Shown here piece by piece: positions 1-64,000 of a stretch of DNA of 64,000 nt (position 1 is the first letter of the stretch; every line of letters starts with the position of its first letter). Where the stretch lies: positions 6,534,976 through 6,598,975 of the forward strand of contig NC_049990.1 of the NCBI RefSeq assembly GCF_000003815.2, given 5' to 3'. The stretch is from Branchiostoma floridae (lineage: Eukaryota > Chordata > Leptocardii > Amphioxiformes > Branchiostomatidae). Both the position numbers and the translations under genes were made by a program. Under the pieces are notes generated by a model. The model saw only the letters and a list, made by a program, of their open reading frames with translations. It did no database searches and was not told where the DNA came from.

Positions 1-3000
1 GCATGTGACAAGCTCTACGTGGGTACCGCCAACGACCTAAGATTACATTGTGGGTGAAGCCACGTTTCAACTGTCAACCGTGCCCAGCACCATTGGACCC
101 AAGCCAAACCATAACTCCAATTCTCCAGACAGAAGTATCCTTTTACACAATTTATGCCATGCACGCTTCCACTTTGCAATATTTACATCGCCGTGGACGC
201 ACACCAATGTAAACAAACAACCAAACAAAATAATTAGAATAAAACCAAGGAACAAAAGTCTTAAAGAAATCACCTAGAAAATGAAATGGACATTGTCTTA
301 CCATGAAGTTTGTTAGTCGCCTGAAAATCTTCGTCTTCATAGTCTACCTGATCCGGAGTGTTGCAGAACATTCTGACGTTGTCTTCAATATACCAGCTCA
401 AGTTTTCATCAAACACGCTGAAGAGAAGGGGGAACTCCCGATCTACGTCACGTCGGCCGCCATCGGGAGAAAGCGAGCCTTTCCGACAAACGACGAGCGG
501 GCCGATCAGTCCCGAGTTGGTGTCACGAACGGGGTCAACGCTGGAGTAGTATGCCCACGTGACGCAATTTCCGTCCGCCTCTGTTGGGCCAGATCTGATA
601 ACGAATTCGACGAAACAAAAAGAATGAAACTCATTCATCATATATATATTGAGTTCAAATTGAGTTTCAAAGTCCGAAAGCAAAGAAGTGAAAATTTTGA
701 TAAAGTTACAATAAGCTGGTACCTACACTAAAATGCGCATGCACAACTAGATGGATTGTGGATAATGTGTCAAAGGTGAGGGCCCCTTACATGAAGACTA
801 GACCATGCTCAGAAGAGTTTTGTTTCTGGCTAAGCTAACAGACGTCGGAATCAATTTGTCCTGCATGCAACAGTTATACTTACCTTTCCGGTACGCTCCA
901 CGTGTACGCCTTGGTCTCCCCAGGGTTCACTCCGACTCTCTGTCCGGTTGCTCTCAGCCCGTTTTGGTACAGCGCCCCTTCGCTCCCCTTGTCGTACATC
1001 ACACCGTGTGGGTGAAGCGAAAATCGACGGGATGCCAAGTTCCGAAAAATCACGACGATGACGTCACCAATTTCCGCTCGTATGATTGGTCCGAGTAGGC
1101 CGTACGTTTCTGGTCTCGCCACCTCTTGTGTGAAGGTGCCGTCGGTGAATTCTCTGTACACGGCTTTCTTGTACACCGATCCAATGGTTGTGTCTGAGGC
1201 CCTAAGAAAGTCATGTTCACCACTGTTGGCAATAAAAAAAGCAGTTAAGAGTTTTGCGTCTATCGTAATATTGACAAAAAATGGTAATCATATCATTACA
1301 GATTCGCTTCAAACAAACTGTAGTGTTAATTCTCCATGCACTTTCAACTAAAAGCACTGTAAAACATGAAATGTTTGTAGTGGTCTTATCTTCACGGCTT
1401 TCGAGATTAGGCCATGTTGATTTGATTATATGGATGACATCCTCCGGGAACTCCAAAACTGATGCGAGCGAGCGAATAAAAAAACAGTTTGGCCAAAAAA
1501 AAAAGTTACCTTCAGTATAAAATCAAAGTGGCCAGGAAGGTTGAACATAGGACTAAACACACATAGTATGGTATACCAACAGTTAGGTGTAGGGACCAGT
1601 ACATCATACGGGTGCAAAACATTTTTTTCTTCTTGGACCAATAAAAAAAAAGACCTGAAAAAAAAACAGAGGAACAGGTTTCGCCAATTACAAAATGGAC
1701 ACACTATGTCGGTAGCCATTTGGGGTCTAACCGGGGGGCCAAGAAGACAACAAGAGCGAAGTCAAGTAGAGTTTATAGTCAATTGCACCAAGTTTCTACA
1801 GTCAAAGGTACAGAGACAGTTAGCCTTTATTACATGGAGATGGGATTTTAAAATGCAGTGGGAGTCCAATAATCCACCAAACAGATTCCTTTGTAGCAAA
1901 ATCGACCAATTACCATTGTTTTGAGTATTGCCATTTCTCAAGTTTCCACAGACAATCAGGTCAAGGTTCATGTCCGGACCTGGAAATGATCCTCTGGACC
2001 TGAATTTTCTGTACTGGTACCTCCCCCAACCAACAATAGATTTTTCACATCTTATTCTTTGACTTTAGATTCATTTTGGCATTCTATGGCATTAGTTATC
2101 AGTTTTCTGATACTTTTTTTGCAATCTACGGAATATTTGTGCTCATTTTACAGCTGCTTTGCACAATTTATTGTGTGGTCGAAAACTTTTTTTTTTTTTG
2201 GAAATGGCCGAAAATTGGTGCGAGCGCGGATGTCATCCATATAATCAAATCAACGTGGCCTTGCTACCGAAAAAAGTATACTGGCAACTTCAACAAAAGA
2301 CGAATGCTTGCCAACAAACCTTACACCTTAACAACGAGGTTCATGGTTCAAACTGCACATGCACAGTGAAAGGCAATTTCGGTAGTATGTCAAAGGTGAA
2401 AGCCCCTAAAGCATATACAAAACAGATCTCGACGTGTATTAAGCATAATCTAGGCAAGAACTGTTAAGCCAGTGGCTTTAACCTTCGACATATCATCAAC
2501 AATACATTGCGCCGTGCATGTGTAGTTAAAACCATGAGTTTCCTCATACTTACTCTGTAACGTTTATAGGATTCCCATGTACGTCCTCCTTGACTTCAGC
2601 GTAGTCCCATTCCAGCTCGACCGCGGCGATGTAGTAAGTTCGCACTTGGCCATGGTTAACAGTAAGTTCCTGTGGGTGAGATCGCTCATCTGGATAACAG
2701 TCTTCCACTACATACTTCGCCTTCATGCCTGCGCTGTAGTGATCATTGGTTCGACATTCTAGAGCCCATTCGCCTAATGTAACACAAGAAAATACGTCAT
2801 ATCAACGAGCCAACAATACTTCCAATTCTCCAAGTATCCTATTACACCATTCCCGCCGTACATGCTGCTAATTTATGATATTTCCATTACTGCTACTCAC
2901 ATCAAGGCAAACAAACAAACTAACTAACCGTTTACCACGATGGTCCAAAAGGGCATGAAAAATCCCCACTTGTGGGACATGAATATTGATGATAATTAGA

Positions 3001-6000
3001 TGTCAATCACTGTTGTCTCCATTGGAAACTGTCCGTGATTGGTTGAAAATTTAAAAGGCGGGTCGTAGTGATGTTTATGTTACGATATCTCCCCCGTGTC
3101 AACGTCGCTATTCATATGCGTTACCTGCCGCTGGTTTCAATTGTTATTAGATTAGCACGTTTTAACAATACCAATTCGTTGCCTGACTCAAAACCAACAG
3201 GATTTTCAGTATAGTTTTGTCCATCTTATGGTCGAAATACCCAAAGATATTCCATCATCAAAAAAAAAATCAGCTTGCCGCTGGTGAAGTTGGACGATTT
3301 ACTCGTGCTGGGTTTCGACGGCAAAAGATTCAATATGGCGCTAGTAGTAGTAAAATACTCCAAACTGAACGTATTTGTAATATAAACAGCTTTACCAAAC
3401 CACTTTTCAGCGACAAATCATTGACAGGATACGGTTTGAAAGTTCCTTCCGATAAAATAGTACAAGATAGCGCAACAGTTGGAACGGATTGGTTGCACCG
3501 AGCGCTACTGTGCTCAAATAGAAGACACCATTTATTAAACTGTCCATGGCCAGTCCCAGTTTGTATGTTTTTCTCTCCAATCATTGCCCAGGTTGTAGAC
3601 CAACCTTAAAGTTTATTTGTAATCCTGAACTGGCATTTTAGACCTTTTCAAAAAGGTGCTTTGTAAATTGTTACGAATGACCGACGCCGTCAGTTCTTGA
3701 CAACAATCATCCCGCTTGGGTAACATCATTTGTAGCAGCATGGGTGAGTTGTACATTAAAAAAAAACAGGCACCATTTATTTTGAGACCAATTATCTAAT
3801 TGAGTCACATATTCTTTGAAATGTATTCTAGTCATTTTGAAAGTCCTGAAATGAATTAAGTAACGTTCTGTTTAGTTTAATAAAGAAAACAATCCGAAGC
3901 CGCACGCAACATTTCCCACCACAATACAGTAGACTATCACATTGACCTGAGATGAACCGGCGGGCGCCATGTTTGATTTCCCAAGCGGTCACGAAAACTC
4001 GACCCAAAAACAGAATAAAGAAGGAAAAATACACAAGCATACACAAAACACACACAACTTAGGAGGATGAAAACTTAAGTCTGATTCATGTAACCGATGC
4101 CCAGAATATAGTTGTGTTTAATACACAATCAAATCAAATTACGGAACGATAGTGAAAAAAAAGAAACGTGGTTCGTCCAAAACTAGCTTAAAACAAGCAG
4201 CTTTGACCAAAACTCCTTGCTTGTAACTTACAGGGCAAAAGTACAGAATACACACACCAAACGATTTCAGAGACTTTGATTTACAGTTGAAAACCCCGCT
4301 CCCAGAACAGGCACAAAGAGATGATTTGCATGAAAGTGCCCGCGAAGACAAAGGGGCGCTAATAAGGCTCTGTCATCTATGCCAACACCGCCTCATTATA
4401 GCTTCAAAACATCTCTTTTTCAGCGTGGAAACTCTGAATAAAGTGCACATTTCATATTTTGACCGATATCTTCCGATCCTACCGATAAAATGAAACAAAA
4501 ACTACTCCATTAGAAAGAGCAAAGGCCGCCCGCCATCTTGGTTTTCGTACTTGTTTTTCTATCGGTGCGATCAGGAATTATGGGAGAAAAAAGTATCGGT
4601 AAATAGGAACAGGATTTTAAATGTATCAGACATAAAAAACTACACAGTAGAAATTGATTTTAGAAAGTTTGAGCTTAGATAAGGGTATAAATGTTTGATT
4701 CCAACGTAAATGAGAAAAAAAAGTCGGTGGGGTTCAGAGTTCAGCGACCGAAAGTGACTTTTGCCACGTCCCGTGAAAGCGGGGATTTGAGCACTGTATT
4801 ACACTGGCATTTTTTAAGTTTTACGTCGTTTCAAGGGTGACATTTTCATTTATCATGTATATACTTTTGTTAATTTATATCATAAACTAATCGATCGTAA
4901 TCTTGGGAAATGCTTCTGCTGCTTTCTGTATATATGCCGTGCGGCACTTCAGACCCGCCTGTGGGTGTGGCCTATTAGCATAGCAACGAGAAGAATAGCC
5001 TAGCAACGGACCAGCGTGTACAATACCTCCGTTCTGGACATGTAAACGGGAAATGAACTGTTTAAAACATATCTCAAATATTCGCTCGTTTGTTTAATCC
5101 ACCAACAAGGCGAACGCTAGATGACGTCACATGACTTACCGACGTTGTCTGGAACCATCGACAGGGTCTCTGCAGTTCCAGGAAAAACCGCTATGGCGTC
5201 CCTGTACTGCTGGTGGTACGTCAAGGTCTCCCCATGGAACACCGCGGTGTGGATGTCCACTTCAGTACCAAGGCCAATCACGTGCCATGTGACGTTGTCT
5301 CCCTTGCACATGCGCATGGTGGGAAGGTTACCGTACATGTAACCATTTATGGCTGAAAGAAAATAAAGACAATCATTTTTGCTTGTTTGTTTGTTTGTCG
5401 TCTGCTGTTTTCTCTTTTGAATGCTCTACCTGTGAGTCATGGCTTCCACGGTATTGTTGATCAGCCTGTTAAGTTAAGATGTACTACTTTGTATATACGA
5501 TCCAATTGGCCGCATTGTTGTATACGATACACAAACTTACGATATGACATATGTCCAAAAAGGGTTGGGTACCGTGCATGAGGTTTGACTCTGCAAAGTC
5601 CGCGTCTGCGCTGTCCACTCCATCCGGGTCCTTGCAGAATTCCCGGATGTTGTCGTCCAGGTACCAGCTCAAGTTCTCGTCGATGACCGAGAAGAGCAGG
5701 AAGAACTCGTGATCCACGTTTTTCTGCAATGGTTGGCAAATTCCAGTTTTAAATAAGTTACTTGAAATGTTCAACAAAAGACCAATTTCTGCACCACATT
5801 TGGTAAGACGATATCCAAAAGGCATAAAGGTCCAACAGGCTACAGTTAAAGTGATGATATTAATATAAATACTTAGTAATGCTACTTTTTTGTTATGATT
5901 CTTCCGTTCTAAGATCAGTAACATATGTTGACTTGTGACTTATAGTCAACTTGTGTTGATGTCTTTTTGTAAACATTGGCTTCAAGACCACAAGCAGCTA

Positions 6001-9000
6001 ATATAAAGCATTAGTGGTTACACAACCATAGAGCGAAAAGTTCACCTGTTTTCCTGATTCAGCCAATGCACCTCGCCTACAAACAAGCAAGGGACCAATC
6101 AGCCCAGAGGACGGATCGGCAACGGGGTCAACGCCTGATCGGTAGAACCTTGTCAGGCAGGCGGGGTCACCCTCTGCCGGGCCGAAGTCTTCCGGAACGG
6201 TCCAGCGGTACGTGTAGGTCTCATTGGGCAAGACGCCTTGTCTTTGTCCCAAAGCTGCAAATGTAAAATTAAGTTTTGATATATAGCTCTAGTCCGTTAC
6301 GTCAAGAACTATAATGAGTGCATTCTTTCAGGTTTTACTGCTAAAAACCCCCAAACTAACCATTCTAGATTATCTTTAATTTCATTAAGTATAAAAAAAA
6401 GAACTTAGTGATCTCCAGAAGTTTGGGCGAAGATGCAATTCATCATTTGATTCGATTCATCGACAAATCGGTGGCAAGGAAATATATGTTGTAGTGTGCT
6501 TGTCGAATTATATGGCTAGCGCTTTTGTGGTTTTCCTCACCGTCTCCATAGAAACTGCCTTCGTTTCTTTTATCATAGGCGACGCCATGCGGTTGGATAC
6601 TGTACTCCCTGTCCGCCATGTTCCGAAAGGTCACGACGATCTCATCGCCGACCTCTGACCTTATGACCGGACCCAGAATTCCATGGTGCTTCTCCTCTGT
6701 AGTCCGTTCCTTTGGACGGGTGAAGGTGTGGTCCTCATATTCCACAAAGCGGACTTTCTTGTAAGTTCCGCCAATTCTGTGCGCCGTGGTCTCAAAGAAA
6801 ACCACCGAATCACTGACAAATTGAAATGAAATGTTAAATTTCCGACGATTATGGCACTGGTATCCAGTCTACCGTGGATTGGCCCGTACGCGTCAGATAA
6901 AGGCTATATTATATGGTCTTATATATATAGTCTGTATTGAGTAGTCTCGTAGGCTGACTTATGACTATGAGTGTAGGTCGGACATTGAGTAGTCTCGTAG
7001 GCTGACTTATGACTATGAGTGTAGGTCGGACAGTTGGCAGGCAAATAACGTGATACTATGTAACAAAATATCAACCGGAAACGGAAACAATATGGCGCAT
7101 GCATGACGTCAAGTTCAAAAAGGAATTGCGAAAACAATTAAGTTTGACACATATTCATCACAACATTTAAATTAAGTTAAATCTTAACCGTAAGATCTAA
7201 AAAGAAATCTGTAAAACATATACCTTTCCGGTTTTACTAGACTTCCTCCGTCAAACAGATTTTGTCCTGAAGGTCCGTAGTCCCAGTAGACGATCTCGGC
7301 GGCGATGTAATATTCCCGTGTTCTTCCTCCGATATAGACCAGTTGCACTTGTTGTTGTTGTTGTTGTTGCCCTTGCCACTTCGCTCCACAATCTTCCACG
7401 TTTAACAACGCCTGCATCCCACCTAGGATTGTAATGATAAGTAATCTCACGTAGCACTATGGACAAACATTTAATGCAATGTTATCAGGAAGCCTCCTTG
7501 ATAAAACTTCCTTGCGCCGAAACAAATCTATTCGAAGACGCTATATGGACTTTTAGAAGTCTGCAAATGTGAGCTCTCCACCGACCGGTAGATAACATTT
7601 GACAGTTTTTTACGTTTTCTATGTATTTGTATAGGGAATTCCAATTGTGGGCTGTGGCCTGCAAATAGGCTCAGATACATTTTGTTGCATTCACACACCT
7701 TCCACGGCCATTGCTTATCCATCTAAACCAAACTTTAACATTTTACACTGAACATATTCGTAGCCACATAATGGACAATACCGCTGTAATGGTCGTTGAC
7801 CTCACAGTTGACCATCCATGTTCCGGGGCCGCGCGCTTCCATCCGAGCAGTGATGAAGGATGCCGGGAAGAGTGAGATGGCGTCCGCGGTATGACGCTGC
7901 AGAGATACACAGATAGTGCACAACAGTTAAACGAGCAAAATGAACTTCAAAAGTTAGCATGAAAGTTAGTCGGAAAGTTCAAAATTCCGTTGAGTAAACC
8001 TTCTTTAGAACTTTTTTTTTTCATTTACCAGAAATAAAAGTACTTCACATGTAGCAATGTTTATCTATTTATCAATGTTATACTCTCTTTTAGTTATTTC
8101 TAAATCACTTTAAAACTGACTTGGGTAAAATAGCCTTGAATCAGGCCGTCATTTTATGCATGGGATAGTGACGTTTTGTATTTAAACCATTGTACGATTA
8201 ATCGAGATGGATCGGGTGACTTAAAGCTAAGTGACAACCCACCGTACGTGCAAATACGTGCTGTCTACGTGCCAAAATGTGGGCAATCTTTTGGGATCCG
8301 TAAGTAGTAAGTACTGCATCCGTACGAACTCGTATGGAATCCGACGGATTTTGGAGCACGCAGACACGCCGTAGAACATGCAGACAAAACGTTGTGTGCC
8401 ATCGGGCTGCGGATTGGCCCCCCTAACGTGTCAGTACGGGCGACGCGTGACCATGACCTAAAAATTAACACGGCAGCGCCCATGACCCGAAGATAAAAAA
8501 GAATATTTTTTCCTCGCAAAACCCGTAAATCCTACAACATGCACACGTGCCTACTGAAGGCTACTAATATAAGTTGCTTAACAAAGTATTCTTTTTGCTG
8601 CCATACGGCATACGAACCTGCATCTCTAGGCTCTGCCCTCTGAAGTGAACGGTGTGCATGTCGACCTCGCCTCCCAGTCCCACCAGATGCCAGCTGACCG
8701 TGTCACCTTCACATATCACAAGTCCTGGCAGGTTTCCGTACAGGTAGCCGTTGATGCCATGCATCAAGTTACTTTCCTAGAAAGCAAGATAAGTGTATGA
8801 AACATGCCATTTGCAACTTCAGTGCAGCACCACATTGGCCCAGTTATAATTTATAATTTTGTGTTCATGAATAAAAAAAATAAGTAAGGTAGATGGGTAG
8901 CAGCAGGAATACCATGAAGTCTTCATCCTCTACATCTACGGAGTCTGGATCTGTGCAGAATTCCCGGATGTTGTCTTCCAGGTAAAAGCTCTTGTTTTCG

Positions 9001-12000
9001 TCAGTCACGCTGAACAACAAGACGAACTCATGGTCCACCTTCTCATGGCCGTCAGCAGTTAGGGCTCCTGGAAAACACAGTTTAAGATCATATAGGATGT
9101 TAGCACGTGTGACCAGTAACTGAAAACACATTTATTCAAGAATTTAGAAAACACCCTTCTGGGCCTACGTCACATTTCCAAACCGGAGCCCGACCGGGCA
9201 GCTTTCGGGAACGAAAAGTATGATTAAAGGACACCAAACTATACAAGACATAAAGAGAATAGTCGTGGGCATCATTTGTGTAAACTATATTTTTACGTAT
9301 ACATTTCTATTTTTCGTTTCCAAAAGCGCGGCCGGGCCCCGGACATATGAGAGGCCCGACTCTTGTACGTCTGAAGTAACAGTCTTGGCCACTTAATTTT
9401 GCAACAACAGGCGTTAAACACCGATAATGAGCCGACACCTCACACCTGCTTGGAGATGAGGTTAGGCTTCTTTGCACTGAATGAAAAATGCAGGTATATC
9501 GGGTGGCCCAAATCGGAAGATGTACGCAAAGCAATACACGCACGTGCCCCAAAAGAAAAGAAAAACACGCTAGGGGATGCAATACACCTTCGTGTTAAAT
9601 CGTGCGGTGACGAAACTCATGCAGCGTGTTTTTCACCTGCAGCAACCTCGGTATAGCTAAAAAAATGTGAATATGTCACCTTTTTTACAGATGACGAGAG
9701 GACCGGCCAGCCCGGTGTAGATGTCTCGGCTGTGGTCCTGGTGAGAGTGGTACATCCACGTCAGGCAGTCGGGATCGTCCTCCAGCGGCGAGTCCACCTC
9801 CCTCACCCGCCACGTGTACGTGTGCGTCCCGTTCGGAGGCACGAAGTCGTCCAGCTTACTGGCCCCACTGGTGCCATCGTTGTAGAGAGATCCTATAGGA
9901 AATGACGTGGAATACATTTCAAAAGACAGGTGGATTTTTGTGATATTTGGTATGGGGTCGATATAAACTTGCAGGGACCGTTGACTCTGTTTGTAAAGTG
10001 ATCCCGTAGAAAGTTATTTGGAACATATCTCAAATGAGACGGGGGTCGATATAGACTTCGACTCAGTTCGTAGAGAGATCCTGTTAGCCTGGTTTCCAGC
10101 CGTAATATAGCTCCCGAGTCTCTTCTCTCCTCTTTGCAATAAAGAGGAGAGAAGAGACTCGGGATCTATATTACGACTGGATACCAGGCTAAGATCCTGT
10201 GGGAAAAGATTTGGAATATATGTCAAATGGGACGGGGGTCGATATATACTTACAATGACCTTTGACCTACGCTAAACATAATCCATGACAACCTAAACAA
10301 ATAAACCCATTAACAAACGGCACTGAAAGCAAAACAACCTCAGAAATGTGATAAATACACTTTCAACGTACCCTCTGACATCTTGTCATAGAGGACACCA
10401 TGCGGATGCATTGAGCAGTGCAGCTTTGGTAACAGGTTCTTGAAGTGAATGGTGATGACGTCACCGACCTCAGCCGCCATAACCGGGCCAAGAAATCCCA
10501 ACCAATCAGGACGTTCCGTCTTCACGGTGTAGGTTTGATCCATGTACTCCCGGAACAGAGCCTTCTTGTAGACAGAGCCGATCCGGTTTGGCCCTCTCTC
10601 CAGAAAAACGCTCGCGTCACTATAAAGGGGAGGAATTGTCGGTTAAAGATTGCAACCTAATTGAATCTGTCCAGCTCACTGCAGCTCGAATTTGCACAGG
10701 TGCAATGAGAGGAACAAGTAACGACAGTATCTTGTCAGAAGTTGGGTGGGAAACTACTGCCAGCAGACGCCAAAAGCACAAACTTATTCATTTTTACAAA
10801 ATGGTTAACGGTTTAACACCTGAATATCTTTGTGAAATTATTCCACCCCAGATCTGTGACCGCACTACATACAGCCTTCGTGCTAATCAAAATTATATCC
10901 AAATTCCTTCTAGAACTGAGAAGTACAGGAGATCATTCTTACCTTCCTCTGTTCTTTCATGGAATAAACTACCGCTCACTACCAGAGTATCTCCCTCTGT
11001 TGCTAGCTTCAAAAATGAGTTGGAGTCTTTTTTCTATAGACCTCCTACCCACCTTCACTTCTCGCATGGTCCCAGATTCCCAGCAATCCATCTCACTAGA
11101 CTTAGACTTAACTTCGGTCAGTTGAATTTCCACCTGTTCCAACATAAATGTGTAAATAGTCCTATGTGTAAATGTGGCCACCCTAACGAATCAACTATAC
11201 ATTATTTTCTACACTGTCCTCTATACAATGATGCAAGACTTCATATGTTGTCATCTTTAACCACTATGTTCATGCAGGGTATCTTACCATTTGACCCAAG
11301 ACACACCACTGAAAATATTTTATGTTCAACCTTACTCAGGGGAAACCCAGTACTATCTACCATTCAGAACTGTCATTTATTTGATGTTGTATTGAAGTTC
11401 ATCAAACAGACAGATCGTTTTAGCTGAACCTTATTTGATTATTTCTAAGTTTGTTTATCAGCCATATGTCACTCTGTTGTTTGATTCCTTGTTTATTTTC
11501 ATGTAGTTATTTCTTGTGTTCAATAGACAGGTTGTTTAAGTTGATTTATAACCTTATTTGATTACTTCTAAGTTTGTATGCCAGCTACACGTCACTTTGT
11601 TATTTGATTCCTTGTTGTTTTATTTCATGTCATTATCATTATCTCTTGCCTTTGTTATTTAGCGTTTTGTAGTCCTGTATGTGTGTCTTTATTTTGTTTA
11701 TGTACATGAGGAGAAGACCTCGATAAGCAGGGTCTGCTTTCCGTCTCATCCTCTTTAAAGAAATGTGAATAAAAAAAAAAAAAAAAAAAGGGGAGGAAAC
11801 TTTGACTGAGGATAAGACTGTTGTATTGTATTCGTTATGACCTGTCCTTCAAAGCTGACATTAGAGCAGACCATGAGAGACCAATACAACCGTAGTTCCT
11901 ACAATTTTCCAGATCATCATTTGTTGGGTTTGACGTGTTCTTTTGAGGTAGTAAAAGACAAATGTACCTTCTTTTTTTATGATACATTGAATCATACTTG

Positions 12001-13497
12001 TAAAAATTGTCATTACAGTGACACACTTCTGCAATCTCACATCTTAGTCTACCACTGATAACTTTAAAACTACATCTTTAAGCCCACTAGCAGCTGCAGA
12101 CGCTGAAACATTATCCAGATGGCGCTTACATAACGGCACATGTCAGACGGTACTCGGGCTGTTTCCTAATCTCCAAGTAAAAGTTAACCTCCGGCTTGCT
12201 AAACTAACTTTGTTAATCACAAGTGCTATGATAAACAACTACCCGGACATAAAGGGAAACTGTTTCTACTCAGATAATGATACTCTTGGTAATGAGGGTA
12301 TCAAACACCTTAGCCACATTACAAACAAGACGAAGGTTTGTGTCCTATGTATACAGACTCTTGTTACTTTCTTGTCGCGCTACGTTGTCCAGATGGCTTC
12401 TTAACGCTGGCAGCCCATACACAGACTGAGCCAAGTTCCCGCTGTCCTATGTATATGGTAAACTATGTACATAGAACCCTACCAAATGGAGGAAACAGAT
12501 CAAACAATGTGATCATCTGGCTTCTCTATCAACTTCAACATATGGCCTTGGCTCTAGGAGTGCATAGTCAGCAAAACGACAAAGTCAAGAATCTGCAGAC
12601 CAAGCTAAAGTTTAGTAACACGCAAGCTGCCAACACGGAACGAGGAAATGGCGGCTGGAAGGGATCTAGGACCTTTGCCAAACAAAGGTTGTTATAGAAA
12701 AATACAATAGAGCTAGCAGTCCCCAGAACACGACATGAAATAGACTTTGGAACCGATCTCTAGCCTGGTATCCAAACCTATTGCAGCTAGCCGCCGAGTC
12801 TCGTCGTCCTCTCTCGCAAATAGGACGAATAGACTCGGCAGCTATAATGGGTTTTAACACCAGGCTAACTAAAGTCAGAGACGCTAACATGCAAACAATC
12901 GTCACTTTGTCAGCTTGATAGAAAAAAGTAGCTGACATCCACCAATGTATACATTTAGAAACTGCTTATTGGAGCGGATTTTAAATCTGTATTTTGTGCT
13001 ACACAGTGAAGATCTATCCAAAAATCACCCCATCGTACGCGTCAATAGTACGACGCATGTGGCCGGGACCTTACGGCGTAATACCCTAAAGCTACAACAT
13101 CCCAAACGAGATATTAAAACCGAAAGTTCTGCTGCAGTGCGACAGAAAATCGTCAGGAGGCCCTTCATAGTACCTGACCGATGATTCGTCTTCCAGACCC
13201 CTATCAACCGTTACCAAATATCATTAAGATTAACCTACAACTTGACGAGTTATGCTGCTCCTATACATACATAATAACCAACTACTCACAAAGGCACCAA
13301 AAACACAACCTACTTGACAAAGGTAATGCAATATTTCCTCACCTGTCGTTCACCAGAGGTAAGTCTGAGATCATGTTGTGACCAAACGGCGCATAGTCCC
13401 AGTACACTTCCACTGCTGCCACATAGTGAACTCTCTCTACACCGAGAGCTCCGGTCACAAGAGACAGAAGAAACGCGGCTACAACCAAGCTCCGCAT
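1..13497 (-). CDS. Hephaestin/ceruloplasmin-like multicopper oxidase, 5' 14 exons (3' end off window)
   Basis: A predicted ferroxidase that would oxidise Fe(II) outside the cell. Exons read on the minus strand, all GT-AG and in phase: 13343-13497, 10372-10620, 9680-9892, 8913-9067, 8618-8776, 7782-7896, 7224-7422, 6541-6812, 6046-6254, 5573-5723, 5140-5352, 2554-2773, 884-1222 and 302-594, about 980 codons. The start at 13497 is chosen because it opens a signal peptide (MRSLVVAAFLLSLVTGALG) followed by VHYVAAVEVYWDYAP. Domain 1 has the trinuclear copper motifs HPHG (exon 2) and HSH (exon 3). Domain 2 ends NCEVNDHYSGGM and domain 4 ends ECRTNDHYSAGM, each with Cys, His and Met spaced as a type 1 copper site. 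Domain 3 lacks both HxH motifs; domain 5 keeps HPHG but not HSH. Domain 6 and any membrane anchor lie beyond base 1. Exon 7 carries a short polyglutamine. Hephaestin versus ceruloplasmin cannot be decided without the C-terminus. Confidence 0.9.
1409..2261. mobile_element. TIR element (MITE family A) carrying a nested hAT-like element
   Basis: The ends are inverted repeats of over 30 bases, beginning aggccatgttgatttgat on the left and complementary to the sequence ending at 2261. A shorter relative without the insertion is at 53937-54255, which shows the inner element at about 1583-2029 is a later arrival. It lies in intron 12 of the oxidase. No transposase is present and I could not fix a target-site duplication. 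Confidence 0.8.
1583..2029. mobile_element. hAT-like non-autonomous element, nested copy
   Basis: It shares its order of motifs with the element at 31959-32388, including a stretch near 1750-1900 matching 32110-32270 and a terminal ctgtactggtacc. It is flanked by accaacag and accaacaa, 7 of 8 bases alike, consistent with an 8-base hAT target duplication that has decayed slightly. No coding capacity. Confidence 0.65.
2381..2497. mobile_element. Small MITE-like inverted repeat (family B)
   Basis: The left arm is ggtagtatgtcaaaggtgaa followed by agcccctaa, and the right arm at 2474-2497 is its imperfect complement. A better-defined relative is at 20430-20572, and a single arm is seen near 765-795. 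Confidence 0.5.
6936..7031. repeat. Two perfect 48-base tandem copies in oxidase intron 7
   Basis: The units 6936-6983 and 6984-7031 read the same, starting attgagtagtctcgtaggct. The identity suggests a recent duplication. No function is seen. Confidence 0.9.
7224..7422 (-). other. Exon 7 of the multicopper oxidase with a polyglutamine linker
   Basis: This exon joins domain 2 to domain 3. It starts with the type 1 methionine (GGMQALLNVEDCGAKW), then has GQQQQQQQVQ, then the start of domain 3 (REYYIAAEIVYWDYGP). The glutamines come from a CAA microsatellite (TTG repeats on the plus strand near 7350-7370). The equivalent linker after domain 4 (exon 12) has no glutamine run. Confidence 0.85.
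9879..10260. repeat. Tandem repeat covering the exon 3 acceptor region of the oxidase gene
   Basis: The exon 3 / intron 2 boundary (9879-9990) recurs, degenerate, at about 9989-10066 and again at about 10067-10250. The third copy is split by the hairpin element at 10085-10191. Shared markers are tagagagatcct and gacgggggtcgatata. Period about 85-110 bases. Confidence 0.65.
10085..10191. mobile_element. Palindromic (foldback) MITE with a 9-base target-site duplication
   Basis: The element reads tagcctgg at one end and ccaggcta at the other and is nearly self-complementary, with a loop at about 10136-10142. It is flanked by perfect copies of agatcctgt (10076-10084 and 10192-10200). Relatives are at 12761-12867 and 30163-30247. 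Confidence 0.85.
10636..11786 (+). mobile_element. 5'-truncated non-LTR retrotransposon (3' end of the ORF, UTR and poly-A)
   Basis: The open frame from about 10636 to 11427 encodes the region downstream of the reverse transcriptase core. It contains QLTAARICTGAMRGTS, LSWNKLP, and a zinc-knuckle-like CKCGHPNESTIHYFLHCP. This layout is typical of the C-terminus of CR1/L2-like elements; the clade is inferred. A poly-A tract ends at about 11789. The insertion is flanked by perfect aaaggggaggaa duplications (10624-10635 and 11787-11798). It is antisense to the oxidase gene, in intron 1, and its truncated end is 15 bases from the exon 2 boundary. Confidence 0.9.
11799..12760. other. Oxidase intron 1, no recognised feature
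   Basis: Short open frames at 12338-12697 and elsewhere show no family motif and no codon pattern I trust. There is a local repeat of ctatgtata-containing text near 12347 and 12446. Confidence 0.5.
12761..12867. mobile_element. Palindromic MITE, second copy of the hairpin family
   Basis: It has the same tagcctgg and ccaggcta ends and the same internal gagtct arms as 10085-10191, with a central loop near 12811-12822. No target duplication could be read. Confidence 0.75.
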
Positions 13498-16197
13498 CCT
13501 GCACCACTGCCCGGGACCTCAACTGACGACTCTGTAAATCAGGTCATATCTGGAAGGCCGCCAAATGGCAGCCGTCAACATGTCGTTTCCTTGTTTTATG
13601 CTAATGTACTTTATCCTGGCCAATGAAAAAATGTTTCTGTTTTCCCGATCGACCCAGGAGAAAACCTGCAAAATCATCTACAAATATGTTCTACCCATTC
13701 CTGTTACCACAGAGTGTGGCATTTTTGACGGCTGAAACCTGTCTATTTGGCAGTAACGTCTTATTTGGGAAGAAGACGTTATCATATTCTAGACATTAAA
13801 AAAATTCTTCTGACAAGAACGAACCATTTGCAAATCAAAACTTTAGACCAGACAAACCAGTTTAGTGCACATTTCCCCCAGTGTCATCTTAGAACACTGA
13901 CAATCAGTTATACACCGTGAAAGTAGCAGTTCAAAAGCTTTAGCATGTTATGTAAGGCTGTTATGTAAAGCTGACACGGGTGGTGAGACAGTCCATACAC
14001 AAAGCTGTCGGTGCCCGCAGGACTTTCTAGACACCAAACTGACGCTTTGAGGGTGAGGTCATTTCAGGTCACCGTACGGCCCATAAGTTTGTCTGGCGAA
14101 GGACGCAATAGATAAAAGCTTTGAAAGACTAGTCCATCACAAATTTTCAGAGGGGGTGGAGGCAGTAGAGGTTTTTTTACGCGTATCTCGTATTAATCCT
14201 ATGTTTCTAAACAAATCAGTGATAAAAAGCTATTATCTGAAGGGTCATAAGATAGCTACTCTACCGTTGATGGTTGTGTATGAAGATTTGAATAGTTTTA
14301 CCAGCGGGCAAAATATGCTTTATAACAGCTCCTTCATGAAACTTCGGAGTCGTAGATATCATACAGTCGGTTATACATTGAAAGTGTACTCAAGCACAAT
14401 CTTAAACAATTGATTCCAACAAGAGCAATATGCCACCCACAAATCATGACCATAGCTTGTCAAGAACACGAGATATCAAAACTGGAAGTCCTGCTGCAGT
14501 GTCAAGGAAAGCCGTCAGGGGAGACAAAAATCATTTTTGATAGGACAAGACTTAGCCATGTACATTCAAAATTTTATAGCAACCGGCCCGTAGCTTTTTG
14601 AGTTATTCTGCTCAACAGAATACCTACCTAAGGCTACCAAAACATAACATCACATAAGAACCTGAAAACATAACTTCTTGACGAAGGTAGCAAGTCATCA
14701 TTGCGGAAAAAGTTCATGTACGCGGCCATCTTGTTTTCGAACGTAAAACATTGCAGGTTAGACACACGCTGGAAGGTATGCCTGACACGTGCCCTAAGCA
14801 CTTTTGTCTAATGACACACCCATTAACCTGTCGAACGAGATAGTATATTTACGTTGTGACGATGAAAACTGCTTGTCTCTCTACCTAGCCTATGTTATTA
14901 CTAGGTTTGATTAAAGGGCCGTTGTCCGTTTCAGTTGACCTGGCTATCTGGGCCATAATGAACACTTCAAGATGATGTCAACCACGGTTAAAGCCCTGGA
15001 TATTTGAAGACACAGGTATGCCCTTTGACTTATATAACATATACACGAGACTTAAGGGGATTATTGAATATTTGCATGGAAGTGTAGAATTGATCTTTAG
15101 AGTCGTGTTAAGAAGTAACACCTTTTACCAGCTAAGATGAAACTTTGGTGTTTCCCAATCTTCTCTACACGTTTTAGGACAGGGGTAGGTTAGTTGTGCG
15201 TATTCCAGTGGACCTAGAGAGTCACATACTCTAGAATAGGAAATATTCGCGGTGGTTTTATGTTCGTGGTTTTCGCGTTCAGCTCTTCACTGCAAACTTA
15301 TATCCACCGCGAAATTTCCTGACACTCTTGTTCCCACCGTGAATTTGAAACCACCGCGAACACTACATATTCCTCGTAGCGCGAAATTAAATCCCAGCGA
15401 ATATTTCCCCTTTCACAGTATGTTATGAAGGGGCATTGACTTGAATGTAAGACCCTAAAGGCATAATTACAATCTGGTGTTTCTAGTAGTCTAACACTTC
15501 GTTGTGCGACACGGTAAGATCACGTATTTGATCACTTATTTTGTGTAAGTGTAAGTTTAATCGATTGTATAAATAATGCATGGTAGATTTGTTTACACCT
15601 GAAGGACGGCTACAGCCACACGCAAAACTTAAGACTCGGTTAAAAGCAAAACAAGATGTCTGATTTCAATTTTCAGGGCTACGTACGTATTTCAAGGCTA
15701 ACATGAGGTTCAAATATGCCACTCTCCTTGTAAACCTGGAGTAAGCAGTGTACGTAGCTGTGGTTGAATACCATTATCAATTCACGATTGAGGTCTTCAT
15801 AAAAATCAATTTTCCCTAGGACTTAATCGTGGAACACGTTGCTACAAAGTACAGAGGCATCGTCACTAGATAGCCTTGCTTTAAACAACGCTTGCAGCTA
15901 GATTTGCAAAGGTTAGGTGTGACAGGTCGTTCAGTGTAGCCTAGCCAGCTGCTGCCGTGCCGCCTACCTTCGAAGCTGGTGTGTTACGCCGAAGAATGTT
16001 TTCACCGGCTATACAGATACATAAGATACATAGAATGTAGCACCATGTAATAAATGCACAGTACACTGCGCTAAGAATACAGACAGTTCTTTAAAAGTTC
16101 ACATAGGCGTTAATGTTGACAACATCAAGACCATTTTATCTAATTGTGTCCTTTACTTGTGAATTTTGGCAGATTAAAGTCAGCTCCACAGTCAGCC
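13498..16197. promoter_or_regulatory. Head-to-head intergenic region between the oxidase and the heme/lipoxygenase gene
   Basis: The 2.7 kb separates the two start codons, so promoters of both genes should lie here. I saw no clear TATA box near either start. The stretch near 14430-14540 belongs to a dispersed repeat also seen near 13080-13160 and, inverted, near 33600-33660. A MITE-like element is at 15239-15410. The rest shows nothing recognisable. Confidence 0.45.
15239..15410. mobile_element. MITE-like repeat with TTCGCGGTGG-type ends
   Basis: The left end ggaaatattcgcggtgg is inverted at the right as cccagcgaatatttcc. The inside repeats ccaccgcgaa several times. No coding capacity. Confidence 0.5.
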
Positions 16198-19100
16198 ATG
16201 ACAACCGAGGTAGAAGCTGAGAAGAGAGGTTCATCATGTGAGTATCAATAAATATATGTCACGTTTTATTGATACATGCTCTGCTAAGTACTGATATAAT
16301 AGACTTACCCTTAAGGTATCAATAACTTGACAGTTTCCATACTTTGGCCATGATATAATTATCACTATCGTTAATGTATTATTGTCTCTTCTTGTAGTGT
16401 CTTTAAATGACAGCTTTGCAAAGTTTGGTATCAATGCAAGACGCATGTTGATACGTAAGGTTATTTTAAAGCTAGTATGAATTAGTACAGATGGTAAGGA
16501 AATAAAATTGATAAATTATAGAACTCGGTCAATGTATTTTTCTACTTGCTTGCTACTGTTTATGATATTAAGGCAAAGCAACCTACTACACAAAACCTGA
16601 TCCTTATGCCAGGCTACAAACTAAAATTGTACAGCACAACAGGAAAAAATAATTCAGTTCTACGTTATGTCCTCTAAAGCATGTTTGAGACTTACTTTAC
16701 ATGAACGTTAAAAAGCAGTCTCCATTTCAATGACTTCATGTGGAAGCAGTGCATGTCTCAGTTGAAGCAGCCTCTCTTCTATCTCTTCTGGAGCCGGTCT
16801 GGTATCTGGAAGATCGCGCCAACACCACCTCATCAGTCGGTACAAGTCCTCTGGACATCCCGGCGGCCTCTCCATCCGTCTTCCTTGCCTCAGAATCCCT
16901 ATCATTTGAAGAAAGCTCAGCTGAATTTTGCCATCGTAGCAGGGATCTTTCCCCAGCGTGGCGATCTCCCACAGCAGCACGCCGAAGGACCAGACGTCGC
17001 TCTGACAGGTGTACTCGCCGGTCTCGATGGACTCCAGTGCCATCCACTTCAGCGGAAGGAGTTCATCAACACCTATACGGTTGCATCGGACATACTGAGT
17101 AGTGGCGTAGACATCTCTGGCTAGTCCAAAGTCAGCCAGCTTGGCCACGTCATCGGCAGTGATGAGGACGTTGCGAGCGGCCACGTCACGATGGGTGATT
17201 CTCAAGCGTTCCAGCTCTTGTAGAGCTCGCGCTATGTGGACTGCGTATCCAAGAAGGTGTCGAAGTAGTCCTTCCTCATTGATGTTCCCAAATTGTCGTA
17301 GGAAACCCAAGAGATCGCCTTTGGAGGCATATTCCAGAAGAATGTACTTCTCTTTAGACTTGGTGATGAGTCCCACAAGTCGAACAATGTTGGATTCACC
17401 ATAATCGCCATCTCGTTGTTGGTGCACAGCTACCAAAATGGCTGCTTCTCTGTAAAAGTCTCGATAGGACTGCGAGTCCTCGACGCGAACTGTCTTGGCT
17501 GCAACGGCGAGCTTTCCCTTAGGTGTGCGCAGTTGTGCCTTTCTGACTTGCCCAAACATCCCTTCTCCTATCAGTGGACCAAGAGTAAGATGGCGGATCT
17601 TCTTCTCCCAACGTCCCAGCCAGCCCGGCTGTAGACTCTGTGCTAGATCCTGCTCCATTCTCCTCAGCTCGAAAAGTATCTTGTCCTCTTCGCCTGTGTC
17701 TGTCACCGAGCAAGCCATGATGCCCGTTTTGTAGAGTATGGTCATCACTATGGCAGCAAGTAAAACTAAAGAGCCCATCGGGACCAGACTTTCGAGCAGC
17801 GGTTCATCTGTGCTTGTCTCCGGTGTGCTTCGTGTGCTCCGAATCTGCTGACATAGCAAACCGAACCGACCGTGTTGACATGGTTTGCTACAATTCCTTC
17901 CGTACCACCCGGCAGTGCATTCGCACTTGCCGTTGCCATGGTTACAGCTCGCGCCATTTTGACAGCCACAGTTCCTTGCACAGTCTTTACCGTACATGCC
18001 ATGGGGACATTTTGTCTGACACCTGGTTCCTGTCCATCCCGGCGGACAGACACAACCAGTCCAGCGGTCACAGCTGGCACCTTGTAGGCAACCACACACT
18101 TCATCACATCGATCACCTTTTCTTTTTGGAGCACAGTTGGTAACATTGAGCACAAACGTGGTGTTGAATGTGTTTCCCTGGGTGTCTCGGACCTGGCAGG
18201 TGTAGGGTCCGTTATTTGATGAGTTTATGTTCGGAACCAAAAAATCAATCTCATCAGCACCAAAGCTGACGTTCTTTGTTGCATTTGGATATATAAACGA
18301 CGTGTATTCAACATCAACGTGGTGTGCCTTGCAATGAAATGTGACATCTGAAGAAATGTAGATATGTCGAGGATCGCTAGGTGTCGTCGTGATTGAGACG
18401 TCCTGTTTGGGAATGTCACAGGCGACGCCTCTCCAGCCGGGCGGACATTTGCAGGCACCGTTAAACCCGTGGCAGCGGGCACCGTTCTTACAGATACAGT
18501 TTTTATGACAACGTAAACCGTATTTTCCAACTGGGCAACCCACTGGATTTATGTCTATGTCCAAATATTCAAACGTTGCTGGTATTGTGATGCCATACTT
18601 TTGAATCGTAACTTCTATGTCCGGTGGCACGTGGCAAGTATACGATCCTGTTTTTGTTGTAGGAAATGACAAGGACCACATTACTACGATGTTGAGATCT
18701 CTGCGATCAACGAAAGATTCAGGAACATCCTTTCTCAAGGGATCAAGTGCCGGGGTGTCTTCCCACCACTTAAGATGATATAAATCCATAAAAATGCTAG
18801 GTAGTTTGGAATCAGAAGTGCATGTCAACTGGTATATGCCCTTGACCATCATGGCTTGCAGTGTTGTCTGGAAATCAGGGCGGGTGTCAAACGAAATCAC
18901 ACGGACGCTACAATCGCTGTTGTCTGTTTGCACCTGCCATTCGACAGGAGTTCTAACTTTCCAGAGGTCAGAGGTGTTACTATATGTCCGACTACCAATT
19001 ACAATGTCTCCACTTGTTGTCAATACTTCTCCACCCACTTGTAATCGGAATAATAAATCTCCCGGCCCACCGATAGGCTTGACCGGAGTTTCACACGTCT

Positions 19101-22100
19101 CGTTATACACAGGAGGATAGCCCTCAACGTCACTCAACTCTACGTTAATGCTCGTGTTCCGATGAATTTTCAGCTGATATGTCGATTGTGCTGACCGGTC
19201 CAGTGGGTTGGAGACCACAATGTCACAGTTCTTTGTCACATGAAAGCGGCCGTGCGGATCTCCCTCCACTTTTGCACACGGAAGTTCCGCTCTTTCTCCA
19301 GTCAGGGTCCCTGGTAGGCTAAAAATGGTCTCTCCGACGGCGACGTTTTCTGGTACGGTAACGTTAAAGGTTGGACTTTCAGTAGAGACGCATAAGCACA
19401 GTTGCAAGCAGCATGTTACAACCAGTAATCTCAGAAAACCTGTTGCCATCTTTTAGAGTCTGTCCTGTATAGTAGCGGGAAGTTTGACAGCAAGAGGATC
19501 TGAATAACTTCTCTGAACGGTCGTGTTCTTATACACCTGGAGAGCGGAACCAATATTTGACTTTAGGTATTCATCAGGAGATGCAAATTTGCTATAGAGA
19601 GCTTACATAATACACTTCCTCATCAGGAGGTTCTTTATGAATCATGAATTACCCGCAGCAGTGCTTTAGTGCTTCTTCTTCTTTTTTTAAGTGCTGTTTT
19701 CCTATCAATGAAGTTTTTTTCAAAACTTTGAACAACTTCTGTTCTAAAGTAAAGGAACTGCACGAGGGTACATATTGTTTGTTCCCTCGCAGAGATCAAA
19801 CAATTCGTATTCACGTGTACTAATACACAGGTCAATATTACGGTATTTTAAAGGGGAAATTGGGTCTATGTACCCGGTACCGTCTTACTGTTTTCCTACC
19901 GAACGTGACATATTCCAGGAAATGTACACTCACAACAGTGTTGGGGAGATCCCCTTAAAATACAGCGATAGAAATAACTCACGTCAGGTCTTTTTTTAAG
20001 CAATTGGAAGAATTCTTAGAATATCAAATGTTGTGACCAAAGGGGAGGAACACTATCTTGGCTGATCTGCTGCACGTAAAATGACGATTAATAGACAATC
20101 TTCTTTACGTTATAATGTGTGTAGGCATCGCAAAGGTTTAAATTCAAACAATATGAAAATGCCTGTACTTTCTGCCTTACTAGGATTGAGTATATCTTTC
20201 ACTTCTTTTAGGGAAAAACGAATCCTGGAGAATCCTACAAGAGTATATTGGACACGAGGAGTTTCTTAAGAGGAGAAAAGAGTCAGTCAAGGTATTATAA
20301 TGTTTAGCATCACGACCCTTCTCCTTTTATCGATTTAAACTGATAAAACATCTGCACATATTCCCATTAATCTTTACTAATCTTATCATATCTAAAATAA
20401 GCACTTTCACGGTGCTGAGTACCCATCTTGGAATTGTGGATAATATGTCAAAAGTGAAGGCCCCTAAATGCTTGTAAACAGTTTCTGTCTTCCAACATTG
20501 TCCCAATTTGTCCAGACGAGACTTATTTATGTGTCAGGGGCCTTCACCTTTCATGTGTTACCCATAATTCCTGTCGCTGTACCTACGTACTCGAAACCGC
20601 GGAGGTTCTTTGTCATTGAACATTGTCATTCAGTTTCAGTTTCAGTTTATTTATTTATCCAGGAAAATACATCGCCTATTGGCGTTTTTCAATACCTCCT
20701 GGGGGGCCGGGAGACCCCAACATAAAATAACACAAAATCACAACAACTGAATCAAAATTTAAATCAAAGGTCAAACTTAAATAACTAAACGTCAGGTGTC
20801 AACTATTTACAATACAAATAACTCAGGATAACTTAATATAATGATGGTAGTAATAATAACAATAATAACACATTCAGGCAGTGGATCAACTTAAAATCAA
20901 AGTAACGAAAAGTGGAATTTGCATATCAATGTGTCGCTGGTCGGGCAGTGTTTGTTTCAAAGTCGATTTGCAAATGAAAAATAACAGTCAGAAGAGAACA
21001 TAAATGTCAGTCTTAGCATCAAAACATAATACAGAAATCAAACAAAAGGATCCACTGTGATATGACAGGAACTAAAGTTAAAATATATACAATCAGAATC
21101 CTTTAGTCCTGGTCATACAATCGTTTAAACTGTGACAGTGTCCTCGCAGATCTTAATTGGGACGACAGGGAATTCCAGAGCACCGCCCCTGAGTATGAAA
21201 AGGCTTTCTTTCTATATTCAGATTTAGCTTTAGGCAGCAGGAGTCCACCTTGTGATCTAAGACGGGTATTATGTGTGTGTATTTCTGAGAGTTGGGAGAA
21301 CAATGCAGTAAGATGGGGAGGGGTCATGCCGTTAAGTGCCTTGAAAACGAGCGTTGCCTTACTTCTTTTATGTACATCAACTATTTGGACCCATCCAAGA
21401 CTACGTAAGACGTTTGATGTAGAAGTATGGCGATCGTACCCCATGATCACGCGACCAGCTCTAGTTTGGAGTTTCTGTAGTTTATCCAGACTTCCTTTGC
21501 CCCCTTGATCCCAGACAGTGCTGCAATACTGTATGTGTGGGAGAAATAGGGCTTTGTAAATTGTGAGCAGCGCCTCTCTATCCAGGTAGTGTTTAAGGTA
21601 CTTCATTATTCCGATTATTTGAGCTAGCTTCTTGTTAAGATGATCACAGTGATCATGCCACTTTAACATGTTGTCAATAATGACTCCAAGATACTTGAAT
21701 TTATCAACTTGGTCAAGAGTAGTGCCAGCTAAAGTAATATCTAATTCAGTGTTAATGTCGTTTGCTCTTGACGAACCCACTAACATCGTTTTACATTTCG
21801 TGGGGTTTAACGACAATTTGTTAGCCGCAAACCACTGGGAAAGTCTGGCTGAGTCGCTCTGGATGGCCTGCTCAATTGCCTGTACATTGCGTGCCGCGAA
21901 GTAAATTATCGTATCGTCGGCATACAGTGCAATCTTACAGAGTTGCATGCAATTTGGTAAGTCATTCACATATATGATAAACAGAAGTGGGCCTAATATT
22001 GACCCTTGAGGGACTCCGCAGGTGACATTGATAGCTGAGGATAGAACTGAGTTAATGCATGTATGTTGTATCCTCCCAGTCAAGTATGACTGGAACCATT

Positions 22101-25100
22101 TGCAAGCCATGTCATCTGCACCGTATTGTTGGAGTTTACGTACCATTATGTTGTGGTCAAGGGTATCGAAAGCTCGAGACAGGTCACAAAATACCACTCC
22201 GGTTAATTCCCTCTTGTCAATAGAGCTTACCCACTCCTCAATCACCGAGTGAAGCGCTGTCTCACAAGAGTGTTTCTTTCTGAACCCAGACTGGTACTGT
22301 GTTAAGAGTCTATTTTGGGTCAGATACTGATATAGTTGATTGTGGACAGCTCTTTCAAGTATTTTGGATACCCCAGATAAGAGTGATACAGGGCGATAGT
22401 TGCCAGGATTTGTTTTGTCTCCTTTCTTATGGATTGGGACGATTTTGGACTGCTTCCAACTTTCATTGATTTGTTATCCCTTCTACATCTGACAGAAAAG
22501 TGACAGCTTTGCGGAGAAGGAACGGGCGCCTGCTGAGAACGTCAAGTCAGTGAGTACCACGTCTTTTGGTCGGAAAGCTAAACGTCCAAGACACAGAATC
22601 TTAACCAGGAGTGATAGTAAATGACGTTGTTTGTGTCTCCCTTTATACTATTACACTGTATTATGTATATTGTATTGTATTGTATTGTATTGCCTTTTAT
22701 GGTATTGTATTGTGAGGTCCCGTGTCTGGGGAGAGCCATACCCCAGGCACGTTAAAGAACCCCCACACGTGCGATGGTGCGGTGTGCGTTGGTGCAAATC
22801 CTTCTGTCGAGAGTTGGTGATTCACTACAAATCACCCGGATGGAGGCCTGGCGAACCTCTGTCTCTTATCAGCCATACGGTGATTAACATCATTCACCCG
22901 GACGGGAGACCTGTCGCATCCCCGTCTTGTAATTAGCCAGCGAAAGGGTATGTCACCCCGTAAGGGGCGGTATAACCCTGTCGTTTGTAAGCACGTCGAC
23001 CGATGATGGTGATGATTGTATTGTATCCTACATATACTAGTAGATTATTAGGATTTTTAGTTTTGATTAGCTTAAAAACCAGTTTTGGGCTCCGTGTCCT
23101 TAGCAGCATAAAATGTAAAATGAATCTGTGTGTTTGTGTGCTAGTTTGCTAACTACATACTTTTCCAATTGAGATTATGATTACCATTCTTCTCTTAGTC
23201 TTTTCAGACCTTAGTCCCAGTAAAGCCACTACTAAAGCAGCCGGATAAGGCGGCACTGCAGACCAAGCTTCAGAAGCTGAAGCTCTCCGCCGTTGCAGGG
23301 ACCGCGACCGCCGCCAGGCGGGCCTTCCACGCTCCGGGTATCGGTGCCTCGGGGTTCGCTGTAGTGGTCGACAACGTGAAGTTTCCCGAGACCGACTTCT
23401 TCCGTCCCCGCACCGTGTTTCCCGTCCGCTTGCGGCACTCCAACTGCTGGAGCGCCGACGACGCCGCGGCCGACATCCGGGGCGCCGCCATCAAGTTTGG
23501 CGATACGGACGGGGACAGCTGTTTTGAGCTGGTCATGGATACAGGTTAGCTCACACTGACTAAATCTTTTAAATGACATTCGCGCGCGCATTGATTTTCG
23601 CCTATCCTCAAAACAATTGCAACGACAAATGGTCACATGTGACCCAACAGTATCCTAGCCTGCTTATGCTTGCCAGAGGATCTGTCCTCCAGGGTAAGGG
23701 GCAAATGGTCAGGACATGGGGCCACAGCACCCTTGTTCCTCTCTTTGAACATAATTGAAATACATACTGTTCAAAACTTACCACAGTCTTTTGATAATAA
23801 AACATGACTGTATAACTACCAGATATCAAATTCAAATATATGGACAGTTTGCATTTGACGTTTTTTATTCTAGGCACGATGGCGCCATTTTGGAACCTAC
23901 CTTCTTACGAAGAGTACGTAACAGCGATGAAGGGCGGGCCGGAAAAGCTGCAGGAATGGTGCTGGAAAGCTCCAATGAAGTAAGGCTGTATCTATCGAAG
24001 AGATAATGTTAGTTTAGATAAGAGAGGTGTCTACGCATGTACAGAGTCTATATTTTCGATGTGTCTAGAATGATGTAATAGAGAATTATGTTTCGATGTA
24101 ACTAAAGCAGACCATAATATAGACATACAACGGTTAGCACGTCTATGTAATGCTCTGTTTTTATTCAAATGTCTTACCCTACACAGAGAGAGCAACATGC
24201 TACTTTAAACGTAACGGACATACAAAACGACAGAGGCAGACAGAAAACTAAAACTTCTGACTGTGTAACATTTGCTTAGAGATTTGAAAGTTTGTTTACC
24301 TGCCGGTTTATATACATCCAATCTCTATTACCAGTTACTATACCCTGGTGGACGGTCTACGCAGGGCGCCCGACTCCTACTTCCAGCTGGTCTACAGCTC
24401 CCAGACCTGCTTCACCTTCAAGGCGAAGGACAACGTGCCGCGCTACGCCAAGTTCAGGATGATCCCGACTAACAGTGAACCGGAGTCCGGACTGTTGAGT
24501 CTGGACGAACAGAGACAAGCATGGTGAGTACTAGTACTTTAAGATGGGTTCCGTACACGTGCGTATAGATTCAAGTCCGCAAGAGGTCCGTTTAAATTCG
24601 TAGCCTCTACCTACTACCAGGCTCCACAGGTCGCTGAAAAATTAGACAAATATAGACAGATAACATGCCAAAGGAGTCGCAAACCACACTCCTCGGACAG
24701 CTAACTCCTCTAGCATGGTATGTACCTATATTCGTACAATTTGTACTATTTTTCCAACGACCTGTGGAGCCTGGTGAAAACTAAGACTTCCATAAGGACC
24801 TCACACGTACTTGAATATACACTCACGTGTGAATCCAACTTTAGCTGGTGCGATACGCCAAAGGTCGGTTACAGTGCGAACACATTCGTCACAAGTCGTC
24901 GTACGATTTTGATGTCATATGTTTTTCCAGCAGACTACGACAGACCCAACCATAAGGATCTATGACAGCCTTTTCTCTAACAAGACTTTTAGATTTTGTA
25001 CTAAATATGCACGGCGATCGTACGATGGATGTTATCGGGCAGTTAGTAGACCTGCCTATGCTCCAGGGCTAGGAGTCTATGGTCTTATGGCCGAATACGT

Positions 25101-28100
25101 AAAAATGGAGCAGTATGACAATACCCATGAAAGCTCCTTGCAAAACCACATACTGCTACCCCTAGTGACTGTGAATAAAGTTCCTGTGTGCGCAGCCATT
25201 TTGTTTTCGAACTCTTGTCCGAGAGCATGCTGGGTAGGCGAAAATGCTGTAATAAAACTACTTGGAACATGAACGTATGTTGTCATAAACCGCTTCATAC
25301 ATGAATAACGACTATTATTTTGGCACGTATCTGACTAGGAACACGACACGGCTGCCAGAGGAAGAACGTCCCCAGAACTATCTCCGACTTGAATATGTAG
25401 AACGACTGGTGAAATCTTCCATCCAATACCGTCTGCAGCTGCAGCTGCACACCAAGAAGGCATCCGACACAGCTAGCACCTGCAACCCACACAGGTAAGC
25501 ACATACGCAGGTACGCAATTTTTAATAAGTCACATTACAGCAATTTCAGATACGTTTGGAAATAAAAGTGACGGTATGACATTGGCTTCAACAAGTCGTG
25601 TTTTTTACTACAACGAAAAAATACTTATTTGCTTTACTGAAATATAGGACCCTTTCAATGATTTTACTTCTTGATGAAGGTTCAACCAACAACAAGTCAT
25701 AAGGATAGCTAGTTGGGAAGAACACATTTCTATAGTTTTTGTTAGATGTACAGAAGTGGAACAACCACAAAAGTTCTACAATTACTTTCAAATTTAGGCA
25801 AATAAAGACATATGTAGCGTTCACGAAAGGGAGATTGCATCATAGACACAAACGTTTAATGTTGACTGTCTTCATTGCTTTCGGTTTGTCATGCTTTTAC
25901 ATAAAGAACAGCGTAGATATTGCTTCACTGTAAAGAGCTGCTTAATAATGCATTATGGTTTGTAACCGTTACAATTGTTGAACTTAAAAGTTTGACTCCT
26001 TTACAGGTGTTGGGCACCCTTGGACCATCCGTGGTATGACGTTGCTGACGTCATCATTACCACCCTCCTGACCGACAACGTCACGGCCAGGACCAGCTTC
26101 CACGTCGCCAACCTGCCGTCATGTTTGAGTCTGATCGAACCCGAGTCCGTGTTCGACTACAACAGCATCAACTACATCCGGGCCAAAGTTTACCCGGCGG
26201 CACATGCAGCTAGACTCGCAAAGTACGTCGTCTTCGATAAGGAGTTTAATGGTTCTAATGTGGCATGGTCTGTTTACAACTTAGGGCGCGGTTACAAAGG
26301 TCGTGTGGTCGTCGTACGATTGCTAACTAAGTGTGAATCAAGTATAACATAAAGAAACACGGAGATCTGAATTAAATCAAAGCAGTGACCTAAAAGATAA
26401 TGAAGAGGGGTCAGAGGTCATAAAAATTATGTAACACAAATTGAAAGATTGTACAGTAATGTGACTACAACTATACTGGGATAGCGTAAATAAAAAAAAC
26501 ATCAAATTATTATAACAATAATTACATAACTAAGTGGGTGGAACTGGCAAGAAAATGAGCACGGAATACTATTCACGGAAGTGATCGTATTGTGTTCCAG
26601 GCTGAAAGGACAGCGTCCTCTCCGAGGTCCGATAGAGTACGAGACTCAACCCTACAGCGTGGAGATGCGCCTGGGGTCGAAGCAGGGCATGCTGGGACTG
26701 AAGAGGCACCTGAAAGTAGTCTTGACCGGACCTCATAGACGCACGGAGCCCACAAGTTTTTCAGAGGTTGCGTTCGAATTCCCTTTCAAACTCGTGATAC
26801 GATATTCGATTAGAAAATATATCACAATACACGCCACAGTTCATTTCGGCTTCCTTTTGGAGATTATGCACCATCTTTAGCGACAGTCCTGACCTTCAAA
26901 GGAATAATCATGAAGCAAATAACAATTTTAGTTGTAAACACAGGCCCTTCATCTATGAGTACCATATGCCTTTTGACTGTCACCAGATATAAAATACACC
27001 CAGGTGTAAAATAGGCTGGCTTTGGTTGGGGAGGTAAAAGGCGGTGGAAGGAGAGAGATGGGCTCCGCCTTCCTATACCGTGTGCTAGACACAGTGGATA
27101 ACAACCAGATGCCCTTACGGCATCATCAAATAAGGCTATGCGAGTAACTTTCTCTCGCCTTTGATTGTTTACCTTTATCTTAACTTTTATACCTCTAGGG
27201 CTACAAGACGGGAAACTCCCAGGTGTTCTCCATGACTGCCATAGATGTGGGTGAGGTGCTGATGGTGACCATCTATAACGAGGGCGGGCAGGCGTGGTAC
27301 ATGGAGAGCATCGTGGTGGAGGAGGTCCGGCGGGGAAGGTCCAGGGAGTTCCCGGCGCACAGATGGGTTAACGACATGGTCATGGTGCGGAGGGGGAAAG
27401 GTATATGTACATCTAATATATCAGCTATTTCCAGTGGGTATCTGTATTCAGGTGGTCCAGTGTACTCTCCAAGCAGATCCTACCATAGCCATAAGATAGT
27501 ATCAAAGCTGACCAAAGGTAGCCGGCTATTTAAAAAGGGAGTCAGACGGTTCCCATTCACACTCCTAGGCCCAGCTTTTGATACTATCTTCTGCTACCGG
27601 TATACCCTAGGATCTGCTTGGAGATTAGGTTCGGTGGTTTTGAACCTACCTACAGCTGTAAGCACAAGTTGTCATTCTTTTATGAGCTGGTATTAGATAC
27701 TTTAATAGTACTATCGGAAACTCCCAATGAATGCAAAGAAGGGTTTTAGAGAACTTCACACTTTATTGTATTCTTCTCTCAGCCTCCTTACTAGCTACAA
27801 GCTACGCGGGGTTGGACATTCTTCTTGGCCAGCGCTTATTCGAACTGCAAGAGCGTCGGAGACACTTCCGGTGGCAGCACTCTGATGCAGGTTTTCCCGG
27901 AAGGTTGGCTGCTGGCAGCGTCAAAGAACTACCCCCAGAGGTTCGTCCCAGCGAGAGCATGTTACAGAAACTGTCAGGGATAACCGAAAAGCTTGCGCTG
28001 CCGCAAATCTGTCTCAACAGCCCTTGTCTCATGAAGAAAGACAAGGTGGAGAACTTTGTCGAGTTCAAGAAGATGGTTCCGGAGAATGTTTACGATCGGC

Positions 28101-31100
28101 AACGACTGATCAAGCACTGGAAGTCAGACGTGGTGTTCGGGAGACAGTTTCTGAGCGGGTTCAATCCCCTGACGCTGCGCCGATGCCGAAAGCTCCCGGA
28201 GACGTTTGCGAGGAAGATTGATGAGATCGATCAGCTGCTGCCCGATGGAACGTACTTATTGAAAGAGATAGAGGTGAGACTAATAAGGTCTAGTGCTACT
28301 AAGGCCTTCACTCTGAAACCGAATTAGATTTAAATTTGAAATGGATTGCTGTTTCGGTTCTCCATCGAATGAGATAAGAATGTTTCAAATAATGTTGGAT
28401 TGCCGTAGAATGCGGTCATACTACAGTTAGAGTAAACTTGCCGTTCGATATGCCTTAACTTCAAATGCACATTGAAAGTTTTGAGCATTACAAAAACATT
28501 CAGGACGGCCCCAACAATGGGCAAAAAATATCTGGAACGCAGTAAATTTTTTTAGAATGCACTAAGAATACCCAGGAATATGCATAGAATCTCCATTCTG
28601 ACGGCATTCCGCGGCTGATTCCGCCTAATTCTCATGTGAATGGGCTTTAATCAACGACCTTTGTTTATCGTCCTGCGTTCTTACCTTCTCCCTTAGTTGG
28701 CGCTGGCCAACCGTCAACCAATCAGAAACGTCAGCTGTTGGAGTGAGAGTTATCAGCCAATCGCGTCGCCTCTTGACCGTAGGCGGCGACGTGATTGGCT
28801 GATGACGGTTGGCCAAAGCTAATGCAGCGAGGAGCACTGGTCAGAGGTAGATACGCATTAACGTTGCTTGACATATGCCAGCGGAAGGCTTGACATGGGA
28901 GCATAGAGAAAACGTGACACTTTTCATTCATTGTCCTCTAACATTTTCTGTCTCCACTCCATTTCCCAGGCCGGGCACGTGTACATGGCGGACTATGGTG
29001 TACTGGGCGGTCTCCGGGGCAACATCAGCGGCCGAGACGTCTTCCACCTAGCCGCACCAACCGCGCTGTTTCATCTAAATCCGGCCGGAGACATGATTCC
29101 ACTGGCCATACAGGTGGGGTATTAAAAAAAGAAATTTGTTCTGTGTGACATTCATCCTTTCATGCCAGCCAATCGCGTCGCCACCTGTAACCTATGGACT
29201 GAGTTTGGTAGATGCTATATGTATTAACATCGTGCTTCATTGAATTAAAAAACAGCGTATAGCCGCCATGTTGGTGGGTTGGCCAGATCCAAGATGGCGA
29301 ACACACAATGATACTATCAGTGGCCTTGCCCTCTCTAAACATGCAGCAGAGGCAAAAGTACTAATGTTTAGTGAAAGGAAAATCACCTACGTTCTCCAAA
29401 TACCACGTCATGATTAGTCTACAATGTATAACACACCAACATGGCTTACTAATAAATTGATAACATTTTCATGTCAGGAGAGGAGAGGAAAGACGTGTCT
29501 ATTTGTTTGTTTACTCATTTATCAGTTTGTTTGTTTGTATGTTTTTGTTTAGTTATACCAGAAACCAGGCCCCCACACAACCATCTGGACCCCCGCAGAC
29601 CCCCAGTGCGACTGGATGCTCGCCAAGATGTTTCTGCGCAACGCGGATGCGCAGGTATGAGTGCATGAATTGCTAGTCGTCATTTTACATTTTTAACATG
29701 TGTGCAGCCAATTCCTTGTCAAGGTTTCCTTCAAGATCTCTGAGATCAACTTTTACCAAATAAAGTCTACTTGTGCTCGAACTTATTTGGAAAAAACTCC
29801 AGGAAAAACGTTTGACAACACATAGGTGATTCACTGTTTTAGGAATGAAAGTTTATGCAACCCATTATGCCAGACATTTTTCCGCTTTCCAATTAGAAAT
29901 AAGATCTAGAAATTTGGCGTTCACAGCCTCAGGCACTGCGAGCCCTTTCAAAACTCTGCACTGTTTTTCTCAGGTCCATCTGTTTGTTTCTCTCTTCCTC
30001 AAAACGAATCTACTGAACGAGACGTTTGCCGTCGCCACCTATCGACAGCTTCCGTCAGCGAACCCTGTCTTCAAACTACTGGCTCCCCATCTGCGGGGCG
30101 TCTTCGCCGCTAATATCATCGCGAGAAGAGAAATGCTAGAGGTTTTTGTTTCACCTTTTATACGTATTATAGCTCCCGAGTCTCTTTTGTCCTCTGCGCA
30201 GAGGACAGAAGAGACTCGGCAGCTATACTACGTCTGGATACCAGGCTACTTTTAACTAATCAATCAATAAATCAATAAATTAATAAATTAATCAATCAGC
30301 CAATTAACCAATCAATAATTTGACGCACGAAATAGCGAGTGAGATTTATAAGAGAAAAGCGGACATAAATTACCCAATATGCATTATTTGAGACGTTATC
30401 TATATTCATCTACGGAAGTAGAATGCGTTTGAAATAAGACGAATCTGAATTTTTTTATAGAAGTACATGCATGACCGTTATCATCTCCGAGTTAAGTTAT
30501 GATGACAACTCATGACGTTATGGACAGATTGCTAGATTGCTATAATGCGTGATGTACACTTTCATAGTAAGGGCTTTACATTATGAAGAACCCAAGTTGG
30601 AACCCAAGCGGTCTCTTCAAAAACTACATGTCACAGTATCCTTATTGTATTTTTCATTGCCGCACAGGAATGGTCTGTTATTGATGACGTCTACTCCCTC
30701 GGGCCGAAGGGACGGCGGACACTGATCGCCAGAGCGTTCTCAAAATTCACGTGGCGAGAACTGGTCCTCCCGGCCTGGCTACACGACCGTGGCCTGGACA
30801 AACTGCCGGAGTTTGTATACCGTGACGACGCCATGAAACTCTGGCGCGCCAGCAGGTGATACAAAAAAAAATATTCTACCGCAAGAAACAAGTCGGTTCG
30901 CGGTTTAAACTGCGTATGCGTGAGGCTAAAGGTGACGGCCTCTAACTTGTAAAAGTTCTTATCTAGACAGTGCTTGACAAATATTCAGACGTGTTTCATT
31001 TATATCACAGGGGTCTTCAACTTTGATATGTTGCAACAATGCATCACACTGCTAGTTTCGGCTAATTTCTAGATGATGTATCAACTAATTCCCAAGCAGA

Positions 31101-33444
31101 TGTTGAGGTGGACGTTCGTAGCGTGCATTTTAACATCTGGCCTTTTCTGTTAGACTGTCTGAGGCCCAGCAATCATAAAACGTTATAACGTTACAATTTT
31201 CGACCTTCAGATGCTTGGAGATTAAATATCAACGTCTTTAAGTAACCAAATCTTCCAGGTATCATTTATATGGAAAATGACGGATATTACTTATGAGAGA
31301 AAAAAGTAATTGAATTTTTGGCCATCTCTGCTTTATCGATATCCTTCTTCAGCTTCGAATAACCAACCACTCAAAAACATGTGACCTGAAAAAGATAGGA
31401 ACATTACAGCTGAGTAATAATTTTTCTGCTTAATTTTTGCCAAATCTATCTGCAGAGCGTTTGTCGACCGCGTGGTGTCGCTGTACTACGAGTCAGAGGA
31501 AGACATTGCCACAGACCTGGAGTTGCAGGCGTGGATCAAAGATCTCCATGACAACGGTTTCAACTGGGAGAAAGACTATCCCTCAAGTATGACGTGTTAC
31601 CAAGTCATTGATAACGTTATATGTGGATATACTCTAGACATTCGATTTCTCTTTATCTCCATATATGCATGTCTGTTACGTACAGTTCGGGCGAATGTGA
31701 AAACTATATTGTTTTCACCTGCGGTTATGGGCGCTGCCATCTTAGAATGTGACGTCTTGTGAGCGCCATCTTGTTTTCGTTTCCGCTTGTTGGCGTCACA
31801 CCCATGTCAACCACAACTGTTCTACTAGTTTCTTTGCCTAAACATCTACTGTGAATTATTCTTTTATAAAAAAAACATGGTTCGTTAGCCAAGAATGAAA
31901 TGTTGCCATCTATTCAAAATTGATTCGGGCGTCGTTGAAGAGGTTCATCAGTCACGTATAGGGCTGGGTATCGGTACAGCGTACCGGTACAAAACCGTTT
32001 TTTCTTATTGGACCAGTCCAGAAAAACCGGACCTGAAAAAATTAGGTGGACCGGATGTTGGACCGATTAGAAAAACAGATTATTTTATCAGTCATTCACA
32101 TGTTTTGGTGCTTGCAGGTGGAAGAAAATAACAAGAGTGAAGTAGAGGAGAGTTTATAGTAAATTTCTACCAAGTTTTACAGCCAATCGTACAGGTGCAG
32201 TTAGCATTGTAGGATTTTAAAACGCCAGTGTAAGTCTAATACTCCACCAAACAGATTTCTTTGTAGTGAAATGGACCATGGTATGAGTCATACTGCATCA
32301 GGTCCAGGTTCAGGTCCGGACCTGGACCTGATCCTTTGGACCTGAACCGGACCTGGACCTGAATTTTCTGTACCGGTACCCAGCCCTAGTCACGTATGTT
32401 TACAGTTACTATCAATTTTCTTCGAACAGTGACTATTCATTAAAGGTACAGAACGTACCTCCAAATTTTCGATGTCTATCAGTACATCTTGGATGTCATC
32501 CATATAATCAAATATCCATATAACCATATAATCATGGCCTTATGAGATTCGCCAAAACTCTAGATATTTCACAGATGCGTGAGATCTTTTCTTTCTTATT
32601 GCAGAAGTTCCAAGCCAACTCACCACTCAGACTGACCTGGTGGATCTGGTCACCGCCATCATGTTCAACTGTTCGGTACAGCGCCGCGCACTGACTGCCG
32701 GGATGTGTGACATAGCCACCTTCATTCCCAACGTCCCTTTCGCCATGAGGGCCCCTCCTCCAACCAGAGAGGCTAGCGCTGAGGTCTGTTATTTATTTTT
32801 GTTATAATCATTTAGTTTTTTTCTTTACCAGCCAGAATTTGTGTAAAACGTCTACTTCGCACATTTATTGTAAGAATATTTGTTTTAATTAAAAACTATC
32901 TTGAAAGTTTGTCGATTAAGGTTAGACATCCAGGTAAAACGATTCGTCACAAAGCAGTTGCTCAGGCAACTAAATATGATTTTGAAGTCAGACGTTTCAG
33001 ATAGAATTCACTATTTTTCGTCAGCAGCAGTAGTGTTGACAATTTATATGGTACACATGACGATTTTCACACAAGCAGTGCGCAATGTCACTGTACTAGC
33101 TGTAGACAACGTTATAACGTTACATTTGCTGCTTTCATCCGTGGCGTAAACCTGTAGCTTTGTATGTTTTTTTAGCCAAGTCGCGAAGGTCTGCCCATTA
33201 GCTCTGACGACGAACAGGAAGAGGGTCTGACGAGAGCGACCAAACAACAGCTTCTTTCCACTCTACCAGACAGGGACACCGCTAGGAAACAGATAGCCCT
33301 GGCCACGGCCATGTCAAAAGTCACCGACAAGGGGGTAAGCCTCCCTTTTCCATACTTTCCAAGCAGACGCTTTTTCTAAACGTTTTTAGGCTTTTTACCT
33401 CCATGGAAAATAGAGGTATAGTTTTTAGTGTGTCTATGTGTGTG

Positions 33445-33475
<31 letters not shown>

Positions 33476-36400
33476 GTGTGTGTCCGGATATTTGTGGTCA
33501 GCATAACTTTAGAACCTCTGAATGGATTGTAATGATATTTGGTATGTGGGTAGGTGTTTGGAAGACCAAGGTCAAAGTGGATTTTGGGCCCCTTGGTGTG
33601 TGACCTTGGTACTGCAGCAGAACTTCGATTTTTTGTATCTTTTGACCTGAACATAATACAGTGCAAAGAAAGTGCAAATTATGCAAATTTGGAAAATCTA
33701 TATTTCCAATATTTTCCATTATAGGACTCAAATACATGTAACAGGTAATTTGTGGCAGGTAGAAGATTACCAGATACCAATTATGCAAATAAGCCGCTAA
33801 TTTGCATAATAAATGTGAAAGTGTCCTAATTCATCTAAGTACATGTAGTAAATGATTGGATTGTCAACATTTTAACCTGTGTAAGTTATCTAAAGGTGTG
33901 CATAACCAAGCATAAATTATGCAGATGTGCAAGTCATTTGCAAAATCATAATATTTCATGGCCACTCCCAACACACATAGTCACAGCACCTACACTTGAT
34001 TCCTTCAAGACGGGGCTGGCCCAGCACATGGGCCTCCTCAACCCATTGATATAACTTGATCTGTTTAGTGTGGCCGACACTTCACAATGTTTTTCACTTT
34101 TTGTCCCCGTTTATTGATTGCACCTATTGTTCTTAGGCACCACCACCGGCCACACTACCGCGCACCTCCCTGGCCGGGATACCCCGTAGTGTGTTTTGGC
34201 CAGTATTGATATAGATAGATAGATATAGATAGATAGATGGAGGTATGAGGTCTCTAAACTCTTGTTTTAACCGGCTTTCTATGTTGTACCGTTTTGATGA
34301 TGTCTCGCCGGAGTCTAAACTCTGCTTGGAGAGTACCTTTTCACTACGGGGTGATTGCCGGGCGAAAGGGTAAAGGTCACGATTATAAGAATGCACCCAG
34401 GATCCACTTTGAGTTCTAGCCTGGAGTTCTGGGAAATGTAAATGGTACACGGGTGCATCTTATCGTATTTTATGACGCCCTTCATGATGCTGTGCTTTCC
34501 TTTAGCGTGTCTTGACATTTCTTAGCATTTCCCAAGGCCGTTTAATTATAAGGCGGTAACCCTAGAGGTGTAATTAAGGAAGCTATATATAGACGGGTTT
34601 TACAGCGAGCCATTTATTTCTCGACTTATCAATCGATTCGATGGCACCTCGGGAGACTCTTGCATTTTCTAATGATGGTTATTACATTCCTGAATGATAA
34701 TTGCAGTGACAAAGCGCCATATGTGAGCGATATGCTTTTATGATGCTTATTTGCTGCATTCCTCTTGAGGTAAAAACGCGGCTAAGGAAAAACGCCACAC
34801 TTTGATAGCATAGTTTGAATAATCACCGTAGACAAGGCGGTTTACCTCCGAAGAGGTATTGTTTTCGGTTGTGTCTGCTAATTCGCACTTGACTCAATAT
34901 CATTTTGGTGGATTTATATGAGTTTTAAAAGGTGGGTAGTTATTGAATGGCCAAAAAATAGCGTCCCTTTAGCAGTATTTGCCAACATTGTAGCATTACA
35001 GGTGTGTACCCCTTCCCGAAAGTAATGTGGTATAGCTAATAGACAGCGCTAGCTGTTCTGTCCCAATAATGTAGGCCAATGGGTTTTGGACACCTGGCGT
35101 GGATTGGGACTTGTTGAGCATCGACTGTTATAATTAGTCTCTACTGATTACTATAGGGAGAATAATTTGCCAGGGGAGTGTTGCGACCAAAGGACTTGGT
35201 CGGCCGCGGAGGGGAAACATGGACCTTATCGTGAACTGGCTCCCCTGGCCAATTTCCCAATTTTTGGGGGGTCGAATTCTACGATCCCCGTACCCGTGCA
35301 GGAAGGCCTGGTGGAGGCTATCGCATAATAAGGCAAAGGCTATCACGGTAATAATGAATGATCAAAAATTCACAGAGACATGGATGGGACCTTTGATTTC
35401 TTGTTACATGATATTGTACGGTTCACATATGACAAATAGTGTCACAAGTAAACGGACACAAATCAGGAAAAAAACGGAACGTGGGAATGTCAGCTGCGGA
35501 GCCCCCTGTTGGAAATTGGTCATCTGATCGACGTCCAAAAGAACTCTGATTTCCCGACGGGGCTACGTTATTACGTTAGGAATAATCATTTAACGTTAGT
35601 ATGAGACGACCAACAAATATGTCCGGCCTTAAAATGTTCTAACTGCGCACGAGGTGACGTCACAGATTAGATGACGATCTGATTGGCTGTGATCGATGAT
35701 GATTCATTTGCATCCCGAGCCTAGAACAATTGTCTTGAGATTGGAAAGGAAATAAAACGTTGGATGGCGAAATAAAACAGACTTGTGGGTGGAATTGAAG
35801 CATTTAATTAGATGTGAACCCAAACTATTGAACAGAGCAGCTCAACGGTAGTTGTACCACAATTTGATACTCTGCTCAAAGGTCACTGTCTTTTTGGCGA
35901 CGTCTTAGCTACGGAAGCATTTAAGTTAACCATTTCTCTTCGAATCTTGTGATGAAGCAATGCCGTGAAGTACCAGTACTAATGGCAGCATCCAAGGAAA
36001 TTTATTTACTTATTTAGTTATGTATTCTTTTACCAGACAGAGTAAGCTTCCATCAGTGACTAGCACTGCTATCAAACCGTAAACAAAACACTGCAATGTG
36101 CAGTACTGCCATATATCATATGGTCAAAAGTTGCACTTCGGGGTGGCTCGTTATGACTTGTATGACACAATGATTTATAGAGACGCACTTGCATGCTGTA
36201 CAATGACGTTAACAACATTGTGCAATAACACGTACATGCAAAAAAACTGGAACACTCTCCCTACTGCTACGCACACAGCCACCTCCACTGCTTTCTTCAA
36301 AAGAAAACTGTGGGAATGTTTAGGCGACCCTTACACATAGTCATACACGCGTATATACAGACCCTGACCTCTCATAGCAAATATTGTTGTTGACAAGTGA

Positions 36401-37894
36401 TGTTATATATTCCATTATAGATAATATGTATGTCATCCTACACAATATATATAAATGTTCTTTTTTTGTTTTCATTCCTATCCTTTATGAACTTAGAAAA
36501 TTGTTATTGATAAGTATCCTGTCCAAGTTGAAGTTTTTAATTGTCATTCAACACGACACATTGCTCACCTCGAAATTTCACTCGCACATTCGTCGACCTT
36601 TGTCAGGAGTGGTGTCACGTGTTCAGAGTACTTGAATCACCACTCCTGACGGAGGTCGACGGATGTGCGAATGAACTTTCGAGGTGTGCAATTTGTTGTG
36701 TTGACTGACAGTTTAAAAATCCATTTAAGCGTTATGTCATTGTGTTCCTCCACCAGCCGATGCTAGGTGAGTACCCCGGGCGCTACTTCACCGATGAGCC
36801 GACACAAGCCGCCATCTCTGACTTCCGCCGAACCCTCAAACAAATATCCCGCCTCATCCAACAGAGGAACAGAAACGTAGGTTCAAAACCGTTCTCGTGT
36901 GTAAACAACTATTTTAAACTGTTATAAGCCACTTCGTTGTTTAAAAAGTGCATGCGAGAGGTCAAAGATGAATGCCAATAGCTTACTAACAAGCCTTGTG
37001 TAGACCATGCGTAACTCAATGCATGTCCAGAAATGCTTTGATAATGTCTTAGTCGCCTCCAACTTTGAAATATTCCCAAAAATATTTCATACTGCGCATG
37101 CTCAATTGATACCATGAACCAGTTTATTGTGGACATGGAGTCACATGCAGTTTATTACCCCTATTTCACTTAATATCCACTTTGTTAATGTATACCATTC
37201 AGTATCATTATCATCATTGTACTTTCATACATGTATTTTTGCAATTAGCCTTCGGGCATGAGCTTGCAATAAAGATTTATTATGACTACTTCCATTGCTT
37301 TTAAGCAGAAAAAACGATAAAAATAATTCGTACAAAATCTGTCTAAAGAACAATTGTCCCTGCTGAATAGTTCCTGTTAACTGTGAAAAATACAGGTTTA
37401 GCGAAAAAGCAATTTAAGGAAACGCTTGTTGTTGTTTGATATCTGCATGTGACTCCATGTCCACAATCAAGTGTCGAATCAACGGACTGATCCTAAATGT
37501 CCATCGCAATTAGCAGTCCAACCAATGGCAACTTGGAATTTAAGCGGTTCCACAAACGAGAGACTGGCAGTATTTGCGTCAAATATTTACATTTTCACGT
37601 TTTGTTTTAAATTTCTAAGATTTGAAGGCTGTGGTCTATGTCATCTGTCTATTGTTGTTACTTCCCCGACATCCTCGACTACGGAGAAACAGCCATGATG
37701 ATGATGACTGTTGTTACCTCCATTTCCTATTCTTTGTCCAGGCGAGGGGCATAGTTGCACAAGAACTTGTCGTGTCCTTTGAGGGAGCCTTCAGTGAAAT
37801 CCCCAAGGTGGCAAAGAGAAATACCGAAGTGCATCGTGCCGTGCCTTACGAGTATCTGCTGCCCGAACACATACCCGCCAGTATCGGCCCGTAA
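16198..37894 (+). CDS. Catalase-related heme domain (AOS-like) - PLAT - pseudo-lipoxygenase fusion protein
   Basis: Twenty-one exons, continuously in phase: 16198-16237, 16398-16454, 20212-20291, 22496-22549, 23208-23544, 23874-23979, 24335-24523, 25339-25494, 26007-26222, 26601-26766, 27199-27400, 27783-28273, 28970-29113, 29553-29654, 29974-30141, 30668-30855, 31456-31586, 32605-32783, 33176-33334, 36757-36876 and 37742-37894, about 1,145 residues. Order and length match the octocoral allene oxide synthase-lipoxygenase fusion (known family, about 1,066 residues), in which the lipoxygenase makes a fatty acid hydroperoxide and the heme domain turns it into an allene oxide. Distal His118 and proximal Arg398/Tyr402 are present, but Asp188 replaces the distal Asn. 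All five lipoxygenase iron ligands are replaced (Leu787, Asn792, Arg969, Thr973, C-terminal Pro). Exons 1-4 are small and rest on splice signals, phase and weak similarity to the coral N-terminus; exons 5-21 are firm. No signal peptide is seen. Confidence 0.85.
16708..19449 (-). CDS. Receptor tyrosine kinase with Ig-like and EGF-like ectodomain, single exon
   Basis: A 913-residue type I receptor in one uninterrupted frame. Signal peptide 1-22; residues 23-300 are a beta-rich region with a cadherin-like start (SPTFNVTVPENVAVGETIF). There is an EGF/laminin-type module at 305-345 (CPVGKYGLRCHKNC), an Ig-like domain about 353-436, EGF-like modules about 439-533, a membrane segment about 555-573, and the kinase at about 620-905. 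The kinase has the glycine loop GEGMFGQV (628-635), VAAK (Lys652), HRDVAARN (753-760), DFGLARDVY (773-781) and KWMALES, so it is predicted active. The EGF-Ig-EGF pattern recalls Tie and other amphioxus-expanded receptors; orthology is not assigned. ATG context is AAAGATGG. It lies antisense inside intron 2 of the heme/lipoxygenase gene. The lack of introns suggests retroposition, unproven. Confidence 0.92.
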   Translation of the reverse strand: MATGFLRLLVVTCCLQLCLCVSTESPTFNVTVPENVAVGETIFSLPGTLTGERAELPCAKVEGDPHGRFHVTKNCDIVVSNPLDRSAQSTYQLKIHRNTSINVELSDVEGYPPVYNETCETPVKPIGGPGDLLFRLQVGGEVLTTSGDIVIGSRTYSNTSDLWKVRTPVEWQVQTDNSDCSVRVISFDTRPDFQTTLQAMMVKGIYQLTCTSDSKLPSIFMDLYHLKWWEDTPALDPLRKDVPESFVDRRDLNIVVMWSLSFPTTKTGSYTCHVPPDIEVTIQKYGITIPATFEYLDIDINPVGCPVGKYGLRCHKNCICKNGARCHGFNGACKCPPGWRGVACDIPKQDVSITTTPSDPRHIYISSDVTFHCKAHHVDVEYTSFIYPNATKNVSFGADEIDFLVPNINSSNNGPYTCQVRDTQGNTFNTTFVLNVTNCAPKRKGDRCDEVCGCLQGASCDRWTGCVCPPGWTGTRCQTKCPHGMYGKDCARNCGCQNGASCNHGNGKCECTAGWYGRNCSKPCQHGRFGLLCQQIRSTRSTPETSTDEPLLESLVPMGSLVLLAAIVMTILYKTGIMACSVTDTGEEDKILFELRRMEQDLAQSLQPGWLGRWEKKIRHLTLGPLIGEGMFGQVRKAQLRTPKGKLAVAAKTVRVEDSQSYRDFYREAAILVAVHQQRDGDYGESNIVRLVGLITKSKEKYILLEYASKGDLLGFLRQFGNINEEGLLRHLLGYAVHIARALQELERLRITHRDVAARNVLITADDVAKLADFGLARDVYATTQYVRCNRIGVDELLPLKWMALESIETGEYTCQSDVWSFGVLLWEIATLGKDPCYDGKIQLSFLQMIGILRQGRRMERPPGCPEDLYRLMRWCWRDLPDTRPAPEEIEERLLQLRHALLPHEVIEMETAF
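19450..20211. other. 5' flank of the receptor gene inside intron 2
   Basis: This is the likely promoter side of the minus-strand receptor gene. No open frame of note and no convincing TATA box were seen. Confidence 0.4.
20430..20572. mobile_element. MITE-like inverted repeat (family B)
   Basis: The left arm contains aatatgtcaaaagtgaaggc and the right arm (20535-20572) is its imperfect complement ending in cccataattcc. Related to 2381-2497. Confidence 0.6.
20631..22473 (-). mobile_element. 5'-truncated CR1/Jockey-like non-LTR retrotransposon with intact RT core
   Basis: The minus-strand frame from about 22473 to 21103 encodes most of a reverse transcriptase: KIVPIHKKGD, NYRPVSLLS, QSGFRKKHSCETALH, TGVVFCDLSRAFDTLDH, GVPQGSILGPLLFIIYVNDL and the catalytic LYADDTIIY, then a thumb and C-terminal region. 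The endonuclease is missing. The 3' UTR runs to a short AAACTG repeat tail (CAGTTT on the plus strand at 20631-20648). The broken 5' end is about 22 bases upstream of predicted exon 4 of the host gene, and the element is antisense to it. The frame looks open, so the insertion is fairly young. Confidence 0.9.
22662..23030 (-). mobile_element. Non-LTR retrotransposon 3' UTR fragment with an ACAAT-type tail
   Basis: On the minus strand the sequence contains gtgtgggggttctttaacgt and ends in ATACAATACAAT repeats (22662-22690). I recognise the motif as typical of invertebrate repeats with such tails; family assignment is uncertain. It lies in intron 4 of the heme/lipoxygenase gene. Confidence 0.5.
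23208..26222 (+). other. Catalase-related allene oxide synthase-like heme domain (exons 5-9)
   Basis: RRAFHAPGIGASGF (His codon at 23328) matches the catalase distal motif VVHAKGAGAFGY. FPVRLRHSN and DIRGAAIKFGD follow, as in catalases and coral AOS. LVMDTG has Asp (23538) where coral AOS has VMNTG and catalase GNN. IRAKVYPAAHAAR (Tyr codon 26191) matches the catalase proximal RLFAYPDTHRHR. The distances between these three sites (70 and 214 residues) fit the coral enzyme. Catalase's extra N- and C-terminal parts are absent, as in AOS. Confidence 0.85.
24524..25338. other. Intron 7 of the heme/lipoxygenase gene
   Basis: It holds fragments of dispersed repeats (gtcgtcgtacgatt near 24895, also near 26303 and 57005; cagccattttgttttcga near 25194, also near 14725 and 31767). 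No coding exon fits the phase. Confidence 0.4.
26601..27400 (+). other. PLAT domain of the fusion protein (exons 10-11)
   Basis: YSVEMRLGSKQGMLGLKRHL opens a PLAT beta-sandwich. The second exon has SQVFSMTAIDVGEVLMVTIY and FPAHRWVNDMVMV, the usual end of lipoxygenase PLAT domains. In this family PLAT helps calcium-dependent membrane binding; whether the calcium ligands are kept I cannot say. Confidence 0.8.
27467..27623. mobile_element. MITE with ctccaagcagatcct inverted ends
   Basis: The left end ctccaagcagatcc is inverted at 27610-27623, and an inner pair, agatagtatcaaa, is also inverted. It fills about 40 percent of intron 11. Confidence 0.7.
28705..28814. repeat. Nested hairpin in intron 12
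   Basis: An outer pair (ggccaaccgtca and its complement) encloses a stronger inner pair, atcagccaatcgcgtcgcc with ggcggcgacgtgattggc. The core agccaatcgcgtcgcc recurs alone near 29165 in the next intron, so it is a dispersed repeat rather than a unique structure. Confidence 0.6.
30163..30247. mobile_element. Palindromic MITE, third copy of the hairpin family (left end clipped)
   Basis: Arms tagctcccgagtctctt and its complement surround cctctgcgcagagg. The right end ccaggcta is intact while the left 16 or so bases are missing. It starts about 22 bases after the exon 15 donor of the host gene. Confidence 0.75.
31959..32388. mobile_element. hAT-like non-autonomous element with a perfect 8-base target duplication
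   Basis: Inverted ends tagggctgggta(t/c)cggtac, 18 of 19 bases alike, with gtcacgta on both sides (31951-31958 and 32389-32396). The 8-base duplication is the hAT hallmark. It lies in intron 17 of the fusion gene. No transposase. Confidence 0.9.
32490..32541. mobile_element. Relic end of MITE family A
   Basis: The sequence ggatgtcatccatataatca and the terminal atggcctta match the right end of 1409-2261 and 53937-54255. No matching left end was found. Confidence 0.5.
33430..33482. repeat. TG/TCTG microsatellite
   Basis: A run of gtgtgtgtctgtctgtctg type repeats in intron 19 of the fusion gene. Confidence 0.9.
33960..34245 (+). mobile_element. 3' end of a CR1/L2-like non-LTR element
   Basis: The plus strand encodes APTLDSFKTGLAQHMGLL and a stop, a typical retrotransposon reverse transcriptase C-terminus, followed by a UTR and a tail of atagatagatag repeats at about 34208-34240. 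Only the last part is present. Confidence 0.6.
34246..36097. other. Central part of intron 19, no recognised feature
   Basis: No exon that fits the lipoxygenase frame and no clear repeat ends were found in this 1.9 kb. Confidence 0.4.
36220..36340 (+). mobile_element. Relic non-LTR retrotransposon C-terminus
   Basis: The frame ending at 36340 reads NWNTLPTATHTATSTAFFKR then KLW and a stop, the usual WNxLP...FKxxL end of CR1-type reverse transcriptases. Nothing further upstream is recognisable. Confidence 0.5.
36533..36720. mobile_element. Foldback MITE with about 80-base arms
   Basis: Left arm 36533-36614 and right arm 36637-36720 are imperfect inverted copies (acctcgaaatttcactcgca against tgcgaatgaactttcgaggt). 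It ends about 36 bases before exon 20. Confidence 0.75.
37126..37467. mobile_element. MITE with perfect 25-base inverted ends in intron 20
   Basis: The 25 bases at 37126-37150 are the exact complement of 37443-37467. The inside has no coding potential. Confidence 0.75.
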
Positions 37895-40800
37895 TGTACA
37901 TTGTATATATGTTTCATATTGCGATAAGATAGCATCGGTGGAGATCGTAATCGAAGTCTCTGTTGGCATAGGGTGCAACAAGTGTGTCAGGATGGTCTCC
38001 CATCCTATCAATACATTAATCCTCAGTGACATGATCGAAGATGAAAACATCCGGCTGTCTGTAAGAATATGCATCCATATGTACGCAGGAAAATGATACC
38101 AGCCTCCGATTGAAATATCAGAGTAATGACAGAGATCCTGATTGCAATCTATGATGAGAGAGAATCAGCGGCTATATTATCATTCTGCCAGATTTCAATC
38201 TCTTTCCTGACATTTGTATGTTTAATGTTATAGAACTGTTGACGCACACGTACACACACACTCGCGAACGCACACACATACATTACCATCTCAGGATCTC
38301 CCTAGCTTGAGCAAGCACCTTACTACAGCAAAACGATTGAAATGGATGGAAAAGGCTCTACACCTGAGGCGTAGCTAAAAAGATTTTGGCAAGTTCACAG
38401 TTACTGCATTTCTTTTCATATATATTTCATATCTACTTCATATTTTACAAATTGTTTCAGCCTGGCAGCCATGGGGTAAATTGAGTAACGACATTGTAAC
38501 AGAGTCATAGAATTGGGTTTCCATTGCATACAATTAAGGTAATACAGGTAAGAAATGTTATTAGCGTGAAGAATTGCAAGAGAAATAGGCATCAAAACTT
38601 TGGTTATTAGGTCAAGGTCGACCTCACCTCCAGACTCAAGGATTGGCTGTCTGACTCGCTTCCTTTGTAATTCAATAATATCTGGAATGATATTTATGGC
38701 TGAGATGTTATGATTATACATATAATGCTATGATCTATTACAGAGAATATTACTGTACGTGAATACTTATTTGATCATTGCAATTAGTTGACGTTCATAT
38801 CATGTAATATCATATGAATAATATATTACTAGCATGAAGAAGATATGATTAAGGCTACTCTAATTACACTTAATACGAATGTACATTCTTTAACAGTACT
38901 GAGTTTGGGAATACAGTATACATATCATTTCATCATCGTTATATTACAATCGCTGTACATTTTGACATCGCACAATGATCAGCTAGTACTATGATTAAGC
39001 CTAACGTAGTATATATCATTTGCAGTGCAACTATATACCATTCTCTGTTCATTTTTCCTACATTGTGCCATACATAACGTTTGATGATAGCTGCTCCGAC
39101 CATAGAGAACCTATCTGCGTCCAATTACTACCATACAAGGAATCGGCCGGTCTGTATTATTATTAAGCCCTAATGTTGTACATGACATGTCCAATATAAA
39201 ACTACATTCATCAAAAGCACTACTCTCTCTCTCCTGTGACATACTAGTACATAAATGTACATTTTGGGCCAAGATGCCGTATTGAAAATGTTAAGCCTCT
39301 AGTCGGATAACGTTTCTCCAACAATAGGATAGGGCGTTGCCCTAGCCCCAAACGCCAAGTCTAATAGAACATTCAATCACTCGCGCCCCGGTGAGTTGCG
39401 CTTCGGGGACGCCGTTGGTTAAGGAGAAAGTCGGTTATCCGAGCAGGCATTCTACTCTGTCGACAATACGGCGCCGGGGTTAAGTACGGTAATGGAACGT
39501 ACGGCAGGAGTTAGGCCAGCGACCATGCGTTTCAACGTATTCCATTTCCCGAGATAGACTGTAGGCTCAAAGTGATGGATGTACTACTATATGCTGGATT
39601 GACGTAGCAATTTGTAAATATGTAATGCGTATGTGTGTGATTCGTGTTCATCCTGAGCAACTGTTTCAAGGTTATCAATGATGTGAATTATTCAAGTCGT
39701 ATGTTTTTGTATTTGATACTATATATGGTAAAGATTTATACTTGTATTTAATTTCGCGGTAGGGAAAATTACATTTATGCTTTGTATTGCATTCGTGGTT
39801 AAAGAATTCGGTTGTTCAGAAGTAATAAAAGTACACATCTGTGGTGTCACGACTTCGCATTTTAAGGCCACGACGAGAATAAAAACTCTATAAATTTGTC
39901 CTTCCCTTCATTCGAGTAGTATATTGCGGTATTGTTTTTCTAGATATGGGAAAATAGCACATCTTGAAATATAACATTTTTGTTTCCGTTCCGTTCATAC
40001 CCTATCATAAGTCGTATTTGTATTCGAAACCTTGCCGTCCTGTGCCTACATATACCTTTATCTGTATAGACGATATAATCGCCCTTTTGCGTAACACACC
40101 AGCTTCTCATGTACAAATGTACGCAGCACGACAATGCCTGGTCATATCACACTGAACGACTTGTCAAACTTAACCTTTACACATATAGCTGCAGGTAGGT
40201 TCTAACGTCTGTGTTGTTGGTGGTGGTAATGATTTCCAATGTACAATAGTTCCAGGAAAATACGAATTTCCTAGGTTGATGACTCTCCTCATGCTTGAAG
40301 GCATAACACTTTCTTGTTCTTTTCTGAGCTGGTATTACGCATAGATTCTTAGTAAGTCCTGGTTGGTTTTCAATAGCGTAGTCAAGACGATCCCATCCGA
40401 TCAATAAGCAGATATTATCTGATGTATACTATAAAGATTACACCGTGCCGACCAAATGGTTTACTGAATTGCTGTGGAACATCACATACAACGTTGCAAC
40501 AGCACGAGAAACTAGCACTGAATTGCACTTATACACAATGCATCACTCATCACATTGTAGCTAACCCCTTGCGGACATGGTTATATGGATGGCATCCGCA
40601 CACGCGGCAATATTAATTTAGTCCGTTTCCCCAAAAGTTTGAGAGAAATTGCGGTCATACTATAAATCATACACAGAAGCTGCAAACAGTTAATTTGTGC
40701 CGTATAAATTGGAAAAATACCGGAAAATGATTTGTAGTCACAATAGAAATCATCACGGGTTCTGTCGGATGTTTTGGTCACCGTTGCATCAAAATTAGTC

Positions 40801-41549
40801 CGTTGCATACGATATATTTCATGACACAACTGTAGACGGGATATCACCCTTATATACGCTGGCACGACCTTGCGCGATACGTTCTGCTAGAGCTGTAACG
40901 TCACGCTGCGTCACCGATCTATGGGCTGTGACGTCAGCCACACGTCACAGGTGAAAGAGAAACCGAAGACGCATGGCGGTGACGTCACGGAGTGCCGCTG
41001 CGTTGCGCTCGTTTCAATGGATGTTAATGAGGCTCTTTATTCCACGGCAGACGATTCAGCGTCGCCAGCTTGGAAAATCATTAGCGTGAAATTCGACACC
41101 GGTAATCTGTAATGGAGTAATGGAATCTGTGTGGCGTCACAACGGCACGTATTGACTACAGAGTAGAGCCAATTCAGGGCATCTTTTATAGTTCAACCCG
41201 TCTTTCTAACGATGTACCACAGAATGACTCTAATACATTTCTACTTTATACAGGAGCCGGGTTCAAAAGGATGCTGTGCCATATGCATCAGTCACCATTA
41301 AGTCACTATAAAGGAGCATCACAGAACTCTGGGGTGAAGGATTCCCACTCAAGGCTTCAAAGGAAAATGACGTTTCTTTCTAACTTAAGCTTGAAATTTT
41401 CTTGCCTTTAAGTACAAAGCTTCGTTTTCAAAGATCAAATATAGACGTAGGTTAGGGAGGGCGCTACTTAGGCGGTTTAGGGAAACGTAGACGCAATTCC
41501 GGCCGGCAAGTAGCGAGGCCTTCCAACAGTCTCTGCAATATACGCTGGA
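37895..41549. other. 3' flank of the fusion gene and intergenic DNA
   Basis: AATAAA signals occur late (about 39822 and 39876), so either the 3' UTR is long or an unconventional signal is used. A CA-rich stretch is at 38228-38282. At 39303-39442 a weak inverted pair (tcggataacgtttctcc and its near complement) suggests an old MITE. No gene was recognised. Confidence 0.4.
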
Positions 41550-41712
41550 AAGGCTGATGTTTCCCCTTTTGTGGGCGTGGCCTCTAATCAACTTTCAGCC
41601 AATCAGAAATTCGCCTAAATGTTTTCTTTAGGTAAATCCGATTCTCTGATTGGCTGTCAACTGGTTAGAAGAGGCGCCCACAAAAGTGGAAACCAGTTTA
41701 GCAGAGCCTTCC
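41550..41712. mobile_element. Foldback MITE
   Basis: Arms contain cttttgtgggcgtggcctct and its complement gaggcgcccacaaaag, plus cagccaatcaga paired with ctgattggctg. The loop is near 41621-41630. Confidence 0.75.
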
Positions 41713-41715
41713 TTA

Positions 41716-41947
41716 TACCCCTGTCACATTTGGCGAAAATCGATCGGACGACGATTCTGCGGCGATCGTCCGAGCATCGCTTATAATGATAACTTTATTG
41801 CACAACAATTGTACAAGGTGCAAAGTATGGCTTATATGTGTCAGGGAATGTTTTCAGGTGAAGAATACACACAACCCTATGTCGATCTTAAATATGGCCG
41901 ATCTTCCATCGATACGCCCGAAGATCGTGGATAATGTGACAGGGGTA
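41716..41947. mobile_element. MITE with tacccctgtcacatt ends and TA flanks
   Basis: The inverted ends tacccctgtcacatt and aatgtgacaggggta are flanked by TA on both sides, as for Tc1/mariner-type elements. It abuts the preceding foldback element. Confidence 0.7.
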
Positions 41948-44900
41948 TAATGCATACTGCAGATGCTACAGGCGACGCACTGCGGAGTTGCATGCGTCAA
42001 TTCAGTAGGCGTGCTACATCACGTACAACAGACGCAGGTGTATTATTCCTGGGGATTTTTCCCGCTCCACCGCCGACCAAGTATCTATTAATTACACCAT
42101 CCCGTAACCAATCCCCTCATTATTGATTTACGAGCCCATGACGTAGTCCAATGCGATAACCGTGACCCTGGGCACCGCAACATACGGGAAATTGATCACT
42201 GTTTCAGACTTCTGAATAGAGATGGAAAAAATCGATAACGGCATTTTTTTGTGCCGGTATGGTATAGCGTAGCATCTGGGATAGTGCAGGATGCGCTAGG
42301 GCTACTTGAAGCAGATGTCGATGCGAGAGCGTTGCAAGTGTACATATCCCCAAAAGCAGTTACTCAAACAACTGGATATGATTTTGGAAACGGCCAGACG
42401 TTTCAAACAACATCCGCTGTAACTGCTTTTTAGCTTTATCTTATTACCTGTATGTCTATCCTTCATCGACGTGTTGTACATATCTTCTTCCAGAGTTGAT
42501 TTTGAATTAATCTGTTTGCTAGAGTGCACTGCCTCTATGTCCTGTACTTTCTTGTTGATCAATGAATCTAGTAAAGGCATATGTAGGAAGAGAAGTCGTG
42601 ATGAGAAAGTTTTGGCTATTGTTACGACCTTACAATTACCCGATGAAATATCTTCAACGCCCAACGGCACAAGGGCAGCGAGCTTTCTGGTTAGGTCTGA
42701 ACGATTGAAATTTTGGAGGCACAAATACCATTTAAGAACACAGAGCAATCATTTAATGCAACGTGTTCAGCACTGTAATATCTTTGGCGATAACTGATAT
42801 CGAAGGACCATCGTTTTATGTTACGTCTTGTAATATGCATAAATGAGAGCTTTAACATTTTGCTCGGCTATAATATGATATTGCCAACTTCATTCTCTAC
42901 GAATCTGATGAAAAGTCAGACTTGGTGTATGTATATATTCATGCAACCGGGGATTGGGAGAGCTTACAATCGAAGTTCCCAAACAGTGGAATGACCTCGT
43001 TACGCCACAGCTAAAACATTTTTGGATGACGTCTAAGCCTTCATGGATTTTGCCTGCTTTAGAAAAACATTCACCCTCCCCTCCTTTTCTACAGTGAACG
43101 TGAAATGCCGAATGCGGCCTTATCTGGAAATCGACGTTTCCAAGGCCATCGTTTTACGTTAGCTCATTGTCGGCTCTGTCTGACGCCATGGTATGGTACG
43201 ATCTATACAGCCATTTAAAGGTAATCGGTACCGGAATGTCCTATAATAAGGTATGAAGATCTTACGATATCAGTTACGTATGAGGTCTATTCGCCAATGG
43301 TCTAACCTAACTACTAGTACTGGGTCTCTACCTTTTTGGCGCAGCTTCCAGTGTTCACATTCCCATTGGACAAGACATCTACTGCTCACACAAACGTCTG
43401 GAGATCTTGACTAGTTAGTTTGTGCAGCAAGGAAGGATATGTAGTTCGGTTATGGCGAGGTCACACATTGAGGACCTTCCAACGACTTTTAGCTTCCCAC
43501 ACTCAATAAACCAAGGTCGGCGATGGGTTTGGGTAGATTGGAGGAATTCGCTAGGTTTGCTCCTTTGTTCGTAGCTAAGCAGAATTTGACTTTCTTGACT
43601 TTTCAAAAATTATAGTCGGCTCCTGCAGATGACGACTTTCAAAGAGTATCAGGCAATTTCGCTGACCAACTCCCGACACAGACAACCTTGCTCATAGCTA
43701 ACTCCCAACCATGGTATATGTACGGCCTTAGATTGACTTGTGGATGGATGGGGGAGTGATCAGTGAGTGAACGGCATAACCCAAGAAATGGTTGATGCAT
43801 CTTTATGCTTTCTTACTGTGTAGTACGCTAGATATAAGACAAGGTAGAGTTTGCACTGATCGGTAGTATGCAAGGCAAAGGGACAGCAGGACCATCAGAA
43901 TGTGCAAGATGGTGCAAGTCAAGGGTCACAGTCTTAAGCAACTTACCTTATCCTTAGCATAATTCATGGAAATGTGGCGGTGGACAACCCTTGACCAACG
44001 TAGAATCGAACAGCCTGAATATTATTTATCCCTTCACTTGCATAATACAGAGGATCAGCTCTAACACAGGGGAAGAACAAGAACACACAAATGTCAGCAA
44101 TAGTTTCTCTTCTTTTAATTTATGAAATGTACACCTTTAATTAACCACGTACTTTACATGTCGGGTTTTCTATCCATTGTATTATCTTTGATTTTCGTCT
44201 TACAAGTAACAAGTTTTCGTACAAAACACATCACCTGCAATCGGAGTTGCGTGGACTGAGAACTAGCCTCAGTTTTCTGACCTCAGATTCAAGCAGCTTG
44301 GGGGTAACGACGAAGCGCTACAAGCAGTTTTACAATAGGGCATCTCATAAAGATTCGTCTACGTATTGTTGCAATCCTATCGCACGACGTCTAGCAGGTA
44401 GGTCATGAGTGAAAGTTAGGATGCAACGTTTCATTTCTTTTTTAACATGAGGGACAGAGCATTGGTTGACAGATTTAGAAACAAAAATGATATATACATG
44501 CAGATGTAAGGACAACATTCTTCTAAATGTAACAAATTAACCAAAAATCATAATAATGGCACGTGCTCATCTAGAATAACAAACCTTCCTCTTGTAGCCC
44601 TAGCAACGGCACAAACAAAAACACCACCTACTTACAGGGTATTATACACCTCAAATAGCAACCAGCAGTTTTTCATCCTTTCAACATGCGCCGTAAGCCT
44701 ATGTAAAAGTGAAAACCAGCACATGTGTAGACTACATCCATCTTCTCCCAGTAGTCCTTATTGCTCCATTTGTAGTAAAACATGTATTAAAACATTGAAA
44801 TGTTCAGAAGGGTGACAAATTACAAGAAGTCATGTCAACAATTTTGTCTCTGGGCATGCAGTACAGTACTGTTAAACTAGATGGCGCCAGTGTCAAGATT

Positions 44901-47900
44901 ATCAAAATGCAATAAACGTTATCTGAAGATCTCAGAACGATAATTGTTCTCATGTTTGCCGTTACCATCTAGTTGATGTTATCGTTACTGTTTTTGTGCA
45001 CCATTTTGCACGATGCTTATAGATGTATTTTCTACGGTTTGTTACGTTTCGAAAAGACGGCCTCAAAAGAGGCAAAATCTCGAGTTTGTCGCTCCACCCA
45101 CACCAGTGTGGGTAAAGAACGTCAAATTCACACAGCCCTGTAGATGATAGGGATAACACACAGAATTACTACTACTGACAGCTTCTTCGTCTTTCTTCAA
45201 CAAACACGTAATACATTCTCACTACTTCCAATTTTGACACATGGTAGTCTTTGTCGCTGGGAGGAGTATCGCTACTTAATTTTCTACGTCTTAAAAATCA
45301 CCACATTCACTCGGACTTACGATAGCGTCAGTAAAAGTAAGTGTCGAATATTACTTGCATCTTGAGTTAGCTTGCTCCAAGCTAGCGATGGTAGAAAATC
45401 TGTAGTGTGAGATACTTTTTTGTCAGCTTACAAACCGTTGGATTGAAGTGTGCGGTATATCAAAGGCTATTTCACATTTCTAAGTGCGCATGTGCGGTGT
45501 GACGTAGTTTCGGTAATATGTTTAAGTTGAAAGCACCTGGCAATACAATGAAGGATCACCAAGGCATTTATCTTTGACATATTTACCCGCTAACAATACA
45601 TTACATTGCACATACGCACTTCCAACCGTGAACTTGCTTACTGTGGCTGCTGCCGAACATTGATGGTCAGAGGAAGCACATACACGAAAGAAAGCACAAC
45701 TAGGATATGCTCGATCATTTTTGCAGGCTTAAAATACGGCCTAATATACCTTTTACATATCTGCGTTTGTAAACAAATCTATCCATATTAAATTGAATTA
45801 CATATAACGTTACATGTTAATTGTTATTAGAGTTGTAGGTATATCAAACGGATTGACTTTTACGCTGATGCCATTGGCCACCAGAAATAACACCACAGAC
45901 ACATCACTTTACTTAGTTGTACCAAACAACCCAGGCGAATATGAGAAAACGCTCAATAACGCTTCTGAGCTGAATGGACGAATTAAGATGAAGAAAATAT
46001 GAAATTCAGTGCTCTCTTCAACAGGCAGGCGCCATCTTCGTTCTGGGGGTCAAATTTTTACGTCATCTGTAGTGCGCATGCGTTATATGGATTGTTGGCG
46101 CAACTTCATATGACATGTTTCCTTTTTTGTAAACATTTAAAACTGTTCAATGACACATAATCATGTCATGACATGCATTCCGAATCTAGGCTAATTTGAT
46201 TGGTAGCTGATTTTTATGCAGGTTTGGAGCCTGTGCTACCATATTTTTCCTCGATTAGTTTTAATATCCCTTTCCAATATTTCCGGCATGCTGTGCGGTG
46301 TCCTGATGCGCCACATGGAATCGAATATTTTCCCAGCATGATGTACGGTACCCTGATCCGCCATTTTGGATTTAAAGGTAATGACATAGGTACGGACTTG
46401 ATAGTTAGCGCCCTGGTAGCCTGAAGCTGTGATGAAAAGCACAGAAAAGAAGGATGTAATGGAATGAAATCTTATATTAGTCTTGATACATCACGCACGG
46501 TACGTAGCATGGACGCCATTGACTACATACGTAGGAAACAACAGTATTGCATCCTTTGCTTGTTGTTGCACTTGTTTACACTGCATAGCATTGGTTAATT
46601 TTGTGAGGGATCAGGAAAGTAGAGAGGGTCGAAAATGGTTCATTTGGCAAAATAAATGAGGGAGAGTATGCATGGTCAATATAAACAGGGACACCCGCGC
46701 CCCAACAAAGCACCCTGGGTACCAAAGAAGTTTAGAATATATTTCCAAGCTGGTTTATTTTCAAGCTAGGCGTAACGTGTATTTCCACGATTGTATGGTC
46801 GAAATGTGATTCAAAACAGTCAACTATCAAACTAATAAGAAAACCGTTATTCTGGGGCAATCAACTTGAGATTGTTTCTTCCGTGATACGTACAATTGGA
46901 ATGAAGTCTTCTGAAGCCGTATATGATTCGTTCTCACTTGAGAAGTTGTATACGGTTATTCAACTTTCAGCAGAATAGCAGCTGTAATAGAATTTTGTGC
47001 TTGAAAATACGGTATATTTGTACTATAATATGCGAGTAAGCTTTTAACTTTTGCCAATACAAGATTCATTTACATTTAAGTCAGTTGAAACGCCCCCGTC
47101 CATATTTCTATTTGGACATTACGCCTTGATATCATAATTGTCACAGTGTGTTTTTCTAGATAGCTGGATCCAAAAATATTTTGCTAAAGCGCCGATTGTT
47201 TTAATCATAAGTGATTTTGAAAAGTTGGATTTCATCTCTGTTAAAGTCTTACTCCCGGAATGTAAAATATACATTTCTTTTTCATCACGGTTGTCAATCA
47301 ACAAATAAGATAACAAATGCCAGTTTATATACAGCTGATATAGAATCATTTTACCACCAGTATTACCACTATAACAGCAGGCTTTTGTGTTAAAGCAAAG
47401 AAAACAAAACGTTTTGACATAAAAGGGTACTAGTAAGTATACCATCATCAATCACAACGAACATATCCACTCTCTTCACGACAACCTGTACAAAATCTTC
47501 GCGATCATTCGCGTAATTGTACAACCTATTCTCTTATATATAATTGACTGATTATACTCATGAGGTTCTTGTAGACCAGCCTCAGTTGCAAAAAAGGAGG
47601 ATACCCCCTTCTTCTCGCTAATCGATTGAAAAGGAGTCTCTAATATTCGAGTTGATTGATCATCGTTGAAGAGGAGCGACTTCAAATTTGTCTTCTACGC
47701 AGCGTCGTGTCTCTAGCCTTGGTCAATTTGTTTTAGTTCTTAATCATTCTGTCAACGTGCTACCTCAGCGCACCTAGGGATGGTATAGTAGGGCATGTTA
47801 CATAACTACCTTATTGCGATAACTGTGCCCGTTTCACACCCTTCTCCCATTAAGCGTCATATATACAAACATGTCAGCATCAGTCGATAAGGAACCCCTT

Positions 47901-48006
47901 ATCTCACTCCCGCTTGTTTCCAACTCAATCTACGTATCTTTCCCATCTACCCACTGACAGAAAGACGATTAAGAGGTAATCCTTAAAGGTGTTATCCTTG
48001 GAAGAT
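41948..48006. other. Intergenic DNA, no recognised gene
   Basis: Open frames here are short and without motif. The 3' UTR of the minus-strand EF-hand gene should begin at 48006 and run leftward. A dispersed single arm (ggtaatatgtttaagttgaa) is near 45512. Confidence 0.4.
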
Positions 48007-51000
48007 TTAGCTGTCCTTATCTCGTCTGTCGCTGGAGTCCTTTCCCGCGAGCTGCATCAGCCGCTTCTTGAAGCTGCCCCTCTTCTTCTTGAAGCTGCCC
48101 TTCTTCTCCTTCTTCCCGTCTTCGGGAGACTCCGGGGAGTCTGGTTGGCTGGGAACGTCCAGAGTGATGCTCTTCGGAGGTTCGGGATGAGCCAACCTAT
48201 CACAGAGAAGAAGATGGTGTCAGTTACAAACACCCGGGCGCCTATGACGCTCTGACATCTGACACCGTTACGTTAATGACCTAGTATGATTTTGTGACCT
48301 TGCTTTGATATTGTTCTTTGTATGATTCATTGAAAGATGGATGAATGCTCACTACTTTATGTTGTATTATTGTGAACCTATGATTTATTTCATTCCTGGC
48401 TTAATAATACTTTTCTTGCATCTTGATTTGTTACGATTTTGAAAGGGCTTCTTGTGAATCAGTTACGTTAACTGAAAGACTGTTAAATAAATTGATAAAA
48501 AGTAACAAATAATTGAAGTCACGTGTCAAAACGTGCTCGTGATTGGGTCACAATACCCGAGGAAGATCTGAAATAAGACGATCAGATCTATGTCTGTCCT
48601 TCTATAATTACACCAGAAAGAATATGAATGTATTTTTTTTCTTTTTGTGACGATTCTATGTAACACGATTGTCGGTTTAATGCAATGAGATTTCCTGGTA
48701 CTGAAGATAAAGCCGATTATCGAGTAACCCTGTCACAAATAGGTCAGTGTCAAAGCCAAGTCATCACCTGCTCATCTTGACGAATTCCTCGAAATCGATC
48801 TGGCCGTCGCCATCTTTGTCTGCGACCCGGATCATCTCGTCAATCTCGTCTTCGGTGAGATCTTCTCCGAGATTTGACATCGCCCTGCGCAACTCCGCAG
48901 CGCTGATGAAGCCATTGCCGTCCTACAGAAACACATGGAACTTAAAACGGTGTTTGTACTCACGTGACGGTCTGCCATGTTGGATGGTTAACCTTGAAAT
49001 CTTTTGCACACACGTGACCATGACGTAAAAATTGCCCGCCATGTTGGATGATTAAACTCTAAAAGTGCACCACGTGACTTTCATAGAACCACTGTCCGCT
49101 TACATAGATTTAAATTTGTTAGATCTGATGTAAAGAAAAGGCTGGGAATGAATGAACTACATGATGACAGTATTATGCAGAAAATGCCAGTTTATGTACT
49201 TTCTGTCTCGTTGCACCGCAAACTGAATAGATTTAGATTCCAAATACCATAACGTCAATGTACTGATACTGTTCTTACACTAATGTCTATAACTTTCTTA
49301 TTTATTTTGATACTAAAGTTGCGTTGCTCATACCACAAAGAGCAAAAGGTAGCACTGAAAAATATGTAGATATATGGACCTTTATACATGCACCTGGTGT
49401 TACGCTTAGGCACACATCCCTATGAAATAGAACTGCTCTTGACATTCCTGCACTACACGACCTTGAGGCTCTAAAAGCGTGACATTACCGCTGCAGTGAC
49501 CTTGTGACATTGTGGGTCGACGGTCCATTTTTAGAATTCATTTGATCAAGGCGCATTTCTTCCTTAATTAATTTACCGTGGCAGTGATGAGCAAATTGCT
49601 CGACAGCGGGAGCGCAAATGGAAAAGGTTCACTTAATATGTCATATCAATCCATCTATTTTTTCCCCTTATCTACTTTACCGCCCACCTTCACTAGGTTA
49701 ATATGACTGTGGCATTTTTGATGTCCTGGATTCAACCATTTAACGGCGCCGGTGTAATTAGTATTTGTGTCTTAATTGACGTCGGGATCATTTACGTACT
49801 AATCTGGCTGTGTCTGGTCGTATTAGCGGGCCGGTGAACTGTAGTTACCATTCCATCTGATTCAATTCAGTCATATCTAATATCTGTCTGAACAACAGAC
49901 CAGATGAAATAGCTGAAACGCCAACGCACGTGTCCATCTCGTAAATGGGTCGATGCGCTATATCCGAACGTATGGGGGGGGGGGGGGGCGTAATATGAAA
50001 CATATAACATCATAATCGCCATAATCACACTAACGTTACATTGGAAATGTAAGACAGTATCGTGAAAAATGAAGAAGAAAAAAGTTGTAAATAGATGCAT
50101 CATCTCCGTTTAAAGCCTGGGATGTGAAAATGGTAGTGAAAACCCAAAATACTCATGAACCTTGAAAGAATCATGTCAAACAATAAAGAAACTGACCACG
50201 TCGAAGACTCGGAACATCTCCCTGATTTCGACGTCTCGGTCGACGGCGTGAACCGAGGGTCTGGAGCCCATCATGGACAGGAACTCCTGGAAGTCTATGG
50301 TGCCGTTCCCGTCCACGTCAACGCTCTTCATCATGTCCTGGAGAGAGAAAAATGAAGATTTTAGTGGTGGGTACCGGTACAGAAAATTCAGGTATAGGTC
50401 CAAAGGGTCAGGCCCGGTCCGATTCTGAATTTGGACCTAATTGTCTATGAAAAGTTGTAAATGGGCGATACTCAAAACAATGGTCTGTTTCGTTTCAAGG
50501 AAATCTGTTTGATGGAGTATCTACATGTAAACAAAGATAAGTTTGACTGTAAAAACTTGGCAGAAATTACTATAAAAACTGCTCTATTTCTCTCTTCTTA
50601 TTTTCTTGAGCCGGTAAGCACCAAAACGCGTGTGAACGCCTGCCGATATAATATGTTAATTGCTAATCGGTCCAAGATCCGTTCCTCTCTTTCATACTGT
50701 ACTGTTTTTGTGAACATTCTGTTTTATTGATTATTGCAAATATCCTGCTGATTCTGTCCCTCGATATCCCACTGGCTCCTACAGGTAACAGACATGCATA
50801 TGATATGGATAGAAATTGAAGACAAGAAATGACATAACCTTTTATGACCCATTCTGGGATTTTTGACCTAACCTTAGAAACGCAATAACCACCCATACGA
50901 ATTCTCAACCGACCGTTTGGTCAAAACTCGAACGACGTTTTTCTTCTTTTAGAAGTAAGTTAAAAGTTTTTGGAATTCTCCAATGTGTGGTTAGATCGCA

Positions 51001-54000
51001 CTGATAACCTTTTATTCTACCTTCGGGCCCACATTGCGAATGCATTAATGAAGATGACACGACGGAATGTCATTGGTATGTCAATCATGCTCCTCCTCGA
51101 ATAACAGAAGATTCCCCGAAGCGTAAATCCCGACCTTAAGGTTGGAATACATTTCCTACCAGCGCTATACAATAATCTATCAAGACGAGGCTGTCGCTTG
51201 GAATATCTTGTAAGATGATTCAAAGTACAGCCAGTGCTGCAAACACTGGTATTTCACTTAGCCACTGGCGAAACTGCGGGATCTGCATTACATAAGGTGG
51301 CAGAATGGATACACCTGCTACGCGAGGATCTAAGCCTTGACGAACAACCTGTCAAGATCTGCCGGCTGGTGAAAAATCACGCACTGTCACTTCAAAAGAA
51401 GCTCCCTGGCAGCTATGCATGAGTTCCACTCCCGCTCATTAAATTTGGATCAGGGCACGACATGGTCCCTATCGGTTACATCGTCACATCGTCGTATCAG
51501 AGGATTATCTTTGTGCTAGATACGCTTTTTTATTTGGTATAACAGATTAAACTGTCAAGAAGTTGGATTTGCCCATTCTTTCGACTGTCAGTTGGAGTCT
51601 TTGTGGATACATGCATACACATGACCCACTACTTCAAATAAAGTTTCATGGAAACGACTTTTGTTACCTGCATGTATGCAGGTATGGTTTTGATGCTGGT
51701 GGGAACTTTTCGGTAGCCGGGGATGTAGGGCGCTGTATCTCGTGAACGGATGGTGCGAGCACGACGATTTTTGGTACGTGGGTTGGGGGTGGTAGCCTAA
51801 CACTCAGGTTTGATTTTGGGCTTCCTGGCGTTTGAACTTGACATTGCAGGTGGCATTTTTGGTGTTTTTGGGGCACTTTTGGCGCTGTGTGTCCGGAACG
51901 ATACGCGCGATTGCGACGATTTTTGGTGCATGGGTGGGGGGTTGTTGCCTGTTGCCTAGGATTGACTTTGGGCCTTGTCGTGTTTGAACTTGACCCGGCA
52001 GGTCGAATTTTGTGTCCGGGAGGGGTGTTTCCGGAGTTATATCTTCTGAACGGCTGGTGCTGGCGCGATGATATTTGGCACATGTGTCGGCGGTGGCTGA
52101 ATAATGCTCAATTTTGATTTTGGCGCCCTTGGTGCTTGAACTTGACATTTTAGGTTACCTTTTGTGCGGGCACGGGGCGTGCGCTGTATCTCCGGAACGC
52201 AAGGTGCCATTGTGTTGCCATTTGGTACGTGAGTTGTTTGTGGTGTCCTGGTGGTCAGGTTTGATTTTGGGCCTCCTAGTGCTTGAACTTGATACTGTAT
52301 AGGTTGACCCTGTTTTAGTGTGGTTGGGGCATCCTCCCAATATCTGCTTGGTTTTAAAAACAGATTATGGTTGGGTGTAGAACCATCATCTGGCCTGGGC
52401 TACCTTCAATGTATCAGGTTACTTAGTGGCACTGACAGTTTGCCAGATGACGGGAGTGTGCCAGATTATATATCTGTTGGTCAGGTATAATTGGAGTTTG
52501 CTTATTACTCTTTGTGGTGTTTCTAGAGCTGTATAGTACTGAGTTTTAAGTTCCGGTACAAGTTCCTTTACCCTGTTGGCAATCATGGTTGAACTTGAAC
52601 TTAAACAGAAGAAGATGCAATTTTCTAATGTGGAGGAGAACTGTATAGAGTGTGGGCATAAGAGAAAGGTATGTGTATGATTTGTCCTGTGTTTCTTTTT
52701 GTTTCTTTGGTAATGCCATTTCCATACTGTATACAGGTAATTTGTTGTTTTGGGCTAGTCATATTCGCTTGGTTTTTGGGCCTGCTTAATCTATGGTACA
52801 GGCAGGGTTAAGTGGTGGAGGCTTAGCTTTGTTCTGTTTTAAATTCAGTATCGTTTGTTGCATTTTGTCGCGGCAAATATATGATGAAATTCCCCTTCTA
52901 AGCAACTGCTCATTGGTTTGCGGGGATGTTTGCTGGGTGTTTGCTTTGACTACAACAGCTTCTGAACTTTTCAAAGCTTCCATTGCCAGCAGCTTGCCAT
53001 CTATAAATGGGATTGACAAGGACATTTTTCATAGTAAATTATGCTGTTAAATTTGGCTTAGATACTACAGGAGATTTAGGTTTGGGTTGGATGGATTGAA
53101 TGAAAATATCATACCACCCTGGGGACTAACTGTTGCTGCTGCATGGGGGCTACCACTATTCATGTTGTCTAATGTCTATGGAACTACAGATAAAAGTATC
53201 ATTGGTCAAATTATGCGAGTAACATTCCGATGTCAAGTGAATAACACCCCAGAAATAAATCTTTAATGAATATCATTGGAAGAACACAAACCAAGGAGAC
53301 TTAGCAGCTGCATTAGGTCAGTACTCAGTACATTGAAATAGGAAGATATTAGTATATCATGTGACAGAGTAACTACATGTGCATGGGCCATCTGAGACAA
53401 AAAAAGGTAGCGTCTCAACAACTTCAAAGTACTGTGGTTGGTTACATACTTAAGAAATCCAAAATAAGTAATGTTCATCCCTGTCCAAACTTACAAATTC
53501 AGAAAATGGAATTTCAGAGTCAGACTTTTGCATGGTGCACAACCAACACAGTAAAAAGCTCATTTTTCCAACCACGTACCACAGACAAAAAGGCAAAAAT
53601 ACACAATAGGTCTACAGAAACCCAATACATTTCATGCAGGCCTGAGGTCTACGAACTCTTGTTTTGTTTGCTGTCAACTGAAGATTATACGACAAATCAA
53701 ACTGGAGTTTCTAACGTACCTGAGTGTACAAACTGAAGTTAAGGTCTATTTTTGACGATGTTTAGCATGACAAACTTTTTACAGTTTCTGAAATTTAATG
53801 TCGAAAGACGACAATTACTTATGTTTTACCAACCATAGCAAAATGTACGCTTATCGAACCTCTGGCTGCAGTCAACAATGAATCTACCTGTATGCTGTAA
53901 ACTACAAGCTGTTAGTGGACATATAGAGTCCTACTTAGGTCATTTTGATTTGATAATATGGATGACATCCTTTGGGAACCAAAAAACGTATGCCAGCGTG

Positions 54001-54474
54001 CGAATAAGAAAAAAAAGTTTGACCAAAAAGAGTTCCATTCATTATGAAATCGAAGTGGTCAGGAATTCATATATGACTGCACACATAGAACATGGTATAC
54101 CGTACGATAGATTCCGGATTTTTTGTCCATTTACATCTTCTTTGTCCTTGGTACATTCTATGACATTAGTATACGTTTGAAAATTGAAACGTTTGAAACG
54201 GTTGAAAATTGATGCGCGAGCGGATGTCATCCATACAATCAAATCAACATGGCCTTACCGACAAACAAACAAACAAACAAAAACGAATAAACATAACCAA
54301 CCGTAATCTCGTCCCCGGTGGGATCGTGTCCCAGCGACCTCATGACGGACTCGAGTTCCGTTGCCGTGATGTTCCCGTCGCCATCTTTGTCGAAGAGAGA
54401 GAACGTCTCCTTCAACTCTTTAACCTTGGACTGGTCCATCTGCCTCGCCATTTGTGTAGACTCTTTGACTAAAC
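48007..54474 (-). CDS. Calmodulin-like four-EF-hand protein with a basic C-terminal tail
   Basis: Exons on the minus strand: 54302-54474 (ATG at 54451, or upstream), 50197-50337, 48768-48922 and 48007-48196, all in phase, 211 residues from the ATG at 54451. The core follows calmodulin closely with loops [36 protein letters not shown] and [12 protein letters not shown], so all four should bind calcium. After FEEFVKMSR, where calmodulin would stop within a few residues, about 60 more follow: a Pro/Ser/Glu-rich linker, then [20 protein letters not shown] and a Lys/Asp/Ser end. The repeated KGSFKK segments fit protein kinase C consensus sites and resemble basic amphipathic calmodulin- or membrane-binding stretches. 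The first exon has an acceptor at 54474 and an open frame before the ATG (LVKESTQ), so there may be an upstream coding or UTR exon. The donor after exon 1 (GTTGGT) is weak. Confidence 0.88.
49976..49988. repeat. Poly-G tract in EF-hand gene intron 3
   Basis: Thirteen or so consecutive G residues on the plus strand; prone to sequencing length error. Confidence 0.9.
50362..50690. mobile_element. hAT-like element, third copy, one end missing
   Basis: It begins tagtggtgggtaccggtac and runs in reverse orientation to 31959-32388 (gtaccggtacagaaaattca, later gcaccaaaacg and ctaatcggtccaa). The far terminal repeat is gone. Located in intron 2 of the EF-hand gene. Confidence 0.65.
51725..52305. repeat. 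Four degenerate tandem copies of a roughly 150-base unit
   Basis: Anchor tttgattttgggc... followed by ttgaacttgacatt appears near 51808, 51961, 52112 and 52259, and cggaacg-type anchors near 51741, 51890, 52045 and 52195. A related single copy is near 33490-33620. The overlapping minus-strand frames here are a by-product of the repeat. Confidence 0.75.
52585..52668 (+). other. Possible orphan first exon (low confidence)
   Basis: ATG opens a 28-codon frame ([20 protein letters not shown] then IECGHKRK) ending at a good donor, AAG/GTATGT. A CxxC pair suggests a zinc motif. No partner exon was found; it may belong to a transposon. It is antisense to intron 2 of the EF-hand gene... more exactly the intron between 50338 and 54301. 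Confidence 0.2.
53937..54255. mobile_element. MITE family A, short copy without insertion
   Basis: Inverted ends aggtcattttgatttgat and the complement of 54225-54255. Internal text runs parallel to 1409-2261, and the place where the hAT-like element sits there is uninterrupted here (ggtatacc followed by atagatt). Confidence 0.8.
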
Positions 54475-54484
54475 CTGAGGGCAC

Positions 54485-54690
54485 ATATGTAAGACACATA
54501 GGTAAGACACATAAGCAAGATACATAAAGTGAGAAACATAAGTAAGACTAAAAAATAAGAGACATAAGACTCATAAATATGCGACATAAATAAGGACATA
54601 AGTAAGACACACATGGCACATGAGAAAGACACTTAAGTAAGACTCATAAGACATACAAGTAAATAAGACACATGAGTAAGGTACATTATA
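54485..54690. repeat. Minisatellite, about 10-13-base units (acataagtaagac)
   Basis: Many imperfect copies of acataagtaagac-like units immediately upstream of the first EF-hand exon. Confidence 0.8.
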
Positions 54691-57600
54691 TCACAACAGA
54701 TGAGCTTTCTGTTCATCTACTTTGATTATCAACACGAGTAAGGCACATAATAACATAATATCACAACTGGTAAGCTTTCTGTTCATCGATATCTTCTTTG
54801 ATTATTAACATAGCAAACAACTGCTTCAGCACAATAACAACATCAAGGAACGCCAGTTATCTAACACTTGTCCTGGACAAAAACATCCTGGCACTTTTGA
54901 GCACAGTAATGTGTATGACGTGCGAACTGACTCCTGCAAGTGTTGCTATGTGTTGTGTTGCTGTATTACAGAAACAATTTCACCAAAGAGATAGTTTACG
55001 TTTACGAGCCATATACAGAGGAAGATGCTCGAGACAACGACAAGGCATTATCCAACGTTGTAATGTTGGTGAAAGGTCTTAAATATGCATATTTGCATTA
55101 CCAATACCAATAGTATAGCACTTAACTGGTACATGCTAAGCAATCATGTACATGTACTTAGCACCTGCGTTCACGTTTGTAAGTTCTAAGAAACCTTTCG
55201 TGGGTTTATTGGGAAGCTACCTCACGACTATCTATTCATGTCACGCGCACACATAACCACCTTTTGTAGGGGAACGCCACTACCCATAATGATGGTTCAC
55301 ACAAATATCACTGCCGGTAGTCTGTGGGAGGTTTCACGGTGGAGTGTTTTTATATAATGGATACTTAATGCATATTCTTACTGTGAGCTGAACCCTGACG
55401 GTTTTGTTCAGGAAGCAGGGGAAGAGTCAAGTCGTTGGGAACCGTTAATCACAGTTTGAATTAAACACGCCCCAGTGTGAACTTACAATAGCGTAATTAC
55501 GCTGATTTACAGGGCAATTTTCCCACCCAACGGCCTTATAACGACAGTACACGAAATTGCAGGGTCTGTAGGGCTCGAGGGAGATGGGAAGAGCAGGTCT
55601 TCAACACATTTCAGGGCTGGGGGTTTCCGGATCCGACTGGACTGTCTATACAAAGTGCAGAACAAAGTGGCGAAAACTGTTTGAACTGTCTGTAGCCGCA
55701 ACGCATCAACAAATTATGCAAGCGAACGATTAATTGATTGCTCGAAACACGTTTTAGCCGCTAGCAATACTGCTGTTGTCAGAAATGTTACAAGCGATTT
55801 GAAGAAACTTTCTGAGTTGAGAGTTGCCACCATAGTCTAGCTCCAGTTTGCCCTTTTGATAGCACCAAAGCAGAATATAACTTTTTCGGCTATGAGTTTT
55901 TAGTATTGAGACTCGGCTGACGAAGGCATTTTATAGACTAGTAAGAAGCAACGACAACCAACTCCAAACGTCAGACGACCCTGCATACGACCAACTCCCA
56001 ACTACAAAATGCCACAGCCGGCTACGTACGCGTGCGACCGTGTCTTTAGTTTTATCGGTGGTTCAGGTCGTTCCGTGCTTAATCAGAGCGTGGCAAAAGC
56101 AAGCGTTCTCGCGTCGTCTCCATGCGTACTCAGTCAGTTGGTGCAATCAATGACCCTATCATCACAGTCGTCATTTATCATCGAGTACATCAGAGGACAC
56201 GTCTCCGGAATTTTAGATGGAGCTCTGTCCTCAACTGACGTATTGTACCGCCGACGCAGCCCTTATTTTCTAGAAGTGAAAAGCAATTTAAGAACATGGC
56301 GCAATCAGTAATATTAAAGGTTCAACAGAGAAGAGTGTTTTGCAGCCAGGCAGAAGAAGAATAGCCATATTAGGTGTTATTTGCACCTGTCAAAAGAAAA
56401 CATTAACCTCATTCTTCAACCGAGGCTCATGGGTGTCAATCACGTGATGAGCGCTGCTACACAAAAAGGTCAACGTCATCAATAACGACACACCATATGC
56501 CATTAATCTTATAATACCTCACGATTCACCGCATGAAAACGCACGGTGGGAGAGGGAAATATATGTCGACGCACCGTCAAGGACGCACGCAGTGCGACAA
56601 AAACACGCGATTCCTCAAAATCTGAAAGGGGATCTCTTAAAAAAGAATATTTCTTCCTTTTTTTGCAGATTTCCGTCCGGTTTTTGTAAAACTTGGTTTT
56701 ACAAAACGCTTGCATAGAGGGGCGTGGCCACGTTGTCCGAGTAGAAAGGTGACCTTCTATATCTAGCACGGCGGCGGAAGTAATAGGCGCTAATTAACGC
56801 CATTAAACACGGCACAGGTGCTTATCCCCAAGCAGGGAAAATTGTGGTGATAGGCAGTGTATAATGGCACCATTATCATTGCGTGGGTAAGCACGCCATA
56901 ACCCCCTGCATGTGTACGTCAGTGCAGGAAACACTGGGGCTGCACATACAGGTATTTGTTCATGTCTACCTGCACCAAAGGACGCGGTCACATTCTCCGA
57001 AGGTCGTCGTACGATTCTGATGCCGTAGAATGTCCAAGCAGGCTGTGACAGAAATAACTTGGGTACCACCAAACGGCCTTATTATCCGATTTCTACCGGG
57101 GCTCCTTGCATGCACTCGCTGCCCTAAGATAGTGCAAGGAACCCCGCGACGTGTATGTATGACCGGGCCCTTACCTGGAATCGGCCATGAAAAACCAGTC
57201 CACAATATTAGCACGACATAAACATTAGTGACAAAAATGCCTTAAAATTTCTAAAGTTGCGCCCTTAAATACAATATCCTAAAGTACTGCTATCAGCATT
57301 TTCTAAGCATTTTGATGGACTGAAATTATTCCAATACACTGTCAAAAGAGAGGCATAAAGAAAGTGAGAAGGTCTTGCGGGAATGACAGGAAGCATTAGG
57401 AAGCTAATAGATATTGACAGAATCCTTTTGCTAACGACTGCTATTGCTTAATTGTCTTTTCGTTTAATGAGCCATTCATTCATTCTTCCTTTCTTTCGTT
57501 TGGTTACATTTCGATCCCCTTTTTGAGCAATCTGCTGCTCAATCCAAGATGGCGGAATGTTGTCTCAAAACTGACCCCTGTATGATCGATGAGGCTCAAG

Positions 57601-57999
57601 GTAGCGCTTTACCCGGTCAAATTGTCGCTATGCATCACTTCATGACACGGGCAAACTTTGGGAAAAGGTCGTTTGAAAGATGGGTTCGGAGATGCGAACG
57701 GTCCATCCGTAAACAATGCCGGTTTATTACAACCTCCATGGGCATCTTTGGAAAGTTAAACCCTCTGAAGTGCTTATTCACGTATTTTCAGGAGCAATTC
57801 GGCTGCTAACTTTAGGTGTTGATAATCTGGTCTGTCATTTTTAACCGAATATATTTTTATGTCATGAAGTTTAGATATTTTTGGACGAACGAGGCGAAAT
57901 CTTTGTCCATCCCAACTAGCAAATTTCCTACCCGGTCCTGGAGACAGCTGGCGCTGGATGGATCCCAGTATAAAATTTAGGATGTGGGTCATGCATGCA
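54691..57999. other. 5' flank of the EF-hand gene and intergenic DNA
   Basis: The frame 56009-56311 (100 codons) and the frame 57549-57809 have no family motif, and I do not call them genes. The stretch 56880-57180 contains a dispersed repeat (ggtcgtcgtacgattctgat). Confidence 0.4.
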
Positions 58000-58411
58000 G
58001 CAAAACTATGACCCAATTACATTTTGGGCTCCTTTCATTGGTACTGCAACAGAACTATAATCTCCAGACGAATGCAGAATGCAAAACCACCCACGTTTCC
58101 CAATTCTCCTAGCACTCTGCCAATTGGTACTGTCGTGCTGACAAAATGATTTTGCCCTTAGGATCTGAAGGTAACTGCGGTTTTTGTACAGTTTGTTCTG
58201 AATACATCTAGTCCTTATGTATGCAAAAGTTTGAGCTGCCTGTTCCAAAGCTGCCACGTTTTAACTGAGAATCCAAGAAGTTGAGAATGTACATTCATGT
58301 TAAGTTGGGCCTGAGCTACGAGAGCCTCGTAGATTTCTAAAAAGCATTCGACACAGCATGTCTGCAAACCGTTTGAATGGATATATGTGTGTGTGTATGG
58401 GTAGATGGATT

Positions 58412-58470
58412 GAATGAATGAATGAATGAATGAATGAATGAATGAATGAATGAATGAATGAATGAATGAG
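58412..58470. repeat. (TGAA)n microsatellite
   Basis: About fourteen uninterrupted gaat units. Confidence 0.95.
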
Positions 58471-58670
58471 TTTTGGATGGTGGCTGGAAGCAAAATGTTA
58501 ACATTCTCTGCGAAGTGTTTGAATTTTTTATTTATCTATTTATTTATTTATCTTATATTGACCTTCCTTTGAATGAAAAAATGAAGGGATGAATGAATGA
58601 AATTCCCATCCATACGCCATGCGCCATTTGAAAGGGACATGTGCAGCCCATAAGAACTGACGTAACGCCC

Positions 58671-58821
58671 GTAAATAACGTAAACGAAAGATACTGAATT
58701 TAGAATGTTGAAAAGGGAAGCCAAATGCCGTCACTAACTATCTACAACGTAAATTATGTAAACGAAAGATACTGAATTTATAGTGTTAAAAACGAAGTAA
58801 AATGTCGTCACTATCTACAGC
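58671..58821. repeat. Two tandem copies of a roughly 76-base unit
   Basis: Both copies contain gtaaacgaaagatactgaat, then tcactatctaca-like text; copy 1 58671-58748, copy 2 58749-58821. Confidence 0.8.
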
Positions 58822-61014
58822 GCAGATACGAGTCCGGGCATTCCTGCAACGCGTCTCGGTAAGTAACAGTAAATGGATAAATTTCCTTTGACGTAAGCCG
58901 TAAGATTAAATCTGCGCGTCTCACATCCACCGTGCGCTTACATGTGAGCAAAATGGTTAGGCAGCGACATGCGAATACCGATGAGAGCGTTAAAAAGTCA
59001 TCACGAAGCGGTAGCGGTGTTTTGCGCCGCCAAAACGGTGCGAATACGGCACGGTCACAATTGATTTTGATGTCGTAGAATTTTCAAAAAGGCTGTGACA
59101 AAATATTTCGTACTAAAACAGTTTTTTTCTGTAACAAGACCCAGGAATTATACGGCATGCGCAGAACTATTGCACGCTTCCCTCAGCAGATACCAGTGTA
59201 AAAAATCCATAGAGTTCGATGTCTCCAAAGAAGCAGTTATACCAAAACCTATGCAATAAGCCAAAGCCATATCGAAGATGTCAGATGGAAAGGGTCCAAA
59301 TTTCACAGTCGATACTATATATCAGCGTCGCAATTGCGTTAACTGTTCTATAATCAATGAAAGAGGTACAAAGACATTAATAGCACACTAAACTTTCTTT
59401 AGGGAAAACGTGACCTTCTACTAGACATTCAGTAGTCTTAGTGATGCGAGTTTCACCGCTTTCTTTGTTATTTTTCCATCTCTACAAGTCCGTAAAAGGA
59501 GAGAATGCATGGATAGCCTCAAAGTGATCGTGTTGCTGACTGGCTTCCAGTTTATTCTATTACAAACTGTCAATCTTTCCACAAAAGAAGCCGCGACCAT
59601 TTTACACCGGATTTACGTAAATCCCACAATGGCGAGTGTGAGATCTGATAAAAACGGTTTCCCACTCGTCTTCCTGACGAAACTGTGTCTATAGAAGCTT
59701 TAGGTTTTAACTTGTCACGACGCAGGAGCATGGTATGATACTAGTAGGTGAAGTGTGAATAGCTCACGAATCGCAGTGCCGAAAAGAAATAATTGCCAGC
59801 TAGTTATGTGTTACTAAAGGGTGCACCGGTGGATGACCCGCCTATTCCTCGATGTATATGGTGTCATAACGCCTAGACAATCCGCCGAGTGAGCTAAGAA
59901 AGCAAACACCTTCTCCAGACTATGATTGGGAGATCAAGGTCATTTGTGGTTGGGAGTTGGTCGGACTTTTAAACTTGTTTGCACCAGTCGTAAATAGAAT
60001 TTGAAAAAGAAAGGTCAAGAAAGTCATATCATACTTGGAATAAATCAGAGGGGCGAAGAGGACCTAGAATAGCATGAATCCCTGGCGCCTCCCAACCCAG
60101 CGCAAAACTTGGTCGAGAAGTGGTCTGGAGCAAAGTCGCAAGAGGTAAATTCAGAATGTGTGGCATGTAGGGTTTTGACTCTATAGTGATGACTTAAGAC
60201 CTTCGTACTAGTGTTTCTTATGCAATGCATGTATGTATGTACGTGTGTATCAAAAGATTAAATGTTGCAAACAACCGCTGGGAGAAACATCGTTTCGTCT
60301 TCGGAGAACGATTTGTCTGGACAAGATGAAAAATAATAGAAACACGATCTAGCGGCATTCTTCTAAATATAGCGTCTTATCAGCAACGTCATCAGCCATT
60401 AACATTCGCCGGCACAAAGCCTTAAGAAAACCTCCAAGGAAGCAGTAAGACATGTTCGGTGATGTAGATCCTCCTAGATTCGTTCCGGCCCTTCTTGAAA
60501 GAAGGGTAAGCAAGACGGAGTGGCTCTTATCTACGGGCTCTAACACTGATCCCTCCAAGATGCATGCTGCACACTCAGCAAGTGGGGCGAGTTCGGGGGG
60601 ATTTTATCCTTGACATCCCAGCCCTGGGATGCACTGGATAGGCCATTTCGCGTCTTTAACTGTCATTTTCCGTGCTTCAAAAGAATCAATGTACCTGGTA
60701 GGGTTTTATGTTCTGTTGGGTTAGATATCTGTCCGTCCAGAACATCAGGAAAATCCCGGAATCCCAGGTACTATTTAAAAGACATTCCAGTAGATTTGTT
60801 TCCTTTCCGGCTGTGTGTTCGGCACAGCGGAACGTTAAACATCAGGTAACAGACTATCATTTCATGAGCAGACACGAGGGCGGTCTGTCTTTTCAATTTT
60901 GAGGAAAGCTCTGGGGAGGATTTTCCAGTCAGTCATTCCAGTCGTGTAATCAGCACCAAGGATAGCTCCCCGTGCTTAACGGATCGGAAAGCGTGGGCTG
61001 CCCCGAGCAGGGTC
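58822..61014. other. Intergenic DNA, no recognised feature
   Basis: Only short motif-free frames; a fragment near 59060 recalls the dispersed repeat at 57010. Confidence 0.4.
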
Positions 61015-62045
61015 CGTAATCATGTTCTTGACTCGTATGCACGTCATTACTTCACGCAGAGATGAGTTTAGTGGTCGTTTCTGTCCCGAATACTTTAGAC
61101 AACAAAAAGAGGATATCTCAAAATATCTGCTCTTTGTAACCTCCTCGCACGTCATTGCCTCATACAGGAGTTTTGTGGACGTTTCTGTCCCGAATACTTC
61201 AAACAACAAAAAGGGGATATCTCAAAATATCTGCTCTATGTAACCTCTTTGTACGTCATTACTTCACGCAGACAACACAGTGAAGAGGATTTCTTAAAAT
61301 GTCTACTTTACGCAACCCCATTGCCTCAGACAAAAATAAGTTTTAGTAGGCGATTCTGCCCCGAAACAGATAAAAAAGATGACCAAAATACCTGTTTTAC
61401 GTAACCTGTATGCACGTCATTACTCACGCAGTGAAGAGTTTAGTGGAAATTTCTGTCCCAAACAGACAACACAAGAGGATTTCTCAAAATGTCTGCTTTA
61501 TGCAACCTCATTGCCTTACACAGTTCTAAATAAGTTACTAGTAAGTGGGTGATTCTGCCTCGAACAGATAAAAAAAGATTATAGAAATACCCTCAATGGA
61601 CGTCATTGCTTCATTCAGAGATGATTTTAGTGGGCGTTTCTCTTCCAAACAGACAAAAAAATAATTTCTCAAACTAACTGCTTCATGTAATCTCTATGGA
61701 CGTCCTGCCTCACACAAGGATGAGTGGGCGATTCTTCTCCAAAAAGACAAAAAAAGAATTTCTCAAAATACCTACTTTATGTAACCTCTATGGACGTCAT
61801 GCCCCACACAGGGATGAGTATAGTGGGCGACTCTGTCACAAAGAGATGAAAACCTTCTCAAAATATCTGTTTCTTTATGACCTGTATATATTTCAATAAC
61901 TTCACAAAAGGATAAGTTTAGTGGGCGATTCTGACGCAAACAGACCAAACGAAGAATTTCTCAACAAGTCTGGTTTACGTAACCTGTATGCTCGTCATGA
62001 CATTGCTTTAGACAGGGGTAATTTTGGCGAATGTCTCTGTCCCAC
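61015..62045. repeat. One-kilobase degenerate tandem array, unit about 90-107 bases
   Basis: About eleven units, each with a gcacgtcattacttcac-type segment, gatgagtttagtgggcg, tttctgtcccaaacagacaa and gatttctcaaaatatctgct. Examples of the first segment are near 61040, 61147, 61252, 61412, 61597 and 61792. Not coding: frames shift between units. Confidence 0.85.
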
Positions 62046-62389
62046 ACTTTCTGCTCTAGTACAGCATATTTTAAGTCTTGCCTGGTGGTGGATAGAACGC
62101 CGTCATCTCAATTCCAATAGCCCTTGGGCCACACAACTTTGTGCAACACTACAGCGGTGGGCTAGTCCACTGCTGGTAATGGTGTGTGCTAACATGTTGA
62201 ACTATCATACTCTTTGCCAAGTGCCGAGTGTTAAGAAAAGAAAGCAGTAACATTTTTAAAGTTTTCGGAATTTTTTTCTCGTTTTTTCTCACAGCGGTGG
62301 CGGTAATATAAGTTTGCCAACTTTAGTGTGCCATCACTACGTCTGTTGTCTGATAATCTGAAGTAGAAAAAAGGTTTTCGGTATGACCC

Positions 62390-62452
62390 GGCGAGGATCA
62401 AACGCACGACCTGCCAAATGCAACACGAACTCACAACCCACTTGGCCAGTAC
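62390..62452 (-). repeat. tRNA-like relic (tRNA-derived SINE head or pseudogene)
   Basis: On the minus strand TGGCCAAGTGG (62438-62448) fits an A box and GCGTTTGATCC (62395-62405) nearly fits a B box at tRNA-like spacing. I could not fold a full cloverleaf, so it is not called as a tRNA gene. Confidence 0.4.
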
Positions 62453-64000
62453 ACAGGAAGGGACAGAACCCAGATTAATTACAGTCTGGTGCGATCGAAG
62501 TGTATTTTGTACTTGGACACGACCTACAGTCGCTTGGGGGAGGCGGTATTGATATCTATAACCTTGACAGGTAAAAGAAAGATATGTTGTTCCTGTTGCG
62601 TACTGCAGGAGCAGTGAATCCGGCCGGCCCGCGGTATCCGGTCGATAGAGCCGCTCCCGGCGTCGCGTGTGGCAGGGCTAGTCTGAGCCAGTGCCATCCT
62701 GGTTAGTTTACCGGGGTTCTCATACTCTCGGTTGTGAAGATAAAGGAGCGGAAAGGCTCTGCAATGGCCACTTTATCTTGCTTCACAGAAATATTAATTC
62801 ATCTACATTAGTTTTAAGTACTTAAAAGTGGATGAATGGTGGGATATAGTTTGCACACGTCTATAAAGGGCATCTCCCTCCTTGCTATACGACCTATATA
62901 TTCTGTTACAAAATGATATTCATCCTCCATTCTACCTGAACTAAACTACATGTACATGCATAATGGTTGATCCATGCGAGTTCTTCTATTCAGAATGTCT
63001 GTTCCTAGACTTAATGCCATAATATACGTTTCCTTTTCTTCCTTTTTGTTTAATCTCCTAAATTACTCTATGTTTACACAATTAAAAAGATTGAAACGCA
63101 CCAAAGACATCGGGCAGTCAAGCTAAAAGTGGAATGTGGGGCAATGTTGATGAAACATACTAATTGATTAGATAATCACTTAATGGATCCATTATCTGAT
63201 TGATGCTCTGCGTATGTACTACTTTTGTGTTTCAAGATGGCGTCCGTTAATGTGAAAGATTTACTGTAAACCCGTTAATTTTTGCTTGATTTAGCACTAG
63301 GAGGGCAAAAGATATTTTCGCGTTGTTTTACGTTCGGGAAGGAAACAATTTTGCAGTACAATAGTAATACAAAACATATGGCACATTACAAAATGTACAT
63401 TCGCACTGTCATAATCTTGCGATCGAGAGCTGAGCGCGAAAACAGCGCAAAAAAAAACCCACCGCCAACATTTCAAGATTTACTGTATTCATATTTCATA
63501 AGATGACAGGATTATCCTTTCATGTATGTGACCTTTTGGACAATGCTCTCTCCCCTCTCAATCAGTTTACGCTGTATAATGTTCCATATTTGTTTTGCAT
63601 GTCTCATCATGCTGTATGACTATGTATCGTGACAGGGCGTGTAGTGTCGCCATGGCGTCCGACTGGATGACGTCCGTAGACAAAATTTTGTTTGCATGAA
63701 TTCATTTACAAAGACATGGGGTTGGTAGTCAACAACCTTGTTAGAATTTAGACTAGCTTGTTGCATGTATTACTTCGCATTCTCGTATATAGGGCTGATT
63801 TTCTGGGTAACGGTTATACTCAAAATATCGATCACTGAATGTATAACGAGAATGGCATCCGACAACAAATATGGCGGCAAGCACATCCTTAGAATGCCAA
63901 AAGATACACCTGCGAAAAAGCTCTGTAATTCTCAGTATTACTTATAGGCTCCAACATATACAAGTCACGTAAAGGAGGGACATCGTGTGAATCTGTTTAG
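62453..64000. other. Intergenic DNA
   Basis: A direct repeat, aagatttactgta, near 63253 and 63474 brackets a 210-base segment with gcgaaaa motifs and may mark an old insertion. A GC-rich stretch at 62610-62690 holds no open frame I trust. Confidence 0.35.

Follow-up and report, generated by a model that had tools for sequence, protein, structure and literature searches.

The locus and its gene model

The window analysed here is a 64,000-nucleotide stretch of the Branchiostoma floridae genome (NCBI RefSeq assembly GCF_000003815.2, contig NC_049990.1, positions 6,534,976 to 6,598,975 of the forward strand), and its own numbering is used below. Its plus strand carries a fusion gene (Table 1) whose spliced model comprises 3384 coding bases including the stop and encodes a product of 1127 aa. 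Every junction follows the AG/GT rule, the exons are in phase, and the frame is open over its full length, with no internal stop in the lipoxygenase exons or elsewhere and a single terminal stop. A first-pass annotation of this DNA had described 21 in-phase exons; the phase holds throughout, but the model has 20. Exon boundaries were picked by eye at AG/GT consensus sites, several donors are weak, and exon 1 lacks support from a paralog.

No exon that could restore the metal ligands discussed below was found within the window. Of 91 pieces recovered by tblastn with seven relatives, 88 overlap exons of the model and the remaining three lie elsewhere, while a ligand-motif scan of both strands returned two strings (at 13405 and 11140), both outside the gene.

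Two of the introns contain other coding sequence on the minus strand. Intron 2 holds an open, single-exon, antisense gene for a 913 aa receptor tyrosine kinase-like protein (PK_Tyr_Ser-Thr, 1.7e-66; Ig_2 above its cut-off and EGF below its cut-off), and intron 3 holds a retroelement reverse transcriptase ORF (PF00078, 4.8e-27).

Table 1. Features of the fusion gene, its introns and related loci (window numbering, except for the last six rows)
Feature	Position	Strand	Basis
Coding exons 1-7	16198-16237, 16398-16454, 20212-20291, 23208-23544, 23874-23979, 24335-24523, 25339-25494	+	AG/GT splicing
Coding exons 8-14	26007-26222, 26601-26766, 27199-27400, 27783-28273, 28970-29113, 29553-29654, 29974-30141	+	AG/GT splicing
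Coding exons 15-20	30668-30855, 31456-31586, 32605-32783, 33176-33334, 36757-36876, 37742-37894	+	AG/GT splicing
Heme domain (catalase-related), exons 4-8	23208-26222	+	1u5u, E 2.5e-80, query residues 34-394
Phe-His at coral Thr66-His67	23325-23330	+	alignment
Asp at coral distal Asn137	23538-23540	+	alignment
Arg...Tyr at coral Arg349/Tyr353 (proximal heme site, kept)	26179-26193	+	alignment
PLAT domain, exons 9-10, without coral FHNDFE and tip-loop residues	26601-27400	+	alignment with solved structures
Lipoxygenase domain, exons 11-20	27783-37894	+	PF00305, 166.7 bits; 3vf1, E 4.3e-105
Leu at first His ligand	29992-29994	+	alignment
Asn at second His ligand	30007-30009	+	alignment
Arg at third His ligand	32682-32684	+	alignment
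Thr at Asn ligand	32694-32696	+	alignment
Exon with acidic insertion	33176-33334	+	alignment
Last exon, with insertion of ~30 aa before the tail PYEYLLPEHIPASIGP	37742-37894	+	alignment
Terminal Pro	37889-37891	+	spliced model
Receptor tyrosine kinase-like gene, intron 2	16708-19449	-	
Reverse transcriptase ORF, intron 3	21103-22245	-	
C12 fusion (sister)	near 12.36 Mb	-	genome search, spliced model
C11 fusion (L045/L046)	near 13.80 Mb	+	genome search, spliced model
C7 minus fusion (L047/L048)	near 0.555 Mb	-	genome search, spliced model
C7 plus fusion (L049-L051)	near 0.583 Mb	+	genome search, spliced model
Catalase-related heme ORF, bacterial contig L052	3393-4580	+	
Lipoxygenase ORF, bacterial contig L052	5918-7564	-	

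Homology and domain layout

A phmmer search of PDB aligns nearly the whole product (query residues 34-1078) with the coral allene oxide synthase-lipoxygenase 3DY5 (E 4.6e-183, 613.8 bits), in agreement with the earlier proposal of a heme domain, PLAT and lipoxygenase in the octocoral order in one chain. In a Pfam search only Lipoxygenase (PF00305, cut-off 23.6) was recovered, and neither the PLAT nor the catalase families reached 0.001; the PLAT and heme domain assignments thus come from alignment with solved structures. The PLAT-lipoxygenase part also matches coral 11R-LOX (E 4.3e-105) and human 5-LOX, and a profile built from three heme domains reaches weakly to ordinary catalases (best E 7.7e-06).

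The lipoxygenase domain carries two insertions. Of the eight rows compared, only the window gene and its sister paralog C12 have the acidic one, the coral 3DY5 row stopping before it; of the rows that reach the last exon, again only these two have the insertion there. The coral, 11R-LOX and ALOX5 rows of this eight-row alignment are the matched parts rather than whole chains.

The lipoxygenase metal site

Ligand positions were read in an alignment with human 5-LOX, two coral enzymes and four paralogs. Where human 5-LOX and both coral enzymes have H, H, H and N, the window gene has L, N, R and T. The first-pass annotation had concluded that every iron ligand was lost, including a fifth at the C-terminal Pro, and the four side-chain losses stand. 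The product does end in Pro, in place of the terminal Ile of 5-LOX, but the fifth iron ligand of lipoxygenases is the main-chain carboxylate of the chain end, and the number of residues following IP.S is the same in the window product and in the 691-residue 5-LOX chain, the ~30 aa insertion lying ahead of the tail. Because the ligand is the chain-end carboxylate and the tail length is kept, we do not count it as lost. The surrounding motifs FGRQFLSGFNP, YRDDAMKLW and PVFKLLAPH are all present, as described earlier.

For comparison, non-fusion lipoxygenase loci were defined by the lack of an adjoining heme domain in the heme-domain and PLAT-lipoxygenase genome searches. Among all such loci within the at least 48 exon matches of the genome lipoxygenase search, 21 of 21 carry H at the third ligand and N at the fourth, and the second His is present in 17 of 17; the first His is present in 9 of 17, the other eight exons starting after it. 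Based on the residues at its metal site, the window lipoxygenase domain is almost certainly without dioxygenase activity.

The heme site and the PLAT stretch

In the coral enzyme, Arg349 and Tyr353 are the proximal heme residues and His67 the distal one; all three are kept in the window gene, with the changes Thr66Phe, Lys107Trp, Asn137Asp and Leu150Tyr around them. Two marks of the coral-type class therefore differ: the Thr-His pair at 66-67, reportedly called a hallmark in the title of a paper, is Phe-His here, and the distal Asn137 is Asp. Passages of PMC5617202 on the coral enzyme describe His67 as starting hydroperoxide cleavage and taking hydrogen, and Lys107 as the proposed holder of the substrate carboxylate. 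The window heme domain probably binds heme, to judge from the residues retained. Its reactivity is doubtful because Thr66, Asn137, Lys107 and Leu150 are changed, and the chances that the protein is a peroxide-reactive heme enzyme appear evenly balanced. The earlier suggestion that the heme domain takes its hydroperoxide from elsewhere is thus only partly supported: it presumes a working allene oxide synthase, and although His67, Arg349 and Tyr353 are retained, the four changed positions weaken it.

The coral PLAT stretch FHNDFE and loop GGYWSGDPDW presumably serve calcium and membrane binding. They align with SE-GYK and GG-QAW, respectively, in the window gene. FHNDFE is also lost in the C12 and C11 fusions described below, while the C7 minus and C7 plus fusions have FFDEFE and FMNNFE. 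If the stretch does bind calcium, membrane docking would be less likely in the window gene than in the C7 pair, and membrane docking as a reason for keeping the lipoxygenase domain, suggested at first pass, is weakened.

A family of fusions with altered active sites

Genome searches (513,431,437 bases in 431 contigs) that used the heme domain and the PLAT-lipoxygenase part as queries identified at least four further fusions, so the family has at least five genes, each changed at one or both active sites (Table 2). The first pass had described one of these genes. The two C7 fusions lie in opposite orientation, about 9-12 kb apart.

Table 2. Residues at the two active sites of the fusions and of reference sequences
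Sequence	Coral heme positions 66/67/107/137/150/349/353	Lipoxygenase side-chain ligands, then chain end
Coral	T,H,K,N,L,R,Y	H,H,H,N
Window gene	F,H,W,D,Y,R,Y	L,N,R,T,P
C12	F,D,R,H,F,Y,Q	Y,H,N,T,P
C11	F,H,N,A,F,L,I	H,H,R,A,P
C7 minus	L,H,T,N,A,N,H	H,H,H,N,R
C7 plus	S,H,I,V,L,K,N	N,Q,Y,N,V
Bacterial L052	S,H,L,N,F,R,K	H,H,H,N

The metal site is damaged in four of the five fusions, and only C7 minus keeps all four side chains; C12 and C7 plus each lack three of the four and C11 lacks two. The first two ligand positions of C7 plus adjoin a one-residue gap and an intron. A wrong splice site hiding its ligands was considered and rejected, as the 720 bases around the exon pair contain no HxxxxH frame.

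On the heme side, Thr66 is kept in none of the five and Asn137 only in C7 minus. Arg349 and Tyr353 are unambiguously kept only in the window gene, which is also the only one to combine them with His67. The Tyr of C12 falls at 349, with Gln at 353, in one alignment and at 353 in another, gapped one. C11, C7 minus and C7 plus all lack the proximal heme Tyr. At position 353 C7 minus shows a gap in one alignment and His in two others, and this His could itself hold heme; a heme motif hidden by a wrong splice site was rejected, no R...Y motif being present in the two flanking introns. A complete coral heme site together with a complete lipoxygenase site occurs in none of the five, and across the family the active sites have decayed partly reciprocally, with scattered losses.

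Outside the genome, one of 64 bacterial pattern matches was confirmed as a relative, and none of four viral contigs was confirmed with an 83-residue query. The bacterial relative (L052), on an Acidimicrobiales MAG contig, has a catalase-related heme ORF and a separate lipoxygenase ORF on the opposite strand; the pair is unfused and the lipoxygenase has all four side-chain ligands (HLFRTH, EHSAVN). Its heme protein has Lys in place of Tyr353, so this Tyr is not universal.

Relationships, introns and evolutionary rates

The five fusions are parted from other lipoxygenases by a branch with support 100/99. Within them, the window gene and C12 are sisters on the full-length alignment (99/98), with lower support on single domains (90/88 for the lipoxygenase, 92/92 for the heme domain). 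The two have in common both insertions (one near exon 18, the other ahead of the C-terminal tail), the Thr at the Asn ligand and the terminal Pro, the last of which is also found in C11. The lipoxygenase part of the window gene is 41% identical to that of C12, 41% to C7 minus and 40% to C11, so that C12 does not stand out by identity in this part. Of its 19 introns, nine are at exactly the same position in C12, five in C11, six in C7 minus and four in C7 plus; another count, of those with no counterpart within three columns in the four paralog models, some of which start later, also gives nine.

Selection was assessed with a codon model with branch-specific omega, in which the window branch was fixed at omega = 1. 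Neutrality was rejected for the 524 lipoxygenase codons (-8696.6 vs -8673.6, a cost of 23.0 log units), the 296 heme codons (-4668.2 vs -4650.7) and the 102 PLAT codons (-1711.5 vs -1706.1). However, dS lies at the bound of the fit on most end branches (all five for the lipoxygenase part) and the omegas of inner branches are implausible; because synonymous change is saturated, we discarded the omega values as numbers and use the rejection of neutrality alone. The dN/dS check proposed at first pass thus goes against neutrality and yields no usable omega. As to constraint after loss of the catalytic residues, the neutral omega is rejected, with dS saturated, for the window branch as a whole, and the constraint on the lipoxygenase domain may lie early on it. 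With the gene open and its lipoxygenase part not neutral over this branch, the sequence supports the earlier description of that domain as a pseudoenzyme.

In the window gene, the lipoxygenase domain is evolving more quickly than the heme domain. On a fixed tree with six rows, the lipoxygenase/heme branch ratio is 1.48 for the window gene, 1.07 for C12, 1.22 for C11, 0.85 for C7 minus and 1.63 for C7 plus, with overlapping 95% intervals for the window gene (1.05-2.14) and C7 minus (0.58-1.21). Out of 100 bootstraps on the same fixed tree, the window gene and C7 plus had a higher ratio than C7 minus in all 100, C12 in 82 and C11 in 92. The contrast between the window gene and C7 minus fits their active-site residues, but the ratio is not diagnostic alone, because C11 and C7 plus, which are damaged on both sides, also exceed 1.

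Interpretation of the fusion

The explanation we favor, with a probability of about 0.65, is that an intact gene encodes a heme domain-PLAT-pseudolipoxygenase whose dead lipoxygenase is kept as a scaffold for the heme domain. The lipoxygenase part would be unable to oxygenate fatty acids and would persist as a folded scaffold, whether as a dimer, a domain interface or a fatty-acid pocket, while the heme domain would still bind heme and react with peroxides. Its chemistry would not be of the classical allene oxide type, because Thr66, Asn137 and Lys107 are changed. The open model, the homology, the lack of a ligand-restoring exon in the window, the C12 sister, the rejection of neutrality and the retained His67, Arg349 and Tyr353 are consistent with this explanation; the saturated dS, the faster lipoxygenase domain (which also fits relaxed constraint), the lower single-domain support for the sister pair, its lipoxygenase identity being no higher than that between the window gene and C7 minus, the altered residues at 66, 107, 137 and 150 and the unmatched introns count against it. 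That the gene is instead a recent pseudogene, or a product of assembly or splicing error, is very improbable. Exon boundaries picked by eye leave some room for error, but all 20 exons are open and in phase, the window offers no alternative exon, the sister gene has overlapping ligand losses and the neutral rate is rejected.

Two other explanations concern what the retained domains do. Both could be non-catalytic, the protein serving as a lipid- or heme-binding regulator or a structural protein, as the altered heme-pocket positions 66, 107, 137 and 150 beside the lost iron ligands, and the lack of His67 in the C12 sister, might suggest. We consider this unlikely, since the window gene is the only one of the five with His67, Arg349 and Tyr353 together and its heme domain is the slower-evolving of the two. 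A further possibility, which overlaps the scaffold explanation and which we hold only tentatively, is a reciprocal division of labor. An ancestral fusion with two functions would then have left its proximal heme side to the window gene and its lipoxygenase side to C7 minus, with the remaining half of each protein retained as a dead partner domain and the two perhaps acting together. C7 minus, with its H,H,H,N site and Asn/His at Arg349/Tyr353, is at these positions the mirror image of the window gene, and the rate ratios (larger for the window gene in every bootstrap, on the fixed tree) point the same way. However, the two genes are not sisters, their single-gene intervals overlap, and the ratios of the doubly damaged C11 and C7 plus are likewise above 1. 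Moreover, His67 and Asn137 are both present in C7 minus, residue 137 being Asp in the window gene; the His353 of C7 minus could hold heme, and the bacterial relative also lacks Tyr353. More speculatively, and with rather poor odds, an ancestral two-function fusion may have been duplicated into at least five genes whose active sites decayed reciprocally, leaving one full-length protein with the lipoxygenase site alone and another with the proximal heme site alone, with dead domains retained and the pathway rebuilt in trans, possibly in complexes where a dead domain forms the docking surface for a live one.

Comparison with known systems

The closest known system is the allene oxide synthase-lipoxygenase of the octocoral Plexaura homomalla (PDB 3DY5/1U5U/2FNQ), which has the same domain order, homology over nearly the full length, and His67, Arg349 and Tyr353 in common with the window gene. 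Unlike it, the window gene lacks the side-chain iron ligands, carries Thr66Phe, Asn137Asp, Lys107Trp and Leu150Tyr, has lost the PLAT motifs, and has one or two insertions (the coral row compared ends before them). Human ALOX5 and coral 11R-LOX match over the PLAT and lipoxygenase parts, including motifs, while the window gene is without their side-chain metal site. The hydroperoxide lyase-lipoxygenase of Capnella imbricata likewise joins a lipoxygenase to a heme domain of altered chemistry but, as passages of PMC5617202 describe it, its lipoxygenase domain makes the hydroperoxide. Branchiostoma is also represented in fatty acid hydroperoxide metabolism by CYP74-clan epoxyalcohol synthases, which are P450 rather than catalase-related enzymes; the passages of PMC8124189 and PMC10813956 that name catalase-related enzymes do so from soft corals and cyanobacteria.

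Among the open-licence papers listed in our searches, none describes the amphioxus fusion family, or an intact fusion gene whose lipoxygenase has lost its whole side-chain metal site. With this family, the catalase-related enzymes of fatty acid hydroperoxides gain a chordate branch. Its partly reciprocal losses provide a natural experiment on the reasons for enzyme fusion, namely which domain catalysis requires and which one structure requires.
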